Source: CAVSKL01 sp963728475 [NCBI: Candidatus Eiseniibacteriota bacterium]
Lineage (GTDB): Bacteria; Eisenbacteria; RBG-16-71-46; JABDJR01
Assembly: GCA_963728475.1 (NCBI GenBank)
Contig: CAVSKL010000001.1
Location: forward strand, 434,001-498,000
Length of the DNA: 64,000 bases
Direction of reading: 5' to 3'
Shown: one piece after another, positions 1 through 64,000 of the stretch
Position numbering within the stretch: the stretch's first letter is position 1
Layout of the letters: every line of letters begins with the position of its first letter
Program-made: the position numbers and the translations under genes
Notes under the pieces: model-generated
Databases searched by the model: none
What the model was told of the DNA's origin: nothing
Seen by the model: the letters and a program-made list of their open reading frames with translations, nothing else

Positions 1-45
1 ATGGAGACCGGGGGGTAGGCGGGCCCCGCTCCCGCCCGGAAAAGG

Positions 46-80
46 AAGAGCCCGGGACGCCGTCCGGCTCCCAGGCTCTT
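46..80 (-). terminator. Stem-loop terminator candidate after the first gene
   Basis: On the minus strand, just past the gene that ends at 112, AAGAGCC and GGCTCTT form a hairpin with a GC-rich interior. It is followed by a short pyrimidine run containing TTTT. The U-tract is short, so intrinsic termination is likely but not certain. Confidence 0.45.
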
Positions 81-111
81 GGTCGTCTCGATCAGGGACG
101 CGGCGCCGCTC

Positions 112-2349
112 TTACCGCGTGAGCACCGCCCGCACCACCCGCTGCTCCCCGCCGGCCTGGAGCCGGATCAGATAGAGCCCGACGGAGGCGCGAGCGCCGG
201 TCTCGGTGCGGCCGTTCCAGGACGTGGTGTGATCGCCGGCCTCCTGGTCCCCGTCCACCAGCCGCGCCACCCGGCGGCCCTGGACGTCGAACACGTCCAG
301 GGTGACGGGCGCCGCGGCCGGGAGCGTGTACCGGACGGTGGCGGCGGCGGTGAACGGGTTGGGCGCCGCCCGGAGCGCCAACGTGAACCGCACCGGTTCC
401 CGGGGGGCCAGCGCCACCGGGCCGTGCCAGGTGCGCCCGCCCGAACGGTCGCGCTCGGAGAGCCAGTAGCCGGCACCGGCGGCCGGCGCCTCCGGGTCCG
501 TGAACGTGAACTCCGGGCCGCCGGTCAAAAGCGCGCCGTTCACCCGTACCCGTTCTTCGCCCGCCGCCTCGCGGTACACGTCGAACCCGGCCAGGCCGGC
601 GGCATCCGAGATCCGCCACCGGATCTCGGCGCCGGTTCCGGTCCAGGTCGCGGTGAACGCGGCCAGCGTCACCGGCACCGGCGCGTCCAGGTTGAACCAG
701 TCGATGGTGCGGTCAAAGACCTGCTGGGCCTGCGCCTTCTTCCAGTAGTACATGGGGAAGCCGAACCACTGGACGCGGCCGTGCCGGGGATCGGGGCCGT
801 CGTCGTGCCAGCGGAGCCCGGTCAGCTTGTTGGTGTAGGCGGAGGACTGGCCCGAGATCTCGGCGCCGTAGGTCCGGTACACGTAGAGGGAGTCGAGGAC
901 GCCGCCCTCGGCGCCCCCCGCGGAGAGGTCGATGGGGTCGAACACCGCGTCGGCGCGGAGGATCGCCCCCTGGAACGGGTTGATCTTGGCCGGGTCCATC
1001 TCCATCCGGGGATAGACCTCCGGCTTCCCGGGGAAGGGGTTCACCGCCACCAGGCTGTTCCGCTGGGACGCCGCCTTGTCGTTGTTGACGTTCGGCGACG
1101 CGAGCTTCAGGAACCGGCTCGCGAACGGCCCGGGGAACTCCTTGGGGTAGGTGAAGTCGGCGCTCTGGTTGTTGGGGGTCGCGGTGGTTGCGGCCACGGT
1201 GAGGGTCCCGGTGAGCCACAGCCGGCCCCCCGCCCGCAGGTACCCGGCGAGCCAGGCGTGGCGCGCCGTCTCCTCGAAGAGTTCGGACACCCCGTTGTGG
1301 CCGGCGCCGTTGGTGTCCAGGATGATGAGGCGGTAGTGGCCGAGCTGCTCCAAGCTCAATTCCGGGGGCTCCAGGTAGACGTAGTCGCCCGCGCCGAAGG
1401 CGTCGTACCGCTCCACGTCCCCCGCCCCGAACCGGCCGGAATCGTGGATCAGAGCGTCCCAGAAGGCGTCGCTCTGGGCGTCGTTGGGGTAGGTGGCGTT
1501 CACCGCATCGTCGACGAGGAGCACCTTCCGGTCGAAGGCCATCGGCTTCACGTGCAGGATCACCTCTCCCCGCTGGGTCGACCCGAGGTCGTCCCGGACC
1601 TCCACGAAGAGGGTATGGTCGCCCGGTGCGGAGAACGAGATCGGGGGAATCTGCGGACTCACCGAGTAGGGCGACCAGCCGGCGGCGGAGTCGGGGTCGG
1701 CCAGGTCCAGCCCCCACCGGTGGTCCGCGCAGTGCCCGCCGTAGCTGCTGGCACCGCACCCGACCTCGAACCGGAGGGCGACGTCCTGGGGAATGTCACG
1801 ATCGTACAGTTGGCCGGGTACGTCGTAGACCAGGGTCCCGACCGCGGACTCGATGAGAACCAGCGTCGGAAGGCCCCCGTTCACCAGGGACCGGAAGAGG
1901 AGGGCGTTCCGGCCGTAGTTCAGGGCCGTCTCCTCCACCCCGGTCGAATCCACCGCCCGGACTCCGAAGAGATAGGAGCCGGGCGTCGCCACGGGTAGGT
2001 TCACCGCCGTCGTGCCGGCGCTCTGGAAGATCCACGGGCCCCCCTGGGTGTCGAGAAGGCTCGGTTGCGCGATGAACACGCTGACCGGGGGGTTCAGGGT
2101 ATCGAGCCGCAGCAGCTTGTAGTAGAAGCCGGCGACCGGCCCGCCGGTGTTGGGATCGTAGCCGGCCCACTCCGCGTACAGGTTCGAACCCAGGGTAAGG
2201 ATCCCCAGGTCCGGATCGGGCCGCACGATCTGCGAAACCGGCACGGCGGCGGCCGGCGTCGCCCCCCATAGCAGCACTCCGAGGAACAAGAGAAGAACGG
2301 CCGGCCGAGGTCGAAGCCGGCCGGAGAAGAGACGATGTGACCAGTGCAT
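112..2349 (-). CDS. Secreted protein with C-terminal FlgD-type Ig (sorting-like) module
   Basis: The protein is about 745 residues. I chose the ATG at 2349 because it opens a classic signal peptide (MHWSHRLFSG, a hydrophobic LLLFLGVLLWG core, cleavage near TPAAA); upstream in-frame codons give only low-complexity residues. The first third has beta-sandwich character. The middle contains a Rossmann-like stretch (KVLLVDDAV ... RLIILDTNG ... GGRLWLTGT) resembling GATase1-like secreted domains. The last 85 or so residues carry PNPF, then VTLDVFDVQGRRVARL, a WNGR turn and GLYLIRLQAGG: a FlgD-type Ig module, used as a sorting signal in related secretion systems. Four genes here share this ending. 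No catalytic motif was recognised, so the function is unknown; secretion is well supported. Confidence 0.8.
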   Translation of the reverse strand: MHWSHRLFSGRLRPRPAVLLLFLGVLLWGATPAAAVPVSQIVRPDPDLGILTLGSNLYAEWAGYDPNTGGPVAGFYYKLLRLDTLNPPVSVFIAQPSLLDTQGGPWIFQSAGTTAVNLPVATPGSYLFGVRAVDSTGVEETALNYGRNALLFRSLVNGGLPTLVLIESAVGTLVYDVPGQLYDRDIPQDVALRFEVGCGASSYGGHCADHRWGLDLADPDSAAGWSPYSVSPQIPPISFSAPGDHTLFVEVRDDLGSTQRGEVILHVKPMAFDRKVLLVDDAVNATYPNDAQSDAFWDALIHDSGRFGAGDVERYDAFGAGDYVYLEPPELSLEQLGHYRLIILDTNGAGHNGVSELFEETARHAWLAGYLRAGGRLWLTGTLTVAATTATPNNQSADFTYPKEFPGPFASRFLKLASPNVNNDKAASQRNSLVAVNPFPGKPEVYPRMEMDPAKINPFQGAILRADAVFDPIDLSAGGAEGGVLDSLYVYRTYGAEISGQSSAYTNKLTGLRWHDDGPDPRHGRVQWFGFPMYYWKKAQAQQVFDRTIDWFNLDAPVPVTLAAFTATWTGTGAEIRWRISDAAGLAGFDVYREAAGEERVRVNGALLTGGPEFTFTDPEAPAAGAGYWLSERDRSGGRTWHGPVALAPREPVRFTLALRAAPNPFTAAATVRYTLPAAAPVTLDVFDVQGRRVARLVDGDQEAGDHTTSWNGRTETGARASVGLYLIRLQAGGEQRVVRAVLTR

Positions 2350-2701
2350 CAGGGCACCCCTAACCCAAGTCCATGGGATCGACGGACGGAGGGCGGCCGC
2401 CAAGCCCGGGGCGAGCCCTCCGTCCGGGGGAGCGGGAACGCGGCCCGTTCCCACTGGGTCGGCTCGCGCCCGGCGGGGCCAGGGCGGCTGCCGCCGCTAT
2501 CGAGGCGGCGTTGTTCGGAGCCGGAATGCCGGGTGGGGGAACGCCTTGGGCTCCGGGCGGAATATACACCCGGACCCCCGAGAAGAAATCGAACGTTTTC
2601 CCTCCGGCCTTCGTCTAATGTGATGTCGAGCCGGACGGATACCCCTCCTCCGTTTTCCACAATCCCTTGCAACACAAGGGAATAGGTGGATGGAGCCCTC
2701 C
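2350..2701. other. Divergent intergenic region, probable promoters
   Basis: This 350-base gap separates two divergently transcribed secreted-protein genes. Most of it is GC-rich. A relatively AT-rich patch at about 2560-2690 is where the rightward promoter probably lies. A GGAG at 2692-2695 gives good Shine-Dalgarno spacing to the ATG at 2702. I found no convincing -35/-10 pair, operator or RNA gene. Confidence 0.4.
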
Positions 2702-5398
2702 ATGCAGCCGTCGAATCCACGACCGCTCGCTCACTTCCGGGCCCCGCTTCTGGCCCTGCCGGCGCTCCTCGGCGCGATCCTCCCGGCCGGAGCCAACCAG
2801 ACCGAGGCCCCCCCCGACTCGAACGGGATCACCCATCACGTCTACGAGGCGCGCCCCCTGACCGCCGGGGTGAAGGTGGACGGAATCCTGAACGAGAAGG
2901 ATTGGCAGACCCCGGGCAACGACGGGCTGATCCAGATCGAACCCAGCAACGGGGTGCCGCCCGTGCAGAAGACCCGCTGGTGGATCGCCTACGACCACGA
3001 CGCCATCTACGCCGCCTTCCGCCTCTACGACACCGCCCCCGAGTCGATCGATACCGCCGTCGCCCGCCGGGACGACTACTCGCCCACCGACGCGGTGGCG
3101 CTGGAGTTCGACACCTACAACGACGACCGGAACGGGTACTTCTTCCTGGTGGGCGCGGGCGGACTCGTCTACGACGCGGTCCTCAGCAACGACGGCTACG
3201 ACGATCCCTCCTGGGACGCGGTCTGGGACTGCGCGACCAAGGTGGACTCGCTGGGTTGGACCTGCGAGATGCGGATCCCCTTCTCCCAGCTCCGCTTCCC
3301 CAACCGCGAGGAACAGGTCTGGGGGGTGAACGTGAGCCGCCGCTACAAGCGGAACGGGGGCCGCGACGATCTCTTCCTGCGCCGGCGCACTGAATCCGGC
3401 CACAACAGCCGGTTTCCGGATCTCATCGGGATCCGCGGCATCACCGACTCGGCCGACCGGGAACTCCTCCTCTACGGCACCGCCAAGGGAGAGTACCTGC
3501 AGCACTCGATGGGCGACCCCTTCAACGACGGATCGCGCTACGACTACGCCGCCGGGGGCGACCTCAAGTGGGGGCTCACCAGCAACCTGACCCTCAACGC
3601 CACCGTGAATCCCGACTTCGGCCAGGTGGAGGTGGATCCGGCGGTGGTCAACATTTCCGATAGCGAAACCTACTACGACGAGAAGCGGCCGTTTTTCGTC
3701 CAGGACGCCAACGTGTTCAACTTCGGCTCGGAGGGGACCAACAACAACTGGAACTTCAACTGGCTGGACCCGATCCTCTTCTACAGCCGCCGTATCGGGC
3801 GCGCCCCGCAACTCGACGTGGCCCGCAGCTACGACTATCAGGAGCCCGTCTCCGCCTCCACCATCCTGGGCGCGGCCAAGGCCACCGGGAAGCTCGGCCC
3901 CTACCAGGTCGGCGTGCTCGGCGCGCTCACCGACAAGGAGGACTACACGCTGTCCTCGGGTGGACACACCTGGACCCAGCTCGCGGAGCCGATGAGCGGC
4001 TACGGCCTGGTCCGGGTGAACCGCGAGGCCCCCAACGGACGCCACGCATTCGGGGCCATCCTGACCGGAGTGCATCGCGACCTCTCCACCGACCTGGCCC
4101 GGGAGTCGGTGAACCGCAACGCCTACACCGGCGGGGTGGATGGGTGGGTCCACTTCGGCAACAAGGATACGTGGGCGGTGCGCGGTTACATGACCGGGAG
4201 CCTGATCCAGGGAAGCGCCGAGGACATCGCCGCCCAGCAGACGTCCTCGGTCCACTACTACCAGCGGCCGGACCAGACCCATGCCCGCTTCGACCCCAAC
4301 CGCACCTCGCTCTCGGGGTGGGCCTCGCGGGTCCTGCTGAACAAGGAGCGCGGCGACATCACCCTCAACACCGGCCTCGGAGCCAGCTCGCCGGGCTACG
4401 AGATCAACGACCTCGGCTATCGCAACCGGGCCGACCAGGTGAACTACCACCTGGCGGTGGGGCACCGGTGGACCGAACCCACCAAGCACTTCCGGAACCG
4501 CAGCGCCACCTTGGCCACCTACTGGACCTGGGACTTCGGGGGGACCCGGAACGGCGGCGGCGCCGGCCTCTGGTGGGACGGGACCTTCTCCAACTACTGG
4601 AACGCCAACGGGGAGTTCTTCTACAACCCGCCCTACTACAGCACCACCGCCACCCGCGGCGGACCCAAGGTGCGGATCCCGGTCCACAAGGAGTTTAACG
4701 TCTACCTGAACTCCGACTCACGGAAGAGCTATCAGGGGACCGCGTACTTCGGCGCCGGGCGCAACAATGCCGGAGAGTGGAACGACTTCACCGGAGTGGA
4801 CCTCTCGCTCCAGCCGACCGGCGCGCTCAAGATCACCATGGGTCCCGGCTTCAGCCGCGAGGTGGACAAGGCCCAATACGTGACCACGGTGGACGATCCG
4901 GCCGCCGCCACCTACGGTCATCGATACGTGTTCTCGGCCCTGGACTACAAGGAGCTCAGCATGGGCATGCGGGTGAACTGGGCGTTCACTCCCCGGCTCA
5001 CCCTGCAGAGCTACTTTCAGCCGCTGATCGCGGTCGGGAAGTACTCCCACTTCCAGGAGTACGCCGAGGCGGGCACCTTCGACTTCAACGCCTACGGCGA
5101 GGACGGCTCTTCGATCGGTTACGACCCGGCCTCGGACGAGTACACCGTGGTTCCGGGTCACGGCGGCGACCCCTTCAGCATCGCGAACCCGAACTTCAAC
5201 TACAAGTCGCTCCGGGTGAACCTGGTGCTCCGCTGGGAGTACCGCCCCGGCTCCACCTTCTACCTGGTATGGACCCGGAACGGGGTGGATCAGAACCATC
5301 CCGGCGAGTTCGACTTCCACCGGGACGTGTCGTCGCTCTTCTCGGCACGGAGCGACAACGTGGTGGCGATGAAGCTCACCCGCTGGCTGGATTTCTAG
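2702..5398 (+). CDS. DUF5916-family outer-membrane-type protein with CBM9-like N-terminal domain
   Basis: The product is about 898 residues. The ATG at 2702 has a GGAG six bases upstream and begins a signal peptide (PLLALPALLGAILPAG); an ATG at 2690 is the alternative. Residues of about 45-240 look like the carbohydrate-binding family 9-like domain: KVDGILNEKDWQ, RWWIAYDHDAIYAAFRLYD, and AVALEFDTYNDDRNGYFF. The remainder has the repetitive aromatic/glycine strands of the DUF5916 barrel-like domain, including the typical NPDFGQVEVDPAVVN and EKRPFFVQD motifs and a C-terminus ending in aromatic residues (TRWLDF). Family members are predicted surface proteins of Bacteroidota-like bacteria with no established substrate. 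Glycan binding is inferred only from the CBM9 fold. Confidence 0.85.
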   Translation: MQPSNPRPLAHFRAPLLALPALLGAILPAGANQTEAPPDSNGITHHVYEARPLTAGVKVDGILNEKDWQTPGNDGLIQIEPSNGVPPVQKTRWWIAYDHDAIYAAFRLYDTAPESIDTAVARRDDYSPTDAVALEFDTYNDDRNGYFFLVGAGGLVYDAVLSNDGYDDPSWDAVWDCATKVDSLGWTCEMRIPFSQLRFPNREEQVWGVNVSRRYKRNGGRDDLFLRRRTESGHNSRFPDLIGIRGITDSADRELLLYGTAKGEYLQHSMGDPFNDGSRYDYAAGGDLKWGLTSNLTLNATVNPDFGQVEVDPAVVNISDSETYYDEKRPFFVQDANVFNFGSEGTNNNWNFNWLDPILFYSRRIGRAPQLDVARSYDYQEPVSASTILGAAKATGKLGPYQVGVLGALTDKEDYTLSSGGHTWTQLAEPMSGYGLVRVNREAPNGRHAFGAILTGVHRDLSTDLARESVNRNAYTGGVDGWVHFGNKDTWAVRGYMTGSLIQGSAEDIAAQQTSSVHYYQRPDQTHARFDPNRTSLSGWASRVLLNKERGDITLNTGLGASSPGYEINDLGYRNRADQVNYHLAVGHRWTEPTKHFRNRSATLATYWTWDFGGTRNGGGAGLWWDGTFSNYWNANGEFFYNPPYYSTTATRGGPKVRIPVHKEFNVYLNSDSRKSYQGTAYFGAGRNNAGEWNDFTGVDLSLQPTGALKITMGPGFSREVDKAQYVTTVDDPAAATYGHRYVFSALDYKELSMGMRVNWAFTPRLTLQSYFQPLIAVGKYSHFQEYAEAGTFDFNAYGEDGSSIGYDPASDEYTVVPGHGGDPFSIANPNFNYKSLRVNLVLRWEYRPGSTFYLVWTRNGVDQNHPGEFDFHRDVSSLFSARSDNVVAMKLTRWLDF

Positions 5399-5534
5399 GG
5401 CCGGCGCTGAGCGGGCGCCGCCGGGGGGGCGGACCGAGGCCTCGGCGCGCGGCTCCGCGCCGGGGGGCGACCTGGGAACACCGCACCCCCCGGCGAGCCG
5501 CCCGGGCACGTTCGAGGGAGGGTTGCGCCGCCGC

Positions 5535-7148
5535 TCAGCCGAGCTGAGCGAAGAAGTCGTTCCCCTTGTCGTCCACCAGGATGAAGGCGGGGAAGTCCTC
5601 GACCTCTATCCGGTAGATCGCTTCCATCCCCAGCTCCGGATACTCCAGGAGCTCCACCTTGCGGATGTTGTCCTGGGCGAGAATCGCGGCGGGGCCGCCG
5701 ATCGAGCCCAGGTAGAACCCGCCGTGGCTCTTGCAGGCGTCGGTCACCTGCCGGCTCCGGTTCCCCTTGGCGATCATCACCATGGAACCGCCCCGGGACT
5801 GGAAGAGGTCCACGTACGAGTCCATCCGCCCCGCGGTGGTGGGCCCGAACGATCCCGAGGGCATCCCCGCCGGCGTCTTGGCCGGCCCGGCGTAGTAGAC
5901 CGGGTGGTTCTTGAGGTACTCGGGCATCGGTTCACCCCGGTCCAGCCGTTCCTTGATCTTCGCGTGAGCGATGTCGCGGGCCACGATCATGGGGCCGGTA
6001 AGCGAGAGCCGGGTCTTGACCGGGTACCGGGTGAGTTCGGCCAGGATCTCCGCCATGGGCCGGTTGAGGTCGACCTTCACCGTGCCGTGATCGTGCTCGG
6101 CCCGGTAGCGTTCGGGAATGAAGCGGCCGGGGTTGCGCTCCATGTCCTCGATCCAGATGCCGTCGCGGTTGATCTTGGCCTTGACGTTGCGGTGCGCCGA
6201 ACACGAGACCCCGATCCCCACCGGGCACGAGGCGCCGTGCCGCGGGAGCCGGACTACCCGCACGTCCAGCGCGAAGTACTTGCCCCCGAACTGGGCGCCG
6301 ATCCCGGTCCCCTGGGCGGCTTCGAGCAGCCTCGCCTCAAGCTCCCGGTCCCGGAAGGCGCGCCCGCCCACGTCACCGGAGCCGGGCAGCCCGTCCAGGT
6401 AGTGGGCGGAGGCGAGCTTCACCGTCTTCAACGTGCTCTCGGCCGAGGTCCCCCCGATCACGAACGCCAGGTGGTAGGGCGGGCAGGCGGCGGTCCCGAG
6501 GGTCTTCATCTTCTCGAGCAGGAACGCCTCCAGCCGCTCCGGGTTCAGGAGCGCCTTGGTCTCCTGGTAGAGATAGGTCTTGTTCGCGCTCCCGCCCCCC
6601 TTGGCCACGAAGAGGAACGTGTACTCCATCCCGTCCACGGCACCGATGTCGATCTGCGCGGGGAGGTTGTTCCCCGAGTTCATCTCCTCGTACATGGTGA
6701 GCGCGACCGTCTGCGAGTAGCGGAGGTTCCGGTCGCGGTAGGTCTCGAAGATTCCCTGGGTGAGGTAGGCGGCGTCGTTGCCCCCGGTCCACACCCGCTG
6801 CCCCTTCTTCCCCATCACGATCGCGGTCCCGGTGTCCTGGCACATGGGGAGGATGCCCTTGGCCGCCACCTCCGCATTCTTGAGCATGGCCAGGGCCACT
6901 CCGCGGTCGTTGGCGCTGGCGGCGGGATCGTCGAGAATGGCCGCCACCTGCTCCAGGTGCGCGGTACGGTGCAGGAAGGACGCGTCGCGCATGGCCTCGC
7001 GCGCGAGGTCGGCCAGCGCCTGGGGGCGGATCTTGAGGATTTCCTCCCCCTCGAACCGAGCCACCGACACCGCGTCCGCGCTCAGCAACCGGTAGCGGGT
7101 GGTGTCCTTGGCCAGGGGAAAGGGCTCGGCGTACACGAGATCCGGCAT
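5535..7148 (-). CDS. fumA: Class I (iron-sulfur) fumarate hydratase
   Basis: This 537-residue protein matches the FumA/FumB type fumarase, which interconverts fumarate and malate in the citric acid cycle using an oxygen-sensitive 4Fe-4S cluster. The cluster cysteines appear in [11 protein letters not shown] (C103), [20 protein letters not shown] and [28 protein letters not shown] is also characteristic. The C-terminal beta-type domain has [16 protein letters not shown] and [16 protein letters not shown], so alpha and beta parts are fused as in E. coli FumA. The ATG at 7148 has GGAGT seven bases upstream. An in-frame extension toward 7598 is low-complexity and not believed. The gene stands alone and converges with the DUF5916 gene. 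Confidence 0.95.
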
Positions 7149-7313
7149 CGTTCCACTCCTTCTCGACGGGTCCGCACGCGGCGGGGATACGGGGCTCCGG
7201 CGCTTCCGGAATCGACCGGATGATTCTTGCACATCGACCGGGGCGGGGGCGTGCGGTCGGCTGGATAAGCCGATTCGGCGCCCGGGCTTGAAGTACCGGC
7301 GGCGGGGGCCCGG

Positions 7314-7343
7314 TTCCCGCGCAGACCCGGGCTCTTCTATACT
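7314..7343 (+). promoter_or_regulatory. Candidate sigma-70 promoter for the YCII-like gene
   Basis: TTCCCG at 7314-7319 and TATACT at 7338-7343 are separated by 18 bases in an otherwise very GC-rich divergent intergenic region. Transcription would begin near 7350, about 36 bases before the ATG at 7386. The -10 is good, the -35 is weak. Confidence 0.35.
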
Positions 7344-7385
7344 GGCGGCGCTCCGTCCCCCGGCCCCAACCCCGAAAGGCGCGTC

Positions 7386-7847
7386 ATGCGTATCCGGCTT
7401 CTCCTCATCGCCGTCGCCCTCGGCCTCGCCCTGATCACCCCCGGCCCCGGCCGGGCCGACCCGGCGGCCGCGCCCCCGCCGGGGGCTCCCCCCGGCGCCC
7501 CGCCGGGGACGGCTTCGTACTGGTTCGGGCTCATCCATCGGGGCCCCATGGCCGCCACCATCGACTCCACCGAACTCGCCGGCATCCAGGCCGCCCACAT
7601 GGCCAACATCCGGCGGCTCTCCAAGGCGGGGAAGCTGGTGCTGGCCGGTCCCTTCCTGGATGACGGGGAGCTGCGCGGGATCTTCGTCTACCGGGCGGCC
7701 TCACGCGAGGAAGCCGAGGCCCTGGTGGCCAGCGATCCCGCGGTCCAGGCCGGCCGCCTGGCGGTGGAACTTCATCCCTGGCTCGGGCCCAAAGTCCTGG
7801 ACCGGATCCCCCAGCTGTTCGAGGAAGCGGCCAAGTCCAAGCAATAG
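7386..7847 (+). CDS. Secreted YCII-related domain protein
   Basis: A 153-residue protein with an N-terminal signal peptide ([17 protein letters not shown], cleavage near GRADP), a short Pro/Gly/Ala linker with [11 protein letters not shown] repeats, then a YCII-like dimeric alpha/beta barrel of about 100 residues. The YCII signature is visible in [66 protein letters not shown] and VELHPW. YCII proteins are usually cytosolic and small; an exported copy is less common. The His in the AAHMANI helix is in the usual conserved position. Function is unknown. AAAGG nine bases before the ATG serves as the ribosome binding site. Confidence 0.75.
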
Positions 7848-7880
7848 CGGACGAGTTCCGATGGATTCTTGGAGGAGGAC

Positions 7881-8681
7881 ATGAGCAGGCTCGTGTACAT
7901 GCACTGGCACGAGGCGGAGGCAAAGGAACGCGCGGAGCGCCTGCGCGCCGCCGGCCACGAGGTGGCCGTCCACTGGACGACGGGCGGCCCCGCTTTGCGT
8001 GGCTTCCGCGCATCCCCCCCCGAGGCCTTCGTGATCGATCTCTCCCGATTGCCGTCGTACGGGCGCGAGGCCGGGGCGGCGCTCCGCGGGTCCAAGGCCA
8101 CGCGCCGGGTGCCGCTGGTGTTCGTGGGGGGCGATCCGGACAAGGTGGCGGGAGTGCGGGCGATGCTTCCGGACGCGACCTACACGGCGTGGCGTTCGGT
8201 CCGAGGCGCAATCCGGCGGGCCCTGGCGCATCCGGTTTCAGATCCGGTCGCGCCGAGCTACATGCAGCGCTTCGCCGGGCGGCCCCTGGTGGAGAAGCTC
8301 GGGATCAAGTCGGGGCTCGCGGTGGCGCTGGCCGGAGCGCCGGAGGGGTTCGAGGCGGAGCTGGGGCCGTTGCCCGGCGGCGTGACCCTGCGGCGGCGCG
8401 CCGCGGGGCGGGCGGAGCTGGTCGTGCTGTTCGCGCGGTCGCAGGCGGAGCTGGCCCGGCGCTTCCCCGCCGCCTCGCGCACCGTGTCCGAGGCCGGCGC
8501 GCTCTGGCTGGCCTGGCCGAAGCAGGCCTCCGGCGCCGCGACCGATCTCGTCCAGTCCGCGGTGCGGGCGTACGGCCTGGAGCGGGGCTGGGTGGACTTC
8601 AAGATCTGCTCGGTCAACGCCACCTGGTCCGCGCTCTGCTTCGCGCGGCGGGGCTCGGGGCGGACGAAGCGGGGGAGCTAG
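7881..8681 (+). CDS. Pseudo-receiver plus DUF3052 protein
   Basis: This 266-residue protein starts at the ATG at 7881, which has GGAGGAGG immediately upstream; a TTG at 7869 is in frame but lies on the Shine-Dalgarno side. Residues 1-118 form a receiver-like alpha/beta domain (RLVYMHWHEAEAKERAERL, FVIDLSRLPSYG, RVPLVFVGGDPDKV). The Asp is at the phospho-acceptor strand end, but the acidic pocket and switch residues are not clearly conserved. Residues 125-262 match the DUF3052 family (MQRFAGRPLVEKLGIKSGL, ALWLAWPKQASG, DFKICSVNATWSALCFARR). DUF3052 has no established biochemical role. The last codons lie inside a GGGGCGGACGAAGC tandem repeat, so the C-terminal RRGSGRTKRGS may have been created by repeat expansion. 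Confidence 0.75.
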   Translation: MSRLVYMHWHEAEAKERAERLRAAGHEVAVHWTTGGPALRGFRASPPEAFVIDLSRLPSYGREAGAALRGSKATRRVPLVFVGGDPDKVAGVRAMLPDATYTAWRSVRGAIRRALAHPVSDPVAPSYMQRFAGRPLVEKLGIKSGLAVALAGAPEGFEAELGPLPGGVTLRRRAAGRAELVVLFARSQAELARRFPAASRTVSEAGALWLAWPKQASGAATDLVQSAVRAYGLERGWVDFKICSVNATWSALCFARRGSGRTKRGS

Positions 8682-8738
8682 GGGCGGACGAAGCGGGGGG
8701 GGTCGGGGCGGACGAAGCGGGGGGGGCGGGGCGGACGT
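8656..8738. repeat. 24-base tandem repeat overlapping the end of the DUF3052 gene
   Basis: Three and a half imperfect copies of a unit beginning GGGGCGGACGAAGCGGGGG, about 24 bases each, run from the last codons of the DUF3052 gene into the intergenic region. The first copy supplies the stop codon. Confidence 0.7.
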
Positions 8739-8762
8739 TTTCCCGGACCGTGCCTACCCGGC

Positions 8763-8796
8763 TATCGTATTGTAACGCAGTACGATACCCGGGTAT
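8763..8796. repeat. Adjacent inverted repeats ahead of the palindrome array
   Basis: TATCGTA (8763-8769) and TACGATA (8781-8787) are perfect inverted arms. They overlap a second palindrome, ATACCCGGGTAT, at 8785-8796. This version of the CCCGGG palindrome is the form seen again near 46.2-46.4 kb. Confidence 0.55.
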
Positions 8797-8844
8797 TCGC
8801 CGCGATTGCCGCCCCTCCCCGGACCGGTGTCACGCAGCCTGCCG

Positions 8845-9133
8845 GGAATCGGGACCCGGGTCCGCATCGCCGCGGGGGGGGGGATCAGGCCAGTCACCGG
8901 GAATAGGGACCCGGGTCCACAACCTAGCACGCCCGCCCCGCGCATTTGACCGGTGGAGACCTGGGTCCGCATCGCCGCGGGGGGGCAATCAGGCCAGTCA
9001 CCGGGAATCGGGACCCGGGTCCACTACCTAGCACGCCGGCCCCGCGCATTTGACCGGGGGAGCCCCGGGTCCACGTTGCCGCGGGGGGGGCGATGAGGCC
9101 AGTCGCCGGGAATCGGGACCCGGGTCCACAACC
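8845..9133. repeat. Left part of the GGACCCGGGTCC palindrome array
   Basis: Six copies of a core palindrome close to GGACCCGGGTCC occur at about 8853, 8909, 8959, 9013, 9063 and 9119, spaced 50-56 bases. Spacers alternate between two types: one contains ACCTAGCACGCC followed by CGCGCATTTGACCG, the other contains TTGCCGCGGGGG followed by AGGCCAGTCACCGGGAAT. So the true repeat is a two-part unit of about 105 bases. No credible open reading frame crosses it. The IS element interrupts the array at 9134. Confidence 0.85.
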
Positions 9134-9135
9134 TA

Positions 9136-10277
9136 GTGTTCCGTAACGTAAGTTGTATTAAGATACCTCCAGGTACACTCTCTCCCTGGAGGGGTCATGG
9201 CCAACCATTCTCGTCCCATCGTCCTGGAGCCCGACGAGCGCGCCGAGCTCGAACGGCTCCAGCGCTCCAGCTCCGCCCCCGCCGGGTTGTCCCGGCGGGC
9301 CCGCGTCATCCTGCTCCTGGCCGATGACCTCTCCGGCGCCGAGGTCGCCCGCCTCACCGGCTACACCCCCGTCCAGGTCAGCCGCCTCCGACGCCGGTTC
9401 GCTGAGGAAGGCCTGGCCGGACTCCAGGACCGACCCCGTTCCGGCCGGCCCCGGACCATCTCCGACCGCAGGCGTGCCCGCATCGTTGCCATGACCCTCA
9501 AGCCTCCGGGCCACGGCCGCTCCCACTGGAGCTCCCGGGAGCTTGCCGCCGAGGTCGGCGTCTCCCACACCACCGTCCACCGCCTCTGGAAGGCCCACGA
9601 TCTCCGGCCCCACCAGGTCCAGACCTTCAAGTTCACCAGCGACCCCGATGCCGAGGAGAAGATCCACGACGTCGTCGGACTCTACTTGAACCCCCCCGAC
9701 CATGCGGTCGTCCTCAGCGTCGACGAGAAGACCCAGATCCAGGCCCTCAACCGCACCCAGCCCATCCTCCCCCTGCGCCCCGGGATCCCCGAGCGCCAGT
9801 CCCACGACTACCAGCGCAACGGCTTGACCAGCCTCTACACCGCCCTCGAGGTCGCCTCTGGCGAGGTCCTCGGCGAGTGCCGAGACCGGCACACCGCCGC
9901 CGACTTCCTCCACTTCATGAACCGCATCGCCAAGCAGTACCGCGGCGTCGAGCTCCACGTGATCCTCGACAACTCCTCGACCCACAAAACTCCCGCCGTC
10001 CAAGCGTGGCTGGAGGCCCATCCCCTCATCCACTTCCACTTCACCCCCACCGGCGCCTCCTGGCTCAACCTCGTCGAAGCCTGGTTCAGCATCCTCACTC
10101 GCAAGTCCGTCCGCCGCGGCTCCTTCGATTCGGTCAAGGCGTTGATCCAGCACATCCGCAACTACATCAAGCACTGGAACGACCACCCCGTCCCCTTCAT
10201 CTGGACCCGCGAACCCGCCGACCTCGTCAAGTAGGCCGTGCGCCGCCGTCGTTAACATGACTTCCAATACGGAACAC
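9136..10277. mobile_element. IS630-family insertion sequence with TA target duplication
   Basis: The element is 1142 bases. Its ends match as inverted repeats: the left starts GTGTTCCGTA and the right ends with the complement TACGGAACAC. Weaker identity (G..AAGT..T) continues inward for about 25 bases. It is flanked by TA at 9134-9135 and 10278-10279 within CTAG, the classical IS630 target and duplication. Removing the element plus one TA restores a continuous array unit (CACAACC-TA-GCACGCC), identical to the uninterrupted copy at 10376. The single transposase gene is intact, so the insertion may be recent. Confidence 0.92.
9197..10234 (+). CDS. IS630-family DDE transposase
   Basis: A 345-residue protein. 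The N-terminal half has helix-turn-helix modules typical of the family: EVARLTGYTPVQVSRLRRRF and ELAAEVGVSHTTVHRLWKAH, with a GRPRTI linker. The catalytic core shows the three acidic residues in order: VVLSVDEKTQIQ, HVILDNSSTHKT, and the Glu in SWLNLVEAWFS, followed by the family-typical RKSVRRGSF and IKHWNDHP. Length is typical for a single-frame IS630 transposase. The reading frame is complete with ATG at 9197 and a GGAGGGG-like ribosome binding site, so the protein is probably functional. It moves the flanking element into TA within CTAG. Confidence 0.95.
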   Translation: MANHSRPIVLEPDERAELERLQRSSSAPAGLSRRARVILLLADDLSGAEVARLTGYTPVQVSRLRRRFAEEGLAGLQDRPRSGRPRTISDRRRARIVAMTLKPPGHGRSHWSSRELAAEVGVSHTTVHRLWKAHDLRPHQVQTFKFTSDPDAEEKIHDVVGLYLNPPDHAVVLSVDEKTQIQALNRTQPILPLRPGIPERQSHDYQRNGLTSLYTALEVASGEVLGECRDRHTAADFLHFMNRIAKQYRGVELHVILDNSSTHKTPAVQAWLEAHPLIHFHFTPTGASWLNLVEAWFSILTRKSVRRGSFDSVKALIQHIRNYIKHWNDHPVPFIWTREPADLVK

Positions 10278-10279
10278 TA

Positions 10280-10840
10280 GCACGCCCGCCCCGCGCATTT
10301 GACCGGGGGAGACCCGGGTCCACGTTGCCGCGGGGGGGGGGCAGGCCAGTCACCGGGAATAGGGACCCGGGTCCACAACCTAGCACGCCGGGCCCGCGCA
10401 TTTGACCGGGGGAGACCCGGGTCCACATCGCCCCGCGTCGGTGCCGGATCGGATGGCGCACCCTTTGCGGTGGAGCCCCGGGTCCACGTTGCCGCGGGGG
10501 GGCGATCAGGCCAGTCACCGGGAATCGGGACCCGGGTCCACATCGCCCCGCGTCGGTGCCGGATCGGATGGCGCGAACCCTTCGGGGTTGGGCCCCGGGT
10601 CCACACCACGGCGCGGTCGCTCCGGACTCGTATCACGCACCCCGTCCGCGATCGGGACCCGAGTCCACGTTGCCGCGGGAGGGCGATCAGGCCAGTCGCC
10701 GGGAATAGGGGCCCGGGTCGCGGCGTAGAAAGCCGGGTTCGCCTCCCGTGGCGATCGACCACCCAAGTCGCCGAGCATAGGGACCCGGGTCCACAACCTG
10801 GCACGCCGGCCCCGCAAACTCGACCGGTAGAGGGACCGGG
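10280..10840. repeat. Right part of the GGACCCGGGTCC palindrome array
   Basis: Nine or more core palindromes continue right of the IS at about 10312, 10364, 10414, 10475, 10530, 10593, 10657, 10711 and 10783, with a degenerate copy near 10835. Spacing is 50-52 bases next to the IS and lengthens to 55-72 bases further right. A third spacer type (CATCGCCCCGCGTCGGTGCC then GGATCGGATGGCGC) appears twice. Sequence degrades toward the right end, as expected for an array decaying at its edge. Confidence 0.85.
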
Positions 10841-10892
10841 GTCGGCATCCCGCCCGCCGCGACGCGCCCCGGCCGGCCCCGCGGTCACGCCC

Positions 10893-10986
10893 CCACCCGG
10901 CCACGACATCCGCGCCGTTAGGGCACCCACCCGGCCACGACAACCGCGCCGCCGGGACACCTACCCGGTCACGACACCCGCGCCCG
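10893..10986. repeat. 31-base tandem repeat entering the thioesterase gene
   Basis: Three copies of a unit with the core ACCCGGCCACGACA followed by CCGCGCC lie end to end. The third, slightly diverged copy contains the stop codon and last residues of the thioesterase gene on the minus strand. With the repeat at 8656, both borders of the repeat zone run into gene ends. Confidence 0.7.
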
Positions 10987-11391
10987 GAACCGCTCCGGGA
11001 CCGCGACCACCTTGCGCGCCTCGTAGTCGTAGAAGAGCAATCCGGTGGCGGCGAGCGCCGCCACCTCGCCGGTGGCGCGGTCGCGAACCCGGTAGGCCAG
11101 CTCGCAGCCGCGCGAGCCGACCTCGGCCACCGCCACGTCGATCGACAGAGTCTGCCCGTGGAACACCTCGCGCCGGTAGCTCACCGCGAGACCCACCAGG
11201 ATGATCCCCACCCCGCCGATGTCCCACTCCTCCAAGCCCAGCGCATGGAAGAACCCCACCCGGGCCTCGTGCAGGAGCGACACCAGCCGGTCGTGGGCCA
11301 GGTGCCGCCCGTAGTTCAGATCGGTGATGCGGACGGGCACGGTCTCGGTGTGGAGCGTGCGCTCGGGATACTCGATGCGGATGCGCGCCAT
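10969..11391 (-). CDS. Acyl-CoA thioesterase, 4HBT hotdog family
   Basis: A 140-residue hotdog-fold protein of normal length for 4-hydroxybenzoyl-CoA-type thioesterases. VRITDLNYGRHLAHDRLVSLLHEARVGFF corresponds to the active-site region, with Asp and Asn at the substrate end of the central helix. VSYRREVFHGQTLSIDVAV and ATGLLFYDYEARKVVAVP are typical strands. It would hydrolyse an acyl-CoA thioester in the cytoplasm; the substrate cannot be read from sequence. It is 48 bases downstream of the PLP gene ending at 11440 on the same strand, so it is probably the last gene of that operon. The final residues lie in a tandem repeat. Confidence 0.8.
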   Translation of the reverse strand: MARIRIEYPERTLHTETVPVRITDLNYGRHLAHDRLVSLLHEARVGFFHALGLEEWDIGGVGIILVGLAVSYRREVFHGQTLSIDVAVAEVGSRGCELAYRVRDRATGEVAALAATGLLFYDYEARKVVAVPERFRARVS

Positions 11392-11439
11392 GACGCCCCC
11401 CGGCCAAGGTTGAACCGCCGGACCGGCCGGTGAAAGAGC

Positions 11440-12888
11440 CTACCGCTCCACTCCGGTGAAGAGAACCGCCACCTCGTCGTCGGGGCCGAACCCCGGGTCG
11501 CGGCGGAAGGCCAGCGCCCCCGCGAAACCCGCCGAACCGGTGGGGTCCACGGAGATGCCGCTCCGGATAACCGCGGCCTCGTTGGCCTCGGTGAGGAGAT
11601 CCTCCGAGACCACGATGGGAAAGCCGCCCGAACGCAGCATGCCTTCGGTCACCGCCCGCCAGTCGTAGGTCTCGTCGTCCAGTATCCCGTGGGCGATGCT
11701 CTCGGGCGCGGTCTCCCACGGCCACATGAAGGCCGACCGGTGGCGCGCGGCGTGATCCAGCTCCGCGGCCACGTCCTCCCACGGGACCTCGTCGTGGAGG
11801 AACGCGGCCAGCCCCGCCGGCGATTCCGGCACCGCCTCCGGGGTCTCCCCCTCGCGGAGCCGGCGCGCCACCACCGCCCCCGCCACCCGGTCGTAGGCGC
11901 GCTTGAGCGGCCAGGCGCCCAGGGCCTGAACGGCATGGAGCGCGGGCACGCGCCGGGACAGGCCCAGCTCGAAGGCCTCGGCGAAGCCCTGCATGCACGC
12001 GCTGGCCAGGGCGCCGCCCCCGACCTGCACGAAGAGCCGGTCCAGGGTGCGGCCTTCTCCCATGAGGACCGAGACCATTTCCCAGGCCAGGGTCTCGCCG
12101 CCCTCGACGGTCAGACCGTTCTCGTTCCCCTGCACGCTGAACGGGAGCGCGCCTTCCTCCACCGCCCGGCGGAAGGCGTGATAGCAGGGATCGCCGGGCG
12201 TGTCGCCGGCGCGCGGGCAGGGCATGACCGTCGCCCCGAGGGCGGCCAGCCGGTCCAGGACCCGGGGCTCGGCGTCGGGCGGCACGAAGACCTCCAGGGG
12301 CATCCGGGCCGCCCGCGCGGTGACCGCCGCGGCCAGCGCGGCGTTGCCGCAGCTCGAGATCGCGAGCCGTGCCCTTGCCTTGCCGCCCCCGGTGAGCCCG
12401 GTCCGCGCCGCCACTTCCAGCCATAGAAGAATGCCCATGAGGTGCCGGCCCTTGTGGGAACCGGAGACGTTTCCGGTCTCGTCCTTCACCCAGAGCGCCG
12501 CCTCCGGCCCCAGGCCCAGACGCTTGGCCAGGGGCTCCGACCTCCCGAACGGGGTGACCTGGAACCCGGCGCCGTCCACCTCGGCCACCCGCCCGTTCAG
12601 GTCCCGGACCAGCGCCACGAAATCCTGGTCCGACATGCCGCGAGCGCGGGCGACGTTGTAGGAATGCAGGAGCCTTCGATAGCGGACGAAGGGATTCGCC
12701 TCCGGGTCGGAAAAAAGCTCCTGGATGTCCACTTCGGCGGCCAGGCGGCCGGTATCGAGCACGCGCCGCAGCACGTGGTCCACGTCGTCGCCGGGGCGGG
12801 CGGCCGGGCACCGGAAGGGATAGGGCTCGTCCGGCGGAACCGCCGCTCCGCAGCCCGAGCAGACCAGCGAGGTCAACGGAGCGCTCAC
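11440..12888 (-). CDS. Threonine-synthase-like PLP-dependent enzyme (fold type II)
   Basis: A 482-residue protein. The N-terminus has a CSGCG ... FRC zinc-ribbon-like pair as in some threonine synthases. The cofactor lysine is in VKDETGNVSGSHKGRH (K146), and the phosphate-binding loop is ISSCGNAALAAAV near residue 180. GSAGFAGAL near the C-terminus fits the family. The acidic VPWEDVAAELDH region and overall length differ from housekeeping ThrC. It begins with GTG four bases after the previous PLP gene stops, so the two are translationally coupled and may act on the same amino acid. A lyase or beta-replacement activity is likely; canonical threonine synthase is possible but not favoured by context. 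Confidence 0.7.
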   Translation of the reverse strand: MSAPLTSLVCSGCGAAVPPDEPYPFRCPAARPGDDVDHVLRRVLDTGRLAAEVDIQELFSDPEANPFVRYRRLLHSYNVARARGMSDQDFVALVRDLNGRVAEVDGAGFQVTPFGRSEPLAKRLGLGPEAALWVKDETGNVSGSHKGRHLMGILLWLEVAARTGLTGGGKARARLAISSCGNAALAAAVTARAARMPLEVFVPPDAEPRVLDRLAALGATVMPCPRAGDTPGDPCYHAFRRAVEEGALPFSVQGNENGLTVEGGETLAWEMVSVLMGEGRTLDRLFVQVGGGALASACMQGFAEAFELGLSRRVPALHAVQALGAWPLKRAYDRVAGAVVARRLREGETPEAVPESPAGLAAFLHDEVPWEDVAAELDHAARHRSAFMWPWETAPESIAHGILDDETYDWRAVTEGMLRSGGFPIVVSEDLLTEANEAAVIRSGISVDPTGSAGFAGALAFRRDPGFGPDDEVAVLFTGVER

Positions 12889-12892
12889 GGCC

Positions 12893-14398
12893 TCAGGCGC
12901 CCACCGTCCTGGCCGCCCCCGTCCGCTCGTTGAACTCCGCGATCATGGCGTCCCAGGCCGGGACCAGGGACCGCAGGTCGGTCCAGAACGCCGGGCTCCG
13001 CCGCGCGGTGAAGTCCGGGATCGGAATCCCCTGCTGCTCCACCCAGGTGTAGTACCCCAGGTTGAAGATGCGCCGCCGGTCGGCCAGCGACAGCTCCATC
13101 ATGTGATCGGTTCCCATGCCGTAAAGGTGCCGCCCCAGGATCCCGGACGCGGCCGCGAGATCGACCTTCCCGTTGAAGCGCGCGTTCAGCGTCTTCTCCA
13201 GCTCCGTGCGGTACATCGAGGCCCCGTCGGTGGCCACGGTCACGATCACGTCGTTCCGTCCGTAACCCGAGTACCTGGCCAGCTTGATCGCGGCCAGCAC
13301 GTTGCAGATGCTGGAGAGCCCCAGGAAGCCGAGCTCGCTCACCAGCGGTTCGGGCACGCCGTGCCGCCGGGCCAGCGCCTCGCGGCCGGCATCGGTGTTG
13401 AACGCGACGTTCAGCCCGTCGGTGTCCCGGTCCGAGACCGCGATCACGAAGTCGGTGTTCATGACGTTGTGGATGTAGGGGACGTGCTTGTCCCCGATCC
13501 CCTGGATGTTGTGCTCGCCGAACCCGTTCTCGAGCAGGGTGGGGCACTCCAGCGCCTCCACCGCCGCGATCACCGCCCCGTGGCGCTCCTTCAGATAGTC
13601 GCCGGCGGCCAGGGTTCCGGCGGAACCGGTGGCGGAGACGAAGGCGCGGAGCCGCAGGCCCACCCCGCCCCCGCCCGCGTCCTCGAACACGTGCTCCAGG
13701 GCCCGGCCGGTGCAGAGGAAGTGCGCCAGGTAGTTACCGAACTCGCTGAACTGGTTGAAGACGATGTTGTGGGGATCGCGGTCGAGCTCGGCGCACTTGT
13801 CGTAGATCTCCTTTACGTTGCTCTCGGTGCCGGGGGTGCGGATCACGTCCTCGGGGTCGGCGACCCAGTTCGCGAGCCAGTCGAAGCGCTCGCGGCTCAT
13901 CCCCTCCGGAAGCACCGCCACCCCGCGGCAGCCCATGATCCGCGAGATCGCCACCCCGCCCCGGCAGTAGTTGCCGGTGGAGGGCCAGACCGCCTTGTGG
14001 ATGGTGGGGTCGAACTGGCCGGTGATCACGCGGGGAGCCAGGCAACCGTAGGCGGCCAGCACCTTGTGGGCGTGGATCATGGGGAAATGGTCGCCCCGGG
14101 CGACCAGGATCCGGGCCGGGACGCCGGTGAGCGACTCCGGCAGCTCCACGTAGAGCGGGACTTCGCCCAGCCCGCGGCGGGAGGCGTCGTTGTACCAGTG
14201 GACGCGAAAGAGGTTCGTGGGGTGCGGCGCATCCGGGTCGATCCCGGCCAGGGCCTCGGCGGTGCGCCCGCCGATCCTCGCGGGATCCGCCAGCTCCGCG
14301 AAGGTCGGAAGCACGATCCCCGCCTCGCGGAAGCGCTTGACGCTGTTCTCGTACACCGACCGGTCGACGACGTGTTTCTCCAATCCAAGCTCAGGCAC
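12893..14398 (-). CDS. Unusual cysteine-synthase-like PLP-dependent enzyme
   Basis: A 501-residue protein starting with GTG at 14398 behind a GGGAAG-type ribosome binding site. It belongs to fold type II: the phosphate-binding loop is [13 protein letters not shown] (about 139-151), and [16 protein letters not shown] is the second glycine-rich motif. The candidate Schiff-base lysine is K112 in [12 protein letters not shown], an unusual context compared with the usual GSxKDR of cysteine synthases. NTDAGREAL and [15 protein letters not shown] are further conserved-looking motifs. About 150 residues longer than CysK. I do not recognise the exact substrate. Coupling to the second PLP gene suggests a two-step or heteromeric amino-acid reaction. 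Confidence 0.65.
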
Positions 14399-14583
14399 GT
14401 TCTTCCCTTTCCCTCACGCTCGTTGATGACGTGATCGTCCCACTCCGGAAAGCGATTTCGATTCGACCCCGTCTCCCCGGGGAAACTTCCGCCGCCCCCG
14501 CCCGGGGGTTGAATTCCGGTCCGTCCGCCGGGTGGGAACCGCTCCGCCCCCCGCTCCGCCCCCCGGGCCGCACCCGGGGCCGG

Positions 14584-15837
14584 CTACGGGAACCGTTCCA
14601 TGCGCTCCCAGAGCTTGGGCGCCCCGGCGCGCACCTCGTCCTGGATGCGGTCGAAGTCTGCGGTGACCAGGACCCCGTCCCGCACCACCAGCCGTCCCGC
14701 CACCACCAGGTGGCGCGGCCCCGGGCCCGCGAAGCTCACTCCGCCCGAACCCCCGTCGTACACCGCCACGTCCGAGGCGCACCCTGCCGCCAGGGGAGAC
14801 AGCGTCTCCTTGAAACGCTCCCCCACCAGCCGCCGGCCGCCGGCCAGGCGCGCCTCCACCGCCGCCTCGGGTTCGTTGTGCTCGGCCGCCCCCCGCCGCA
14901 GCTCCGCCGCCTCTTCGGTCATGTCGGCGGGAAAGCCGTCGGTGCCCAGGGCGGTGCGGTCGCTCGCGCGAAGCGCGCGAGGATACCCCACCCCATTGCC
15001 CAGGTTGGAGCGGGGATTCTGCACCAACCACAGCCCCTCCGCGGCCGCCCGCCGCACCTGGGCCGCGCCCAGGTGGACGCCGTGGGCGAGAATCGAGCCG
15101 GGCGGCAGTCCGTCCAGGGCCAGCAGGCGCTCCAGTGGACCCTCGTAGCCGCGCGCCTCGGCGTCGCGGACGTCGGCCAGGTCCTCGGCTACGTGCACGT
15201 GGACCACCGTCCCCAGGTCGCGCGCCAGCCGGCCCGCCTCGCGGATGGTCTGGTCGGACACCGTGAACGAGGCGTGGAGCCCGACCACCCCGCGCACCGC
15301 CCGCCGCCGGTTGGTCATGATGAAACGCCGGCATTCATGCAGCCCCTCCCGGGCTTCCTCCGCGCCGCGGTTCCGCTCGGTGGCGCCGTAGCAGAGCACC
15401 GCCCGCATGCCGAGGTCCTCGCAGACGTCGGCGAGGACGTCGAGCGAGCCCGCCACGAAGTTCGGCGATTCGTGGTGATCGACCAGGGTCGAGGTTCCGG
15501 CCAGCAGGGCCCGCGCCACGTAGAACCGCGCGGAGGCGCGGAGGGACGCCTCATCCAGCGCGCGGTCCAGCCGCCACCAGATGCGCTCCAGGATCTCCAG
15601 GAAGTTGCGGGGGGGCTTCTCGGGCTCGGGCATGCCGAGGGGCGCCATGCCGCTGTAGATGTGCGTGTGGGAGTTGACCGCTCCCGGCTCCACGCGCCCG
15701 CGGCCGGCGTTCAACCGCTCGGCCACCCGGCCGGGGCCGAGATCCTCCTCGCGGGCGGCCTCCACCACCAGGCCGTCCAGGATGCGATAGACCACGCCTT
15801 CGCGGTCGGGTCCGATCTCCAGCGAGGCCTCGGTCAT
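14584..15837 (-). CDS. ssnA: SsnA-like metal-dependent amidohydrolase
   Basis: A 417-residue member of the amidohydrolase superfamily. The N-terminal metal site is VNSHTHIYSGM, further ligands are in TVVHVHVAEDLADV and ILAHGVHL, and the last metal Asp is in ALGTDGFPADM. NPRSNLGNGVGYP between them matches the chlorohydrolase/SsnA group, which deaminates N-heterocycles. Length and architecture fit SsnA (about 440 residues). The gene lies 37 bases downstream of the fused XdhD-like gene, the same association as ssnA with ygfM and xdhD in E. coli, where the set is linked to purine breakdown. Substrate is inferred only. Confidence 0.75.
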   Translation of the reverse strand: MTEASLEIGPDREGVVYRILDGLVVEAAREEDLGPGRVAERLNAGRGRVEPGAVNSHTHIYSGMAPLGMPEPEKPPRNFLEILERIWWRLDRALDEASLRASARFYVARALLAGTSTLVDHHESPNFVAGSLDVLADVCEDLGMRAVLCYGATERNRGAEEAREGLHECRRFIMTNRRRAVRGVVGLHASFTVSDQTIREAGRLARDLGTVVHVHVAEDLADVRDAEARGYEGPLERLLALDGLPPGSILAHGVHLGAAQVRRAAAEGLWLVQNPRSNLGNGVGYPRALRASDRTALGTDGFPADMTEEAAELRRGAAEHNEPEAAVEARLAGGRRLVGERFKETLSPLAAGCASDVAVYDGGSGGVSFAGPGPRHLVVAGRLVVRDGVLVTADFDRIQDEVRAGAPKLWERMERFP

Positions 15838-15874
15838 GGCCGGACTGCCGTGGGGAAGCCCCGGCGCGGCGCCG

Positions 15875-18517
15875 TCATGATTTCACCGTTTCGCGCTTCT
15901 TCACCCGGATCCGGCCCACCGACATCGCCGCCGAGGCGGGGGAGTCCTTCATGGGGAGCACGTAGCGGCGGATGCCGTCGAAGGCCTCGAGCGCCCCCGC
16001 CACCGCGCCGGCGGTGGGAACGAGCCCGATCTCCCCCACCCCCTTGGCGCCGAAGGGACCTTCGGGCTCGGGCTCCTCGACCAGGATCACGTCCACCGGC
16101 GGCATGTCGCGGGCGCGAAGCACCCCGAGGTCGCGGAGCTTGAAGGTGGCCGGCATGCCGTCGGGGCAGGGAAGCTCCTCGGTGAGCGCGTACCCCAGGC
16201 CCATGTGGACCGAGCCCTCGATCTGGCCCTCGCAGAGGGCGGGGTTCACCGCCCGCCCCACGTCGTGCGCCGCCACCATCCGCTCCACCCGGCCCTGGGC
16301 GTCCAGGATGCAGACCTGGGTGGCGTAGCCGTAGGACGTGTGCGTCTTGATCTTTCCGTCCTTCTCCGCTCCGGGGGCGGTGGTGTCGTCGATCACCACG
16401 TCGGCGGCGTAGATCCGTCCGGCCAGCGCGTCGAGTTGCAGACCCCGGTCCAGATCGGCCTTCAGTTTCCCCGCCGCGCTCGCCACTGCCCGGCCCCCGA
16501 ACAGGGTCGCCCGCGAGCCGGTGGTCTGTCCGCAGCCCAGGGCGAAGGTCGAATCCACCTTGGGCCGGAAGACCGACGCGGGGAGCCCGGTCACCTCCAC
16601 CGCGCACTGGATGAGCACGGTCAGGAGCCCCTGGCCCATCTCGGTGTAGCCGTTGTAGATCGAGACCGTGCCGTCGGCCTCGACCACCAGCCGGGCCTTG
16701 CCCCATTCGATCGCGCCGTTCCCGATCCCGGTATTCTTGGTGCCGCAGGCGATCCCCACCGCCTTGCCGTCGCGCACCGCCCCGTAGTACGCGGGCTTGA
16801 CCGCTTCCAGCGTCTTGCGGAGACCGACCGACTTCTCCAGCACCTGCCCGGTGGCGAAGACGTCGCCGACCTTCAAGGCGTTCCGCCAGCGCATCTCCCA
16901 GCCGTCCAGGCCGGCCTTGCGGGCCAGCATGTCCATGGCCCCCTCCACCGCGAAGTGGGCCTGGTTGGCCCCGAACCCGCGCATGGCGCCGCAGGGGGGA
17001 TTGTTGGTGTAGGCGGCCCGGGCCTCCACGTCCACCACCGGGACGCGATACGCGCCGCAGGAGTGGCCCGCCGCCCGCTCCAGCACCTTGCCGCCCACCG
17101 AGGCGTAGGCGCCCGAGTCCCCCACCATGCGGGCCTGGACGAAGGTGAGCATGCCGTCCTCGTCGCAGCCCATGGTGTAGGTCATGGTGATCGGGTGGCG
17201 CTTGGGGTGGATCCGGATCGACTCCTCGCGATTCAGGGTCAGCTTCACCGGGCGGCCGGTCATCCGGGCCAGGAGCGCGGTCTGGGCCTGGATGGACATG
17301 TCTTCCTTGCCCCCGAAGGCCCCGCCGTTGGGCACCAGCTCCACGCGCAGCTCTTCCTCCGGAATGCCCAGGAACGCGGCCACTTGCCGCCGGTCGTCGA
17401 AGATCCCCTGCCCCTGGGTGTAGAGGGAGAGCGTCCCGTCGGGAAGCGGCTCGGCCAGGGCGCTCTCGGGCTCCAGGTACAGGTGCTCGATCCGCTGAGT
17501 CTTCCAGGTGCCGCCGACCACGTGGGCGCTCGCCTTGCGAGCCGCCTCCACGTCGCCCCGCTTGATCAGCGTCTTCTGGACGAGGTTGTCGTGCTTGGGG
17601 TTCACGCGGGGGGCGCCGGGCTCCAGGGCCTCGAACGGGTCGAGCACCGGATCGAGGACTTCGTAGACGACCTCCACCAGGGCGGCCGCCTCGCGCGCGG
17701 TGGCCTCGTCCACCGCCGCCACCGCGGCCAGGACGTCGCCTACGCAGCGCGCCTCTTCCCCCTCCGCCACGAAGCCGGGCCAGTCGGGATAGATGAGACC
17801 GTACCAGCGCTCGCCGGGGACGTCGGCGGCGGTGGCCACCGCCGCCACCCCGGGTAGCGAGGCCGCCCTGGAGACGTCGATCTTCAGCACTTTCGCCCGG
17901 GCGTGCTCCGAGAGCACCACCGCGCCGTGGAGCATCCCTTCCCGGGTCATGTCGTCCACGTAGGGGCGGTCGCCCATGGCCAGGTCCAGCCCCCGGTAAC
18001 GCGCGAGCCGCTGCCCCACGCGGCCGTCGGTCACCAGCTCCGGGGTGGCCTCGCCGCGGCGCGCCTTGGCCAGCAGTTCGACCGCGTCCAGGATCTTCAC
18101 GTAGCCGGTGCAGCGGCAGAGGTGCACGTCGATCGCCTTGGCGATCTCCTCGCGGCTGGGATCGGGATCCCTGTCCAGGAGCCACTTGGCCCGCAACGCG
18201 AACCCGGGAATGCAGAACCCGCACTGAAGCCCCGCCGCGGCCACGAACGACCGGGCGATGAGATCCCGCTCCTCGGCGGTGAGCCCCTCCAGGGTCAGGA
18301 TCTCCTTCCCTTCGGCCTTTTCCGCGGGCACCGCGCAGGTCACCTTGGGCATCCCGTCGACGAGCGCCAGGCAGCACCCGCACTGGCCCTGGGGGCTGCA
18401 CCCGTCCTTGGTGGAGATGATGCCGCAGCGGTTCCGGAGGACCTCCAGGAGCGGCTCGCCGGGACGCGCCTCCACTTCGCGGGGCTTCCCGTTCAGGGTG
18501 AATCGGATCGTGGTCAT
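15875..18517 (-). CDS. xdhD: Fused 2Fe-2S/molybdopterin hydroxylase, XdhD-like
   Basis: An 880-residue protein. Residues 1-160 hold the two 2Fe-2S centres: CSPQGQCGCC with a partner Cys in KVTCAVP, then GLQCGFCIPG and HLCRCTGYVK. From about 190 on is the molybdopterin domain: QGQGIFDDRR, GGAFGGKEDMSIQAQ, AMRGFGANQAHFA, EMGQGLLTVLIQ and the C-terminal GPFGAKGVGEIGLVPTAGAV containing the catalytic Glu. Joining Fe-S and Mo domains without an FAD domain is the E. coli XdhD arrangement. It hydroxylates an aromatic heterocycle such as a purine. The ATG at 18517 overlaps the stop of the FAD gene (ATGA); longer in-frame extension overlaps that gene and is rejected. Confidence 0.88.
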   Translation of the reverse strand: MTTIRFTLNGKPREVEARPGEPLLEVLRNRCGIISTKDGCSPQGQCGCCLALVDGMPKVTCAVPAEKAEGKEILTLEGLTAEERDLIARSFVAAAGLQCGFCIPGFALRAKWLLDRDPDPSREEIAKAIDVHLCRCTGYVKILDAVELLAKARRGEATPELVTDGRVGQRLARYRGLDLAMGDRPYVDDMTREGMLHGAVVLSEHARAKVLKIDVSRAASLPGVAAVATAADVPGERWYGLIYPDWPGFVAEGEEARCVGDVLAAVAAVDEATAREAAALVEVVYEVLDPVLDPFEALEPGAPRVNPKHDNLVQKTLIKRGDVEAARKASAHVVGGTWKTQRIEHLYLEPESALAEPLPDGTLSLYTQGQGIFDDRRQVAAFLGIPEEELRVELVPNGGAFGGKEDMSIQAQTALLARMTGRPVKLTLNREESIRIHPKRHPITMTYTMGCDEDGMLTFVQARMVGDSGAYASVGGKVLERAAGHSCGAYRVPVVDVEARAAYTNNPPCGAMRGFGANQAHFAVEGAMDMLARKAGLDGWEMRWRNALKVGDVFATGQVLEKSVGLRKTLEAVKPAYYGAVRDGKAVGIACGTKNTGIGNGAIEWGKARLVVEADGTVSIYNGYTEMGQGLLTVLIQCAVEVTGLPASVFRPKVDSTFALGCGQTTGSRATLFGGRAVASAAGKLKADLDRGLQLDALAGRIYAADVVIDDTTAPGAEKDGKIKTHTSYGYATQVCILDAQGRVERMVAAHDVGRAVNPALCEGQIEGSVHMGLGYALTEELPCPDGMPATFKLRDLGVLRARDMPPVDVILVEEPEPEGPFGAKGVGEIGLVPTAGAVAGALEAFDGIRRYVLPMKDSPASAAMSVGRIRVKKRETVKS

Positions 18518-19385
18518 GCTTTCATCCTCTCCGCGGCCCGGAGCACCAGACGCCGGACCGCCCGCCCCAGCACGTGCCGCCGGTAGCCGGCGGTGGAGCG
18601 CACGTCGTCGATGGGGGTCACTTCCCCCGCGGCCGCCTCGGCGGCACGATCGGCCAGGGCGGCGCCGGGCACCTGCCCCTCGCAAACCAGTTCGGTCACG
18701 TTCAGCCGGACCGGGGTGGCGGCCACGCTCCCCGCTCCGATCCGCACCCCCGCCAGCACCCCCTTGCGATCCTCCGCGACGAACGCCAGCACCACCTTGC
18801 TGATGGCCTGGGCCTCGCGGGTCCCGATCTTCCGGAAGAGCTGCACGCTGGCGGCGGGGGGGTCGGGTAGCCGGAGCCACCCAGGATCTCGCCGGGCCGG
18901 AGCGCGGTCTTCCGGTATCCGGTGTGGAACCGGTCGTAGGGAATCTCGCGCTCCCCCTTGGGGCCGACCGCGATGGCGGTGGCGCCCAGGGCCAGGAGCA
19001 CCGGGAGCGAGTCTCCGGCCGGGCTTGCGTTCACCACGTTGCCGCCCACGGTGGCGCGGTTCTGGATCTGCCAGCCCCCCACCACCGACGCGGCCTCGGC
19101 CAGGATGGGAAAGGTCTCCCGAAGCCCGGACTCGCTCCGGATCCGGGAAAACGTCACCGCCGCGCCGATCCGCCATCCGTCGGTGTCGCGGACCAGGGTG
19201 TGAAGCTCGGGAATTCCAACCACGCTCATCACCGAGGGCCAGGCGAGCCGTCCCTCGGGCGTGGTGACCAGGAGGTCGGTGCAGCCGGCGACCGGCTTCA
19301 CCTCGGGGTCGAGGGAGAGCACCTCCAGCGCCTCGGCCAGGGTCCGGGGGGAGTACGCGCGAACCGCCGGCGCTTCCGCGCTCAT
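18514..19385 (-). pseudogene. ygfM: FAD-binding subunit of molybdenum hydroxylase, frameshifted
   Basis: The N-terminal part from ATG 19385 is a CoxM/XdhB-type FAD subunit: VKPVAGCTDLLVT, PELHTLVRDTDGWRIGAAVTFSRI, NRATVGGNVVNASPAGDSLPVLLALGA. After RPGEIL, at about 18877-18886, the frame changes. The expected continuation LRLPDPPAASVQLFRKIGTREAQAISKVV is split into the next frame and runs to a stop at 18514. One base is missing in the CTGGGTGG stretch; a seven-G run sits 15-20 bases away. Both halves are well conserved and both gene borders keep ATGA overlaps, so this is either a very recent mutation or a sequence error. If real, both Mo enzymes lose their electron-transfer FAD subunit. Confidence 0.85.
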
Positions 19386-19837
19386 GAGGCGCTCTCCTTC
19401 TCCAGGCCGCGGAGGATCGCCTCGTACCCGGTGCAGCGGCAGAGGTTTCCGGCGAGCGCGGTCAGGATCTCCTCCCGGCCCACCGAGTCGCGGTCGCGGG
19501 CCAGGCGCCACGCGGTGACTACGATCCCCGGGGTGCAGGCGCCGCACTGGGTTCCCCCCGCCGCCACGAAGCGGTCGAGCATCGCCCGCGCGCCGGGCTC
19601 CAGGGCCACCCCTTCGACGGTGACCACCGACCGCCCCTCGCACTGGAAGAGCGGGGTCAGGCAGGAGAGGACCGGTTCGTCGTCGAGGAGCACGGTGCAG
19701 GCGCCGCATTCCCCCTCGCCGCAGCCTTCCTTGGTTCCGGTGAGCGTCAGCTCTTCCCGAAGCACGTCGAGCAGCCGGTCCATGGGGCGCCCTTCCACCG
19801 TCACCGGCTTCCCGTTCACCCGGAACTGCACCCTCAT
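19382..19837 (-). CDS. 2Fe-2S subunit of molybdenum hydroxylase (XdhC/CoxS type)
   Basis: A 151-residue protein with the full two-cluster pattern: the plant-ferredoxin-type cluster CGEGECGACTVLL with a partner Cys in PVLSCLTP, and the second cluster in GGTQCGACTPGIVV and GNLCRCTGYEAI. Normal length for the small subunit of three-component xanthine-dehydrogenase or CO-dehydrogenase-like enzymes. It passes electrons from the Mo site to the FAD subunit. The ATG at 19837 overlaps the preceding gene stop, and its own stop overlaps the FAD gene start, so the three subunits are translationally coupled. Confidence 0.92.
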   Translation of the reverse strand: MRVQFRVNGKPVTVEGRPMDRLLDVLREELTLTGTKEGCGEGECGACTVLLDDEPVLSCLTPLFQCEGRSVVTVEGVALEPGARAMLDRFVAAGGTQCGACTPGIVVTAWRLARDRDSVGREEILTALAGNLCRCTGYEAILRGLEKESAS

Positions 19838-22170
19838 GAAGTCGTCTCCCCGGCCGTGGAGGCCTTGCCGGCGGCGCCAGCCGGCCGGCCCAGCGCGTCG
19901 CCCCGCGCCGGACTCACCGTGCGGCCCGCCGCCCGCCATTCGTGAATCCTCTCGGGGGTGGCGGGGATCGCGTCGGGGATGACCCCGGTCGCGTTCTCGA
20001 TGGCCTGCGCCACCGCCGGCGCCCCCCCGTCCATGGGGAGTTCCCCCACCCCCTTGGCCCCGGAAGGTCCACCCTCCCACGGCCGCTCCAGCAGCACCAC
20101 GTCCATTCGCGGCGCGTCCTTGATGGTGGGGATGATGTAGGTGGCGAGCCGGTCGTTCAGGTACCTTCCGTCCCGGACCTTGATCTCCTCCATGTACCCC
20201 CAGGCCACCGCCTGGAGCGTCCCCCCCTCGATCTGCCCGCGGCAGAGCACGGGGTGGACCACCTTCCCCACCTCGCACACCACCGTCGCGGTGGTCGGCC
20301 GCACCTCGTCGGTGTCGGGATCCATGTCCACCTCGACCACGTCGGCGCCCCATCCGTAGGTGGCGTAGGCGGTCCCCTGGTAGGTCTTCTCGTCGAACCG
20401 CTGCCACTCGGGCGGCTCGTGATGGACGGTGTATTCGAGGTTGCCGGCCGCCTCGAAACACATCCGGGCCACCTCGCGGAACGGCCCGAGGCTCCCGCCG
20501 GCGCCGGCGACCGCGCCCCCGTCCACCGTCAGCTCGCCGCCGCCGTTCAGGGCGCCCTTTGCCCACTCCAGCACCCGGTCGCGGATCCCGGCCACCGCCA
20601 GCGCGATGGTCCCGCCCACCACCATGGTGGTGCGCGAGGCCACGGTGGGCCCCGAGTCGGGCACCTCGCCGGTATCGGCGGGGGCGAAGAACACGTCGTC
20701 CAGGTTCACCCCGGCGGCGTCGGCGGCGATGAGCGGCAGCACCGTCATCGCCCCCTGCCCCATGTCGGTCATGGCGGTGAGCACCTCGATCCGGCCCTCC
20801 GGGCGGAGCCGCACGGTCACCGGCGAGCGCATCTGGTGCTCGCCCCGTCCGGTGAACCCGGCGCCGTGGAAGTACAGGCTGATCCCGATCCCCCGGCGGG
20901 TCTCGCCGTCGGGACGGGCCGCGCGGGCGGCCTCGTTCTCGCGCCACCGCTCGCGGAAGTTCGTCCGCTTCGCCGCCTCGTCAAGGCAGAGCCGGGCGGA
21001 GGCGTCGGCCTTCAACACCTGCCCGGTGGGAAGGGAGTCGCCCGGGTCGAGCACGTTCCGCTCGCGGATGGTGAGCGGGTCCAGTCCCAGCGCGCGGGCC
21101 AGCAGGTCCATCTGCCGCTCCACCGCGAACAGCACCTGTGGAGCGCCGAAGCCTCGGAAGGCCGCGTTGGGGGGGGTGTTCGTCCGCAGCACCCTCCCCC
21201 CCACCCGCACGTGGGGACAGCGGTACGCGCCGGAGGCGTGGAGCACCGCCCGCGAGAGCACCACCGGAGAGAGCGACAGGTACGCCCCGCCGTCCAGGTC
21301 GACCTGGATGTCCATGGCGGTGAGCCGGCCGTCCCGGGTGATGCCGGTCCGGTGGCGGATGCGCCCGGGGTGGCGCTTGGTGGTGCCGATGATGTCCTCG
21401 TGCCGGTCGTAGACGATCTTGACCGGCCGCTGGGACGCCCGGGCGAGGAGGGCGGCGTGGGCCGCGATCATGCTGGGATAGTCTTCCTTGCCGCCGAAAC
21501 CCCCGCCCACCGCCGCCGGCCGGACCCTCACCTTGGTCGCGGGCAGGTCCATGGCGTGCATGAGCGCCTTGTGCACGTAGAACGGGCACTGCATGGAGCC
21601 GATCACGGAGAGCCCGCCGTCGGGTCCGTACTCCGCGATCATCCCCTGGGTCTCGATGTAGATGTGCTCCTGGTAGCCGGTGAAGTAGGTCTCCTCCACC
21701 ACCAGATCCGCCTCGGCGAGGCCCCGGTCCAGCTCCCCGTGGTCCATGGCCAGGCGGTAGAGGGGCTCTTCCCGCTCGGCCTCCTCCCAGGAAAGAACCG
21801 GGTCGAGGGGCTCGTAAACGACCTCCACCGCTTCCGCCGCCCGGCGGGCGTCGAGCCGGGAGCCCGCCGCCACCAGCGCCACCGGCTCGCCCACGTGGAG
21901 GACCTCGTCCCGGGCCAGGACCGGCCAGGAGTCGTCCAGCAGCTGGATCCCGTTGGGTCCGGGCACGTCGTCCGAGGTCACACAGAACGCCCCCGCGGGG
22001 GCCCGGCCAGGATGCCAGCGGATCGCGACGATGCGCGCGCGAGGGTGGGGGCTCCGGACGGTGGCGCCGAAGAGCATGCCGGGCAGCACGATGTCGTCGG
22101 TATACCGGGCCTCGCCGGAAACCTTGGCCTGTCCGTCCGGGCGCGGGGGGCTCTCACCGATGCGTGCCAT
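19834..22170 (-). CDS. Molybdopterin-binding large subunit of a xanthine-dehydrogenase-family hydroxylase
   Basis: A 778-residue protein starting at ATG 22170 with GGGAGAG just upstream. Typical motifs in order: KVSGEARYTDDIVLPGMLFGATVRSPHP (substrate-channel domain), VGGGFGGKEDYPSMI (pterin site), NAAFRGFGAPQVLFAVE, TDMGQGAMTVLPLI, and GPSGAKGVGELPMDGGAPAV with the catalytic Glu. No AYRCS or VAYRCSF-type CO dehydrogenase loop is seen, so a purine or other N-heterocycle is more likely than CO. It is the first gene of the block, followed by Fe-S, FAD and fused Mo genes with four-base overlaps. The C-terminal 30 residues are Ala/Gly-rich. Confidence 0.9.
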   Translation of the reverse strand: MARIGESPPRPDGQAKVSGEARYTDDIVLPGMLFGATVRSPHPRARIVAIRWHPGRAPAGAFCVTSDDVPGPNGIQLLDDSWPVLARDEVLHVGEPVALVAAGSRLDARRAAEAVEVVYEPLDPVLSWEEAEREEPLYRLAMDHGELDRGLAEADLVVEETYFTGYQEHIYIETQGMIAEYGPDGGLSVIGSMQCPFYVHKALMHAMDLPATKVRVRPAAVGGGFGGKEDYPSMIAAHAALLARASQRPVKIVYDRHEDIIGTTKRHPGRIRHRTGITRDGRLTAMDIQVDLDGGAYLSLSPVVLSRAVLHASGAYRCPHVRVGGRVLRTNTPPNAAFRGFGAPQVLFAVERQMDLLARALGLDPLTIRERNVLDPGDSLPTGQVLKADASARLCLDEAAKRTNFRERWRENEAARAARPDGETRRGIGISLYFHGAGFTGRGEHQMRSPVTVRLRPEGRIEVLTAMTDMGQGAMTVLPLIAADAAGVNLDDVFFAPADTGEVPDSGPTVASRTTMVVGGTIALAVAGIRDRVLEWAKGALNGGGELTVDGGAVAGAGGSLGPFREVARMCFEAAGNLEYTVHHEPPEWQRFDEKTYQGTAYATYGWGADVVEVDMDPDTDEVRPTTATVVCEVGKVVHPVLCRGQIEGGTLQAVAWGYMEEIKVRDGRYLNDRLATYIIPTIKDAPRMDVVLLERPWEGGPSGAKGVGELPMDGGAPAVAQAIENATGVIPDAIPATPERIHEWRAAGRTVSPARGDALGRPAGAAGKASTAGETTS

Positions 22171-22596
22171 GGAACTCTCCCAGAGTCTGCCCGAGAGCGG
22201 GGTGCGGAGCAAGCGCACCCCGGCGGGGACTTATCGTGGAACTGCCGCTCCCACAAGGGACAAGCAGCACGGAGCCGGGCGGGCAAGCCGATCGGGGGGG
22301 GGCGCGGGCCACCGGCGGCGGGCCGTGAGGATCCTGACCGGAAAAAATACCACGATTCGAGGGGGGACGGCGCGGAAAGGCCATTTCCAGCATCGCGATG
22401 AAGGATTCCGCGGAGGGGGTGGGGTGAGGGATTCCACGGAGGGGGCGGGCAGGCCCGGCCTCCGGACGGCGTGGGCGGGCCCATGAAGCGCCGAAGGACG
22501 CGGTGAGGCGCCGCAAGGCCGGTGAGGCGCCAAAGGGCCGGTGAGGCGCCGCAAGGCCGGCGAGGCGCGTTCGAGCCCCGGAGGATGCGGCCGGGA
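22171..22596. other. Intergenic region between two minus-strand units
   Basis: The gap holds the probable promoter for the molybdenum hydroxylase operon near 22230-22370, which includes a relatively AT-rich GGAAAAAATACCACGA patch. Two near-direct copies of GGATTCC(G/A)CGGAGGGGG occur at 22403-22446, followed by the 19-base tandem repeat listed separately. No open reading frame here looks coding. Confidence 0.4.
22484..22575. repeat. 19-base tandem repeat
   Basis: Four to five copies of a unit close to GTGAGGCGCCGCAAGGCCG are arranged head to tail, with exact copies at 22503 and 22541 and a variant at 22522. Each contains the palindrome GGCGCC, so the array can form repeated short hairpins. 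Confidence 0.8.
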
Positions 22597-24807
22597 TCAG
22601 CCCCGGACGATCCGCGCGACCTGGACGGTGATGTTGTCGGGGCCGCCCCGGTCCCGGGCCAGCTCCACCAGCCGGCGGGCCGCCTCGGCGGGGGCGTTCC
22701 CCTGCACCGCCTCCTGGATCTCCTCGGGGGAGATCTCGCCGGAGAGCCCATCCGAGCACAGGACCACCGAATCGCCGTCCTCCAGCTCGATCGGCTCCAG
22801 GGAGACGTCGACCGAGACCTCGGGCTTCTCCCCCAGGCAGCGGGTGAGCACGTGGCTCCCCGCCCCCCGGGCGCCCATCCCGGCCCCCACCGCCCGCTGG
22901 AGTTCCCCGGCCAGGTTGTGGTCGCGGGTGAGTTGGTTGATGAATTCGCCGCTCACCAGGTAGACGCGGCTGTCGCCCACGTGCCCGGTGGAGAGCCTTC
23001 GGCCGTCGAAGTGGACGGCGGTGCAGGTGGTGCCCATGCCGTCCAGCCGGTGCGATCCCGAGGCCTGGGAGTAGACCATGTAGTTGGCGGCCCGGATCGC
23101 GCGCTCCAGGGCCTCGGCCCCCCGCTCGTGAGTCTCGTTGTCGAAGAAGGCGGCGCCCACCGTGTCCACCGCGAGCCGGCTCGCCACCTCGCCCGCGGCG
23201 GCGCCGCCCATGCCGTCGGCCACCACCAGGACCGCGCCCGCCTCGGCGCCGGGCCCGGAAAAGATCCCGAACGAGTCCTCGTTGTTCTCGCGCACGCACC
23301 CCAGGTCGCTCCGCGCCGCGACCTGAAGCTTCCATCCGCGCGGAAGAGCGATCGAACGCTCCTCGATCGTGGGCTCCGGCGGCGCGCCCGGGAAGGCCAG
23401 GATCGGCACCCCGTCGTCGTGGGATGCGGCCACCTTGGAGGGAACCGGGGCCGGCCGGCCGCTCCGGCTCAGGTGCGCATCCACCGCCCGCGACTCGGTC
23501 CGCCCCTCGGAGTAGTCCTCGAGCTCGTCCTCCCCCATGTCCGCGAACAGGGCGTCCGCGGAGTAGAGGTCGATCAGCGCCTCCACCACCTCCGGCGAGA
23601 ACTGGCTCCCGGCGTGGGCGAGCAGTTCGTCGAAGGCGGCCTCCGGGGACAGGCCGCGCCGGTAGGGCCGGTCCGAGGTCATGGCGTCGAACGCGGCCAC
23701 CGCCATGATGATCCGGCTTCCCACCGGGATCGCGTCCCCGGCCAGGCCCCGCGGATAGCCTTCCCCGTCCGGCTGTTCGTGGTGGGAAAAGACGATTTCG
23801 GCGGCGTTGGGATAGAAACGGAGCCGCCGGATGAGATCGGCGCCGATCCGGGGATGGGTCCGCAGGATCGACTGCTCGCTTTCGGTGAGCTTGCCCGGCT
23901 TGACCAGGATGTCGTGCTGGATGGCGGTGCGTCCGAGGTCGTGGAGGAGCGCCGCGTACTCCACCTCCTCCACTTCCTTCTCGGGGAGGCCCAGCCGGCG
24001 CGCCACCGCCGTGCACATGCGCGAGACCCGCTGCGAGTGGCCCCGGGTGAAGGGATCCGAGGCGTCCACCGCGGACATCAGCGTGCGAACCGCGCGCAGG
24101 TAGGCGCGCCGCGTCTCCACCCACAGCCTCATGGCGTAGCGCGCCAGAAGGAGCGGGATCAGGAAGAGGGCCGTCCCCACCGGGCCGATCCGAAGCTGGG
24201 TGAGGGCCAGAAAGAGCGCGAAGGGAAGCACCGCGGCCTGGTACCCGCCGACCTCGGTCAGCCACCCCCGCCAGGCCCCGGCCAGAGTGCCGCGTCCGTG
24301 GACCGAGGCCGCCACCGCGGCGAAGAGGCTCCATACCGCCCAGTACACCGCCCCCGCCGCCACCAACGGCGCCACCTGGGCGGGGTCGAGCGAGAACGCC
24401 GGGCCCGGCCGGCCGCCCAGGGCGACGAAGGCGAACCCCGCCGCCCCCGCCACCAGAACCGCGCGCCCCAGACGCTCCAACGCCTCGGGGAAGGGATTCC
24501 AGCGCTCACCGAGGTTCTGGACCAGCCGCCCGAAGATCGCCGCCCAGCAGCCGGCCACCGGGCCGAACGCGAGGATCGCCCCCAGGTCGAGGATGGGCGA
24601 GAGGCTCACCCGGCGCGAGCCGCGCAGAAGCGGCACCGGCGACGACGCCGCGATGGAGACCATGGCCAGCCACAGGACGAGGGTCGCGGTGGTCTCGGGA
24701 CCGCGCTGGAGCGAACCCGAAGCCCCGGTCATCCAGGCCAGCGCGCCCAGACCCACGATCGAGACCAGGGCGGCATGCAAACGGAGGGATGCGCGGGTCC
24801 GGCTCAA
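22597..24807 (-). CDS. Membrane HD-GYP phosphodiesterase fused to PP2C phosphatase
   Basis: A 736-residue protein with a TTG start at 24807 placed by AGGAAGGAGT seven bases upstream. Residues 8-225 contain about seven membrane segments. Residues 235-440 are an HD-GYP domain: AALLHDLGRTAIQHDILVKPGKL, HPRIGADLI, SHHEQPDGEGYPRGL, so both the HD metal motif and the GYP motif are intact and c-di-GMP breakdown is expected. Residues 495-735 are a PP2C Ser/Thr phosphatase: SDLGCVRENNEDSFG, VVADGMGGAAAGEVAS, GHVGDSRVYL, DGLSGEIS, GGPDNITVQV, with metal-binding Asp residues present. One polypeptide would couple c-di-GMP turnover and protein dephosphorylation, perhaps reversing the Ser/Thr kinase at 28201. 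Confidence 0.85.
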   Translation of the reverse strand: MSRTRASLRLHAALVSIVGLGALAWMTGASGSLQRGPETTATLVLWLAMVSIAASSPVPLLRGSRRVSLSPILDLGAILAFGPVAGCWAAIFGRLVQNLGERWNPFPEALERLGRAVLVAGAAGFAFVALGGRPGPAFSLDPAQVAPLVAAGAVYWAVWSLFAAVAASVHGRGTLAGAWRGWLTEVGGYQAAVLPFALFLALTQLRIGPVGTALFLIPLLLARYAMRLWVETRRAYLRAVRTLMSAVDASDPFTRGHSQRVSRMCTAVARRLGLPEKEVEEVEYAALLHDLGRTAIQHDILVKPGKLTESEQSILRTHPRIGADLIRRLRFYPNAAEIVFSHHEQPDGEGYPRGLAGDAIPVGSRIIMAVAAFDAMTSDRPYRRGLSPEAAFDELLAHAGSQFSPEVVEALIDLYSADALFADMGEDELEDYSEGRTESRAVDAHLSRSGRPAPVPSKVAASHDDGVPILAFPGAPPEPTIEERSIALPRGWKLQVAARSDLGCVRENNEDSFGIFSGPGAEAGAVLVVADGMGGAAAGEVASRLAVDTVGAAFFDNETHERGAEALERAIRAANYMVYSQASGSHRLDGMGTTCTAVHFDGRRLSTGHVGDSRVYLVSGEFINQLTRDHNLAGELQRAVGAGMGARGAGSHVLTRCLGEKPEVSVDVSLEPIELEDGDSVVLCSDGLSGEISPEEIQEAVQGNAPAEAARRLVELARDRGGPDNITVQVARIVRG

Positions 24808-24971
24808 GGGCGTGACTCCTTCCTGAACCCCCGGAACCGCCGGAGGTTGACGCCCTTAGATATCGGCCGGGAGGGGGCCGGGCTGAAGTCCCGGACGGGG
24901 CTCCTGACCCGGTTCCCGGGGACGCTCCCCGCCCCCGTCCCGCGCTCCCCGCCCCCCCGCCTCCCGTCCGG

Positions 24972-25376
24972 TCAGCGCTCCGGACACGCCCCCGCGGTGC
25001 CCACCGGGGTCAGGCGGCCGGCCACGTAGTCCGAGACGGCATCGTCGATCGACGAGGGCCGGCCCATGAAGACCGCCACCCCGCGCGCGTTCAGGTCCAC
25101 CACCAGCCGGGGGCCGATCCCCGCCGCCACCAGCGCGCCGCAGTCGGCGAGCGCGCTCACCAGGTCGCCGTGGGAGTGGTGCCCGGCGCCGTCGTGGCCG
25201 TCCGGGCCGTGCCCGTGCCCCTGCGCGTGCACGTGCGCGACCGGGTTGGCGCGGAACTCACGCATCCGCCGCTCCGCCCCCTCCACCTCCATGATCACGA
25301 AGCCCGCCACCCGTCCCGGGTGGGCGGCCAACGCGATCCCGTCGTCCGACGCCAACGCGATTCTCATGGTGCTCAT
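24972..25376 (-). CDS. NifX/NifB-type iron-molybdenum cluster-binding domain protein
   Basis: A 134-residue protein: MRIALASDDGIALAAHPGRVAGFVIMEVEG and ALVAAGIGPRLVVDLNARGVAVF fit the dinitrogenase Fe-Mo cofactor domain (PF02579). A His-rich insert (HVHAQGHGHGPDGHDGAGHHSHGD) probably binds metal. Such stand-alone proteins are common outside nitrogen fixers and have uncertain roles. The ATG overlaps the stop of the upstream UPF0251 gene, a pairing often seen for these families. No nif genes are present, so I do not infer nitrogen fixation. Confidence 0.8.
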   Translation of the reverse strand: MSTMRIALASDDGIALAAHPGRVAGFVIMEVEGAERRMREFRANPVAHVHAQGHGHGPDGHDGAGHHSHGDLVSALADCGALVAAGIGPRLVVDLNARGVAVFMGRPSSIDDAVSDYVAGRLTPVGTAGACPER

Positions 25377-25903
25377 TTCTCGCCGGCCGTCCCGGCCGAT
25401 CCCAGCCCATCCCGGCGGCGGCGCCGCACCCGGGCTCGCTGCCCGGGGCCCCGCCCCGCTCCTCCGGCGCCCGGGCCCCGGCCCGGTCCCGCCGGCCCCC
25501 CGGCGCGATGAAAGCGCGGCGACCCGCAGGCCGGACACGCTTCCGGGCGTCCACCGCCGCGGGGGGCCTCGAAGCGCTCCCCGCACGACTCGCATACGAA
25601 TTCCCGTTTTCCGATCATGGCGATCACTCCTTCACCCATCACGATCATTCTTCCGTTCACCAGGGCGTCGGCGAGCTTGGCCCGCCCGGTTCCGATCAGG
25701 CGCCCGAAGGTGGACCGGGAGATCCCCATCCGCTCGGCGGCCGCGTCGTGGTAGAGCCCTTCGAGGTCGGCGAGCCGGATCGCTTCCAGCTCGTCGCGCC
25801 GGAGTTCCACCGAGGTCAGCGCGCCCGCGGGAATCCCCCGCGGCTTGAACACGGTGGCGGCAGGGTCCACGCCGATCAGACGGCACTTGTGGGGACGGGG
25901 CAT
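25373..25903 (-). CDS. UPF0251 (DUF134) DNA-binding protein with zinc ribbon
   Basis: A 176-residue protein starting at ATG 25903 behind GGGAGG. Residues 1-95 match UPF0251: MPRPHKCRLIG, FKPRGIP, LRRDELEAIRLADLEGLYHDAAAERMGISRSTFGRLI, a sigma-factor-like helix-turn-helix. After that FVCESCGERFEAP ... CPACGSPRFHRAG gives four Cys in two CxxC pairs (zinc ribbon). The last 50 residues are Gly/Arg low-complexity. It likely regulates itself and the overlapping NifX-like gene. Confidence 0.82.
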   Translation of the reverse strand: MPRPHKCRLIGVDPAATVFKPRGIPAGALTSVELRRDELEAIRLADLEGLYHDAAAERMGISRSTFGRLIGTGRAKLADALVNGRMIVMGEGVIAMIGKREFVCESCGERFEAPRGGGRPEACPACGSPRFHRAGGPAGPGRGPGAGGAGRGPGQRARVRRRRRDGLGSAGTAGEK

Positions 25904-26023
25904 CGGTAACCTCCCGGTTGCTGGATATGAACATATGCCCATAACCGACGGAAGGCAACCGGAAATCCGGTTGGCGGGGCGGGAGCCGATCGAGGCCGGT
26001 GGAAGTGGAAGCCGGAGTGAAGG

Positions 26024-27094
26024 CTACGCGGCCTCGGCCCGGGCCGGCGTCCGCTCGAACTGCGACCGGTCCACCGCATGTTCATAGGCCTCGTCCCCGG
26101 TGATCACCTCGCGGCGCACCAGCTCCCGGAGCGAGGCGTCCAGGCTTTGCATCCCCAGCCGCCGGCCGGCCTGGATCACCGAGCCCAGCTTGTGGGTGTT
26201 GCCGGCCCGGACCATGGACGCGGCGGCGTGGTTGTTGACCAGGATCTCGGCCACCATGAGCCGCCCGGAGCCGTCGGCCTTGCGCACGAGCTGCTGCGAG
26301 ATCACCGCGCGCAGGCTCTCGGCGAGCATGGTGCGGATCTGGTCCTGTCGCGCGGGCGGAAACACGTTGAGGATCCGGTCCACCGTGCGCGAGGCTCCGT
26401 TGGTGTGGAGGCTCCCCAGAACCTGGATGCCGGTCTCGGCCGCGGTGAGCGCCAGGGCGATGGTCTCGGCGTCGCGAAGCTCTCCCACCATGATTACGTC
26501 GGGATCCTCACGCACCGCGTTCCGGAGCGCCTCGGCGAAGGTCGGCGAGTGGAGGGGAACCTCGCGCTGCGTCACCACGCACTGCTTGAAGTCGTGCACG
26601 TACTCGATGGGGTCCTCGACCGTGACCACGTGGCCGTGGCGGGAGCGATTGACGAGGTCCACCATCGACGCCAGCGTGGTCGACTTTCCCGAACCGGTGG
26701 GTCCGGCGCAGAGGATCAGCCCCTTGGGCTGGGAGACGATGAGCTTGAGCTGGGGCGGGAGCCCCAGGGAGTCCCAACCGGGGATCTCGGTGGGCACCAC
26801 CCGCATCGACGCCCCGATCCCGTGCACGTGGTGGTAGACGTTGCAGCGGAAGCGGCCCAGGCCCTCCACCTCGTAGGCCAGGTCCACCGAGAGGTGTTCG
26901 GCCAGGCGGTCGCGCTCGTCCCGGCTGGTGAACTCCTCCACGATCCTCTCCATGTCCTCGGTGGTGAGGTCGCGGAAGCGGACCTTGTGGAGGACGCCCT
27001 GGATCCGGATGCGGGGAGGCTGGCCGGAGACCAGGTGCAGGTCGGACCCGCCCTGTTTCACCGCCAGTTCCAGGAAGGCGTTGATCCGGCTCAT
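26024..27094 (-). CDS. pilU: PilT/PilU-type twitching ATPase (second copy)
   Basis: A 356-residue secretion-type ATPase. GGSDLHLVSGQPPRIRIQG is the N-terminal PAS-like domain; ILCAGPTGSGKSTTLASMV is the Walker A, VVTVEDPIEYVH the Asp box, REDPDVIMVGELRDAETI the Walker B, and GSLHTNGASRTVDRI the His box. LVRKADGSGRLMVAEILVNNHAAASMVR is PilT-like. It powers type IV pilus retraction or assists PilT at the inner membrane base. It overlaps the preceding PilT gene by four bases. No pilin or PilB is in the window. The pilU symbol is used only because it is the second of two adjacent copies. Confidence 0.85.
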   Translation of the reverse strand: MSRINAFLELAVKQGGSDLHLVSGQPPRIRIQGVLHKVRFRDLTTEDMERIVEEFTSRDERDRLAEHLSVDLAYEVEGLGRFRCNVYHHVHGIGASMRVVPTEIPGWDSLGLPPQLKLIVSQPKGLILCAGPTGSGKSTTLASMVDLVNRSRHGHVVTVEDPIEYVHDFKQCVVTQREVPLHSPTFAEALRNAVREDPDVIMVGELRDAETIALALTAAETGIQVLGSLHTNGASRTVDRILNVFPPARQDQIRTMLAESLRAVISQQLVRKADGSGRLMVAEILVNNHAAASMVRAGNTHKLGSVIQAGRRLGMQSLDASLRELVRREVITGDEAYEHAVDRSQFERTPARAEAA

Positions 27095-28197
27095 GCCGCC
27101 GCCCCTCCGGCCTCTCCGCTCATGAGCTCGCGCAGGTCGGCCTGGGTCACGTACTTCAGGAACTCCCGCTTGTCGGCGGCGCGCAGAAAAGCCTCGTCGG
27201 GGTCCACGTGGCCGGCCTGGACCAGGCTCAACAGGGCCTGGTCCATGAGCTGCATCCCCAGGCGCCGCCCGGTGGCGATGGCCCCGGGGATCTGGTAAGT
27301 CTTCCCCTCGCGGATGAGCTGCGACACCGCCGGCGTCACCACTAGCACCTCGCAGACCGCCCGCCGCCCGCGCCCGTCGGCCACCCGCACCAGGTCCTGG
27401 CTGAGCACGCACTTCAGGTTCTCGGCCAGGGTGTGGGTGATCTGGGCCTGGGCGTCGGTGGGGAAGGCGTCCACGATGCGATGGATGGTCTGGTAGGCGC
27501 CGCGGGTGTGGAGGGTGCCGAACACCAGGTGTCCGGTCTCGGCGGCCTCGATGGCGAGCTGCACCGTTTCGTAGTCGCGGAGTTCGCCGACCAGGATCAC
27601 GTCGGGGTCCTCGCGGAGCGCCGCCCGCAACCCGTCCCGGAACGAGCGCACGTGCGTGCCCACCTCCCGCTGGATGATGAGCGCGGTCCGGCTCTCGTGC
27701 ACGAACTCGATGGGCTCCTCCAGGGTAACCACGGTCAGGTTCCGGTTGGAGTTGATCTCGTCCAGCATCGCGGCCAGGGTGGTGGACTTGCCGGTTCCGG
27801 TGCCGCCGGTCACCAGCACCAGCCCGGAACTGAGCGCGGTGAAGCTCGAGGCCACCGGCGGAAGCCCCAGGTCCGCCAGCTTGGGGACCGTGTCGGGAAT
27901 GACCCGGCAGATCGCGGCCAGTCCCCGTCGCTGGCGGAACACGTTGACCCGGAAGCGCCCGATCCCCTCCGCCTGGTAGGAGAGGTCCACCGCGCCGTGG
28001 GTGGCCAGCCGCTCGCGGTGGCGGTCTTCCAGGATTTCCAGGATCAGCGACCCGGTCTCGGCGGCGTCCAGCTCGCGGTACTTGAGCGGGGTGAGTTCCC
28101 CGTCCATCCGCACCAGCGGCGGCATTCCCACCGTGAGGTGGATGTCGGAGCAACCCTGCTCGCGCCCGAGTTGGAGAAAAGCGTGAAGCTTGGCCAT
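27091..28197 (-). CDS. pilT: PilT-type pilus retraction ATPase
   Basis: A 368-residue protein with the same architecture: GCSDIHLTVGMPPLVRMDGEL, LVLVTGGTGTGKSTTLAAMLDEI (Walker A), VVTLEEPIEFVHE, REDPDVILVGELRDYETVQ (Walker B), FGTLHTRGAYQTIHRIVDAFP. The Asp box has EE where the sister copy has ED, and the N-terminal PilT-like segment is retained. It starts four bases after the Ser/Thr kinase stop at 28201, so kinase, PilT and second PilT form one transcript with the FHA gene. This suggests kinase control of pilus retraction. Confidence 0.88.
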   Translation of the reverse strand: MAKLHAFLQLGREQGCSDIHLTVGMPPLVRMDGELTPLKYRELDAAETGSLILEILEDRHRERLATHGAVDLSYQAEGIGRFRVNVFRQRRGLAAICRVIPDTVPKLADLGLPPVASSFTALSSGLVLVTGGTGTGKSTTLAAMLDEINSNRNLTVVTLEEPIEFVHESRTALIIQREVGTHVRSFRDGLRAALREDPDVILVGELRDYETVQLAIEAAETGHLVFGTLHTRGAYQTIHRIVDAFPTDAQAQITHTLAENLKCVLSQDLVRVADGRGRRAVCEVLVVTPAVSQLIREGKTYQIPGAIATGRRLGMQLMDQALLSLVQAGHVDPDEAFLRAADKREFLKYVTQADLRELMSGEAGGAAA

Positions 28198-28200
28198 GGG

Positions 28201-30567
28201 CTAGGCCGCCATTCCGGGAAGGGCGAGCACGTCCTCGATCCGGCGGCGGAGCGCCTCGGCGTCGGGGGGCCGGTTCCCGGGGTCCCGCGCCATGGCCGCG
28301 TCGACCAGGGCCTCGGTCTCGGGGCTCACCCCGCAGAGATCGCGAAGCGGCGCGATCTCCCCCTCCAGGTGCTGGAACAGGATCTTGACCGGGGTGTCGC
28401 CCACGAAGGGCGTCCGCCCGCTCAGCATCTCGTAGAGGACCACCCCCACCGCGTAGATGTCGGCCCGGTGGTCCACCTCCTCCCCCCGGATCTGCTCGGG
28501 GGCCATGTATTCGGGGGTGCCGATCAGGAGCCCGCTCTTGGTGAGGCGCGACCCCAGCTGGTGCTCCACCGAGGCCAACCCGAAGTCCACGATCTTCACG
28601 ATGTCGTCGTCCCCGACCAGGATGTTCCCGGGCTTGATGTCGCGGTGCACCACGCCGGCCCGGTGCGCGGCGGAGAGCCCCTCGCACACCTGGGCCACGA
28701 TCCGGAGCGCGCGCGCGGGCTCGAGCGCGCCGTCGGCGGCCAGGATCTTCCCCAGGTCGCGCCCGGGGAAGAACTCCATGGAAACGCCGTGGCCCCCCTC
28801 CAGCTCCAGGAAGTCGAAGATGCGGATCACGTTCTTGTGGGTGATGCGGCGGGTGAGCCTGAGTTCCTGGGTGAAGCGGCGGATGGCCGCCTCGTCCTCG
28901 GAGAGATGCGGGTTGAGGATCTTGAGGATGATCCGCTCCTCCACCACCGAGTCCTCGACCAGGTAGATGGCGCCGAATCCGCCCTTGCCGACCCGCTCCA
29001 CCACCTTGTAGCGGCGAAGAAGCACCGTGCCCGGCGGGAGGTCGCGCAGGTTCACGATGACGGGAGCGGGGGCGCCTCCGGAAGCCCGCGCCGGCTCCGC
29101 GGGACGCGGCCTCACCGGCTCCTCGCGGCGCCCCGACTCGGGGCCGTAGGGCCGCTTCGGCTCCACCCGGAACGGGGCGCCTTCGCCCGAGGCCCCATCC
29201 CGCGCCCGCGCCGAAGCGGGGTCCGCGGGGGAACCGGACCGGCCCGGGTTCCGCCCCGGCGCCACCTTGCGGAGCGCGCCCAGCGCCTCGCGCCGGATCT
29301 CCTCGCTGTCGTGGCCGGAAGCGCGCTCCAGCGCGTCGGCGGCGCGCACGTCCCCGATCTCGCCCAGCGCCCGCGCGCAGAGCGCGGCCACCGCGGGATC
29401 GCGTTCCATGAGGGAGATCAAAGGCTCCACCGCGCGCGCGTCGCCGGTCTTGGCCAGGGCGTCGATGGATCGTTCCCGCACCCACCAGTCGCCGTCCTCC
29501 AGGGCGCGGATGAGGGGCTCCACCGCCTTCTCGCTGGGAATGGCGTTCAGGATCTCCACCGCGTAGCGCCGGACGAACTCGTCGTCGCTCCCGAGGAGCC
29601 CCAGCACCGCCTCCACCACCGTGTCGCCGCCCAGGGTTCCCAGGGCGTCGGCCGCCCGCACCCGGACCCACCAGTCCTCGTCCCGGAGCGCGCGCACCAG
29701 GTCCTGGACCGCTTCCGGGGTGGCCACCACGTTCAGCACCTCCACCGCCGCCCGGCGAACGTACTCGTCCTCGTCCTTGAGCACGTCCAGAAGGTGCGGC
29801 ACCGAGGTCGCGTCCCCCAGCTCCGAGACCGCGTCGATGGCCGCGGTCTGCACCTTGAGATCGGGGTCGCCCAGGCAGCGGACCAGGGAGGGGATGGCCT
29901 CCCGGGCGGCCAGGGCATGGAGCGCCTTCACCGTCTCCAGGCGCACGCTCTTGTGCCGGTCGGCCAGCGAGGCGGGGAGCGCCCGGGACACCCGGGGATC
30001 GTCGAACCGGGAGAGGAGCCGGACCATGTAGAGGCGGATCCACCAGTCGGGATGTTCGAGGAGCCGGATCATGTCCGGCAGCGCGGTGCTGTCGGCCCCC
30101 TTCTCCAGGAGCCGGAAGATCACGCCGCGCGCCTCGCTTCCCAGCTCGGGGAGGAGGTCGACCAGGGCGCGCGGGGAAAGGTCCCGAAGCCGGGCGGTGA
30201 GAATCGATTCCAGGGTGGCCTTGGAGAGCGTGCCGTCGGCGAGCAGGTCCAGGAGGCGCACCGGATCGTAACCGCGACCGGTCTCGAGGAGGCGTGCCAC
30301 CCCCGACACGGTGGCGGGGTTTCGCGAGCCCAGCGCCTCCAGGTACGCGGGCAGGGTCTCGTCGGTGAGAAGGCGGCCCAGCACCTCCAGCACCGGCTTC
30401 CGGGCGGAGCCGTGGCTGAGGCTGTCGAAGAGCCGGTCCAGGACCCCCGGGCCCATCCCGGCCAGCCGGTCCTCGAGGGCGGCGACGGCGTCGGGGGCGT
30501 GGCCGGGGTCCTTGAGTTCCCGAATGTACTTCCCGGCCTTCAGCCGCTGGACCAGATTCATCCGCAC
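28201..30567 (-). CDS. HEAT-repeat/Ser-Thr protein kinase
   Basis: A 788-residue protein. Residues 1-450 are about a dozen HEAT-like repeats (for example EAIPSLVRCLGDPDLKVQTAAIDAVSELGD and DEYVRRAAVEVLN, DWWVRVRAADALGTLG), a helical solenoid for protein contacts. A Pro/Arg/Gly-rich linker follows. Residues about 505-770 are a Hanks kinase: VGKGGFGAIYL, ERIILKILN (Lys), VVHRDIKPGNILV, KIVDFGLASVE, GTPEYMAPEQIRGEE. All catalytic residues are present. No membrane segment. A GTG at 30567 has GGAG five bases upstream; an ATG at 30561 is the alternative. HEAT repeats N-terminal to a kinase are unusual; sensor input is probably protein binding. Confidence 0.88.
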   Translation of the reverse strand: MRMNLVQRLKAGKYIRELKDPGHAPDAVAALEDRLAGMGPGVLDRLFDSLSHGSARKPVLEVLGRLLTDETLPAYLEALGSRNPATVSGVARLLETGRGYDPVRLLDLLADGTLSKATLESILTARLRDLSPRALVDLLPELGSEARGVIFRLLEKGADSTALPDMIRLLEHPDWWIRLYMVRLLSRFDDPRVSRALPASLADRHKSVRLETVKALHALAAREAIPSLVRCLGDPDLKVQTAAIDAVSELGDATSVPHLLDVLKDEDEYVRRAAVEVLNVVATPEAVQDLVRALRDEDWWVRVRAADALGTLGGDTVVEAVLGLLGSDDEFVRRYAVEILNAIPSEKAVEPLIRALEDGDWWVRERSIDALAKTGDARAVEPLISLMERDPAVAALCARALGEIGDVRAADALERASGHDSEEIRREALGALRKVAPGRNPGRSGSPADPASARARDGASGEGAPFRVEPKRPYGPESGRREEPVRPRPAEPARASGGAPAPVIVNLRDLPPGTVLLRRYKVVERVGKGGFGAIYLVEDSVVEERIILKILNPHLSEDEAAIRRFTQELRLTRRITHKNVIRIFDFLELEGGHGVSMEFFPGRDLGKILAADGALEPARALRIVAQVCEGLSAAHRAGVVHRDIKPGNILVGDDDIVKIVDFGLASVEHQLGSRLTKSGLLIGTPEYMAPEQIRGEEVDHRADIYAVGVVLYEMLSGRTPFVGDTPVKILFQHLEGEIAPLRDLCGVSPETEALVDAAMARDPGNRPPDAEALRRRIEDVLALPGMAA

Positions 30568-30625
30568 TCGTTCTCCGTTCCCCCGGAGGTCGTCTGCGTC
30601 GCGGGCGCCCGCGTTGCCGGCGGGC

Positions 30626-31246
30626 TCAGTGGGCGAGGTACCAGGTCGCGGCCGCTCCGATCCCCGTCCCGAACAGGAAGGCCACCAGAAGGAGCGCGGC
30701 CACCGTGGCCTGGGAGAGCCCCGCCCCGGCCGCCGCGGGGACCGGCGCCGGCGACGCCGCTCCCGGCGCCGAGAAGGCGGCGGCCCGTTCGCGATAGCCG
30801 GTCACCACCTGCTCCAGCTCCTCGGTGGAGAGCACGGTGGTGCCCTGGAACGCGGTGGGAGACGGCGCGGCGTGCTCGGCGGAGCTGTGGCCCCGGTTGT
30901 CCTGCTCGTAGCTCACCCAGAGCGAGAACTTGCCGATCCGCAGGACGTCGTTGTTCATGAGGAACTCGGTCCCGCCCAGCGGCTTGTCGTTGAGGACGGT
31001 GCCGTTGGCGCTCCCCAGGTCCTCGACCTCGAAGTAGCCGCGCGAGGTCGCCCGGAGTTGCAGGTGGTTGCGCGAGACTCCGGGGTTGTCGAGAAAGATG
31101 TCCGACTCCGGGTCGCGTCCGACCGTGATCGCCTCCTGCTTGAACCGGTACGCCTTGATCGGCCGCCCCTTGAGGGAAAGCCTCACCTTCAGCACCCGCG
31201 CATGTGCCGGGAACGGGGATTCCGCGGCTCTTTCGGGAAGACCCAT
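30626..31246 (-). CDS. FHA-domain protein with C-terminal membrane anchor
   Basis: A 206-residue protein. Residues 18-112 are an FHA domain that binds phosphothreonine: ITVGRDPESDIFLDNPGVSRNHLQL and EDLGSANGTVLNDKPL carry the conserved Gly-Arg, Ser-x-x-His and Asn-Gly motifs. After an Ala/Pro-rich linker, VAALLLVAFLFGTGIGAAATWYLAH is a C-terminal transmembrane helix. The ATG has AGGAGG nine bases upstream. It precedes the kinase gene by 58 bases and probably reads or localises the kinase signal near the pilus machine at the membrane. Confidence 0.88.
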   Translation of the reverse strand: MGLPERAAESPFPAHARVLKVRLSLKGRPIKAYRFKQEAITVGRDPESDIFLDNPGVSRNHLQLRATSRGYFEVEDLGSANGTVLNDKPLGGTEFLMNNDVLRIGKFSLWVSYEQDNRGHSSAEHAAPSPTAFQGTTVLSTEELEQVVTGYRERAAAFSAPGAASPAPVPAAAGAGLSQATVAALLLVAFLFGTGIGAAATWYLAH

Positions 31247-31345
31247 CGCGCACTTCCTCCTTGAAATGACAGGAGATCACTTGTCTTCGGGGGATTATCG
31301 GCAGGAGGGGCGGCGGGCTTAGGCGGGGCGGGCCATGACGAAGGC

Positions 31346-31380
31346 CCGGATATCCGATTGCCCGGCAATCGGATACCCGG
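31346..31380 (-). terminator. Strong stem-loop after the secreted protein gene
   Basis: CCGGATATCCGATTG and CAATCGGATACCCGG pair over about 14 positions with one mismatch and a 5-base loop. It sits 16 bases past the gene ending at 31396. No T-tract follows on the minus strand, so it may be an mRNA-stabilising hairpin or a Rho-assisted terminator. Confidence 0.5.
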
Positions 31381-31395
31381 ACCCCCGCCGGAAGG

Positions 31396-32310
31396 TCAGT
31401 TCACCAGCAGCAGCTTCTGGGTCCGCGCGACCCCCGCGGCGCGGAGCTGCACGAAGTAGATTCCGGCGGGCGCGCGCGCGCCGGCGGCGTCCCGGCCGTC
31501 CCAGCTCACCGGGTGGGTTCCGGGGGCGAAGTCGCCGCCGGCAAGCCCCGCCACCTTCCGGCCGTCGAGCGCGTAGACCGAGACCTCGGCGGGGCCCGCC
31601 TGGGCCAGAAAGAACTCCAGATGCGACGACCCCCGGAACGGGTTCGGACTGGGCGGCCCCAGGAACGCGGGCGTGGAGGCGGCGATCTGCTCCTCGCCCA
31701 CCCCGGTCTGGCAGTCGGCCTGGCGGTAGATCACGTAGAAGATCCAGTCGCCGGAAAGGCCCTGGGTACAGGCGTCCACCCAGCCGCCGGGGATGGCCTT
31801 GATCAGGTTCTTGCCGCCGGAGGTGCAACCGTTGCCGTCGGAGACCACGCTCGGCGCGGAGAACTGTCCGGCGTTGGCGGAGGCGAATTCCAGGGTCACC
31901 GCGAAGGGACCCGAGTTCACGGTCACGGTGCCGAGCTGCGACTCGAGGTTGAACTCGTTGATGGCGCCGTCGGTGAGCACGGGGCCGTCCAGGCTGTAGA
32001 GCCGGGGGCCGGGGTCGGGAAGCCCCGCCCCGTAGACGTGGATGGACTGCTCCAGGGTCTGGCCGGTGCCGCCGAACTGCGATGCCCACCCGATCCCCAC
32101 CTTGATGATCTGGATCGGGTAATGGGCGGCGGGGGCGTCGAACACCGCGCCCGCCTCTTCGCCGGCGGCGAAGCAGGGGCACACGTTCATCCCGCCGCCC
32201 GAGTACCACTGGAGCGGCGCCTCGTCGGGGCAGGTCTGGGCGCCGGCGAGCGCGGGGAGCGCCAGCAGGGCGGCGGCGCACAAGGAAAGGGCGGATCGGA
32301 AGGGGGACAT
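31396..32310 (-). CDS. Secreted protein with C-terminal FlgD-type Ig module
   Basis: A 304-residue protein from ATG 32310 with signal peptide (RSALSLCAAALLALPALAGAQ). The mature N-terminal 200 residues have several Cys (CPDEAP, NVCPCF, NGCTSGG, DACTQG, ADCQTG) and beta-strand character, resembling no family I recognise. The last 85 residues are the FlgD-type module: PPSPNPFRGSSHLEFFLAQAG, AEVSVYALDGRKVAGL, SWDGRDAAG, GIYFVQLRAAG. It is presumably exported and surface-attached or released. A stem-loop follows the stop. Confidence 0.75.
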   Translation of the reverse strand: MSPFRSALSLCAAALLALPALAGAQTCPDEAPLQWYSGGGMNVCPCFAAGEEAGAVFDAPAAHYPIQIIKVGIGWASQFGGTGQTLEQSIHVYGAGLPDPGPRLYSLDGPVLTDGAINEFNLESQLGTVTVNSGPFAVTLEFASANAGQFSAPSVVSDGNGCTSGGKNLIKAIPGGWVDACTQGLSGDWIFYVIYRQADCQTGVGEEQIAASTPAFLGPPSPNPFRGSSHLEFFLAQAGPAEVSVYALDGRKVAGLAGGDFAPGTHPVSWDGRDAAGARAPAGIYFVQLRAAGVARTQKLLLVN

Positions 32311-32403
32311 GGGAGCCTCGCTTTCCACCGGTCGGCAGGGAAGGTATGGGACGCGAAGCCACGCTCGAAAGAAAATGTATTTTATCTCATTTCACTGGCG
32401 GAA

Positions 32404-33048
32404 TCAAACCGGCCCGCTCCCCTCGCCCGGGACCCGGTTCTCGGGCCGGGTGAGCCCCAGCCGTTCCCGGAAGCCGTGGAAGCGCTCGCGGCGATCCTCG
32501 GTCCACTCCTCCACCGGTCCGGGAACGGGCAGGGTGGAAAGCCGGCCGGTGGCGGTAAAGCCGTGCGAGTCCAGAAGCTGCCGGAACGGGCGCTCCCGCC
32601 AGGACGCGGTCCGGATCTCCAGCGTTCCGAACCGGTCGAGGAAGACCTCGGTCCCCGCGCCCGGGCTGAACACCGCCACGTCGGCGAGCCCGCGCCCCCA
32701 CAGGTCGCGCAGCCCCAGGAGGGCGTCCAGCACCGGAGCCCGGGGAAGCGGCTCCCCCACCCACTCCCGGGTGGGGCCGTGCACCTCCACCAGGACCATC
32801 CCCACCGGAGGGGGAAGATCGCGGGCGGCCTCGAGCAGGATCTGGGTCACCCGGGGCTGGTCGCCGCGCGCGGTGATCCAGAGAAGCCCCTCCGCGCTCG
32901 CGGTCACCGAGTAGCGCGGGTCGTCGTTCCGGGCCGGTGTCCGGCGCCGGAGCCGGGCCGCGATCCGGCGCGCCGTCCGGAGCCACCGCCGCCAGCGGCG
33001 CTCCGCGGGGGCCCGGGGCACGTGGGGAGGGAGGGCGGTCAGGTTCAC
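32404..33048 (-). CDS. Hypothetical protein, about 214 residues
   Basis: Starts with GTG at 33048, preceded by GGGAGT seven bases upstream. The N-terminal 45 residues are very Arg-rich (RRWRRWLRTARRIAARLRRR) and may contact membrane or nucleic acid. The middle is alpha/beta: EGLLWITARGDQPRVTQILLEAARD, VGMVLVEVHGPTREWVG, LADVAVFSPG. No catalytic motif or family recognised. It sits 49 bases after the amylase-like gene start region on the same strand but is not obviously related. Codon use and the ribosome binding site support coding. Confidence 0.55.
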   Translation of the reverse strand: MNLTALPPHVPRAPAERRWRRWLRTARRIAARLRRRTPARNDDPRYSVTASAEGLLWITARGDQPRVTQILLEAARDLPPPVGMVLVEVHGPTREWVGEPLPRAPVLDALLGLRDLWGRGLADVAVFSPGAGTEVFLDRFGTLEIRTASWRERPFRQLLDSHGFTATGRLSTLPVPGPVEEWTEDRRERFHGFRERLGLTRPENRVPGEGSGPV

Positions 33049-33097
33049 GCCCCGGACTCCCGCGCGGCCACGGACGGGAGCGCGCCGTGCCCGGCCG

Positions 33098-36000
33098 TCA
33101 CCGCAGCGCCACCCGCGCCGAGGCCTCGGTGCGACCGTCCACCGAGAGCCGGAGGAAGTAGATGCCGCGCGCCGCCCCGAACGCTCGCGGATCGAGGGCC
33201 GCCTCGTGCTCGCCGGCGGACAGCGGCCCCTCGAACGCGGTCCCCACCCGGCGTCCGGAGACGTCGAAGAGGTCCAGGGCCACCCGGCCCGGGGCGTCGA
33301 GCCGGAACTCCACCCGGCCGGACCCGGCGAGGGGATTGGGAAAGACGGCGAGGAGCGGCCGGGCGGGGCGCGAAGGCTCGCCCACCGCGGTCCGGTCGTC
33401 GGGGGCGATGCGCACGATGCGCGCCTCCGCGGTGCCGCCGCTGGAGTCGGTGAAGGAGTCGCCGGAGCCGGTGTCCACCACGTAGAGGGCGCCGTCGGTT
33501 CCGAAGGCCAGGCAGTCGCTCCCGAACAGGTTCCCGAACCCGGAGGCGAGCACGCTCACCGCTCCGGCCGGGGTGACCCGGAGCACCGTCTCGGTGGCGA
33601 TGTTGACGGCCAGGAGGTCGCCGCCGAACCCGCCGCTGGTGTCCACCACCATGGCGGTGCAGCCGCCGAGGAGCGTGGGATCGGTGACCAGGGTGGTGAG
33701 GGCGCCGGTGGAATCCGCCTGGAGAATGGAGCCGTCGCCGTCGATCGACGACGCATAGGTCGAGAGATCCGGGTTCGCGACCAGGAGCTTGCGCCCGCCG
33801 CCGAAGAGACCCAGGCCCGCCGCCACCCCCTCGACCCCGTTCACCGGCGACGCGAACGGGACGTAGCCCGTTCCCGGCTCGAAGCGCTCGACCCGGTTGG
33901 AGACGTTGGAGCCCAGGTAGGGGAAGCCGCCGAACGGCCCGGGGGGCATGCAGACCAGGGCGCCGGTGTTGGTGCTGTTGGTGCCGGCCCCGACCTGCGT
34001 GACCGCCCCCCCGGAGCCCACTCGCAGGAGCCCGGAGGCGTCGGCGATGATGAGGTCGCCCCCCCAGAACCCGCCGCGGTCGAAGTCCATGCCTTCGGGC
34101 TTGTCGAGGGGCGAGCCGGAAGCGAAGGTGCTCAGCGCGCCGGCGGCGGTGACGCGCAGGATGCGGTTCCCGCCCGCGTCGCCCACGTAGAAATCGGTGC
34201 CCCAGGGGCCTCCGGTGCCGAGTGCGATCCCCTCGGGGGTTCCGAGCCCGGTCCCCGAGGCCAGTTCGGTGGCGTGATAGCCCGAAGCCACGGTGAGCCC
34301 GGGCACGCCGCCGGACACGGTGAAGAAGGTCTCGAAGGCCGCGGCCAGCGGGGTGCCGTCGGCGGCGTGGGCGCCGGTGGCGAGCCGCACCGTGACCCGG
34401 GACCCCGGGGCCAGATCCCCGGCCGGGGCGAACACTGCGGCGGTATCCCCCTCCCAGGTGAAACCGCCGCTCATGGCCGGGCTCGAGGTCCAGGCCCCCT
34501 CCACCGAGGCGTGATCCATGGCCCGGTTGAAGCCCAGCCGGATGGGAGGGCGCGGCGTGCCCACCGACGAGTCGTGCGCCGGGGACTGGGTGTCGATCGC
34601 CGGAGCCTCGGGGGTGATGCTCAACGCCCGCACCAGCAGCCGGGAGGTGCGAGCCGGAACCGTCACCGACACCGCGCCGCCCGAACCCGCGTTCACGTGA
34701 AAGGAAGCGTCCCACAGGTCGCCCAGCGCGGTTCCCGGGGTCCAGCCGGTGGGGAGCGAAAGCGCGGTGCGGGCGCCGGAGGCGGTGTTGAGCACCACCA
34801 CCACGTCCTCGCTCGCGCCCCCGCGCCGGTACGCGTAGATGCCGTCGGTGCCGGAGTCGGCGAGCACGGTGAAGGTACCGGTCCGGAGCGCGTCGTACTT
34901 CGAGCGGAAATCGTTGAGCCGGCGGATCCGCTCGTAGAGCGGGTGGGTCATGTTGAAGTTGTCGCCGAGGCTCGGCCCGTAGTCCCAGGACCCGTCCCAC
35001 ATGTCCTCGCGGTTGTAGGGGTCGGCGCCTCCGTCGAAGGCCTGCTCGGTCCCCTGGTAGACGCAGGGGACCCCGCGGGAGGTGAGCAGGAAGTCCAGCG
35101 CCACGTCGAGCCGGGTGGCGTCCTGGCTCGCCACGCCCGAACTCAGAAACCGCGACTCGTCGTGGTTGTCGAGGAAGGTCACCAGGCGGTCGCGGGCGGC
35201 CGGGTCGTAGTACCCGAGCGACGCATAGCGGCCGGTGATCTCGTCGGTGGCCCCCCCCTGCCCGAACACGTAACGCATGGTGAAATCCATCGGGTAATAG
35301 AGGACGGAGTTGAGGGCAAAAGCTCCCCCCGCCTGGGTACCGGTGTAGGAGCCGCACTTCTGGTCGCTTCCGTCGTAAACCTCCCCGAAAAAGAAGAAGT
35401 TGTGCTTGCCCAGGCTGTCGGCGTGGGCGCGCACCGCCGGGGTCCAGGTCTGCCAGAAGGCCATGTCCACGTGCTTGACGGTGTCGATCCGGAACCCGTC
35501 GCAGTCGGTGGCGTCGATCAGCCAGTCGAAGGCGTCGATCAAGGCCGAGCGCACGGCGGGGTCCTCGGTCTTGAGGTCGTCCAGCCCGGCCAGCTCACCC
35601 AGAACCTGGTCGGGGTCCACGTAGTTCTGGATCTCGCCGTTGTTGTGGAACCAGGCCAGGTTGTCGAAGGGCGCAGCGGGGTGGGTCGAGCTTCGCCACT
35701 TGAGCACGTAGGGACTCGGGTTGTCGTGGAAGGTGGGATAGCCCGAGGTGGAGGAGTAGATCATGTCCCCCATGTGGTTACAGACCACGTCCAGGATGAG
35801 GTACATGCCGCGGGCATGGAGCGCGTCGGCCAGCGCCCGGAGTTCGGTCTGGGTCCCGAAGTGGGGGGCGATGGCCTTGAAGTCGCGGGCGGCGTAGCCG
35901 TGGTACTCGCCGTGGGCGTTGAGCTGGACCGGGCTGATCCAGACCGCCTGGAAACCCATCCCCCGGATGTAATCGAGCTTGTCCTCGATCCCGGTGAAGT

Positions 36001-36232
36001 CGCCGCCGTGCACCTTCCCGGGATTCCAGTTGCCGGCGGTGGTGCCCGGATCGTAGGTCCCCTCGGCATTGTTGTTGGAGGGGTCGCCGTCGAAGAAACG
36101 ATCGGTGAAGATCTGGTAGACGGCCACGTTCCGCCAGTCGGCGGGCGAGGGCTCGTAGGCCCGGGCGGGCGAGGCCGCGGTGGCCAGGGCGGCCAGGGCG
36201 GCCAGGGCGAGCAGGACGGTGACGCGGCGCAT
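33098..36232 (-). CDS. Secreted GH13 alpha-amylase with Big_5-like, propeller and FlgD-type modules
   Basis: A 1044-residue protein from ATG 36232 with a signal peptide (VTVLLALAALAALATAASPARA). Residues 30-500 are a GH13 barrel: VYQIFTDRFFDGD, DVVCNH, DGFRIDTVKH (nucleophile D250), FFFGEV (acid/base E284) and FLDNHDESR (D358), so alpha-glucan hydrolysis outside the cell is expected. Residues 575-680 resemble a Big_5 Ig-like domain (PPIRLGFNRAMDHASVEGAW). Residues 690-960 show repeated GTPEGIALGTGGPWGTDFYVGD-type NHL/propeller-like units, then the PNPL FlgD-type end (VALDLFDVSGRRVG). The propeller has no catalytic residues and may bind substrate or cell surface. Confidence 0.88.
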   Translation of the reverse strand: MRRVTVLLALAALAALATAASPARAYEPSPADWRNVAVYQIFTDRFFDGDPSNNNAEGTYDPGTTAGNWNPGKVHGGDFTGIEDKLDYIRGMGFQAVWISPVQLNAHGEYHGYAARDFKAIAPHFGTQTELRALADALHARGMYLILDVVCNHMGDMIYSSTSGYPTFHDNPSPYVLKWRSSTHPAAPFDNLAWFHNNGEIQNYVDPDQVLGELAGLDDLKTEDPAVRSALIDAFDWLIDATDCDGFRIDTVKHVDMAFWQTWTPAVRAHADSLGKHNFFFFGEVYDGSDQKCGSYTGTQAGGAFALNSVLYYPMDFTMRYVFGQGGATDEITGRYASLGYYDPAARDRLVTFLDNHDESRFLSSGVASQDATRLDVALDFLLTSRGVPCVYQGTEQAFDGGADPYNREDMWDGSWDYGPSLGDNFNMTHPLYERIRRLNDFRSKYDALRTGTFTVLADSGTDGIYAYRRGGASEDVVVVLNTASGARTALSLPTGWTPGTALGDLWDASFHVNAGSGGAVSVTVPARTSRLLVRALSITPEAPAIDTQSPAHDSSVGTPRPPIRLGFNRAMDHASVEGAWTSSPAMSGGFTWEGDTAAVFAPAGDLAPGSRVTVRLATGAHAADGTPLAAAFETFFTVSGGVPGLTVASGYHATELASGTGLGTPEGIALGTGGPWGTDFYVGDAGGNRILRVTAAGALSTFASGSPLDKPEGMDFDRGGFWGGDLIIADASGLLRVGSGGAVTQVGAGTNSTNTGALVCMPPGPFGGFPYLGSNVSNRVERFEPGTGYVPFASPVNGVEGVAAGLGLFGGGRKLLVANPDLSTYASSIDGDGSILQADSTGALTTLVTDPTLLGGCTAMVVDTSGGFGGDLLAVNIATETVLRVTPAGAVSVLASGFGNLFGSDCLAFGTDGALYVVDTGSGDSFTDSSGGTAEARIVRIAPDDRTAVGEPSRPARPLLAVFPNPLAGSGRVEFRLDAPGRVALDLFDVSGRRVGTAFEGPLSAGEHEAALDPRAFGAARGIYFLRLSVDGRTEASARVALR

Positions 36233-36349
36233 GCGATCTCCGGGGTGGGAGCCGGGCCGGTGCCCGGCGGGGTGGCGGGGCTCACGGAAGTGTATCACAG
36301 GAAATGGGTAGACCGGTCCAAGGCGGGCGGGGCCGCCATTTCCGGCCGG

Positions 36350-36401
36350 GCGCCGCAGGTGGAGGCGCTCCGTCCAGCCAGGCGCCGCAGGTGGAGGCGC
36401 T
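36350..36401. repeat. Short direct repeat, 20 bases twice
   Basis: GCGCCGCAGGTGGAGGCGCT occurs at 36350 and again at 36382, in the gap between two secreted-protein genes. Each copy has GCGCC/GGCGC arms that could form a small hairpin. Confidence 0.65.
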
Positions 36402-36423
36402 TGCGCTCCCCGGCCGCCCCGAA

Positions 36424-37662
36424 TCAGGACGCCTTCACCACCCGGGCCGTGCGGACGGCGCCGCCGGTATCGGTGACCCGGATCCAGTAGACGCCGTTCG
36501 TCGCTTCGCGCCCGGCCGCGTCGCGCCCGTCCCACCGCCAGGGCCAGGCTCGCGGCGGAGCCACCGTGCACACCACCCGCCCGTCGACCGCGAGCACCTG
36601 GGCCTCGGACGGGGTCCACCCGCCGCCGGAGCTCACCGCGACCCCGCTCCGGAACGGATTGGGCCAGGCCAGAAGCCCCGGCCCGGCCTCCGCTTCGGGG
36701 TCGGCGAGCCCGGTGGCCGGCGGCTCGACCAGGATCTCGCTCATCACGAACCCGGTCATGGAGGACCGGTCGAGGCCCAGCACGTAGGCGATGGTGGCGG
36801 CCACGTCCTCCTGGCGGCGGGGGAGCGGCGAGACCGCCCCCACCCGGATGTCGGGCCCCAGGGCCACCAAGGGGAGGGCGCGGCAGCCCGGGCAGCCGTC
36901 GCCATGGTTGGAGAACCCGCCGTGAGCGTCGTCGTGCCGCCCGTGATCGGCGGCCACGAAGAGATCGGTGTCCCCGGCCAGCACCGAGTCCGCCTGGATG
37001 GCACTCCAGAACTCCCCCACCAGCGAGTCGGCCCCGGCCAGGGCGGCCAGGTAGGCGTTCCAGTCCCCGGAATGCCCGGCCAAGTCCACCGAGGCCAGGT
37101 TGATGCAGGTGAATATCGGGCGGGTCCCGGTAGTAAGGAGGGTGCGGGCGGCGGCGTAGGACCCGGCGTCCGCACGCAGCGCCGCATCCAGGGAGGCCCC
37201 GAAGGGGGCGCCGTAAGCGGAATCGGTGCTGTAGGTAAGGGCACTGAACTTGTCCTTGCCCCCGATCATCCACACCGCGCCGGCGGGCGCTCCGGCGCTC
37301 TTCCGCAGGATCTCGAACAACGTAGGCCGGGTGGGGCGCTCCGTCCCGTCGTTGGCGATGGGCTGGTCGGTGCCGGTGAGGAGCGCGGCGTGGCCGGGCA
37401 GCGTCTTGGTCGTGTGCTCGTTCCGGAAGTCGGTGACGCGCGTCCCCTGCGGTGCGAGTACGGTGCCCAGGATCTGCGCCCGGGGCATCCCGGGCTCGTC
37501 CAGGAACTCGGTGTGCCGGGGTCCGTCGATCACCACCAGCACCACGTGGCCGGCGGCCTGCGCCGGGGCCGGGCGGACGGCCGGGACCAGGAGCATCCAG
37601 ACCGCCGCGGCGGTCACCAACCCAAACCAGGAACCAAGGTTGGAATCGCGATTCATTCGCAT
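36424..37662 (-). CDS. Secreted alkaline-phosphatase-superfamily (type I phosphodiesterase-like) protein
   Basis: A 412-residue protein from ATG 37662 (GGAAGGG seven bases upstream) with a signal peptide (LVTAAAVWMLLVPAVRPAPAQA). The nucleotide-pyrophosphatase/phosphodiesterase fold is shown by VVLVVIDGPRHTEF (metal Asp), EHTTKTLPGHAALLTG (Thr nucleophile), INLASVDLAGHSGDW and FVAADHGRHDDAHGG (Asp-His metal ligands). The C-terminal 90 residues hold the FlgD-type module: LLAWPNPFRSGVAV, RWDGRDAAGREATNGVYWIRV. It would hydrolyse an extracellular phosphoester or sulfate ester. The target is unknown. Confidence 0.82.
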   Translation of the reverse strand: MRMNRDSNLGSWFGLVTAAAVWMLLVPAVRPAPAQAAGHVVLVVIDGPRHTEFLDEPGMPRAQILGTVLAPQGTRVTDFRNEHTTKTLPGHAALLTGTDQPIANDGTERPTRPTLFEILRKSAGAPAGAVWMIGGKDKFSALTYSTDSAYGAPFGASLDAALRADAGSYAAARTLLTTGTRPIFTCINLASVDLAGHSGDWNAYLAALAGADSLVGEFWSAIQADSVLAGDTDLFVAADHGRHDDAHGGFSNHGDGCPGCRALPLVALGPDIRVGAVSPLPRRQEDVAATIAYVLGLDRSSMTGFVMSEILVEPPATGLADPEAEAGPGLLAWPNPFRSGVAVSSGGGWTPSEAQVLAVDGRVVCTVAPPRAWPWRWDGRDAAGREATNGVYWIRVTDTGGAVRTARVVKAS

Positions 37663-37908
37663 CTCATTCCCTTCCCGTGACCCGACCCCACGTGGCGCGT
37701 CCAACCGGAGCGGGAATTCGGGTCAAATCACCCTCCGGCGTTGCAAAAGAAAGGAGCGATCCCTATAGTTCCCCCGATCCCGCGACGATGCATCGGGAAG
37801 GTAAGGGGTTGGGCCGCCCCGCGAGAGCCTTCACCGGGATCGGCGCACCCCCCCGACAACAACTCGACATCCACCTCGACCGCCGGCCGTGCCCGGACCA
37901 AGGACGGG

Positions 37909-38958
37909 ATGAAGGACACCAGTATAACCCGGACGGCGCCCGCCACCGGCGGCGGACGCAACCGTACCGATGATCGCTCCCGCCGGCCGGCTGCGCGCCT
38001 CGCACGGACGGTGCTGTTCGCGGCCGCCCTGGCCGTGGCCTCCCTGACGCTTCTTCCCCCCGCCCCGCTTCTCGCCGACTTCGCGGTCTACCGCGGCCCG
38101 TCGCACATCCTGAGCCTGTTCGCCCTACCCGGCCAGACCGTGCCGTTCGACCTGGCCGCGTATTCGGGCAACGCCCCCCGTTTCATGGTCCGCTACCGGG
38201 TCGAGGCCCCGGACGGGGTCGACGTGCGGCTCGACGAGGCGTCGCGCTTTAACCTCACCGCGCCCCAGAGTTTCGGGATCTTCCCGGTGACCTTCCAGGA
38301 GGTCCCCGAGCAGGGACTTCCCGAACCGCTCCCCTACCGCGTCCAGCTCGTGGTCATGCATCCCGCCTCCGAGGTGGTCGACGGCAGGCTCGCCGGCTAC
38401 CCGGTGGGCATGTTCCCCGCCGACGACTCCGGAGAGCCGTGGACGTTCGAGGAACCGGCGGGGTTCGTGGAGGTCACGGACCAGAACGAGAACACGCTCC
38501 TGAGCGACCACATCACTCTCGGCGACCTGCAGTGCAAGCTGAACGCGCCCTATCCGCACTACCTGGCCACCCACACCGCGCTCCTGGTGAAGCTGGAGAC
38601 GCTGTCCGACCAGCTGCTCCAGCGCGGCCTTCCCGGCGATCACATCAAGGTGATGAGCGGTTTCCGCACCCCCGAGTACAACCGAGCCATCGGGAACCAC
38701 ACCACCTACAGCCGGCACATCGCCGGCGACGCCGCCGACATCTTCATCGACGGCGACGGCAACGGCGCCATGGACGACCTGAACCACGACGGCCGCATCA
38801 ACCGCAAGGATGCGCAGGTGGTGCTCTCGATCATCGACGCCATGGACCACTCGGAAACCTACGCCTCCCTGGTGGGCGGAGCATCGGCCTACCGGGCCAC
38901 CCACGAGCACGGCCCGTTCGTTCACGTGGATACCCGGGGATACCCCGCCCGCTGGTAG
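37909..38958 (+). CDS. Secreted DUF882/M15-like D-Ala carboxypeptidase-type protein
   Basis: About 349 residues from ATG 37909, with AAGGA upstream; a TTG 168 bases earlier is in frame but encodes low-complexity. A hydrophobic stretch (VLFAAALAVASLTLLPPAPLLA) after a basic N-terminus is the export signal. The C-terminal 150 residues match DUF882/peptidase M15: VMSGFRTPEYNRAIG, HIAGDAADIFIDGDGN (zinc ligand pattern HxxGxAxD) and GPFVHVDTRG (final zinc His). DDLNHDGRINRKDA resembles a calcium-type loop. Probably trims peptidoglycan stem peptides. The first half is an unrecognised beta-rich domain. Confidence 0.78.
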   Translation: MKDTSITRTAPATGGGRNRTDDRSRRPAARLARTVLFAAALAVASLTLLPPAPLLADFAVYRGPSHILSLFALPGQTVPFDLAAYSGNAPRFMVRYRVEAPDGVDVRLDEASRFNLTAPQSFGIFPVTFQEVPEQGLPEPLPYRVQLVVMHPASEVVDGRLAGYPVGMFPADDSGEPWTFEEPAGFVEVTDQNENTLLSDHITLGDLQCKLNAPYPHYLATHTALLVKLETLSDQLLQRGLPGDHIKVMSGFRTPEYNRAIGNHTTYSRHIAGDAADIFIDGDGNGAMDDLNHDGRINRKDAQVVLSIIDAMDHSETYASLVGGASAYRATHEHGPFVHVDTRGYPARW

Positions 38959-38975
38959 TCGCCCGCCAAGCTCTT

Positions 38976-39001
38976 CCCGCGTAACGCATTCCGCGGGTTT
39001 T
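38976..39001 (+). terminator. Rho-independent terminator after the M15-like gene
   Basis: CCCGCG (38976-38981) and CGCGGG (38992-38997) form a 6-bp stem around a 10-base loop and are followed directly by TTTT. It lies 18 bases past the stop codon. Confidence 0.65.
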
Positions 39002-39118
39002 CGGCGGCTCCCTCATCCCCGCCCGAGGCCCCACCGTGGGCCCTTTCGCCCTCAAGCCGGATACCTCCGGGTCCGATAATGGGTTGGGGCGCATCTCTTC
39101 TCACGCGAAGGCTCGAGC

Positions 39119-40549
39119 GTGAAATCCAAGGCGAAGTTCATAGTCGCGAGCGTGATCGTACTGGCCACCGCGCTGGTCGCGATTGCCCTTTGGCGACAGC
39201 AACGTTGGGAGATCGAACACCTCCTCCTCTGGGCGGCGGTGTGTATCCTGGGCGAGCGTTTCTGGCTCAAGACTCAGTCCGGGGACTCGGTCCAGAGCCT
39301 GGCCGCGGCCGTGAATCTCGCCGCCATTCTCGTCTTGGACCCGTGGGCGGCGCTTCTGGTCATCTACGGCAGCACCGTGACCGGGAACTTCCTCTTCCGC
39401 CGCTCCAAGTGGTACCGCGCCCTCTACAACGGCTCACAGATCACCCTGTGTGCGGGAGCTGCGCTCTTCGTGCTCCACCTTCTCGGCGGCTCGTCGCTCG
39501 TCGACGTCTATCATCTAGCGGGTAAAGCCCGCCTGGACGCGGTGGCCGACACCCTGGCCGACCGCCGCTTCCTCTCCGCCTATCTCCTGGCCGGGCTCGC
39601 CTATTTCGGGGTGAACCACGCGATCATGGCCATGCTCATGAACGCGCTCACCGGCCGGCGGATCTGGGTGATCCTCAAGGAAAGCAGCCTTTACGCGGCG
39701 GAAATCCAGAGCAACCTCGCTCAATTCCTCCTTCCGCCCCTCCTCGTTCTGCTCTATGGAGGGCTAGGAGCGGTGGGCCTCGTGGCGGTCTTTGCCTGCC
39801 TGGGGCTGGTGCATGCGGCCAACCGCCGGTACATGGCGCTGGCCGCGGCCCAGGACAACCTGGTGCTGTCCGAGCGCATGACCGCCATGGGCGAGATGGC
39901 GGAGGAGATCGGACAGAGCCTCGGGAACTACCTCTCCGAACTGAAGCTCAGCGCCAACCGGCTCTTCCAGCGCGCCCGCCACAGCGACGGGGAGAAGGTG
40001 CTGAAGAGCGCCGAGATCGTGCACGTCAACGTGGACAACATGTCGGCGCTGGTGGACGGGCTCGCCGCCTTCTCGCACCAGGAGACCCACAAGGTCCCCA
40101 CCGACCTGAACGAACTCCTGCGCCGGACGGTGGATTTCGTGAAGCCGCAGAACCGGTTCGACAGCGTCCACTTCAAGATCACCCCCGACCCGATCCTGCC
40201 CCTGGTCAACGTGGATCCCGCCCAGATCCAGCAGGTGCTGATCAACCTGCTCACCAACGCCTCGGACGCGCTCAAGGAAGTGGACCGCCCCATCAAGAAG
40301 ATCTTCATCGAGACCGCCTACGACCCCGACGCCCAGCGGATCCGGATCGCGGTCACCGACAACGGGCCCGGCGTCCCCGAGGCGCACCTGAACCGGGTCT
40401 TCGAGCCGCACTTCACCACCAAGGTGACCGGCCACGGATTTGGGCTCTCCACCGTGTTCCGGATCGCCACCAACCACAAGGGGCGGATCACCGCCTCGAA
40501 CCAGCCCGGTGGCGGCGCGCGCTTCTTGCTCGACCTGCCCAACGCCTGA
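39119..40549 (+). CDS. Membrane histidine-kinase-like protein lacking the phospho-acceptor His
   Basis: A 476-residue protein with a GTG start at 39119 (AAGG seven bases upstream). Residues 1-245 contain about seven membrane helices. The dimerisation region SERMTAMGEMAEEIGQSLGNYL aligns with the usual xxMxxxGEMAxxxAHEINNPL, but the phosphorylated His is replaced by Gln (Q266) and the following Glu by Ser. The ATPase domain is intact: NLLTNASDAL (N box), VTDNGPGVPE (G1), FEPHFTTKVTGHGFGLSTV (F and G2). It may signal without autophosphorylation on this site, or act as an ATP-dependent sensor. It is upstream of the sigma-54 micropeptide gene in the same direction, with no response regulator adjacent. 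Confidence 0.82.
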   Translation: MKSKAKFIVASVIVLATALVAIALWRQQRWEIEHLLLWAAVCILGERFWLKTQSGDSVQSLAAAVNLAAILVLDPWAALLVIYGSTVTGNFLFRRSKWYRALYNGSQITLCAGAALFVLHLLGGSSLVDVYHLAGKARLDAVADTLADRRFLSAYLLAGLAYFGVNHAIMAMLMNALTGRRIWVILKESSLYAAEIQSNLAQFLLPPLLVLLYGGLGAVGLVAVFACLGLVHAANRRYMALAAAQDNLVLSERMTAMGEMAEEIGQSLGNYLSELKLSANRLFQRARHSDGEKVLKSAEIVHVNVDNMSALVDGLAAFSHQETHKVPTDLNELLRRTVDFVKPQNRFDSVHFKITPDPILPLVNVDPAQIQQVLINLLTNASDALKEVDRPIKKIFIETAYDPDAQRIRIAVTDNGPGVPEAHLNRVFEPHFTTKVTGHGFGLSTVFRIATNHKGRITASNQPGGGARFLLDLPNA

Positions 40550-40783
40550 GCCGCGCTCCGGCCCGGATCCCCCCGTTTGTCGTCTGGCACGGACACGTGG
40601 TGTCGTCAATAATTGACTACAGGTTAACGCCTTACAAATCCATTGATTGGCGCTTCCGGGCCGGTTGGCGTCCGATTCTGTTGACGCCCTTCGGGAGCGT
40701 CTCGAGTCCGGGCGGAGCCCGGGCCAAGATTTAACCCCCTCCCCTATAGCGCGTTACGCCAATTCACCCAGCCGCATTGCAAA

Positions 40784-40798
40784 TGGCACGACGGTTGC
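40784..40798 (+). promoter_or_regulatory. Sigma-54 (RpoN) promoter
   Basis: TGGCAC, five bases (GACGG), then TTGC matches the -24/-12 consensus TGGCAC-N5-TTGC at every fixed position. GG at 40785-40786 and GC at 40797-40798 have the required spacing. Transcription would start near 40810, giving a 56-base leader before the ATG at 40866. The 230 bases upstream are free of genes and more AT-rich than the surroundings, with room for an enhancer-binding activator. Confidence 0.8.
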
Positions 40799-40865
40799 GT
40801 ATATAGCCGGCGTGGTTGGCGTGACCACCTGAAGACTAGAAGAAAAAGGAAGGGGGTAGACCTCC

Positions 40866-40958
40866 ATGCTCGGCATCATCAGCAAAGTCGTTTCTCTCGC
40901 GGGACAGTGGGAGTGGCTCGGTCAGTGGGAATGGCTCGGTCAGTGGGAGTGGTTCTAA
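40866..40958 (+). CDS. Small Trp-rich repeat peptide, 30 residues
   Basis: The peptide begins MLGIISKVVSLA and continues with three GQWEW(L/F) units, ending in Phe. An AAGGGGG ribosome binding site lies nine bases before the ATG. The three 18-base repeats differ by synonymous changes at Gly (GGA/GGT) and Glu (GAG/GAA) and only one residue change (final Leu to Phe), which points to selection on the protein. The promoter upstream and the terminator downstream frame it as a single-gene transcript. The N-terminal helix is amphipathic and the repeat is rich in Trp, so membrane contact is possible. No family is known to me; a signal, toxin-like, or leader peptide are all conceivable. Confidence 0.75.
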   Translation: MLGIISKVVSLAGQWEWLGQWEWLGQWEWF

Positions 40959-40971
40959 AGGCCTAGCCGGC

Positions 40972-41005
40972 GTGCGGGGGCGGGTACGTCCCCGCACTGT
41001 TTTTG
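40972..41005 (+). terminator. Rho-independent terminator of the micropeptide gene
   Basis: A perfect 8-bp stem, GTGCGGGG (40972-40979) with CCCCGCAC (40990-40997), is followed by TGTTTTTG. It starts 13 bases after the stop codon and gives a transcript of about 190 bases. Confidence 0.85.
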
Positions 41006-41084
41006 AGCCCCGACGGACAGCCGCCCCGAAGCTCCCCAGACCAACCGGGTCTTAGCGGGAGGTTCGTCCGGCCGGGGCTCGGGT

Positions 41085-41171
41085 GTGGTAGCGCACCGAT
41101 CCGGGAATCGCTGCTTCACCACCAAGACCTGCGGGGTCCTCCCCTGTGACCCCGCGGGTCTCCTTTTTTTT
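41085..41171 (+). terminator. Structured element with a strong second terminator
   Basis: GTGGT and AGCG at 41085-41093 pair with CGCT and ACCAC at 41109-41122. A 14-bp stem follows (AGACCTGCGGGGTC, 41125-41138, with GACCCCGCGGGTCT, 41148-41161, one G-U pair) and then a run of eight to nine T. It is either the 3' end of a small RNA starting near 41010, a backup terminator, or a leader attenuator for the gene at 41261. No riboswitch class is recognised. Confidence 0.65.
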
Positions 41172-41260
41172 CCGACGGAATCCCGCGTTTCCTCCCAACC
41201 GGCGGCGCCTCGCCGGCCGCCGGGCGCGGATCTCCGCTCCGCCTGCCGATACCCGGAATT

Positions 41261-42907
41261 GTGGACCCACACTCCCAAGTCGGGCGCGGACCGGCATCCT
41301 CCGCCCTCGCCCCCCAGTCCGACGCCGACCTCCAGAGCCTGGACCTGACCCACTCTCCCCGGATGGGAGACGCGGGGGCCCTGCTGGTGCGCGCGGCGGT
41401 GGCCCGGCCGGTGGCTCAGACCCTGGAGGCCGTCAGCTCCGAGGAAATCCCCCGGGACCGGCTGCGGCGGGTGGCCGAGGTCTTCCGCAAGCTCGATCCC
41501 GCCGATGCCGCCGAGCTCCTCACCGCCGCCGGGCGGGGGGCGCTCCGGCAGGAGGCCTCCGGGCTCCGGCTCCTCTTCTCCTTCCTCGAGGTCAAGCGCC
41601 CCGGGGTGGAGGTTCTGCGCCAGCTCCGGGTGCTCTCCAGTCTCGAGCGGGTGGCGTTGCGGCTCGTGGCTGGCAACTGGCAGGAACCCGAGGCCCTGGA
41701 GCAGGTGGATTCGATCTTCCCCATCCAGGAGGTGCTTCAGGAGGCGGGCCGGGTGGGGGCGCTGGACCTCGGGCTAGAGGCGCTGCCGCGCGACGATGTC
41801 GCCGTGCGCGCGACCCTCGAACACATCCGGATCTGGTTCCACCGGCGCGAGAAGCGGCTGGCCGCGGGCGAGCGGCTGGAGCCCGACTCGCTGAACTTCA
41901 TCGCCCAGCTCGCCATGCTCGAGATCAACCTCATGGAGAAGCGGGTCTCCCGGCTGGCCGGGCTCATCGACCCCTACGACGTGCGCGCGATGGGGCGGCT
42001 CATGCCGATCCTGAGCCGGTACGACCAGGACATCGAGCACATGAAGAACGTGGTGACCCGGCTCACCACCTACGAACCCTTTTTCGACCGGCTCATGACC
42101 ATGGAGCACGCCCTCTCCCCCAGCGAGATGGACCGCGTGCAGCGCGCGCTCGGCCGCCACCCGGTGGGCCACCCGGTGGGGTCGATCCTGCGGGCCATGC
42201 GCGCGAACCCGATCCTGGACCGCGAGTTCACCTTCCTGGTGTCGCTGGTCCACCAGATCGCCGTGCTCCGGGAGCAGGCGGTGAAGGGCTCGGCGCGGCC
42301 GGACGTCCTGTCCATCATGCTCGAGGTCCTGGAGAAGGGGCGCGGCGGCACCGGGATCCGCATCAGCATCGAGCCCGAGATCGCCGACTCCATCTGGCCC
42401 ACGGTGCAGAGCTGGGGGGTGCTCCGGCGGTCGCCGGAGTCGCTGGAGGTGCGCTATCGCGAGGACCGGGCGCTGGACTTCATCCTGGTGGACGGGACGC
42501 CGCGGCTCCCCGCCCTTCCCGAGGAACGGAAGCTCCCCGACCTGACCCTCAAGGAACTCTGCCGGCTCCAGCTCTCCAACGAGCCCTTCATCCTGGGGGT
42601 GCTGGAGAACCCCAAGGCGACCTCGGTGCCGGGGCTGGTGGCCATGCTGGTGACCATCAGCAAGAGCCTGCGCATTCTCGATCGCATCATGCGGGATCGC
42701 ACCCTCTACACCGGGCCCGCCAACAAGGACGTGCCGCGGCTGCTCCTCATGAGTCCGGCCCGCATCCCGGTGAACTCGCTCAAGCGGTTCATCCACGTGC
42801 GATTCGTGTCGAAGATGGATCTGGAGAGGATGGCCCGGCAGGGCGCCGACATTCGCGCCGAGGTGCGCCGGGAGATCGTGCGTTACCTGGAGCAGATGAA
42901 GAAATAG
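41261..42907 (+). CDS. Large alpha-helical hypothetical protein
   Basis: About 548 residues, GTG start at 41261, with an in-frame ATG at 41363 as an alternative; neither has a strong ribosome binding site. The whole chain is predicted helical, with HEAT-like stretches (VARPVAQTLEAVSSEEIPRDRLRRVAEVFRKLDP), a later SLVHQIAVLREQAV and a conserved-looking C-terminus (SLKRFIHVRFVSKMDLERMA). No signal peptide, membrane helix or catalytic motif. Similar helical-repeat proteins often scaffold signalling complexes. It lies downstream of a strong terminator-like hairpin, so expression may be attenuated. Function unknown. Confidence 0.6.
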   Translation: MDPHSQVGRGPASSALAPQSDADLQSLDLTHSPRMGDAGALLVRAAVARPVAQTLEAVSSEEIPRDRLRRVAEVFRKLDPADAAELLTAAGRGALRQEASGLRLLFSFLEVKRPGVEVLRQLRVLSSLERVALRLVAGNWQEPEALEQVDSIFPIQEVLQEAGRVGALDLGLEALPRDDVAVRATLEHIRIWFHRREKRLAAGERLEPDSLNFIAQLAMLEINLMEKRVSRLAGLIDPYDVRAMGRLMPILSRYDQDIEHMKNVVTRLTTYEPFFDRLMTMEHALSPSEMDRVQRALGRHPVGHPVGSILRAMRANPILDREFTFLVSLVHQIAVLREQAVKGSARPDVLSIMLEVLEKGRGGTGIRISIEPEIADSIWPTVQSWGVLRRSPESLEVRYREDRALDFILVDGTPRLPALPEERKLPDLTLKELCRLQLSNEPFILGVLENPKATSVPGLVAMLVTISKSLRILDRIMRDRTLYTGPANKDVPRLLLMSPARIPVNSLKRFIHVRFVSKMDLERMARQGADIRAEVRREIVRYLEQMKK

Positions 42908-42918
42908 GGGTCGGAGGG

Positions 42919-43122
42919 TCAGAGATCGTAGCCGGTGGGCTCCTCCTCGTCCTCGTCCAGCTCGGAGTAGTCGTCGTCGAAGAGGACCGCACCGTACTCG
43001 CCGCACTCCGGGCACTCGTATTCTTCCGGCGACTCCGCCTCCTCCAGGCAGAGTTCGCAGACCTCGCGCCCGCAGGTCTCGCACGCGGCCACCGTCACCT
43101 CGTCATGGTCGGGGCATTTCAT
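42919..43122 (-). CDS. Small zinc-ribbon/B-box-like protein with acidic tail
   Basis: 67 residues from ATG 43122 (GGAGGTGG eight bases upstream). MKCPDHDEVTVAACETCGREVCELCLEE then ECPECGEY gives Cys/His pairs spaced as in B-box or double zinc ribbons. The C-terminus is acidic (FDDDYSELDEDEEE). Possibly a nucleic-acid or protein-binding adaptor. The longer in-frame extension upstream is unsupported. It converges with the helical protein gene at 42907. Confidence 0.7.
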   Translation of the reverse strand: MKCPDHDEVTVAACETCGREVCELCLEEAESPEEYECPECGEYGAVLFDDDYSELDEDEEEPTGYDL

Positions 43123-43155
43123 GACGCTTCCACCTCCACCGCCGCGCCAGACCCG

Positions 43156-43184
43156 GGAGCGGGCCGGATCCACCGGCCCGCTCC
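43156..43184 (-). terminator. Perfect 12-bp stem-loop after the TPR gene
   Basis: GGAGCGGGCCGG (43156-43167) pairs exactly with CCGGCCCGCTCC (43173-43184) around a 5-base loop. It lies 23 bases past the TPR gene stop. No T-tract follows, so it may be a Rho-assisted terminator or mRNA end protector. Confidence 0.5.
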
Positions 43185-43206
43185 GAGGTAATCGGGGAAG
43201 AGACTC

Positions 43207-44559
43207 TTACCAGGTCAGGGTGCCGACCTTGAGTCCCAGCTTGTAGGCGGTGACCGACTTCTTTGCGGTCCAGAACCAGACGTTGATCTGGTCGCCGCTC
43301 CCGGCTTCCTGGAAGGTGTAGCCGGCGTCCGGAGGACCCAGGCTCTGGAAGGCCTCCGCTTCCTCCTTCTGCGGGCTGGCGGAAACAGGGTCCAGCTTGG
43401 TGCCCTGGAGGCCCTTCGAGACCGAGAGCGCCGTCACCGCATCGTCCTGCTCCCCGGCCTGGATGAGCGCCTGGGCCATGAGCGTCCAGGCCGCGGGGTC
43501 GGTGGGCGAGATCGCGAGGTAGTCCTTGATCGCCGCCTTGGCCTCCTGGTAGTCCTGCGCGTTGAGAAGCGCCTGCATCCGATTGAACAGCGCGTTCGCG
43601 TGGAACTCGCTGTTCTCCCCTTCGGCCGGAACCAGGGCCGCAGCTTTCTGGAAGTCCTCGGCCGCCTTCAGGAACCGCGCCTTGGCCTCGGGCGAAACCG
43701 CGGCCGCGTCGCCGGTATCGGCCCGCGCGATGGCGGAACCCGCCTCCAGGTTGGCCGAACCCATGAGGAAGACCGCGTCGGGGGTGTCCGCCTTTTCGGC
43801 CAGGACCTTGTGGAGGTACTCGATGGCGGAGTCCGACTTGGCCACGGCCTCCGGCCCGCTCTGGTTCGTCATCTCGTCGATGAGTGTCCGGGCTGCGTCC
43901 AGGTAGATCTCGTCCCGCAGATCCTTCAAGTCCTGGTTCTGGGGATCGATCTGGAGCGCGGTCTCCACCAGCATCGCGGCCTCGGGCTTACGCCCGGCCT
44001 TGATCAGCACCACGGCGCCCTGCTGATAGGCCTTGACCTCGCTCGGGTTCAGAATCCGGGCGATGCGGAGCTGGAGCGCGGCCTCCTCGAACTTCTCATC
44101 CTTGGCCAGCTTCAACCCGGCGTTGTAATGATCCACCCAGTAGTGCTGCCGGCTCTCCCGCACGAACTTCTGGTTCTTCTTGCTGTCGTCCTGGGCGAGA
44201 GAGCTATCGAACTCCGCGCCCGCGTGCTGGAACATGGCCACGGCGGTGTCCACGGCGGCCTGCTCGGCCTCCTTGGTCGCAGCCTGGACCAGTTGATCCT
44301 GCATGACGATGTCTGCGTATTGAGCCAGGGCGATGGCGTAACGAGCCCGGTACTCACCCTTCTCGGGGCAGGTCTCGGCCGCGAGCCTGAAGTGCTCGAC
44401 GGCCTTGTCCCAGACCTTCTGCGAGAAGTAGAGCTTGCCGCTCCGAAACTCGTTGGCGCAGTTCACCTTCTGGTTCTGGGCGGCGGCAGGATGTACCAGG
44501 GACACCGTGACCGCCGCCGCGGCCAGCGTGATACCCAGGATTCTCGACCGCAGATTCAA
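43207..44559 (-). CDS. Secreted TPR-repeat protein
   Basis: 450 residues with a TTG start at 44559 chosen because AGGAGGT lies six bases upstream and a signal peptide follows (ILGITLAAAAVTVSLVHPAAAQ); longer in-frame reading lacks these. Tetratricopeptide-like helices repeat through the mature protein: LYFSQKVWDKAVEHFRLAAETCP, GLKLAKDEKFEEAALQLRIARILNP, GRKPEAAMLVETALQIDPQN and AQDYQEAKAAIKDYLAISPTD. The C-terminal 50 residues are a small beta-rich tail (YTFQEAGSGDQINVWFW). Likely a periplasmic scaffold. It is followed by a strong stem-loop. Confidence 0.82.
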   Translation of the reverse strand: MNLRSRILGITLAAAAVTVSLVHPAAAQNQKVNCANEFRSGKLYFSQKVWDKAVEHFRLAAETCPEKGEYRARYAIALAQYADIVMQDQLVQAATKEAEQAAVDTAVAMFQHAGAEFDSSLAQDDSKKNQKFVRESRQHYWVDHYNAGLKLAKDEKFEEAALQLRIARILNPSEVKAYQQGAVVLIKAGRKPEAAMLVETALQIDPQNQDLKDLRDEIYLDAARTLIDEMTNQSGPEAVAKSDSAIEYLHKVLAEKADTPDAVFLMGSANLEAGSAIARADTGDAAAVSPEAKARFLKAAEDFQKAAALVPAEGENSEFHANALFNRMQALLNAQDYQEAKAAIKDYLAISPTDPAAWTLMAQALIQAGEQDDAVTALSVSKGLQGTKLDPVSASPQKEEAEAFQSLGPPDAGYTFQEAGSGDQINVWFWTAKKSVTAYKLGLKVGTLTW

Positions 44560-44765
44560 TTTCGTACCTCCTGTTTCCGAAGCCCACGGACGCTGCAGGC
44601 GATGGGCGAAATCCTGGGGCAGTTTATCCCAGGCTTCGCGCGACCTACAACGTGCCTCCCCGACTTCCCTACCATACCCGATCCCGCCCACTCCGCTTCC
44701 CCAAAGCTACCCTTGCCGATTCTCCGCGGCCGGCCTTTCACAAGCTTCAATCCATTGTGTCGCAG

Positions 44766-45776
44766 TCACTTGACAAAACTGACCCGGTGCCCGGTTTCGA
44801 TCAGGGCGTCCACCTCCTCCTGGCTGAGCCCGAAGTGGCCGATGGCCAGGAGATACTCGTCGGTGAGGGTGGTGGCCGAGACGGTGGGATTGTCGGTGGC
44901 CAGGGTGATCGGCACCCCCTTGTCGAGAAAGGTGCGGATGGGGTGCTTGCCCAGCTCCTGGACCGCGCCGGTCTGAAGATTGGAGGAGAGACAGACCTCC
45001 AGGGTGACCTTGTCCCGGGCCAAGCGGCTCATGAGTTCCGGGTCCATGGCCGCGGCCACCCCGTGACCGACCCGCTCCACCCCCAGATCGTCCAGCGCCG
45101 ACCACACGTTCCGGGGGCCGGAGTCCTCGCCGGCGTGGGCGGTGAGGCGGAGCCCCATCCGGCGTGCCAGGGCGTAGGCCTCGCGGAAGAGGAGCGGAGG
45201 GAAGGGGCGCTCGGCCCCCGCGATGTCGAACCCCACCACCCCGGGGCTGGTGTGGTACTCGGCCAGCTCACCCACCACCTCGCGAAGGAGGATCTTGGCC
45301 ATGTTCCCGCCGTGGCCTCGGATGGCGATGACCGTGATCCCGAGGTTCATGTCGGGGTGCTGCGCCCGTGCGTCCTTCATCCCGGCGCGGACCGCGTTCA
45401 GGACCTGGCGGCTGGTGAGGCCCGCCCGGCGGTGGATGATTGGGTTGATCCGGAGTTCCAGCCGGCGGACGCCGTCCAGGTAGGCGTCCTCGCAGATCTC
45501 GAAGGTGATGGTGCGCAGGTTGTCGTAGAACTGGGTGTACTGGAGCGGGATCTGGAACTTGTCGAGGTAGTCGAGGAGCGTCTTGTCGTGCTCGCGATCC
45601 CAGGAGAGCATGCGGCGGAAGCCGTCGAAGTCCATCCCGGGGATGGCCGAGTAGTACTTCTGGGAAAGGTTCCAGAGGGTGGTGGGGCGGATGGCCCCGT
45701 CGAAGTGCCGGTGGACCTCGGAAAGGCCCTTCTGCCGCAAGTACTCGACCCGTTCCTTCTCGCTCCAGTCGCGCAC
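44766..45776 (-). CDS. add: Adenosine deaminase
   Basis: 336 residues, the family's normal length, from GTG 45776: AAGGAGG lies five bases upstream. An in-frame extension toward 45956 is Pro/Gly/Ala low-complexity and is not accepted. Zinc ligands: SEVHRHFDGAIR (HxH), LTAHAGEDSGP (His and the catalytic Glu), RVGHGVA (His), TLATDNPTVS (Asp). It deaminates adenosine to inosine in purine salvage. Upstream lies a 1-kb noncoding region with palindrome repeats. A link to the purine-like catabolic block at 11-22 kb is possible but distant. Confidence 0.9.
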   Translation of the reverse strand: MRDWSEKERVEYLRQKGLSEVHRHFDGAIRPTTLWNLSQKYYSAIPGMDFDGFRRMLSWDREHDKTLLDYLDKFQIPLQYTQFYDNLRTITFEICEDAYLDGVRRLELRINPIIHRRAGLTSRQVLNAVRAGMKDARAQHPDMNLGITVIAIRGHGGNMAKILLREVVGELAEYHTSPGVVGFDIAGAERPFPPLLFREAYALARRMGLRLTAHAGEDSGPRNVWSALDDLGVERVGHGVAAAMDPELMSRLARDKVTLEVCLSSNLQTGAVQELGKHPIRTFLDKGVPITLATDNPTVSATTLTDEYLLAIGHFGLSQEEVDALIETGHRVSFVK

Positions 45777-46784
45777 GAGCGCCTCCTTCGGGGTGAAGTT
45801 GGCGACGGAGTGTAGCACAGGGATGGAGCGGCCGGCCGAGGCCCCGGGCGAGGGCCCGGGCGAGGGCGCCGGGGGGCGCGGGGCGAGGGCGCCGCCCCGG
45901 GGGGGCGCCGGCTCTCGGGTGGTGAAGGCATTGCTAGGACGAGCCTCGGGGCACACCGGGGTGCCGCGCCCGCGGATGGGTCCGGGTTGTGTGCCGTTGT
46001 GCCGGCGTGCGGCCGCCGGGCTCCGCGGGGTGCTGCGCCCGTGGACGGGCTGCTCGGACGGGACGGTCCCCGCCGCACGAGACCGGGGACGTCCCGGTGT
46101 CGGTGCCGCTGCGGCTCGGGCAGGAACTCAAAACCCGCTGAGGAAGCGCCGATCGAGAAGCTTCGCAGTCGTGGCCGGTGCGGTCTCGGACTGAACCCTG
46201 GTATCTCCAAGCACCCCAACGCAATACCCGGGTTCTCGGGGTTCGACCGACGCCGGTGGCCGTAGCTTTCAGGCGCTCGGGAGCGGCGGCCCGGGCCGAA
46301 CCCGGGTATCTTACAGCGCTCCAACCCGATACCCGGGTTCTCGGGGCTCGACCGGCGACCCGGGCCGAACCCGGGTATCTCCAAGTGCCACAATGTAATA
46401 CCCGGGTCCGCGATCCCGCACCCGGACATTCTGCTTGCCAGGCTCCCTGCACGAGACAGGCGAGCCCCGCGTCCCGGCGATTCCGGGAGAAGCGCGGCGC
46501 GAACGTGAGGGCAATACTCTCCCGTGAACCACCGGACCCCGGCGGCTCGGGGTCCCCGTCTTCGTGGATGAAGACCGGGGAACGGGCGTCGCCGATCGCG
46601 CGCGGCCGGGCCCCGTCCCCGTCCCGATCGGCCGTACCGGTCCGGGCACCGCCGATCCTCCCGGGGTGGCTCGAGCCCCTCGCTTGACCCTCCCCCAGAC
46701 CAGGTTCACACTGGGTCGTCTACCGGATTATCGTGATTCCCCGCGCCCCGATCCGGCCGCACCGTCGGACGGAGGTTCCAGAAA
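45777..46784. other. 1-kb noncoding region with palindrome cluster
   Basis: Between adenosine deaminase and the BsuPI-like gene no open reading frame has coding features. At 45841-45903 there are several GGGCGAGGGC-type short repeats. The palindrome cluster at 46193-46408 is listed separately. A TTCACA (46705) and GATTAT (46726) pair with only 15 bases between them may be a weak promoter for the gene at 46785. Confidence 0.5.
46193..46408. repeat. Three inverted CCCGGG repeat pairs
   Basis: Three pairs of a 13-base motif face each other: GAACCCTGGTATC (46193) with AATACCCGGGTTC (about 46222), GAACCCGGGTATC (46298) with GATACCCGGGTTC (46328), and GAACCCGGGTATC (46367) with AATACCCGGGTCC (46396). 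Arms are about 29-31 bases apart start to start, and the loops resemble each other (TCCAAG...CCCAA or CCACAATG). Each pair can form a stem of about 11-13 bp. TCTCGGGG(C/T)TCGACCG follows two of the pairs. Confidence 0.8.
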
Positions 46785-47402
46785 ATGCGCATCCGGTGCC
46801 GCTTGCCGTTTCGCTTCGCGGCCCTGCCCCTCGTAGCGGCGACCGCCGCTTCGCTCGCCCTTCCCAAGGCGGGCATGGCTCAGGAGTGCCCGATTCCGGC
46901 GGGGTTCGCCCACCGCGCCCAGGCCACCCCCGGCACCCTTCTCTTCACCCTCGCCACCGACTCCGCCCACTATGCGGCCGGCGACACCGTGCACATCATG
47001 CTGACGGTGGAGAACGCCGGCGCGGACTCCGTCACCATCCCGAACCCGGCACTTATCTCGGAGCTCGCGGCGATCGGGGTCGTGAGCGACACGTGCTCCT
47101 CGATCTACGGGGTTGGGTGCGAAGCGGGCACGCTCTTCCTGTGGCCACAGGGGGTGCTCTACTTCGGCGTCCCCATCCATCTCGCTCCGGGCGCCTGCCT
47201 GAGCTACACGCAGACCTGGGACGGCCTCCAGGGGAACGCCGGCGCGCCCCCGCCCGGCGAGTACGCCGTGCTGGCGGGCATGAGCACCGGGACCAGCCTC
47301 TTCCTGCCCGACGGCGGGGTCCGGCTCCCCATCACCATCACCGCCGCGGACGTGCCCGCGCTTCCCACCAGCTGGGGCGCGCTCAAGGCGCGGTACCGGT
47401 AG
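46785..47402 (+). CDS. Secreted BsuPI-like (intracellular proteinase inhibitor fold) protein
   Basis: 205 residues from ATG 46785 (GGAGG nine bases upstream) with a signal peptide (LPLVAATAASLALPKAGMAQ). The mature part shows a BsuPI-type Ig fold: HYAAGDTVHIMLTVENAGADSVTI, LFLWPQGVLYF, LAPGACLSYTQTWDGLQGNAG and PPGEYAVLAGMSTG. In Bacillus this fold inhibits the intracellular protease; secreted homologues have unproven roles. Two Cys (SDTCSS, GVGCEAG) may form a disulfide. It stands alone, followed by a 25-base tandem repeat. Confidence 0.72.
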   Translation: MRIRCRLPFRFAALPLVAATAASLALPKAGMAQECPIPAGFAHRAQATPGTLLFTLATDSAHYAAGDTVHIMLTVENAGADSVTIPNPALISELAAIGVVSDTCSSIYGVGCEAGTLFLWPQGVLYFGVPIHLAPGACLSYTQTWDGLQGNAGAPPPGEYAVLAGMSTGTSLFLPDGGVRLPITITAADVPALPTSWGALKARYR

Positions 47403-47595
47403 CCGGCGGCGGCAGCGGTTCCGCGACCGCCGCGCCCGGCCGCTCCTGGGTGCGCGGCGCGAACTGGACAGGCTCGTCGGAGTTCCATGAACCGCCGGAC
47501 CGCGACCAGTAACACAGCGCGCTTTTCCTGGATGACCGGAGCACCCGGGGTGGCGCCCCCTGCGACCCCCGGCCGGACCGAACCTCTGCCGCGGC

Positions 47596-47644
47596 GCCCC
47601 GGAACGGCAGGCGGAGCACCGCCCCGGAACGGCAGGCGGAGCGG
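47596..47644. repeat. 25-base tandem duplication
   Basis: GCCCCGGAACGGCAGGCGGA plus GCACC is repeated once, at 47596 and 47621, in the 250-base gap before the DUF72 gene end. The gap holds nothing else identifiable. Confidence 0.7.
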
Positions 47645-47655
47645 AGCCCCGCGGC

Positions 47656-48468
47656 TCAGAACCCCAGGTCCAGATCCGCCTGGAGCCCCAGGAGCCTTCG
47701 CAGCACGTTGACGCTCTTGACCGCGCGCCCCATGTAGCAGTTGTTGAAGAAGACGTAAGTCCGCTCGGTGGCCGCGGCCAGATCGCGGAGCTTGTCCAGC
47801 CACTCCGATAGCTCCTCGGGCGAGTAATCCCAGTCGTAGCGCTCGTGCCCGCCCCCCCACCAGGTCGCCCGGTTCCGGCCATGGAACCGCACGTACCCGG
47901 TGTCGGTGGTGGCGAGCGACACCGGCGGCATGAGCCCGGGGAGCGCCGGCTCGTCCACCGCGCAGTAGCCGATGTCGAGCCGCTTCAGGTAGTCGAATAC
48001 CGGCTCCCGGTTCCACCCCTCGTGGCGGAACTCGGCCCAGAGCCGCATTCCCGGGAGCGCCTCGCGCAGATATCCCAGGTGCGACCGGTTGGGCTGGTCG
48101 TTCTTGAACCCGAACGGGAACTGGAGCAGCACCCCATCGAACTTCCCCGCCGCCCGCAGGGGCTCGATCGCCTCCAGGAACAACCGGTAGAGGTCGCGCT
48201 CCCGGCTCCGCGCGTGGGTCATCTCCTGGTTGGCCTTCACGATAAACACGAAATCCCGGGGGGAACGGGCCGCCATCGCCTGGAAACTCCGGGGAGGGGG
48301 AATCCGGTAATAGGTGGCGTTCACCTCCACCACCGGGAACTTTTTGGCGTAATACGGCAGGAAATCCTTCTTGGCCAGTCCCTTCGGATACACCGGGCCG
48401 ACCCAGTCGGCGTAGCTGTACCCCGAGGCCCCGATCACCAGCTTCTCCTCCAGATCCTGCACGCTCAT
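47656..48468 (-). CDS. DUF72 (YecE-like) protein
   Basis: 270 residues from ATG 48468 with GGGAGAG upstream. DUF72 hallmarks: GASGYSYADWVGPVYPKG near the N-terminus, FPVVEVNATYYRIP, FVFIVKANQEMTHAR, GVLLQFPFGFKN, WAEFRHEGWN, TGYVRFHGRNRATWWG and YVFFNNCYMGRAVKSV. The fold is a TIM barrel of unknown activity. Upstream sequence extension is low-complexity and rejected. It faces DNA polymerase IV on the same strand about 190 bases away. Confidence 0.88.
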   Translation of the reverse strand: MSVQDLEEKLVIGASGYSYADWVGPVYPKGLAKKDFLPYYAKKFPVVEVNATYYRIPPPRSFQAMAARSPRDFVFIVKANQEMTHARSRERDLYRLFLEAIEPLRAAGKFDGVLLQFPFGFKNDQPNRSHLGYLREALPGMRLWAEFRHEGWNREPVFDYLKRLDIGYCAVDEPALPGLMPPVSLATTDTGYVRFHGRNRATWWGGGHERYDWDYSPEELSEWLDKLRDLAAATERTYVFFNNCYMGRAVKSVNVLRRLLGLQADLDLGF

Positions 48469-48603
48469 GCTCTCCCCCGCGCATTCATGCCGCCGGCGCG
48501 GCGCCGCCGCCTTCCTCCGCGCGTCCGTGCCCCCCGCCCGAGGCCTCGGAGCGCGATGCGCCGGGTCCCGGGGCCGGCTCACTGGTGTACCTCTCTTCCC
48601 TGT

Positions 48604-48639
48604 GGCGTTCTTGGCGTTCTTGGCGTTCTTGGCGGGCTT
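48604..48639. repeat. 9-base tandem repeat
   Basis: GGCGTTCTT is repeated three times exactly, plus a fourth variant GGCGGGCTT, between the DUF72 and DNA polymerase IV genes. Such short repeats often vary in copy number. Confidence 0.75.
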
Positions 48640-48661
48640 GTGAGAGGTACGGCGCTTCGTC

Positions 48662-49840
48662 TCATCGCTCCTCCTCCCGGAGGAACACCCCCGCGGGAAG
48701 AAGCGCCCCCTCGCCGAACCGGTCGCGGAGCCGGTCGCCGGCCCGGACCAGAGCGCGGTCGCGGCGGTCCTCCTCGAACAGCAGCGCGGGCTCGGAGCCG
48801 CCGGTCAGGTTCATGCCGGCCACCCCCAGCAGCCGGAGCGCCCGGCCCCGGCGCGCGGGCTCCAGGAGATCCCACGCCCGGACCGCCAACACCCGGGCAC
48901 GGTCGGTGGGCTCGGGAAGCGCCCGCTGTCTACTGTAACGCGACCGCCCCACCTTGAACCGCACCGCCACCGTCCGCGCCGTGAACCGGTGAAGCCGGAG
49001 GCGGCGGGCCACCCGGTCGGCCAGGAGCCACACCGTGGCCCGCAGGTAGCGGGGGTCGGCCACGTCCTGGGCGAAGGTGGTCTCGTGGCCGGCGCTCCTG
49101 GGCGGGAGCGCTTCGCCGGCGGCGACGACCGAGCAGCCGTCCTCGCCCCGGGCGTGCCCCTGCAGCAACCCCTCCCACCGGCCGAACCCCCGCCGGAGCC
49201 GCTCCGGCGGCGCCGTCACCAGATCGCGGACGGTGACGATGCCCAGTCCACGGAGGAACTCCACCGTCCGGGGCCCCACCCCCGGGATCACCCCCACCTC
49301 GCTGGGGCCGAACACCTCGGCGAAACGCTCGGGGGGGAGCACTCCCACCCCGGCGGGCTTGGCCCGGGCCGAGACCATCTTGGCCTGGAGCTTGTTCGCG
49401 GCCGCCCCCACCGTGCACGAGAGGCCTCGCGCGGCCAGCACCGCCTCGCGCACCGCGTGCCCGGCGGCTGCGGCGCGCCTCTCCCACTCGGAGACCGGAA
49501 CCGGTTCCAACTCCAGGTACGCCTCGTCGATCGAGGCCGGTTCCACCCGGGGGCTGAACCGGTCGAGCACCGCCAACACCTCCAGCGACTCGTGGACATA
49601 TTTGGGCGGGTCCACCGGCAGCACCAGGATCTGCGGGCAGAGTCGCACCGCCTGGGCCATGGCCATCCCCGACTTCACCCCGAACACCCGGGCGGGGTAG
49701 GAGGCGGTGGTGACCACGCCCCGGTTCCCCGGCCCGCCCCCCACCGCCAGCGGGAGGCCGGCCAGCCGCGGGTCGGAGCGCGTCTCCACCGAGGCGAAAA
49801 AGGCGTCCATGTCCACGTGCAGGATGAGCGGTCGTTCCAC
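48662..49840 (-). CDS. dinB: DNA polymerase IV (Y-family translesion polymerase)
   Basis: 392 residues from GTG 49840, with GGAAGG six bases upstream; an earlier in-frame GTG at 49879 is less likely. Catalytic residues: LILHVDMDAFFASVE, and the SIDEAYLE motif with the second acidic pair. TASYPARVFGVKSGM, ANKLQAKMVSARAKPAGVGV and the helix-hairpin-helix VIPGVGPRTVEFLRGLGI are typical. HETTFAQDV and the little-finger region follow. It copies past damaged bases during the stress response. No C-terminal clamp-binding motif is obvious. Confidence 0.92.
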   Translation of the reverse strand: MERPLILHVDMDAFFASVETRSDPRLAGLPLAVGGGPGNRGVVTTASYPARVFGVKSGMAMAQAVRLCPQILVLPVDPPKYVHESLEVLAVLDRFSPRVEPASIDEAYLELEPVPVSEWERRAAAAGHAVREAVLAARGLSCTVGAAANKLQAKMVSARAKPAGVGVLPPERFAEVFGPSEVGVIPGVGPRTVEFLRGLGIVTVRDLVTAPPERLRRGFGRWEGLLQGHARGEDGCSVVAAGEALPPRSAGHETTFAQDVADPRYLRATVWLLADRVARRLRLHRFTARTVAVRFKVGRSRYSRQRALPEPTDRARVLAVRAWDLLEPARRGRALRLLGVAGMNLTGGSEPALLFEEDRRDRALVRAGDRLRDRFGEGALLPAGVFLREEER

Positions 49841-50112
49841 GGCGGACCTTCCTTCCCCGAGGGCATCGCGGCCGGGCACGCCCAGGTCCCGGCGGCCGGC
49901 AACCTCAGGTCATCCGGCGACGCCCGGGAGCCGGAGACGCCCCCAGGCCGCGGTCCGTCCACGCCCCCACCGGTTGGATGAGGACGGGCACGGACCGGCC
50001 GGACGCCGGGTCCGGATTCAGGGTTTCCCCTTCCAAGACCGGGCGGCACCGTATAGGCTCGGGGGAGATCTCGGTGAGGCAGTCTGCATCATAGCATACC
50101 AGACAAATGTTT

Positions 50113-50126
50113 GGGTACCGGTACCC
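50113..50126. promoter_or_regulatory. 14-base palindrome in the divergent dinB/pabB region
   Basis: GGGTACCGGTACCC is a perfect palindrome in the 368-base gap 49841-50208, next to an AT-rich patch (CATAGCATACCAGACAAATGTTTG). It is a candidate operator for either the polymerase or the PabB gene. No clear LexA box was found. The rest of the gap has no gene. Confidence 0.35.
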
Positions 50127-50208
50127 CAGCAGAGCCTCGAATCCATTGAACAACAACGACTTGAACCGACGCCTCGGACGACCAACGCCCGGAGCGCGAG
50201 GGACCGTC

Positions 50209-51720
50209 ATGGACGTCAAAGCCCAGCCCACCATTCTCACCAAGGGCATCGACCTGGATCTCACCCCCGAGGCGGTCTTCCTGAACCTGCACCGCCTTCC
50301 CGGCTTCTTCTTCCTGGACAGCGCCATGGCCGGCCACGAGCTTTCGCGCTATTCCTATCTTGGGGTGAACCCCTTCCTCACCCTGCGAAGCCGGGGCGAG
50401 GGGATCGACCTGGTCGAAGGGAAGAGAATCGAGCACCGGATGGGCTCCCCGCTGGACGTCCTCACCGCCGAGATGAACAAGATGCGGGTCATGGGTGGAA
50501 GCCCGCTTGTCCCCTTCTCCGGGGGCGGTGTCGGCTACTTCAGCTACGAGCTGGGCCGGACGGCGGTCGGGGTGCCGCTGGCCGCGAGCGACGACCTGGG
50601 CCTGCCCGAGATGAATCTGAGCTTCTACAAGACCATCCTCGCCTACGAGCACCGGACCCGGCGCTGGTTCGGGGCCTCGGTGGACCTCACCGGGGGCCGG
50701 GGAACCACGATCCGCAAGCGTCTCGGCAACGAGATCGAGAAGCTCCGGGAGCTGGCGGCCAAGCCGCACCGGGGCACCGCCACCGCCGCCACCGCTTCGG
50801 TCCAGCCCGAGGGGGAGGAGGCCGCGGCGCCGGCCTCGGCTCCGGCACCCGGCCGGCGGTTCGAGGTGGACGGGGTCACGGTCACCTCGACCATGAGCCG
50901 CGACGAGTACCTGTCCGGGGTGAAGAAGGTGCAGGAGCACATCGCCGCCGGCGACATCTACCAGGCCAATCTCACCCAGCGCTGGAGCGTAGCCTACGAC
51001 GGCGACCCGGGGCGGCTCTACCTGGCGCTCCGCAAGACCAGCCCCGCCCCCTTCGGCTTCTTCATGAACACCGGAGAAGCCATCCTCGCCGGTTCCTCTC
51101 CCGAGTCGTTCCTGAACGTCTCCGGCCGCACGGTGGAAACGCGCCCGATCAAGGGGACCCGCCCCCGCGGCGCGAACGAGGAGGAGGACGCCCGGCTCAA
51201 GGCGGAGCTCGAGGCCAGCGCCAAGGACAAGGCCGAGCTGACCATGATCGCGGACCTGGAGCGCAACGACCTGGGCCGGGTGTGTAACCCCGGCTCCGTC
51301 CACGTGCAGGAACTCCACCGGATCGAGTCCTACTCCAACGTGCACCACCTGGTGTCGGTGATCCGCGGCGACCTGCGCCCGGAGGTGGGCTTCCGCGAGC
51401 TCTTCACCGCCACCTTCCCCGGCGGCTCCATCACCGGCGCCCCCAAGAAGCGCGCCATGGAGATCCTGGACGGGATCGAGGGGACCGTGCGCGGTCCCTA
51501 CACCGGCGCCATGGGCTACCTGGGGCTGGACGGCTCGCTCTCGCTGGACGTGGCCATCCGCACCCTGGTCCTGACCCAGGGGGTATGCCACCTGGGGGTG
51601 GGAAGCGGGATCGTGGCGGATTCGGTGCCGGACCAGGAGTACGAGGAGTGCCGGGCCAAGGCCCGGGGCATGGTGGCCGCGCTCAAGGAGGCTCTCTCCG
51701 AAGAACCGGTCGCTTCCTAG
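50209..51720 (+). CDS. pabB: Aminodeoxychorismate/anthranilate synthase component I
   Basis: 503 residues from ATG 50209 (GAGGGA five bases upstream). Chorismate-binding enzyme: AAGDIYQANLTQRW, ESFLNVSGRTVETRPIKGTRPRG, MIADLERNDLGRVC, FPGGSITGAPKKRAMEILD, GAMGYLGLDGSLSLDVAIRT and GSGIVADSVPDQEYEEC. PIKGT with Lys is the PabB-type signature, whereas TrpE usually has PIAGT. The next gene is a PabC-like lyase, so folate p-aminobenzoate synthesis is the probable role. No PabA glutaminase is in the window. An Ala/Pro-rich insert interrupts residues 185-225. Confidence 0.88.
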   Translation: MDVKAQPTILTKGIDLDLTPEAVFLNLHRLPGFFFLDSAMAGHELSRYSYLGVNPFLTLRSRGEGIDLVEGKRIEHRMGSPLDVLTAEMNKMRVMGGSPLVPFSGGGVGYFSYELGRTAVGVPLAASDDLGLPEMNLSFYKTILAYEHRTRRWFGASVDLTGGRGTTIRKRLGNEIEKLRELAAKPHRGTATAATASVQPEGEEAAAPASAPAPGRRFEVDGVTVTSTMSRDEYLSGVKKVQEHIAAGDIYQANLTQRWSVAYDGDPGRLYLALRKTSPAPFGFFMNTGEAILAGSSPESFLNVSGRTVETRPIKGTRPRGANEEEDARLKAELEASAKDKAELTMIADLERNDLGRVCNPGSVHVQELHRIESYSNVHHLVSVIRGDLRPEVGFRELFTATFPGGSITGAPKKRAMEILDGIEGTVRGPYTGAMGYLGLDGSLSLDVAIRTLVLTQGVCHLGVGSGIVADSVPDQEYEECRAKARGMVAALKEALSEEPVAS

Positions 51721-51738
51721 GCGCGTGGGGTCGGGAGC

Positions 51739-52638
51739 ATGCCGTACGTCCACCTGAACGGCGAGCTGGTGCCCGAGGCCTCGGCGGTCCTGTCCGTGAA
51801 GGACCGGGCGGTGCTGTTCGGAGACGGCGCCTATGAGACCATGCGGAGCTACGGAGGCGCCTTCTTCCGCTTCCCCGAACATCTTCGCCGGCTCCGCCAC
51901 ACCCTGGCCGGTATGCAACTGGAACTTCCGGTCACCGACCGCGCCATCACCGGGGCGGCCCTGGAACTCATCCGCGCCAACCGGCTCCCCGACGCCCGGG
52001 TCCGGCTCACCGTGACCGGGGGGCTCCACGAAGGGGCGATCCGGCTTCGCCGCCCCCACCCACCGAACCTCGTCCTCACCGCCGAACCCCTGGTGCCGCC
52101 TCCGGAGGCGGCGTACCGGGACGGAGTCGAGATCGCGGTGGCGCGGTGGCGGATCCATTCCGCCTCCCCCCTTCCGCGCATCAAGACGGTGACCCGCCTC
52201 ATGCACCTCATGGCCAAGGAGGAAGCCCTGGACCGCGGCGCCTGGGAGGCGATCTTCCTCGACGAGGACGGCGCGGTGCTCGAGGGCACCGCCACCAACG
52301 TGTTCTTCGTGATCGACGGCGCGGTGCGGACCGCGTCCCTGGACGAGCCCATCCTGGCCGGAGTGACCCGAGACGTGACCCTGGAAGTCGCGCGGGCGGA
52401 AGGAGTGCCGGTGCGCGAGGGCAGGGTCCCGGTGGGGGACACCCTGGCCGCCACCGAAGCGTTCCTCACCAGCACCACCCAGGAACTCCTGCCGGTGCGC
52501 GCGGTGGAGGGGCGCCCGGTGGGCGAGGGACGGCCGGGCCCGGTGTGGGCAAGGCTTCTCACCGCTTTCCGGGCCGCGGTGACCCGCGAGACCGGGGTGG
52601 CGCTCGCGCCCCCCCCGGTTCCCCGAGACGAACCATGA
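51739..52638 (+). CDS. pabC: Aminotransferase class IV, probable aminodeoxychorismate lyase
   Basis: 299 residues starting 18 bases after the PabB stop. Fold type IV PLP enzyme: VKDRAVLFGDGAYETMRSY, the PLP lysine in PRIKTVTRLMHLMAKEEA, EGTATNVFFVIDG and LAGVTRDVTLEVARAEG. Together with PabB this points to conversion of aminodeoxychorismate to p-aminobenzoate and pyruvate. Branched-chain or D-amino acid aminotransferase is the alternative, since the signature residues alone do not separate them. Its stop overlaps the next start (ATGA). Confidence 0.82.
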   Translation: MPYVHLNGELVPEASAVLSVKDRAVLFGDGAYETMRSYGGAFFRFPEHLRRLRHTLAGMQLELPVTDRAITGAALELIRANRLPDARVRLTVTGGLHEGAIRLRRPHPPNLVLTAEPLVPPPEAAYRDGVEIAVARWRIHSASPLPRIKTVTRLMHLMAKEEALDRGAWEAIFLDEDGAVLEGTATNVFFVIDGAVRTASLDEPILAGVTRDVTLEVARAEGVPVREGRVPVGDTLAATEAFLTSTTQELLPVRAVEGRPVGEGRPGPVWARLLTAFRAAVTRETGVALAPPPVPRDEP

Positions 52639-54974
52639 AGAATCGCATCCGGATGGGTTTGGCCGCGCTGGTCGCGGCGGGGGCGGTCGCGGCGCTGGCC
52701 GGCCTCCACCGGGTTCCGCCCGGCACCATCGAGGTCGCGGTGATCGACGGCGGGACGCCCACGGGCGAGATCGGCCCCGGCCTTCACTGGCGGGTTCCCG
52801 GAGCCGGGCACTCCGTCCGGCTCCCCACCGAGCCCGACACCCTGATCTTCCCCGGCCCCGAAACCGCCGGGACCTACCGGCTTTTCGACGCCTCCGGAAA
52901 CGAGATCGGCTCCCGCTTCGCGGTGGCCTACCACGTGGACCCGGGACACGGCGAGGCGGTGGCGCGCGCACTGTTGCGCGGGCGCACGTCCGGGGTCCTG
53001 CCGGCGGACGGCGGGCTTGCCGACACCCTTCGCGCCCGGCTTCGCGCCCGCGCCCGCGCGGTGGCCTCGGGCTTCGACGCGGACGGGCTCGGCTCCCCCG
53101 GCGGTCGCGACCGCCTGGCCCGTGCCCTGGCGCAGGCGATCGCGTTCCCGGGGGTGGCGGTGACCGCGGCGCCGCTCGCCGGAGGCGCCGGCGGCGGGAC
53201 CGGGGTGAACGTGCTCATGATCGGGGTGGACGCCGGGGACTGGAAGCTCATCGACCCGCTGGTGGCCGCGGGGAAGATGCCGGCGGTGGCCTCGCTCCTG
53301 GCGCGCGGCACCCGGTACGACTACCACACCCTCACCCCCATGCTCTCGCCCCTCCTCTGGACCTCCATCGCCACCGGCACCACCCCCGACCGCCACGGGA
53401 TCCTGGACTTCCTCACCGCGGACCCGGCCACCGGAAAGATGATCCCGGTCACCAGCTCGCTCCGCCGCGAACCTGCGTTCTGGAACGTGCTCACCCAGTA
53501 CGGGGTGACCCAGGACATCGTGGCCTGGCTCGCCACCTGGCCGGCGGAAACGGTGACCGGCCACCTGGTCACCGACCGCTTCGGCTACCTGGCCTTCGCC
53601 GGCGGCTCCGGAACGGGGGACGACGGCATGACCTATCCCCCCGAGTACGTGGACCGGGCCCGGGAGCTGGAGGTGCATGCCGGCGATCTTCCCGCCTCGT
53701 TCTGGAAGCGCTTCATGAACGTGCCCGACGCGGACCTGGACCGGATCGGAGCCGCCGGGTTCGAGAAGGGGAACGTGGTGGGGAACGTCGCCCTGACCGT
53801 GGCCCAGGCGCTCACCTCCACCAAGATCGCCGAGGACCTGCAACGAACCGACCGCCCCCGGCTCCTGGCCGTCTACTACGAGCTGATCGACGCCATGGGC
53901 CACCTCTGCATGCCTTACGCGCCGCCCCGGCAGCCGCAGATCTCGCCTGGGGACTACGAGCGCTACAGCCGGGCCGAGAACGCGGCCTACGTGCTCCAGG
54001 ACGAGCAGATCGCCGCCCTCACCCGGGGCATCGACCCCGCCCGGACCGTGGTGATCGTGCTCAGCGATCACGGCATGAAGAGCGGGAGCGACCGCCCGTC
54101 CGGCTCCGCCGAGATCGAAGGCGGCGAGGCCGCGCGCTGGCACCGGGATCCGGGGATCCTTCTCCTGGCCGGCCCCGGGATCCGGGAGCACGCGGCCCTG
54201 TCCGATTCCACCACCGTGCTCGACGTCGCCCCCACCGTGCTCGCCCTCCTGGGGCTACCGGTTCCGCGCACCCTGCAGGGGCGGGTGCTCACCGAGGCGT
54301 TCACCCCGGAGGGGGCGGCCCGCTACCGCCCCGCCTACGTGGACTCGATCAGGTTCCGGCCCGAGGTCTGGACCCCCCCCGCGGTCCACGGCGCCCCCCA
54401 CGCCGGGCCCGCCCAGGCCGCGCTCCACAACAACCTGGGGCTGGTGAAGGCCTCGGAGGGGAAGCGGGACGAGGCCGAGGCGGAGTACCGCAAGGCGCTG
54501 GAGGCGGTTCCCGGCGACGTCAACGCCCGCACCAACCTGGCCAACGTGCTGATGGACGAGAACCGGCTCCCCGAGGCGCTGGACATCCTGGAGAAGCTCC
54601 ACCGTGACGTTCCCGACCGGGTACCGCCGGCCTACAACCTGGGCGTCCTCTACCAGCGCATGGACCGGCTTCCCGACGCCGAACGTACCTTCCGCGAGGT
54701 GCTGGCCGTCGAGCCCCGGAACGTGAAGGCCCAGGTGGACCTCGGCCATACGCTGTTGCGCGAGGGGAAGCTCGACGAGGCGAAGGGCCTCTTCGAGAAG
54801 GTGATCGCCTCGAATCCGTCCGAGGCCAACGCGCACTTCGGCCTGGGGCTGGTGGACGCGCAGCGGGGCGACCTGGCGGGCGCGAAGGCGGAGTTCCGGA
54901 TGACGCTGGAGATCGACCCCCACCACCGCTCGGCGGCGGAGAACCTGAAGCGGCTCCAGGCCGCGGGCGGGTAG
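52635..54974 (+). CDS. Membrane-anchored phosphodiesterase with SPFH-like N-terminus and TPR C-terminus
   Basis: 779 residues. One N-terminal membrane helix (MGLAALVAAGAVAALAGLH) is followed by VPPGTIEVAVIDGG and IGPGLHWRVPG, which resemble the opening of SPFH/band-7 proteins. Residues 190-570 are a type I phosphodiesterase/nucleotide-pyrophosphatase domain: VLMIGVDAGDWKLIDPL, PLLWTSIATGTTPDRHGILDF (Thr nucleophile), YYELIDAMGHL and VVIVLSDHGMKSG. Residues 590-779 hold about five TPR repeats (HNNLGLVKASEGKRDEAEAEYRKALE and repeats). The active site probably faces outside the cell. Its operon with pab genes is odd and may be coincidental. Confidence 0.78.
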   Translation: MKNRIRMGLAALVAAGAVAALAGLHRVPPGTIEVAVIDGGTPTGEIGPGLHWRVPGAGHSVRLPTEPDTLIFPGPETAGTYRLFDASGNEIGSRFAVAYHVDPGHGEAVARALLRGRTSGVLPADGGLADTLRARLRARARAVASGFDADGLGSPGGRDRLARALAQAIAFPGVAVTAAPLAGGAGGGTGVNVLMIGVDAGDWKLIDPLVAAGKMPAVASLLARGTRYDYHTLTPMLSPLLWTSIATGTTPDRHGILDFLTADPATGKMIPVTSSLRREPAFWNVLTQYGVTQDIVAWLATWPAETVTGHLVTDRFGYLAFAGGSGTGDDGMTYPPEYVDRARELEVHAGDLPASFWKRFMNVPDADLDRIGAAGFEKGNVVGNVALTVAQALTSTKIAEDLQRTDRPRLLAVYYELIDAMGHLCMPYAPPRQPQISPGDYERYSRAENAAYVLQDEQIAALTRGIDPARTVVIVLSDHGMKSGSDRPSGSAEIEGGEAARWHRDPGILLLAGPGIREHAALSDSTTVLDVAPTVLALLGLPVPRTLQGRVLTEAFTPEGAARYRPAYVDSIRFRPEVWTPPAVHGAPHAGPAQAALHNNLGLVKASEGKRDEAEAEYRKALEAVPGDVNARTNLANVLMDENRLPEALDILEKLHRDVPDRVPPAYNLGVLYQRMDRLPDAERTFREVLAVEPRNVKAQVDLGHTLLREGKLDEAKGLFEKVIASNPSEANAHFGLGLVDAQRGDLAGAKAEFRMTLEIDPHHRSAAENLKRLQAAGG

Positions 54975-54997
54975 GCGGGGGGGCCTCGGGCGGGGGT

Positions 54998-55447
54998 TCA
55001 GCGCGACGGGGGAACCGGAATGAACCCGTCCACCGGATACTGCCCCGACGCGGACCAGCCCGCGTATCCCCCGCGCAACCACAGCACCAGGCGGAAGCCG
55101 TAGGCGACCGCGCGGTGGGCGGGATCGCCGTCCCCCGGCGGAAGCTCCCCGCTCTGGTCGTAGAACACCAGGGGGGTGACGGGGTTACGGGGGAGCACCT
55201 CGCGAAGCTCGTTCAGGGTCTTCCCGTGGGCGGGAATCGCGCCGGGGACGTGACCGGCGCGGTAGAGCGAATCGGGGCGGAGATCGAACACCGCCGCCGG
55301 CACCGCGCGCTCGATCCAGGCGTTCAGGGTATCGGGAAGCACGTCGCGGACCTCGGCCTGCCGGCCGCCGCATCCCGCGGCCAGGAGGCCGGCGATCGCG
55401 AGCGCGCCCGAGAGCCCGGCGTGGAGTCCCTGTCGCACCGTCGTCAT
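54998..55447 (-). CDS. Rhodanese-like lipoprotein without the catalytic Cys
   Basis: 149 residues from ATG 55447 (GGAAGGA upstream). ALAIAGLLAAGCGG is a lipobox signal with Cys as the lipid attachment site. The rhodanese fold follows: AVFDLRPDSLYRAGHVPGAIPAHGKT and LWLRGGYAGWSASGQYPV. In the active-site loop PLVFYDQSGELPPG, the Cys is replaced by Asp, so sulfur transfer is not expected. Probably a structural or binding protein in the envelope. Confidence 0.75.
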   Translation of the reverse strand: MTTVRQGLHAGLSGALAIAGLLAAGCGGRQAEVRDVLPDTLNAWIERAVPAAVFDLRPDSLYRAGHVPGAIPAHGKTLNELREVLPRNPVTPLVFYDQSGELPPGDGDPAHRAVAYGFRLVLWLRGGYAGWSASGQYPVDGFIPVPPSR

Positions 55448-55558
55448 GGACGCGTCCTTCCGGAGAAGAATCGCGGCGCGGGCGCTCCGCCGTCGTTCAC
55501 CGAAGCGCCCGCGCATCCCGTCCGAGGCCCGGCTCTCCGGATCCCTCCGGCCGGGCGA

Positions 55559-56623
55559 TCAGAGCCGCACCGTCCACTGGGTCACCAGCAGGTCCTCGGA
55601 TTTCACCCCCGAAGCCTGGTACGCGGTATGGACCACGTTCACCTGCCAGCGGAACTCGGGACTGAAGGAGCGGGCGATCTGCCCGGTGAGGAGCGTCTGC
55701 GCGTCGTCGGCGGCGCTCACGTCGGGGTCGAAGCGCTCGATCCGCGCCCCCGGCTCCCAACCCTTCACCGCGAGCATGGCCTCGACGTACCCGCCCAGGA
55801 AGTGGGGCACCGGGGGGTTGGCCTGCCCCGCCACCACCGCCTGGTCGTTCTGGCCCCCCGCGACCTCGCCGATCACCGTGAGTTCCGAGCCCTGGTAGAC
55901 CGCGTCCGCGCCCCACGCGCTGTAGCTCTTGGCCATCGTCTCGCCCGGGTAGGCGGTCTCGAGCCGGTTCACCGAACCGTCCACCGCCACCGTCAACCCG
56001 TCGACGGGGGTGACGCCGATCCGGGCCACCCCCTGCTTCCCCTGGTTGTCGTCGGTCTTCATCCCCTGGCCGTTCCCGTTGAACACGCCCGCGTTCGCCG
56101 TCACCGGCACCGCGCCGTGAGTCCACTCGGCGGTCCCCAGAATGCCCTGGTCGTAGGCGGAGACGTGCACCGATCCTTCCAGGAAGGTGTTCAGGAGGGG
56201 GCGGTCGATGAGGTTCAGGTTCGAGGAGCCCATGACGAACTCCTGGTAGCTGAACGGCTTCTTGAGCTGGCCCACCGTCACCGAGTAACCGGGGTGGCCG
56301 GCGAAGGGCTTCCAGTTCGCCCACACGTCCAGGGTCTGGAGCCCTTCGGGGCGCGCCTCGACCTGGATCTCCCCCTTCATCCGCGGCGACACCTGGGCGG
56401 TGAAGTAGAACCGCCCGCGCCGCATCTGGAAACCGTTGTCGCCTTTCTCCCCGGCGCCGGACACGGCGTCGGTGAGCCGGTACTGGTAGCGGGGCTGGAG
56501 ATAGAACTTGAGCCCGAAGCGGTCCGGTTGCCACCCGTAGCCGGCCTGCGTCTCCGCCGCCGAGGCTCCGGCGGCGGCCAGGGCGCAAAGCGCGGCCGCC
56601 ATCACGAGGACCTTCTTGATCAC
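55559..56623 (-). CDS. Phosphate-selective-type porin (OprO/OprP family)
   Basis: 354 residues from GTG 56623 (GGAGGGAG seven bases upstream). Signal peptide VLVMAAALCALAAAGASA. The barrel shows family motifs: FQMRRGRFYFTAQVSPRMKGEIQVEA, GYSVTVGQLKKPFSYQEFVMGSSNLNLIDRPLLN, VNRLETAYPGETMAKSYSAWGADAVYQG and a C-terminal strand ending in hydrophobic residues. It allows diffusion of anions such as phosphate or pyrophosphate. It lies 124 bases after a PhoR/PhoB pair, so it is probably induced by phosphate limitation; no clear Pho box is visible in the GC-rich gap. Confidence 0.82.
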   Translation of the reverse strand: MIKKVLVMAAALCALAAAGASAAETQAGYGWQPDRFGLKFYLQPRYQYRLTDAVSGAGEKGDNGFQMRRGRFYFTAQVSPRMKGEIQVEARPEGLQTLDVWANWKPFAGHPGYSVTVGQLKKPFSYQEFVMGSSNLNLIDRPLLNTFLEGSVHVSAYDQGILGTAEWTHGAVPVTANAGVFNGNGQGMKTDDNQGKQGVARIGVTPVDGLTVAVDGSVNRLETAYPGETMAKSYSAWGADAVYQGSELTVIGEVAGGQNDQAVVAGQANPPVPHFLGGYVEAMLAVKGWEPGARIERFDPDVSAADDAQTLLTGQIARSFSPEFRWQVNVVHTAYQASGVKSEDLLVTQWTVRL

Positions 56624-56747
56624 GTCGATTCTCCCTCCTTCATGGGACCGGGGGGCCGGCGCGAGAGGGCGCGCGGGCGGGAACGGGGGGAGTCTAGCCC
56701 CGGGGAGCGCGACTGGGGAGGGAGGGGGGGCTGCTGAGCCCGGCGGC

Positions 56748-58511
56748 TCAGGCGTCCCCGTCCGAGGCCTCGGGGACGGTGAAGAAGAAGCTCGCCCCTC
56801 CTCCGGGCGCGCTCTCCACCCCCACCTCGCCCCCGAAGAGCTGCACGGTGTGCTTGACGATGGCCAGCCCCAGCCCGGACCCGCCCTTTCCGGTGGAGCG
56901 GCCCTGGTCCATGCGATAGAAACGCTCGAACACCCGGTCGCGATATTCGCGGGGGACGCCGGGGCCGCGATCGCCGATCTCGAAACGGATCCGTCCCCCG
57001 GCGCGGCGCCCGCGGACGCTGACCTCGGCGGCCTCGGGGCTCACCCGCATGGCGTTGTCGAGCAGGTTCAGGAACACCGTCTCCAGTCCGTGCCGGTCGG
57101 CGCGCACCGCCGGGAGCGGGCGATCGAGATCGGCGATGACCCGGAGGGACTTCCGCGCCGCCCGGGGGGCGAGGGTCTCGAGCACGCCGGCCAGCACCTC
57201 CCCGGCATCCACGGATTCGAACGGGGCCCGCGCATGGTGGGACTCCAGCTCGGCCAGGAGGGACAGGTCGCGGACCAGGCGCTCCAGGCGGCGGGCGTTC
57301 CGGTCGATCACGCCGAGAAACCGAGCACGCTCGGTGTCCGAGACCTCCGGCGACCGCTCCAGGGTTTCCACGTAGCCCAGGATCGCGGAGAGCGGGGTGC
57401 GGAGTTCATGGCCGATGTTGGCCACCATCTCGCGGCGGGCCGCCTCCAGCCGCCGGAGACGGGTCACGTCGTGGATCAGCACCACCAGGCCTGCCTCCAG
57501 CGGGACCAGGGCCACCGACAGGGTCCGGGGCTCCGGCTCCGCGATCCGGATCTCGATGGTCCCGGCCCGCCCGGCCTCCAGGGCGCGGTCCACCGCCTGC
57601 TGGAGATCGGCGTTCCGGATCGCCTCCACCGGGGTGCGCCCCACCACCGAGTCCCCCAGGGCGCAGAGGCCGCGGGCCGCCGGGTTGGCGAGGATGATCC
57701 GCCCGTCGCGGTCCAGGGCGAGGATGCCGTCGGGCATGCCGTTCAGGAGCTGCTCCAGGCGCTTGCGTTCCGACTCGACCTCGTTGATCTCGTTCCGGAC
57801 CGAGTCGGCGAGGTGGTTCACCGACAGGGCCAGCTCCCGCACTTCGGCCGAGCCCGTGGGCTCCACCCGCCGGTCCAGCCGCCCGGCGGCGATGTCGCGG
57901 GCGGCCTCGCTCACCCGCACCACCGGCCGGGTGAGCCGGAGCGCGGCCACGTAGCCCAGCAGCGTGGCCAGGGCGGTCGCGCCGAGGAGCACCAGGAGTA
58001 GCCGGCCGCGGCCTCGGTGCTGTTCCTGGAGCACCCGGGTCATGGGGAGCGCCGCCCGCACCACCCCCACCGGCCGGTCCTCCGGACCCCAGCGTACCGC
58101 CAGGTAGGCCATGGGGAGGCCGAGGGTGGGGCTCTCGCGCTCTGAGCGGCCCATGCCCAGCGCCAGCGCCTCCTCGACCTCGGGCCGGTGCAGATGGTTT
58201 TCCATTGCCGGGACGCGGCTCTCCTCCAGGTTGGACTCGGCCAGGACCCGCCCGTCAAGCGCGATCACGGTGAGCCGCACCCCGCTCACCTCGTGCAGGG
58301 TGCGGACCAGCCGGTCGATCCCGGCCACGGCGCCGGAATCGGAGTGCGCGGGAAGGAGCGCCTCCAGGGTCCGCGCCTGGTCCAGGAGCCGGTCGTTGAG
58401 CTCCGCACGGCGCTCGCGTTCCAGCGATCCGTTCCAGAGCAGGGTGGCGGAGCCGAGCGCCACCAGCGAGACCAGGAAGGTGAGCCAGGCGAGCCGGGTG
58501 TGGATGCGCAT
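56748..58511 (-). CDS. phoR: PhoR-type sensor histidine kinase
   Basis: 587 residues. Two membrane helices (residues 8-28 and about 172-190) surround a periplasmic sensor loop. HAMP (VVRVSEAARDIAAGRLDRRV), a PAS domain (LLNGMPDGILALDRDGRIILANPAA), then the HisKA box ANIGHELRTPLSAILGYVETL with the phospho-acceptor His, and HATPase motifs NLLDNAMRVS, DRGPGVPREYRDRVFERFYR and GSGLGLAIVKH. All residues are intact. The ATG at 58511 overlaps the response-regulator stop. The periplasmic loop and HAMP are longer than in E. coli PhoR, as in many non-proteobacteria. Confidence 0.88.
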   Translation of the reverse strand: MRIHTRLAWLTFLVSLVALGSATLLWNGSLERERRAELNDRLLDQARTLEALLPAHSDSGAVAGIDRLVRTLHEVSGVRLTVIALDGRVLAESNLEESRVPAMENHLHRPEVEEALALGMGRSERESPTLGLPMAYLAVRWGPEDRPVGVVRAALPMTRVLQEQHRGRGRLLLVLLGATALATLLGYVAALRLTRPVVRVSEAARDIAAGRLDRRVEPTGSAEVRELALSVNHLADSVRNEINEVESERKRLEQLLNGMPDGILALDRDGRIILANPAARGLCALGDSVVGRTPVEAIRNADLQQAVDRALEAGRAGTIEIRIAEPEPRTLSVALVPLEAGLVVLIHDVTRLRRLEAARREMVANIGHELRTPLSAILGYVETLERSPEVSDTERARFLGVIDRNARRLERLVRDLSLLAELESHHARAPFESVDAGEVLAGVLETLAPRAARKSLRVIADLDRPLPAVRADRHGLETVFLNLLDNAMRVSPEAAEVSVRGRRAGGRIRFEIGDRGPGVPREYRDRVFERFYRMDQGRSTGKGGSGLGLAIVKHTVQLFGGEVGVESAPGGGASFFFTVPEASDGDA

Positions 58512-59194
58512 CAGGCCTTGAACCGGTAGCCCACGCCCCGCACCGTCTCCACCCGGTCCGCGGTCCCGCCCAGCTTGGAGCGCAGGCGCTTGACGTGGGT
58601 GTCCACGGTGCGGTCGGTGACGTAGACGTCGGAGCCCCAGACGTTGTCGAGGAGCTGGGCGCGGCTCAGCACCCGTCCCGGCCGCTCCATGAGGAAGGCC
58701 AGGAGCCGGAACTCGGTGGGGGTGAGGTCGAGGACGGACCCGTCCGCCTCGGCCAGGTGGCGGTTGGGATCGAGGCGAATGCCGTCCCGCTCCAGGACCC
58801 GGGCCGGACGCTCGTCGACGGAGCCGGAGCGGCGGAGCAGCGCGCGCACCCGCAGCACCAGCTCGCGGGGGCTAAAGGGCTTGACCACGTAGTCGTCGGC
58901 GCCGAGTTCAAAGCCGACCACGCGATCCACCTCCTCGCCGCGGGCGGTGAGGAAGATGACGGGAATGCCGGCGGTGGCGGGATCGGCGCGGAGCCGGCGG
59001 AGGACCTCGGTCCCCTGCAGGTCGGGCAGCATGACGTCGAGGAGCACGGCGTCGGGCTGCCGTTCGACCGCCAGCCGAACCGCCTCGCTTCCCCTGCCGG
59101 TGACCCACACCCCGAACCCCGCTCCCCGCAGGTGATGTGCCACCAGGTCCACCAGATCGCCTTCGTCGTCCACGACGAGCACCGTATCCGCCAT
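58511..59194 (-). CDS. phoB: PhoB-type response regulator (OmpR family)
   Basis: 227 residues. Receiver: VLVVDDEGDLVDLV (acidic pair), DAVLLDVMLPDLQG (phospho-acceptor Asp), PVIFLTARGEEVDRVVGFELGADDYVVKPFSPREL (Thr and Lys). The winged-helix domain from about residue 130 has LDLTPTEFRLLAFLMERPGRVLSRAQLLDNVW and TVDTHVKRLRSKLG. It is paired with PhoR by overlap and precedes a phosphate-type porin. It diverges from the MrfA gene, whose promoter region it shares. Confidence 0.9.
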   Translation of the reverse strand: MADTVLVVDDEGDLVDLVAHHLRGAGFGVWVTGRGSEAVRLAVERQPDAVLLDVMLPDLQGTEVLRRLRADPATAGIPVIFLTARGEEVDRVVGFELGADDYVVKPFSPRELVLRVRALLRRSGSVDERPARVLERDGIRLDPNRHLAEADGSVLDLTPTEFRLLAFLMERPGRVLSRAQLLDNVWGSDVYVTDRTVDTHVKRLRSKLGGTADRVETVRGVGYRFKA

Positions 59195-59285
59195 AGGCGG
59201 CGATTCTAGGCCATGTTCCCCGGCCGGTGACAGCGGCGCCGGCGTCTTAACCGACTTCTCACAAGGCTCCCCGGCCCCGAAGTTC

Positions 59286-59313
59286 TTGATTCGGCGGCCC
59301 CATTGCGTATACT
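59286..59313 (+). promoter_or_regulatory. Sigma-70 promoter of the mrfAB genes
   Basis: TTGATT (59286-59291), 16 bases, TATACT (59308-59313). Transcription would start near 59320, 39 bases before the ATG at 59359. The region is unusually AT-rich for the window. Confidence 0.55.
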
Positions 59314-59358
59314 AAACATGCGTTTCCGGCCCGAGACCCGCTTCCGAGGACCGTCGCC

Positions 59359-61734
59359 ATGGACCCCGCGCCCTCTCTCGTTCCCTCCGCGGCCGCCGCC
59401 CCACCCCGGGCCGGCCACGATTTTCTGCGATTTCTGGCCGAATTGACCGCCTCCCGCGACTACCGCGGGCAGATCGCTCACGTGGAGCGCCTGGAGGAAC
59501 GCGAGGCGCGGTTCGGCGAGCTGGATCCTCCCCCCCCGCCGGAGCTGGCCGCTGCGCTCCGCGCCCTGGGGGTGGAGCGCTTGTGGAGCCACCAGGCCCA
59601 GACGGTGGCCGCGGCCCGCCGCGGCGAGAACGTGGTCACGGTAACCGGCACCGCCAGCGGCAAGACCCTCGGCTTTCTGGTGCCGATCCTGGAGTCGCTC
59701 CTCGCCGACCCGGAGTCGACCGCCTTCCTCCTCTATCCCACCAAGGCGCTGGCCCAGGATCAGCTCAAGGGGATCGTCCGCCTGGCCCAGGCCCACCCCG
59801 CGCTCCAGGCGGTGGTGCGGGCGGGGGTCTACGACGGGGACACCTCCCAGAGCGCGCGCCGCAAGATCCGGGACGAGGCCAACCTGGTGCTGACCAACCC
59901 CGACATGCTTCACCGCGGCATTCTTCCCTACCACGCCAAGTGGCACCGGGTGTTCCGGCGACTGCGCCACGTGGTGGTGGACGAGGTCCACACCTACCGC
60001 GGTATCTTCGGCTCCAACGTGGGGAACGTGCTCCGGCGACTCCGACGGGTGGCCGCGCACTACGGAGCGGAGCCGGCCTTTCTCTGCTCGTCGGCCACCA
60101 TCCGGAACCCCGAGGAGCTAGCGGGGTCGCTGGCCGGCCTCCCCTTTACCCTGGTCGACGACGACGGCTCCCCCCGCGGGCCCAAGATCTTCGTGTTGTG
60201 GAACCCGCCCTACCTGGACGGAGCGGAGATGGAGCGGCGGAGCGGGAACGTGGAGGCCACGGAACTCTTCGTGAAGCTGGTGGAGCGCGGGGTGCACACC
60301 ATCGTCTTCACCAAGGCCAGGGTGGTGACCGAACTCGTCTACAAGTACGCGCGGGAGGATCTGCTCCACCGGCGGGGCGGGCTGGCGGAGAAGATCAAGC
60401 CGTATCGGGGGGGGTACCTCCCCGCGGAACGGCGCGAGATCGAGCGGCAGCTCTTCAGCGGGGAACTCCTGGGGGTGGCCGCCACCAACGCGCTGGAGCT
60501 GGGGATCGACATCGGCGGGCTCGACGCCGCTGTTCTGGTCGGCTTCCCGGGCACGGTGGCCTCGATCTGGCAGCAGGCGGGCCGGGCGGGCCGGTCGCGC
60601 GACGAAGCGATCGCCTTCTTCGTGGGCTACAACGATCCGGTCGATCAGTACCTCCTGCGCCATCCCCGCTACTTCTTCGCCCAGAACCCCGAGGCCGCGG
60701 TCTGCGACCCGGCCAACCCCTACATCCTGGCCGGGCACCTGGCCTGCGCCGCCTTCGAGCTTCCCCTCACCGCCGCGGACGCGGAGCTGTTCGGCCCGGA
60801 GGGGGAGGCGGTGCGGGAACTGCTGCGGGAGGAGGGGGAACTCCAGCGCCTGGAAGGGGAGGACTACTGGTCCAGCACCGAGTTCCCCGCTTCCGGCGTG
60901 AATTTGCGCACCCTATCCGACGACACCTTCAGCATCGTCGATACCGACAACGGGGATACGGTGATCGGCACGGTGGACGCGATCTCCGCCCCCGAGCTCA
61001 TCTACCCCGAGGCCGTCTACCTCCACGAGGGCGAGACCTTCTTCGTGAGCGAGCTGGACCTGGAGAAGAAGATCGCCCGGGTGAAGCGGGTCTCGGTGGA
61101 CTACTACACCCAGCCGGTGCTCGACACCTCGATCCGGGTGCTGGGAGAACGGGAGCGGCGCGACGAGGCCGGTGAAATCCTTACCCTGTACGACGCCACC
61201 GTGACCTGGGCCACCACCATGTTCAAGAAGATCAAGTTCGGGAGCATGGACTCGATCGGCTACAAGAACCTGGACCTTCCCCCCCAGCACCTGGAAACGG
61301 TGGCCCTGGGGTGGTCCCCCTCGGCGCGGACGGTGTCGGCGGTCATGCGCGAAGGGTTGAATCCGGTGGAAGGGCTCATGGGGATGCGGAACCTGGCCAT
61401 CACCGTGTTTCCGGTCCTGGCCATGTGCGATCGCGCCGACGTGGGCGGGGTGATCGACTCCTCCAATACCGGGCGGCCCACCCTCTTCCTATACGACCGG
61501 TTTCCGGGGGGGCTGGGGTTCGCGGAACGCGCCTACTCGGAGTTCGCGCGCCTCACCGCCGAGGCGATGGAGGTCCTGACCGGCTGCCCCTGCGCCGACG
61601 GGTGCCCCTCGTGCGTGGGGCTCCCGGTGCTGCGGCCGCCGCAGCACCAGGACCCCGACGCGGGGATGGGCTATCCCATCCCCCACAAGCGGGCGGCGCG
61701 GTTGTTGCTCGAGTCGCTTCTGGGAGGGCGGTGA
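59359..61734 (+). CDS. mrfA: DEAD/DEAH-type DNA helicase MrfA
   Basis: 791 residues. Helicase motifs: WSHQAQTVAAARRGENVVTVTGTASGKTL (Q-like and Walker A), LLYPTKALAQDQL, VLTNPDMLHRGIL, VVDEVHTYRGIFGS (DEVH), LCSSATIRNP, TIVFTKARVVTE, VAATNALELGIDIGGLDAAVLVGFPGT, QQAGRAGRSRDEAIAFF. The C-terminal CPCADGCPSC four-Cys metal site matches the MrfA (YprA/Hrq1-like) family, which repairs mitomycin-type DNA damage in Bacillus. Its partner MrfB follows at once, confirming the pair. Confidence 0.92.
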   Translation: MDPAPSLVPSAAAAPPRAGHDFLRFLAELTASRDYRGQIAHVERLEEREARFGELDPPPPPELAAALRALGVERLWSHQAQTVAAARRGENVVTVTGTASGKTLGFLVPILESLLADPESTAFLLYPTKALAQDQLKGIVRLAQAHPALQAVVRAGVYDGDTSQSARRKIRDEANLVLTNPDMLHRGILPYHAKWHRVFRRLRHVVVDEVHTYRGIFGSNVGNVLRRLRRVAAHYGAEPAFLCSSATIRNPEELAGSLAGLPFTLVDDDGSPRGPKIFVLWNPPYLDGAEMERRSGNVEATELFVKLVERGVHTIVFTKARVVTELVYKYAREDLLHRRGGLAEKIKPYRGGYLPAERREIERQLFSGELLGVAATNALELGIDIGGLDAAVLVGFPGTVASIWQQAGRAGRSRDEAIAFFVGYNDPVDQYLLRHPRYFFAQNPEAAVCDPANPYILAGHLACAAFELPLTAADAELFGPEGEAVRELLREEGELQRLEGEDYWSSTEFPASGVNLRTLSDDTFSIVDTDNGDTVIGTVDAISAPELIYPEAVYLHEGETFFVSELDLEKKIARVKRVSVDYYTQPVLDTSIRVLGERERRDEAGEILTLYDATVTWATTMFKKIKFGSMDSIGYKNLDLPPQHLETVALGWSPSARTVSAVMREGLNPVEGLMGMRNLAITVFPVLAMCDRADVGGVIDSSNTGRPTLFLYDRFPGGLGFAERAYSEFARLTAEAMEVLTGCPCADGCPSCVGLPVLRPPQHQDPDAGMGYPIPHKRAARLLLESLLGGR

Positions 61735-61737
61735 CCG

Positions 61738-62559
61738 GTGCCGGGCGAGCCGCGCCGCCGGCGTCTCTCCGAGATCGCCCGGAACCGCGGTCCCCGGATC
61801 GCGGCGGCCGCGGGGACGGACGCGCGGGAGCGCAAGACCAAGCGCGGCCGCGCGACCCTGGAGGACCTGGTGCCGGGAGAGGAGACGGCCACCTCGCGGG
61901 GCCGGCACTGGCGGCACCGGAGCCCCGTCTCCGACCCGTTCGATCTGGAACGGCTGGCCCGGGCGGTGACCCGGCTCCCGGAGCTGGAAGGGGCCGGGCC
62001 GGGCCGCGGGCGGCTGGGTAGGATGCTCTTTCTCGACCTGGAGACCTGCGGCTTCTCCGGAAACCCCCTCTTCCTCGCCGGGCTCCTGCGGGTGGGTGGC
62101 GGGAAAATCGAGGTAACCCAACATTTCGCAAGGGATTACACCGAGGAATCATCGGTGGTGGAAGCCGCCCTCGAGGCGCTGGAAGACCGGCCTCTCCTGG
62201 TCACGTTCAACGGAAAGAGCTACGACCTTCCCTTCCTCCGGGACCGCGCGGTCCGGTACGGGCTCCCCCCGGTGGAACCCGCCGGCCACCTGGATCTTCT
62301 GCATGCTGCGCGGCGTCGGTGGAAGGACATCCTCCCCGACTGCCGGCTCCAGACCCTGGAGGCCCGGCTCACCGGGCGGCGGCGGGTGGCCGACGTTCCC
62401 GGGAGCCAGGTGCCTGAGCGGTACCACGCCTTCGTCCGGGGTGGGCCGGCGATGGAAATGGTGCCGGTGCTTCGTCACAACCTTCTCGATCTGGTCACCC
62501 TGGTGGCCATTCTCGGGGCTCTTACGGACGGGCTGCCGGAGCGGGGTCAACCGGGTTAA
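61738..62559 (+). CDS. mrfB: MrfB-type 3'-5' exonuclease
   Basis: 273 residues from GTG 61738, three bases after MrfA. DEDD-type ribonuclease-H-like exonuclease: MLFLDLETCGFSGNPLFLAG (first Asp-Glu), PLLVTFNGKSYDLPFLRDRAV (Asp), HLDLLHAARRRW, DCRLQTLEARLTG and HNLLDLVTLVAILG (final Asp and supporting residues). The N-terminal 90 residues are Arg-rich and unstructured-looking. In Bacillus the MrfAB pair removes mitomycin-type adducts; MrfB is the nuclease. Confidence 0.88.
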   Translation: MPGEPRRRRLSEIARNRGPRIAAAAGTDARERKTKRGRATLEDLVPGEETATSRGRHWRHRSPVSDPFDLERLARAVTRLPELEGAGPGRGRLGRMLFLDLETCGFSGNPLFLAGLLRVGGGKIEVTQHFARDYTEESSVVEAALEALEDRPLLVTFNGKSYDLPFLRDRAVRYGLPPVEPAGHLDLLHAARRRWKDILPDCRLQTLEARLTGRRRVADVPGSQVPERYHAFVRGGPAMEMVPVLRHNLLDLVTLVAILGALTDGLPERGQPG

Positions 62560-62586
62560 ATCTCGGGGCCGCAAGTTGTTTCAGTC

Positions 62587-62616
62587 TTGACACGCCGTGA
62601 ACGCCACGGCTACGGT
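62587..62616 (+). promoter_or_regulatory. Sigma-70 promoter for the secreted protein gene
   Basis: TTGACA (62587-62592), 18 bases, TACGGT (62611-62616). The -35 is perfect. Start would be near 62624, giving a leader of about 90 bases before the ATG at 62714. Confidence 0.45.
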
Positions 62617-62713
62617 CAATCCATCACAGCCACCGGTCTCTCGCTGGTCGCCGTGTTCACTGTGGCGCGATCCCCAACGCTCTGCGCCCCTGCTTTGAGG
62701 AGGAGGGTTCTCC

Positions 62714-63535
62714 ATGAGACGTGTTCTACTCGTAGGTTTCACCGCGGTGGCGGTCTTCGCCACGACATCGCCGGCTTCGGCCAAGCTCCAGTCCCAGCGG
62801 CACGCGAAGATTGGGCTCCAGGCCAAGTCGCACACCGTCAAGTCGTCCACCCTGTGCACCACCTGGTCCCCCGAGGCCATCGGCACCTTCCCGCAGTCCT
62901 ACAATACGGCCTCCCCGACCGGCCTGGCCCAGGACGTGTACCTGATGGTCATGCAGGCGCCCGACACCACGCTCGCTATCGCGGCGTTGTCCTGCGGCAT
63001 CGTGTACAACAACAACTCCAGCAACTCGAGGTACTGCGGCTCTCCCGGCCAGGTGCCGCCCGCCTCGGACGCTTACGGGGTGGACGTCTTCGGGTGGACG
63101 CTGTGCACCACCGGTCTCGAATTCACCAACGGGTGCGACCTGAACAACGCCAACACCGAGTGGCCGGAATCGGGCGGCGGCAACCGGATCACCTGGTACG
63201 CGGTCCCCGGCCAGTGCGGTGAGAACGTCATCCAGGGTAAGATCACTGTGTCCGCCGGCGCGTTCTACCTGTACGCCTACGACCAGGACTTCTTCGCCAT
63301 CAGCCCCAACAACAACCTGTTGTCGGGCCCGGGCGAGTTCCAGGTCGCCGACTGCACCGCCGCGATCACCGACCTTTCCTGGCCGAAGAGCGCCGGTTAC
63401 GTCTGGTTCTCGCCGGGCGCAACCATCCAGGGGTGCAACCCCGCGACCGCGCCCACCGACACCCTGGACGGCTCGTGCGACACCGTCCCGGTGAAGAACG
63501 TCGCGACCTGGGGCAAGATCAAGCAGATGTATTGA
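62714..63535 (+). CDS. Secreted Cys-containing hypothetical protein
   Basis: 273 residues from ATG 62714 (AGGAGGAGGG upstream). Signal peptide VLLVGFTAVAVFATTSPASA. The mature part has nine Cys (STLCTTW, LSCGIV, RYCGSP, TLCTTG, NGCDLN, GQCGEN, ADCTAA, QGCNPA, GSCDTV) and many Asn/Tyr/Trp, suggesting a disulfide-stabilised beta protein. No family recognised. It lacks the FlgD-type ending of the other secreted proteins. The strong promoter and ribosome binding site suggest high expression. Confidence 0.7.
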   Translation: MRRVLLVGFTAVAVFATTSPASAKLQSQRHAKIGLQAKSHTVKSSTLCTTWSPEAIGTFPQSYNTASPTGLAQDVYLMVMQAPDTTLAIAALSCGIVYNNNSSNSRYCGSPGQVPPASDAYGVDVFGWTLCTTGLEFTNGCDLNNANTEWPESGGGNRITWYAVPGQCGENVIQGKITVSAGAFYLYAYDQDFFAISPNNNLLSGPGEFQVADCTAAITDLSWPKSAGYVWFSPGATIQGCNPATAPTDTLDGSCDTVPVKNVATWGKIKQMY

Positions 63536-63550
63536 GCGTCGTAGCGAGAG

Positions 63551-64000
63551 ATGAGGGCCCCGGTGGGCCGCAGTAAGCGCTCAGGGACATCGACCCAGTC
63601 GGTACATGGAGGGCGGGACCGCTCGGCCACAAGCGGTCTCGCCCTTCCTCTTTTTCCGGCCTCGGTCTATGCCTTCGACTCCCTGAAGGACGAGATCGCC
63701 GCCTTCACCGGCGAGAAGCCCGCTTTCATCTACTCCCGTTACGGCCATCCCACCGGTCGCGCGGTGGAGGAGCGCCTTGCCGCGCTGGACCGGACTCCGG
63801 ATTCCGTCCTCTGCGCGAGCGGGATGGCGGCGCTCTCGCTCACCGCGCTCGCCCTGTGCCGGGAGGGCGACCACCTCCTCGCCTCGGCCGAACTCTACGG
63901 GGGCACGGTGGAACTCCTCCGGACGGTGCTCCCGGCGGCGGGAGTGGAGGTGGAGTTCGTCCCGCTGGCGGACCTGGGAACCCTGGGATCGCGGGTCCGG
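63551..64000 (+). CDS. Cys/Met-metabolism PLP enzyme (cystathionine gamma-synthase-like), 3' truncated
   Basis: ATG 63551 opens a frame that runs to the window end without a stop, so only the N-terminal 150 residues are seen. STQSVHGGRDRS near the start, LPLFPASVYAFDSLKDEIAAF, FIYSRYGHPTGRAVEERLAALD (PLP-phosphate contact Tyr-Arg), VLCASGMAALSLTALAL and LLASAELYGGTVELL fit cystathionine gamma-synthase, gamma-lyase or O-acetylhomoserine sulfhydrylase. The PLP lysine lies beyond the window. The first 20 residues are less certain as the ribosome binding site is weak (GCGAGAG). It follows the secreted gene by 15 bases. Confidence 0.82.
   Translation, partial: MRAPVGRSKRSGTSTQSVHGGRDRSATSGLALPLFPASVYAFDSLKDEIAAFTGEKPAFIYSRYGHPTGRAVEERLAALDRTPDSVLCASGMAALSLTALALCREGDHLLASAELYGGTVELLRTVLPAAGVEVEFVPLADLGTLGSRVR

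Follow-up and report, generated by a model that had tools for sequence, protein, structure and literature searches.

The stretch of DNA analysed here, referred to as the window (64 kb), contains an intergenic region of 711 bases between the stop of a kinase-like gene (39119-40549) and a frame of 548 codons on the same strand (41261-42907). Read along the + strand, this region presents a dyad, a promoter, a leader with a Shine-Dalgarno (SD) site, a short frame, a terminator and a folded stretch with a second terminator. The features are the following.

39119..40549, + strand: gene resembling a membrane sensor kinase, in which Gln266 takes the place of the H-box His
40601..40621, no strand assigned: dyad TGTCGTCAAT-A-ATTGACTACA, lying 162 bases ahead of the promoter, a candidate upstream activator site
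40784..40798, + strand: sigma-54-type promoter TGGCAC-N5-TTGC, the sole exact match in the window
40809..40865, + strand: predicted leader, its SD site partly closed in a GGGGG/CCUCC stem
40866..40958, + strand: 30-codon frame MLGIISKVVSLA(GQWEW[L/F])x3, ATG start, stop TAA
40902..40955, + strand: three 18-base tandem repeats (GQWEWL, GQWEWL, GQWEWF)
40972..41004, + strand: intrinsic terminator of the small gene, stem at 40972-40997
41004..41172, + strand: strongly folded element with two hairpins and a second terminator

Promoter and flanking genes

The sequence-only reading had described a perfect promoter, and TGGCACGACGGTTGC at 40784-40798 was indeed the only exact TGGCAC-N5-TTGC in the 64 kb on both strands, with a mean of 0.067 such matches per window in 60 dinucleotide shuffles. 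By this pattern, which represents the -24/-12 elements, the site at 40784 would rank as a sigma-54-dependent promoter, a type active only on demand; it is also exact for TTGCNTA. The consensus of such promoters has a Y ahead of TGG and a W following TTGC. These edges were absent (0 matches with at most 1 mismatch). When the longer pattern with TTGCNTA was allowed up to 2 mismatches, 1 match was found against 1.58 expected, which is not rarer than chance, so for the promoter it is exactness alone that is notable.

Upstream of the promoter, the dyad has arms of 10 bases with 1 mismatch, and shuffling the upstream region 500 times gave an equal dyad in 25 cases; as a candidate activator site it is therefore borderline and suggestive only. 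When up to 2 mismatches were allowed, its core, GTCAATAATTGAC, matched nowhere else in the window, and at least one match appeared in 37 of 100 shuffled windows. None of the window's six reading frames held a GAFTGA-type activator motif. An IHF-like site at 40636-40649 (1 mismatch) was discounted, since 4 such matches were found against 2.79 expected in shuffles.

The kinase-like gene had been proposed to sit upstream in the control of the small gene. The kinase itself stood up to analysis: a HATPase_c match indicated that the ATP-binding domain is present, ZraS was the best solved-structure match, and the top two NCBIfam models were AtoS and ZraS, followed by a VirA-like kinase, FixL, CckA and others, with none among the best 25 of 86 models reaching the NCBIfam cut-off. 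AtoS and ZraS partner NtrC-type activators. However, the H-box His fell opposite Gln266 in the alignments with both ZraS and FixL; given this residue the protein may lack normal autophosphorylation, and simple control by the kinase is doubtful because Gln replaces the H-box His. The protein encoded at 41261-42907 (548 residues) had no Pfam or NCBIfam match, its AlphaFold model was too poor to be of use (pLDDT 39), and viral scans with the kinase and with this neighbour retrieved no relatives.

Leader, frame and terminator

Sigma-54-dependent transcription starts 12 bases after the GC of the promoter, and by this rule the start is predicted at about 40809-40810, some 56 bases ahead of the ATG, as in the 56-base leader with a ribosome binding site described earlier. 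The SD sequence AAGGGGGT at 40850-40857 lies 8 bases before the ATG and pairs with a 16S tail at -12.1 kcal/mol, a value equalled by 5 of 3000 random 20-mers. It ranked third among 19 starts (its own included), behind only 55559 (-12.2) and 62714 (-12.6); the 18 other starts were picked mechanically, and some may be wrong. In the predicted fold, bases 40852-40856 of the SD site are mostly paired. An 11-base exact repeat, TAGCCGGCGTG, is found at 40804-40814, over the predicted transcription start, and again at 40964-40974, just before the terminator, with no third copy in the window.

The frame at 40866-40958 translates as MLGIISKVVSLAGQWEWLGQWEWLGQWEWF and contains the three GQWEW(L/F) units claimed for it. 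A closed ATG frame of at least 30 codons was present in 86 of 2000 dinucleotide shuffles of 40809-40971, and one with an equally good SD site in 2 of 2000; at least 15 bases ahead of the ATG were required, and these figures are rough because shuffling breaks the tandem repeat. Among the 152 ATG frames of 25-45 codons in the window (nested starts counted), this was the sole case with at least six Trp. The TAA stop lies 13 bases before the stem of a clean Rho-independent terminator, also as earlier described, with 11 pairs, a loop of 4 and then TG-TTTTT (-23.3 kcal/mol). That promoter, ribosome binding site, frame and terminator follow one another in proper order supports an arrangement beyond chance.

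The alternative of chance, with a small intergenic tandem duplication and a site resembling a promoter mistaken together for a gene, gains from the borderline dyad, from the many tandem arrays in the window (41 rows, some overlapping), and from the codon use and the missing homologues described below. We nonetheless consider it unlikely: the promoter, the SD site with its frame, and the terminator are each improbable by chance and are correctly ordered.

The differences between the 18-base repeats had been taken as a sign of selection on the peptide. Repeats 2 and 3 are each 89% identical to repeat 1, and two of the three differences are silent, the third replacing L with F; by our reading, the remaining two forward frames would have one silent change and none, respectively. 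As a sign of selection this is weak, with a probability of 0.06-0.09 for at least two of three under neutrality. The codon choice of the frame was unlike that of genes in the window (as large a departure arose in 3 of 4000 simulations) and was compatible with plain base composition (0.13). Its coding score per codon, 0.11, placed it 32nd among the 152 short frames, and 18 long frames taken to be genes scored 0.39-0.65. Within its own stretch the frame had the best score of all six, at +4.3 bits; the five competitors, two of which contain stops, ranged from -16 to -50. Codon use speaks against a long-standing translation of the frame.

RNA folding and the regulatory RNA alternatives

The predicted transcript of the small gene was more stable than its shuffles (z -2.3), of which 3 in 200 reached its stability. 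When the + strand from 38000 to 44000 was folded in 80 tiles of 150 bases, the tile at 40850, which covers the small gene and its terminator, had the second lowest z (-3.4). The lowest (-4.4) belonged to the tile at 41075, in the adjoining element. This element, 41004-41172, begins at the U-run of the small gene's terminator, has a folding energy of -95 kcal/mol (z -5.8; none of 200 shuffles was as stable; ends picked by eye) and closes with a second terminator whose stem at 41125-41161 precedes a T run. Matches to it in the rest of the window did not exceed 13 bases. With this folded element and its own terminator abutting the small gene, and with the 548-codon frame beginning at 41261, the surroundings are not the otherwise empty DNA that the sequence-only reading had reported. 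The element could be a folded leader of 41261, an RNA gene of its own or a sigma-54 read-through RNA, and it may rival the peptide in interest. Rfam contained no family at gathering score for either the small gene or 41004-41172; six weak matches, with E values between 0.23 and 2.3, fell short of that score and were set aside.

As a unit, the small gene would work most like two Pseudomonas RNAs covered in PMC8395346. NrsZ, of about 226 nt, depends on NtrB/C and RpoN and lies in the ntrC-PA5126 intergenic region; CrcZ, which involves RpoN, CbrB and IHF, lies in the cbrB-pcnB intergenic region (PMC8395346). They share with the small gene a short unit, its own sigma-54 promoter and a position beside a two-component gene (PMC8395346). 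They differ in being described as RNAs and in lying next to the activator genes ntrC and cbrB, whereas the unit here carries a 30-codon frame behind a strong SD site and has a kinase-like neighbour.

Since NrsZ and CrcZ are RNAs, the main rival to a peptide gene is a small RNA, about 195 bases long and dependent on sigma-54, in which the frame would be incidental or secondary and the repeats would act at the RNA level, as elements do in decoy RNAs. The stable fold, the layout resembling that of NrsZ and CrcZ (PMC8395346) and a codon use that is not gene-like all point that way. Against it stand a very strong and properly spaced SD site, a stop just ahead of the terminator, the silence of two of the three repeat changes within the frame, the lack of an Rfam match at gathering score, and the kinase-like gene upstream where NrsZ and CrcZ adjoin activator genes. 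On balance we hold the small RNA to be somewhat unlikely. A decoy of the GGA type for CsrA was ruled out: 40809-41004 has 5 GGA, and its base composition alone predicts 5.3.

Leader peptides of attenuators with Trp codons are encoded by a short Trp-rich frame before a terminator, which is the likeness offered by this locus. In such an arrangement, ribosome stalling at the six Trp codons would decide termination before 41261. The codons lie just ahead of the terminator, a frame on the same strand follows, and the Trp count is the one unmatched among the 152 short ATG frames. This tryptophan-sensing explanation is nevertheless very improbable. The best upstream pairings of the terminator arms reached -11.1 and -12.1 kcal/mol against the -23.3 kcal/mol of the terminator, and a canonical Trp attenuator was ruled out for want of a strong competing hairpin. 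In addition, there is a second terminator downstream, and the 41261 protein matched neither Pfam nor NCBIfam and so is not identified as the product of a Trp gene.

The peptide, its relatives and a possible function

The statement that the peptide belongs to no described family held for the Pfam, NCBIfam, PADLOC and PDB searches and for tblastn against plasmids and phages. No family was found in Pfam, NCBIfam or PADLOC, and there were no homologues in viral contigs (three patterns, 0 matches each), plasmids, phages or species genomes. Two partial tblastn matches, in a Streptomyces plasmid (E 2) and in a phage (E 8), were discounted as weak, as were nine PDB sequences named neuraminidase (E 1.5-1.7). 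The species genomes were scanned for two adjacent units, W[DE]W[LF][GSR][QE]W[DE]W, a pattern that would miss single-unit or diverged relatives, and one stretch was returned. It was rejected as a homologue: both of its matches are antisense to Ser-Ala-Pro-Thr-Pro repeats of a 507-residue frame from a cyanobacterium, kinase-like by our reading. At the DNA level, phages gave no match, and matches in five plasmid records (E 0.02-0.7) were discounted; those listed all lay at 41191-41253, outside the gene. Literature searches found nothing on GQWEWLGQWEW, QWEWL or a WEWL tandem-repeat bacterial peptide, nothing on a sigma54-linked intergenic tryptophan-rich small protein and nothing relevant for sigma54 in Eisenbacteria.

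The peptide has one Lys, no Arg, three Glu and no Asp, and a net charge of about -2. Its MLGIISKVVSLA segment, which holds the Lys, is mostly hydrophobic, and by eye the peptide has no recognisable signal sequence. The Wimley-White interface sum was -5.9 kcal/mol for the whole peptide and -1.65 for each GQWEWL unit. In an extended strand the Trp residues of the repeats share one face, and only 0.28% of 5000 permutations of the 18-residue repeat part were as amphipathic in a strand-like sense, for an angle range set after the W-x-W spacing had been seen. The same spacing sets Trp on one strand face in the designed tryptophan-zipper hairpins; here three tandem units occur without designed turns, and the peptide was modelled as a helix. 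AlphaFold, run without an alignment, predicted a single helix over residues 2-28 (pLDDT 89, pTM 0.37), a form in which repeats of six residues would distribute the Trp round the axis and not on one face. Lone short peptides are often modelled as helices. For strand and helix alike, binding to the membrane surface is therefore inferred.

Short length, the lack of a leader and richness in Trp are also traits of leaderless bacteriocins such as aureocin A53 and lacticin Q, and a membrane-active, perhaps secreted, anti-cell peptide would start with Met and lack a leader as this one does. Aureocin A53 has 51 residues with five Trp and is highly cationic (PMC11580447). The peptide described here has 30 residues in tandem hexapeptides and is anionic, so that it does not resemble the cationic, Trp-rich aureocin A53 type (PMC11580447). 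It had no PADLOC or NCBIfam match, and no transporter family was found among the nine neighbour proteins scanned, two of which matched no family at all. We give the bacteriocin explanation very little weight.

The reading that we favour, tentatively, is that of an orphan, free-standing, sigma-54-dependent gene for an unprocessed 30-residue peptide that seeks the membrane surface. The points for a peptide gene are the uniqueness of the promoter, the rarity of the frame with its SD site, the strength of that site, a stop near the terminator, the silent repeat changes, the interface sum, the strand amphipathicity and an AtoS/ZraS-like kinase upstream. The points against are codon use, the fact that no homologue was found, the hairpin over the SD site, the helical AlphaFold model, the absence of a GAFTGA-type motif from the window, the borderline dyad and the Gln in place of His in the kinase.

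Under this favoured reading, the gene would be activated, when a two-component system fires, by an enhancer-binding protein whose own gene lies beyond the window and whose binding site may be the dyad at 40601, and the hairpin over the SD site would tune translation. The peptide, which has one Lys and three Glu and would, if extended, gather its six Trp on one face, would settle at the surface of the cytoplasmic membrane and there modulate an envelope protein or the bilayer. The repeats would have grown by 18-base tandem duplication with the frame preserved, and the gene may be young or lineage-restricted. A bolder version is distinctly less likely: a new kind of sigma-54-controlled micropeptide, whose GQWEWL strands with a Trp face would form an inner-membrane ladder, tunable by repeat length, that reports or buffers the state of the envelope. 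If it were true, each 18-base tandem duplication would alter the avidity of the ladder and leave the frame intact. The short sigma-54 transcripts used here for comparison, NrsZ and CrcZ, both belong to the small RNAs. A full sigma-54 unit that combines a peptide of Trp repeats with a strong SD site would offer a clean test of whether the regulon produces dedicated micropeptides as well, and likewise of the birth of tiny genes by in-frame tandem duplication.

Elsewhere in the window, the gene at 22597-24807 combines HD_5 and PP2C phosphatase domains in one chain, and that at 28201-30567 fuses HEAT repeats to a protein kinase domain and adjoins a T2SSE-family ATPase gene (27091-28197). The palindrome ACCCGGGT occurs in 16 copies: ten flank both sides of a DDE_3 transposase gene at 9197-10234 (copies at 8787-10790), five lie at 46226-46407 in or near 76-base repeats, and one is at 58033.
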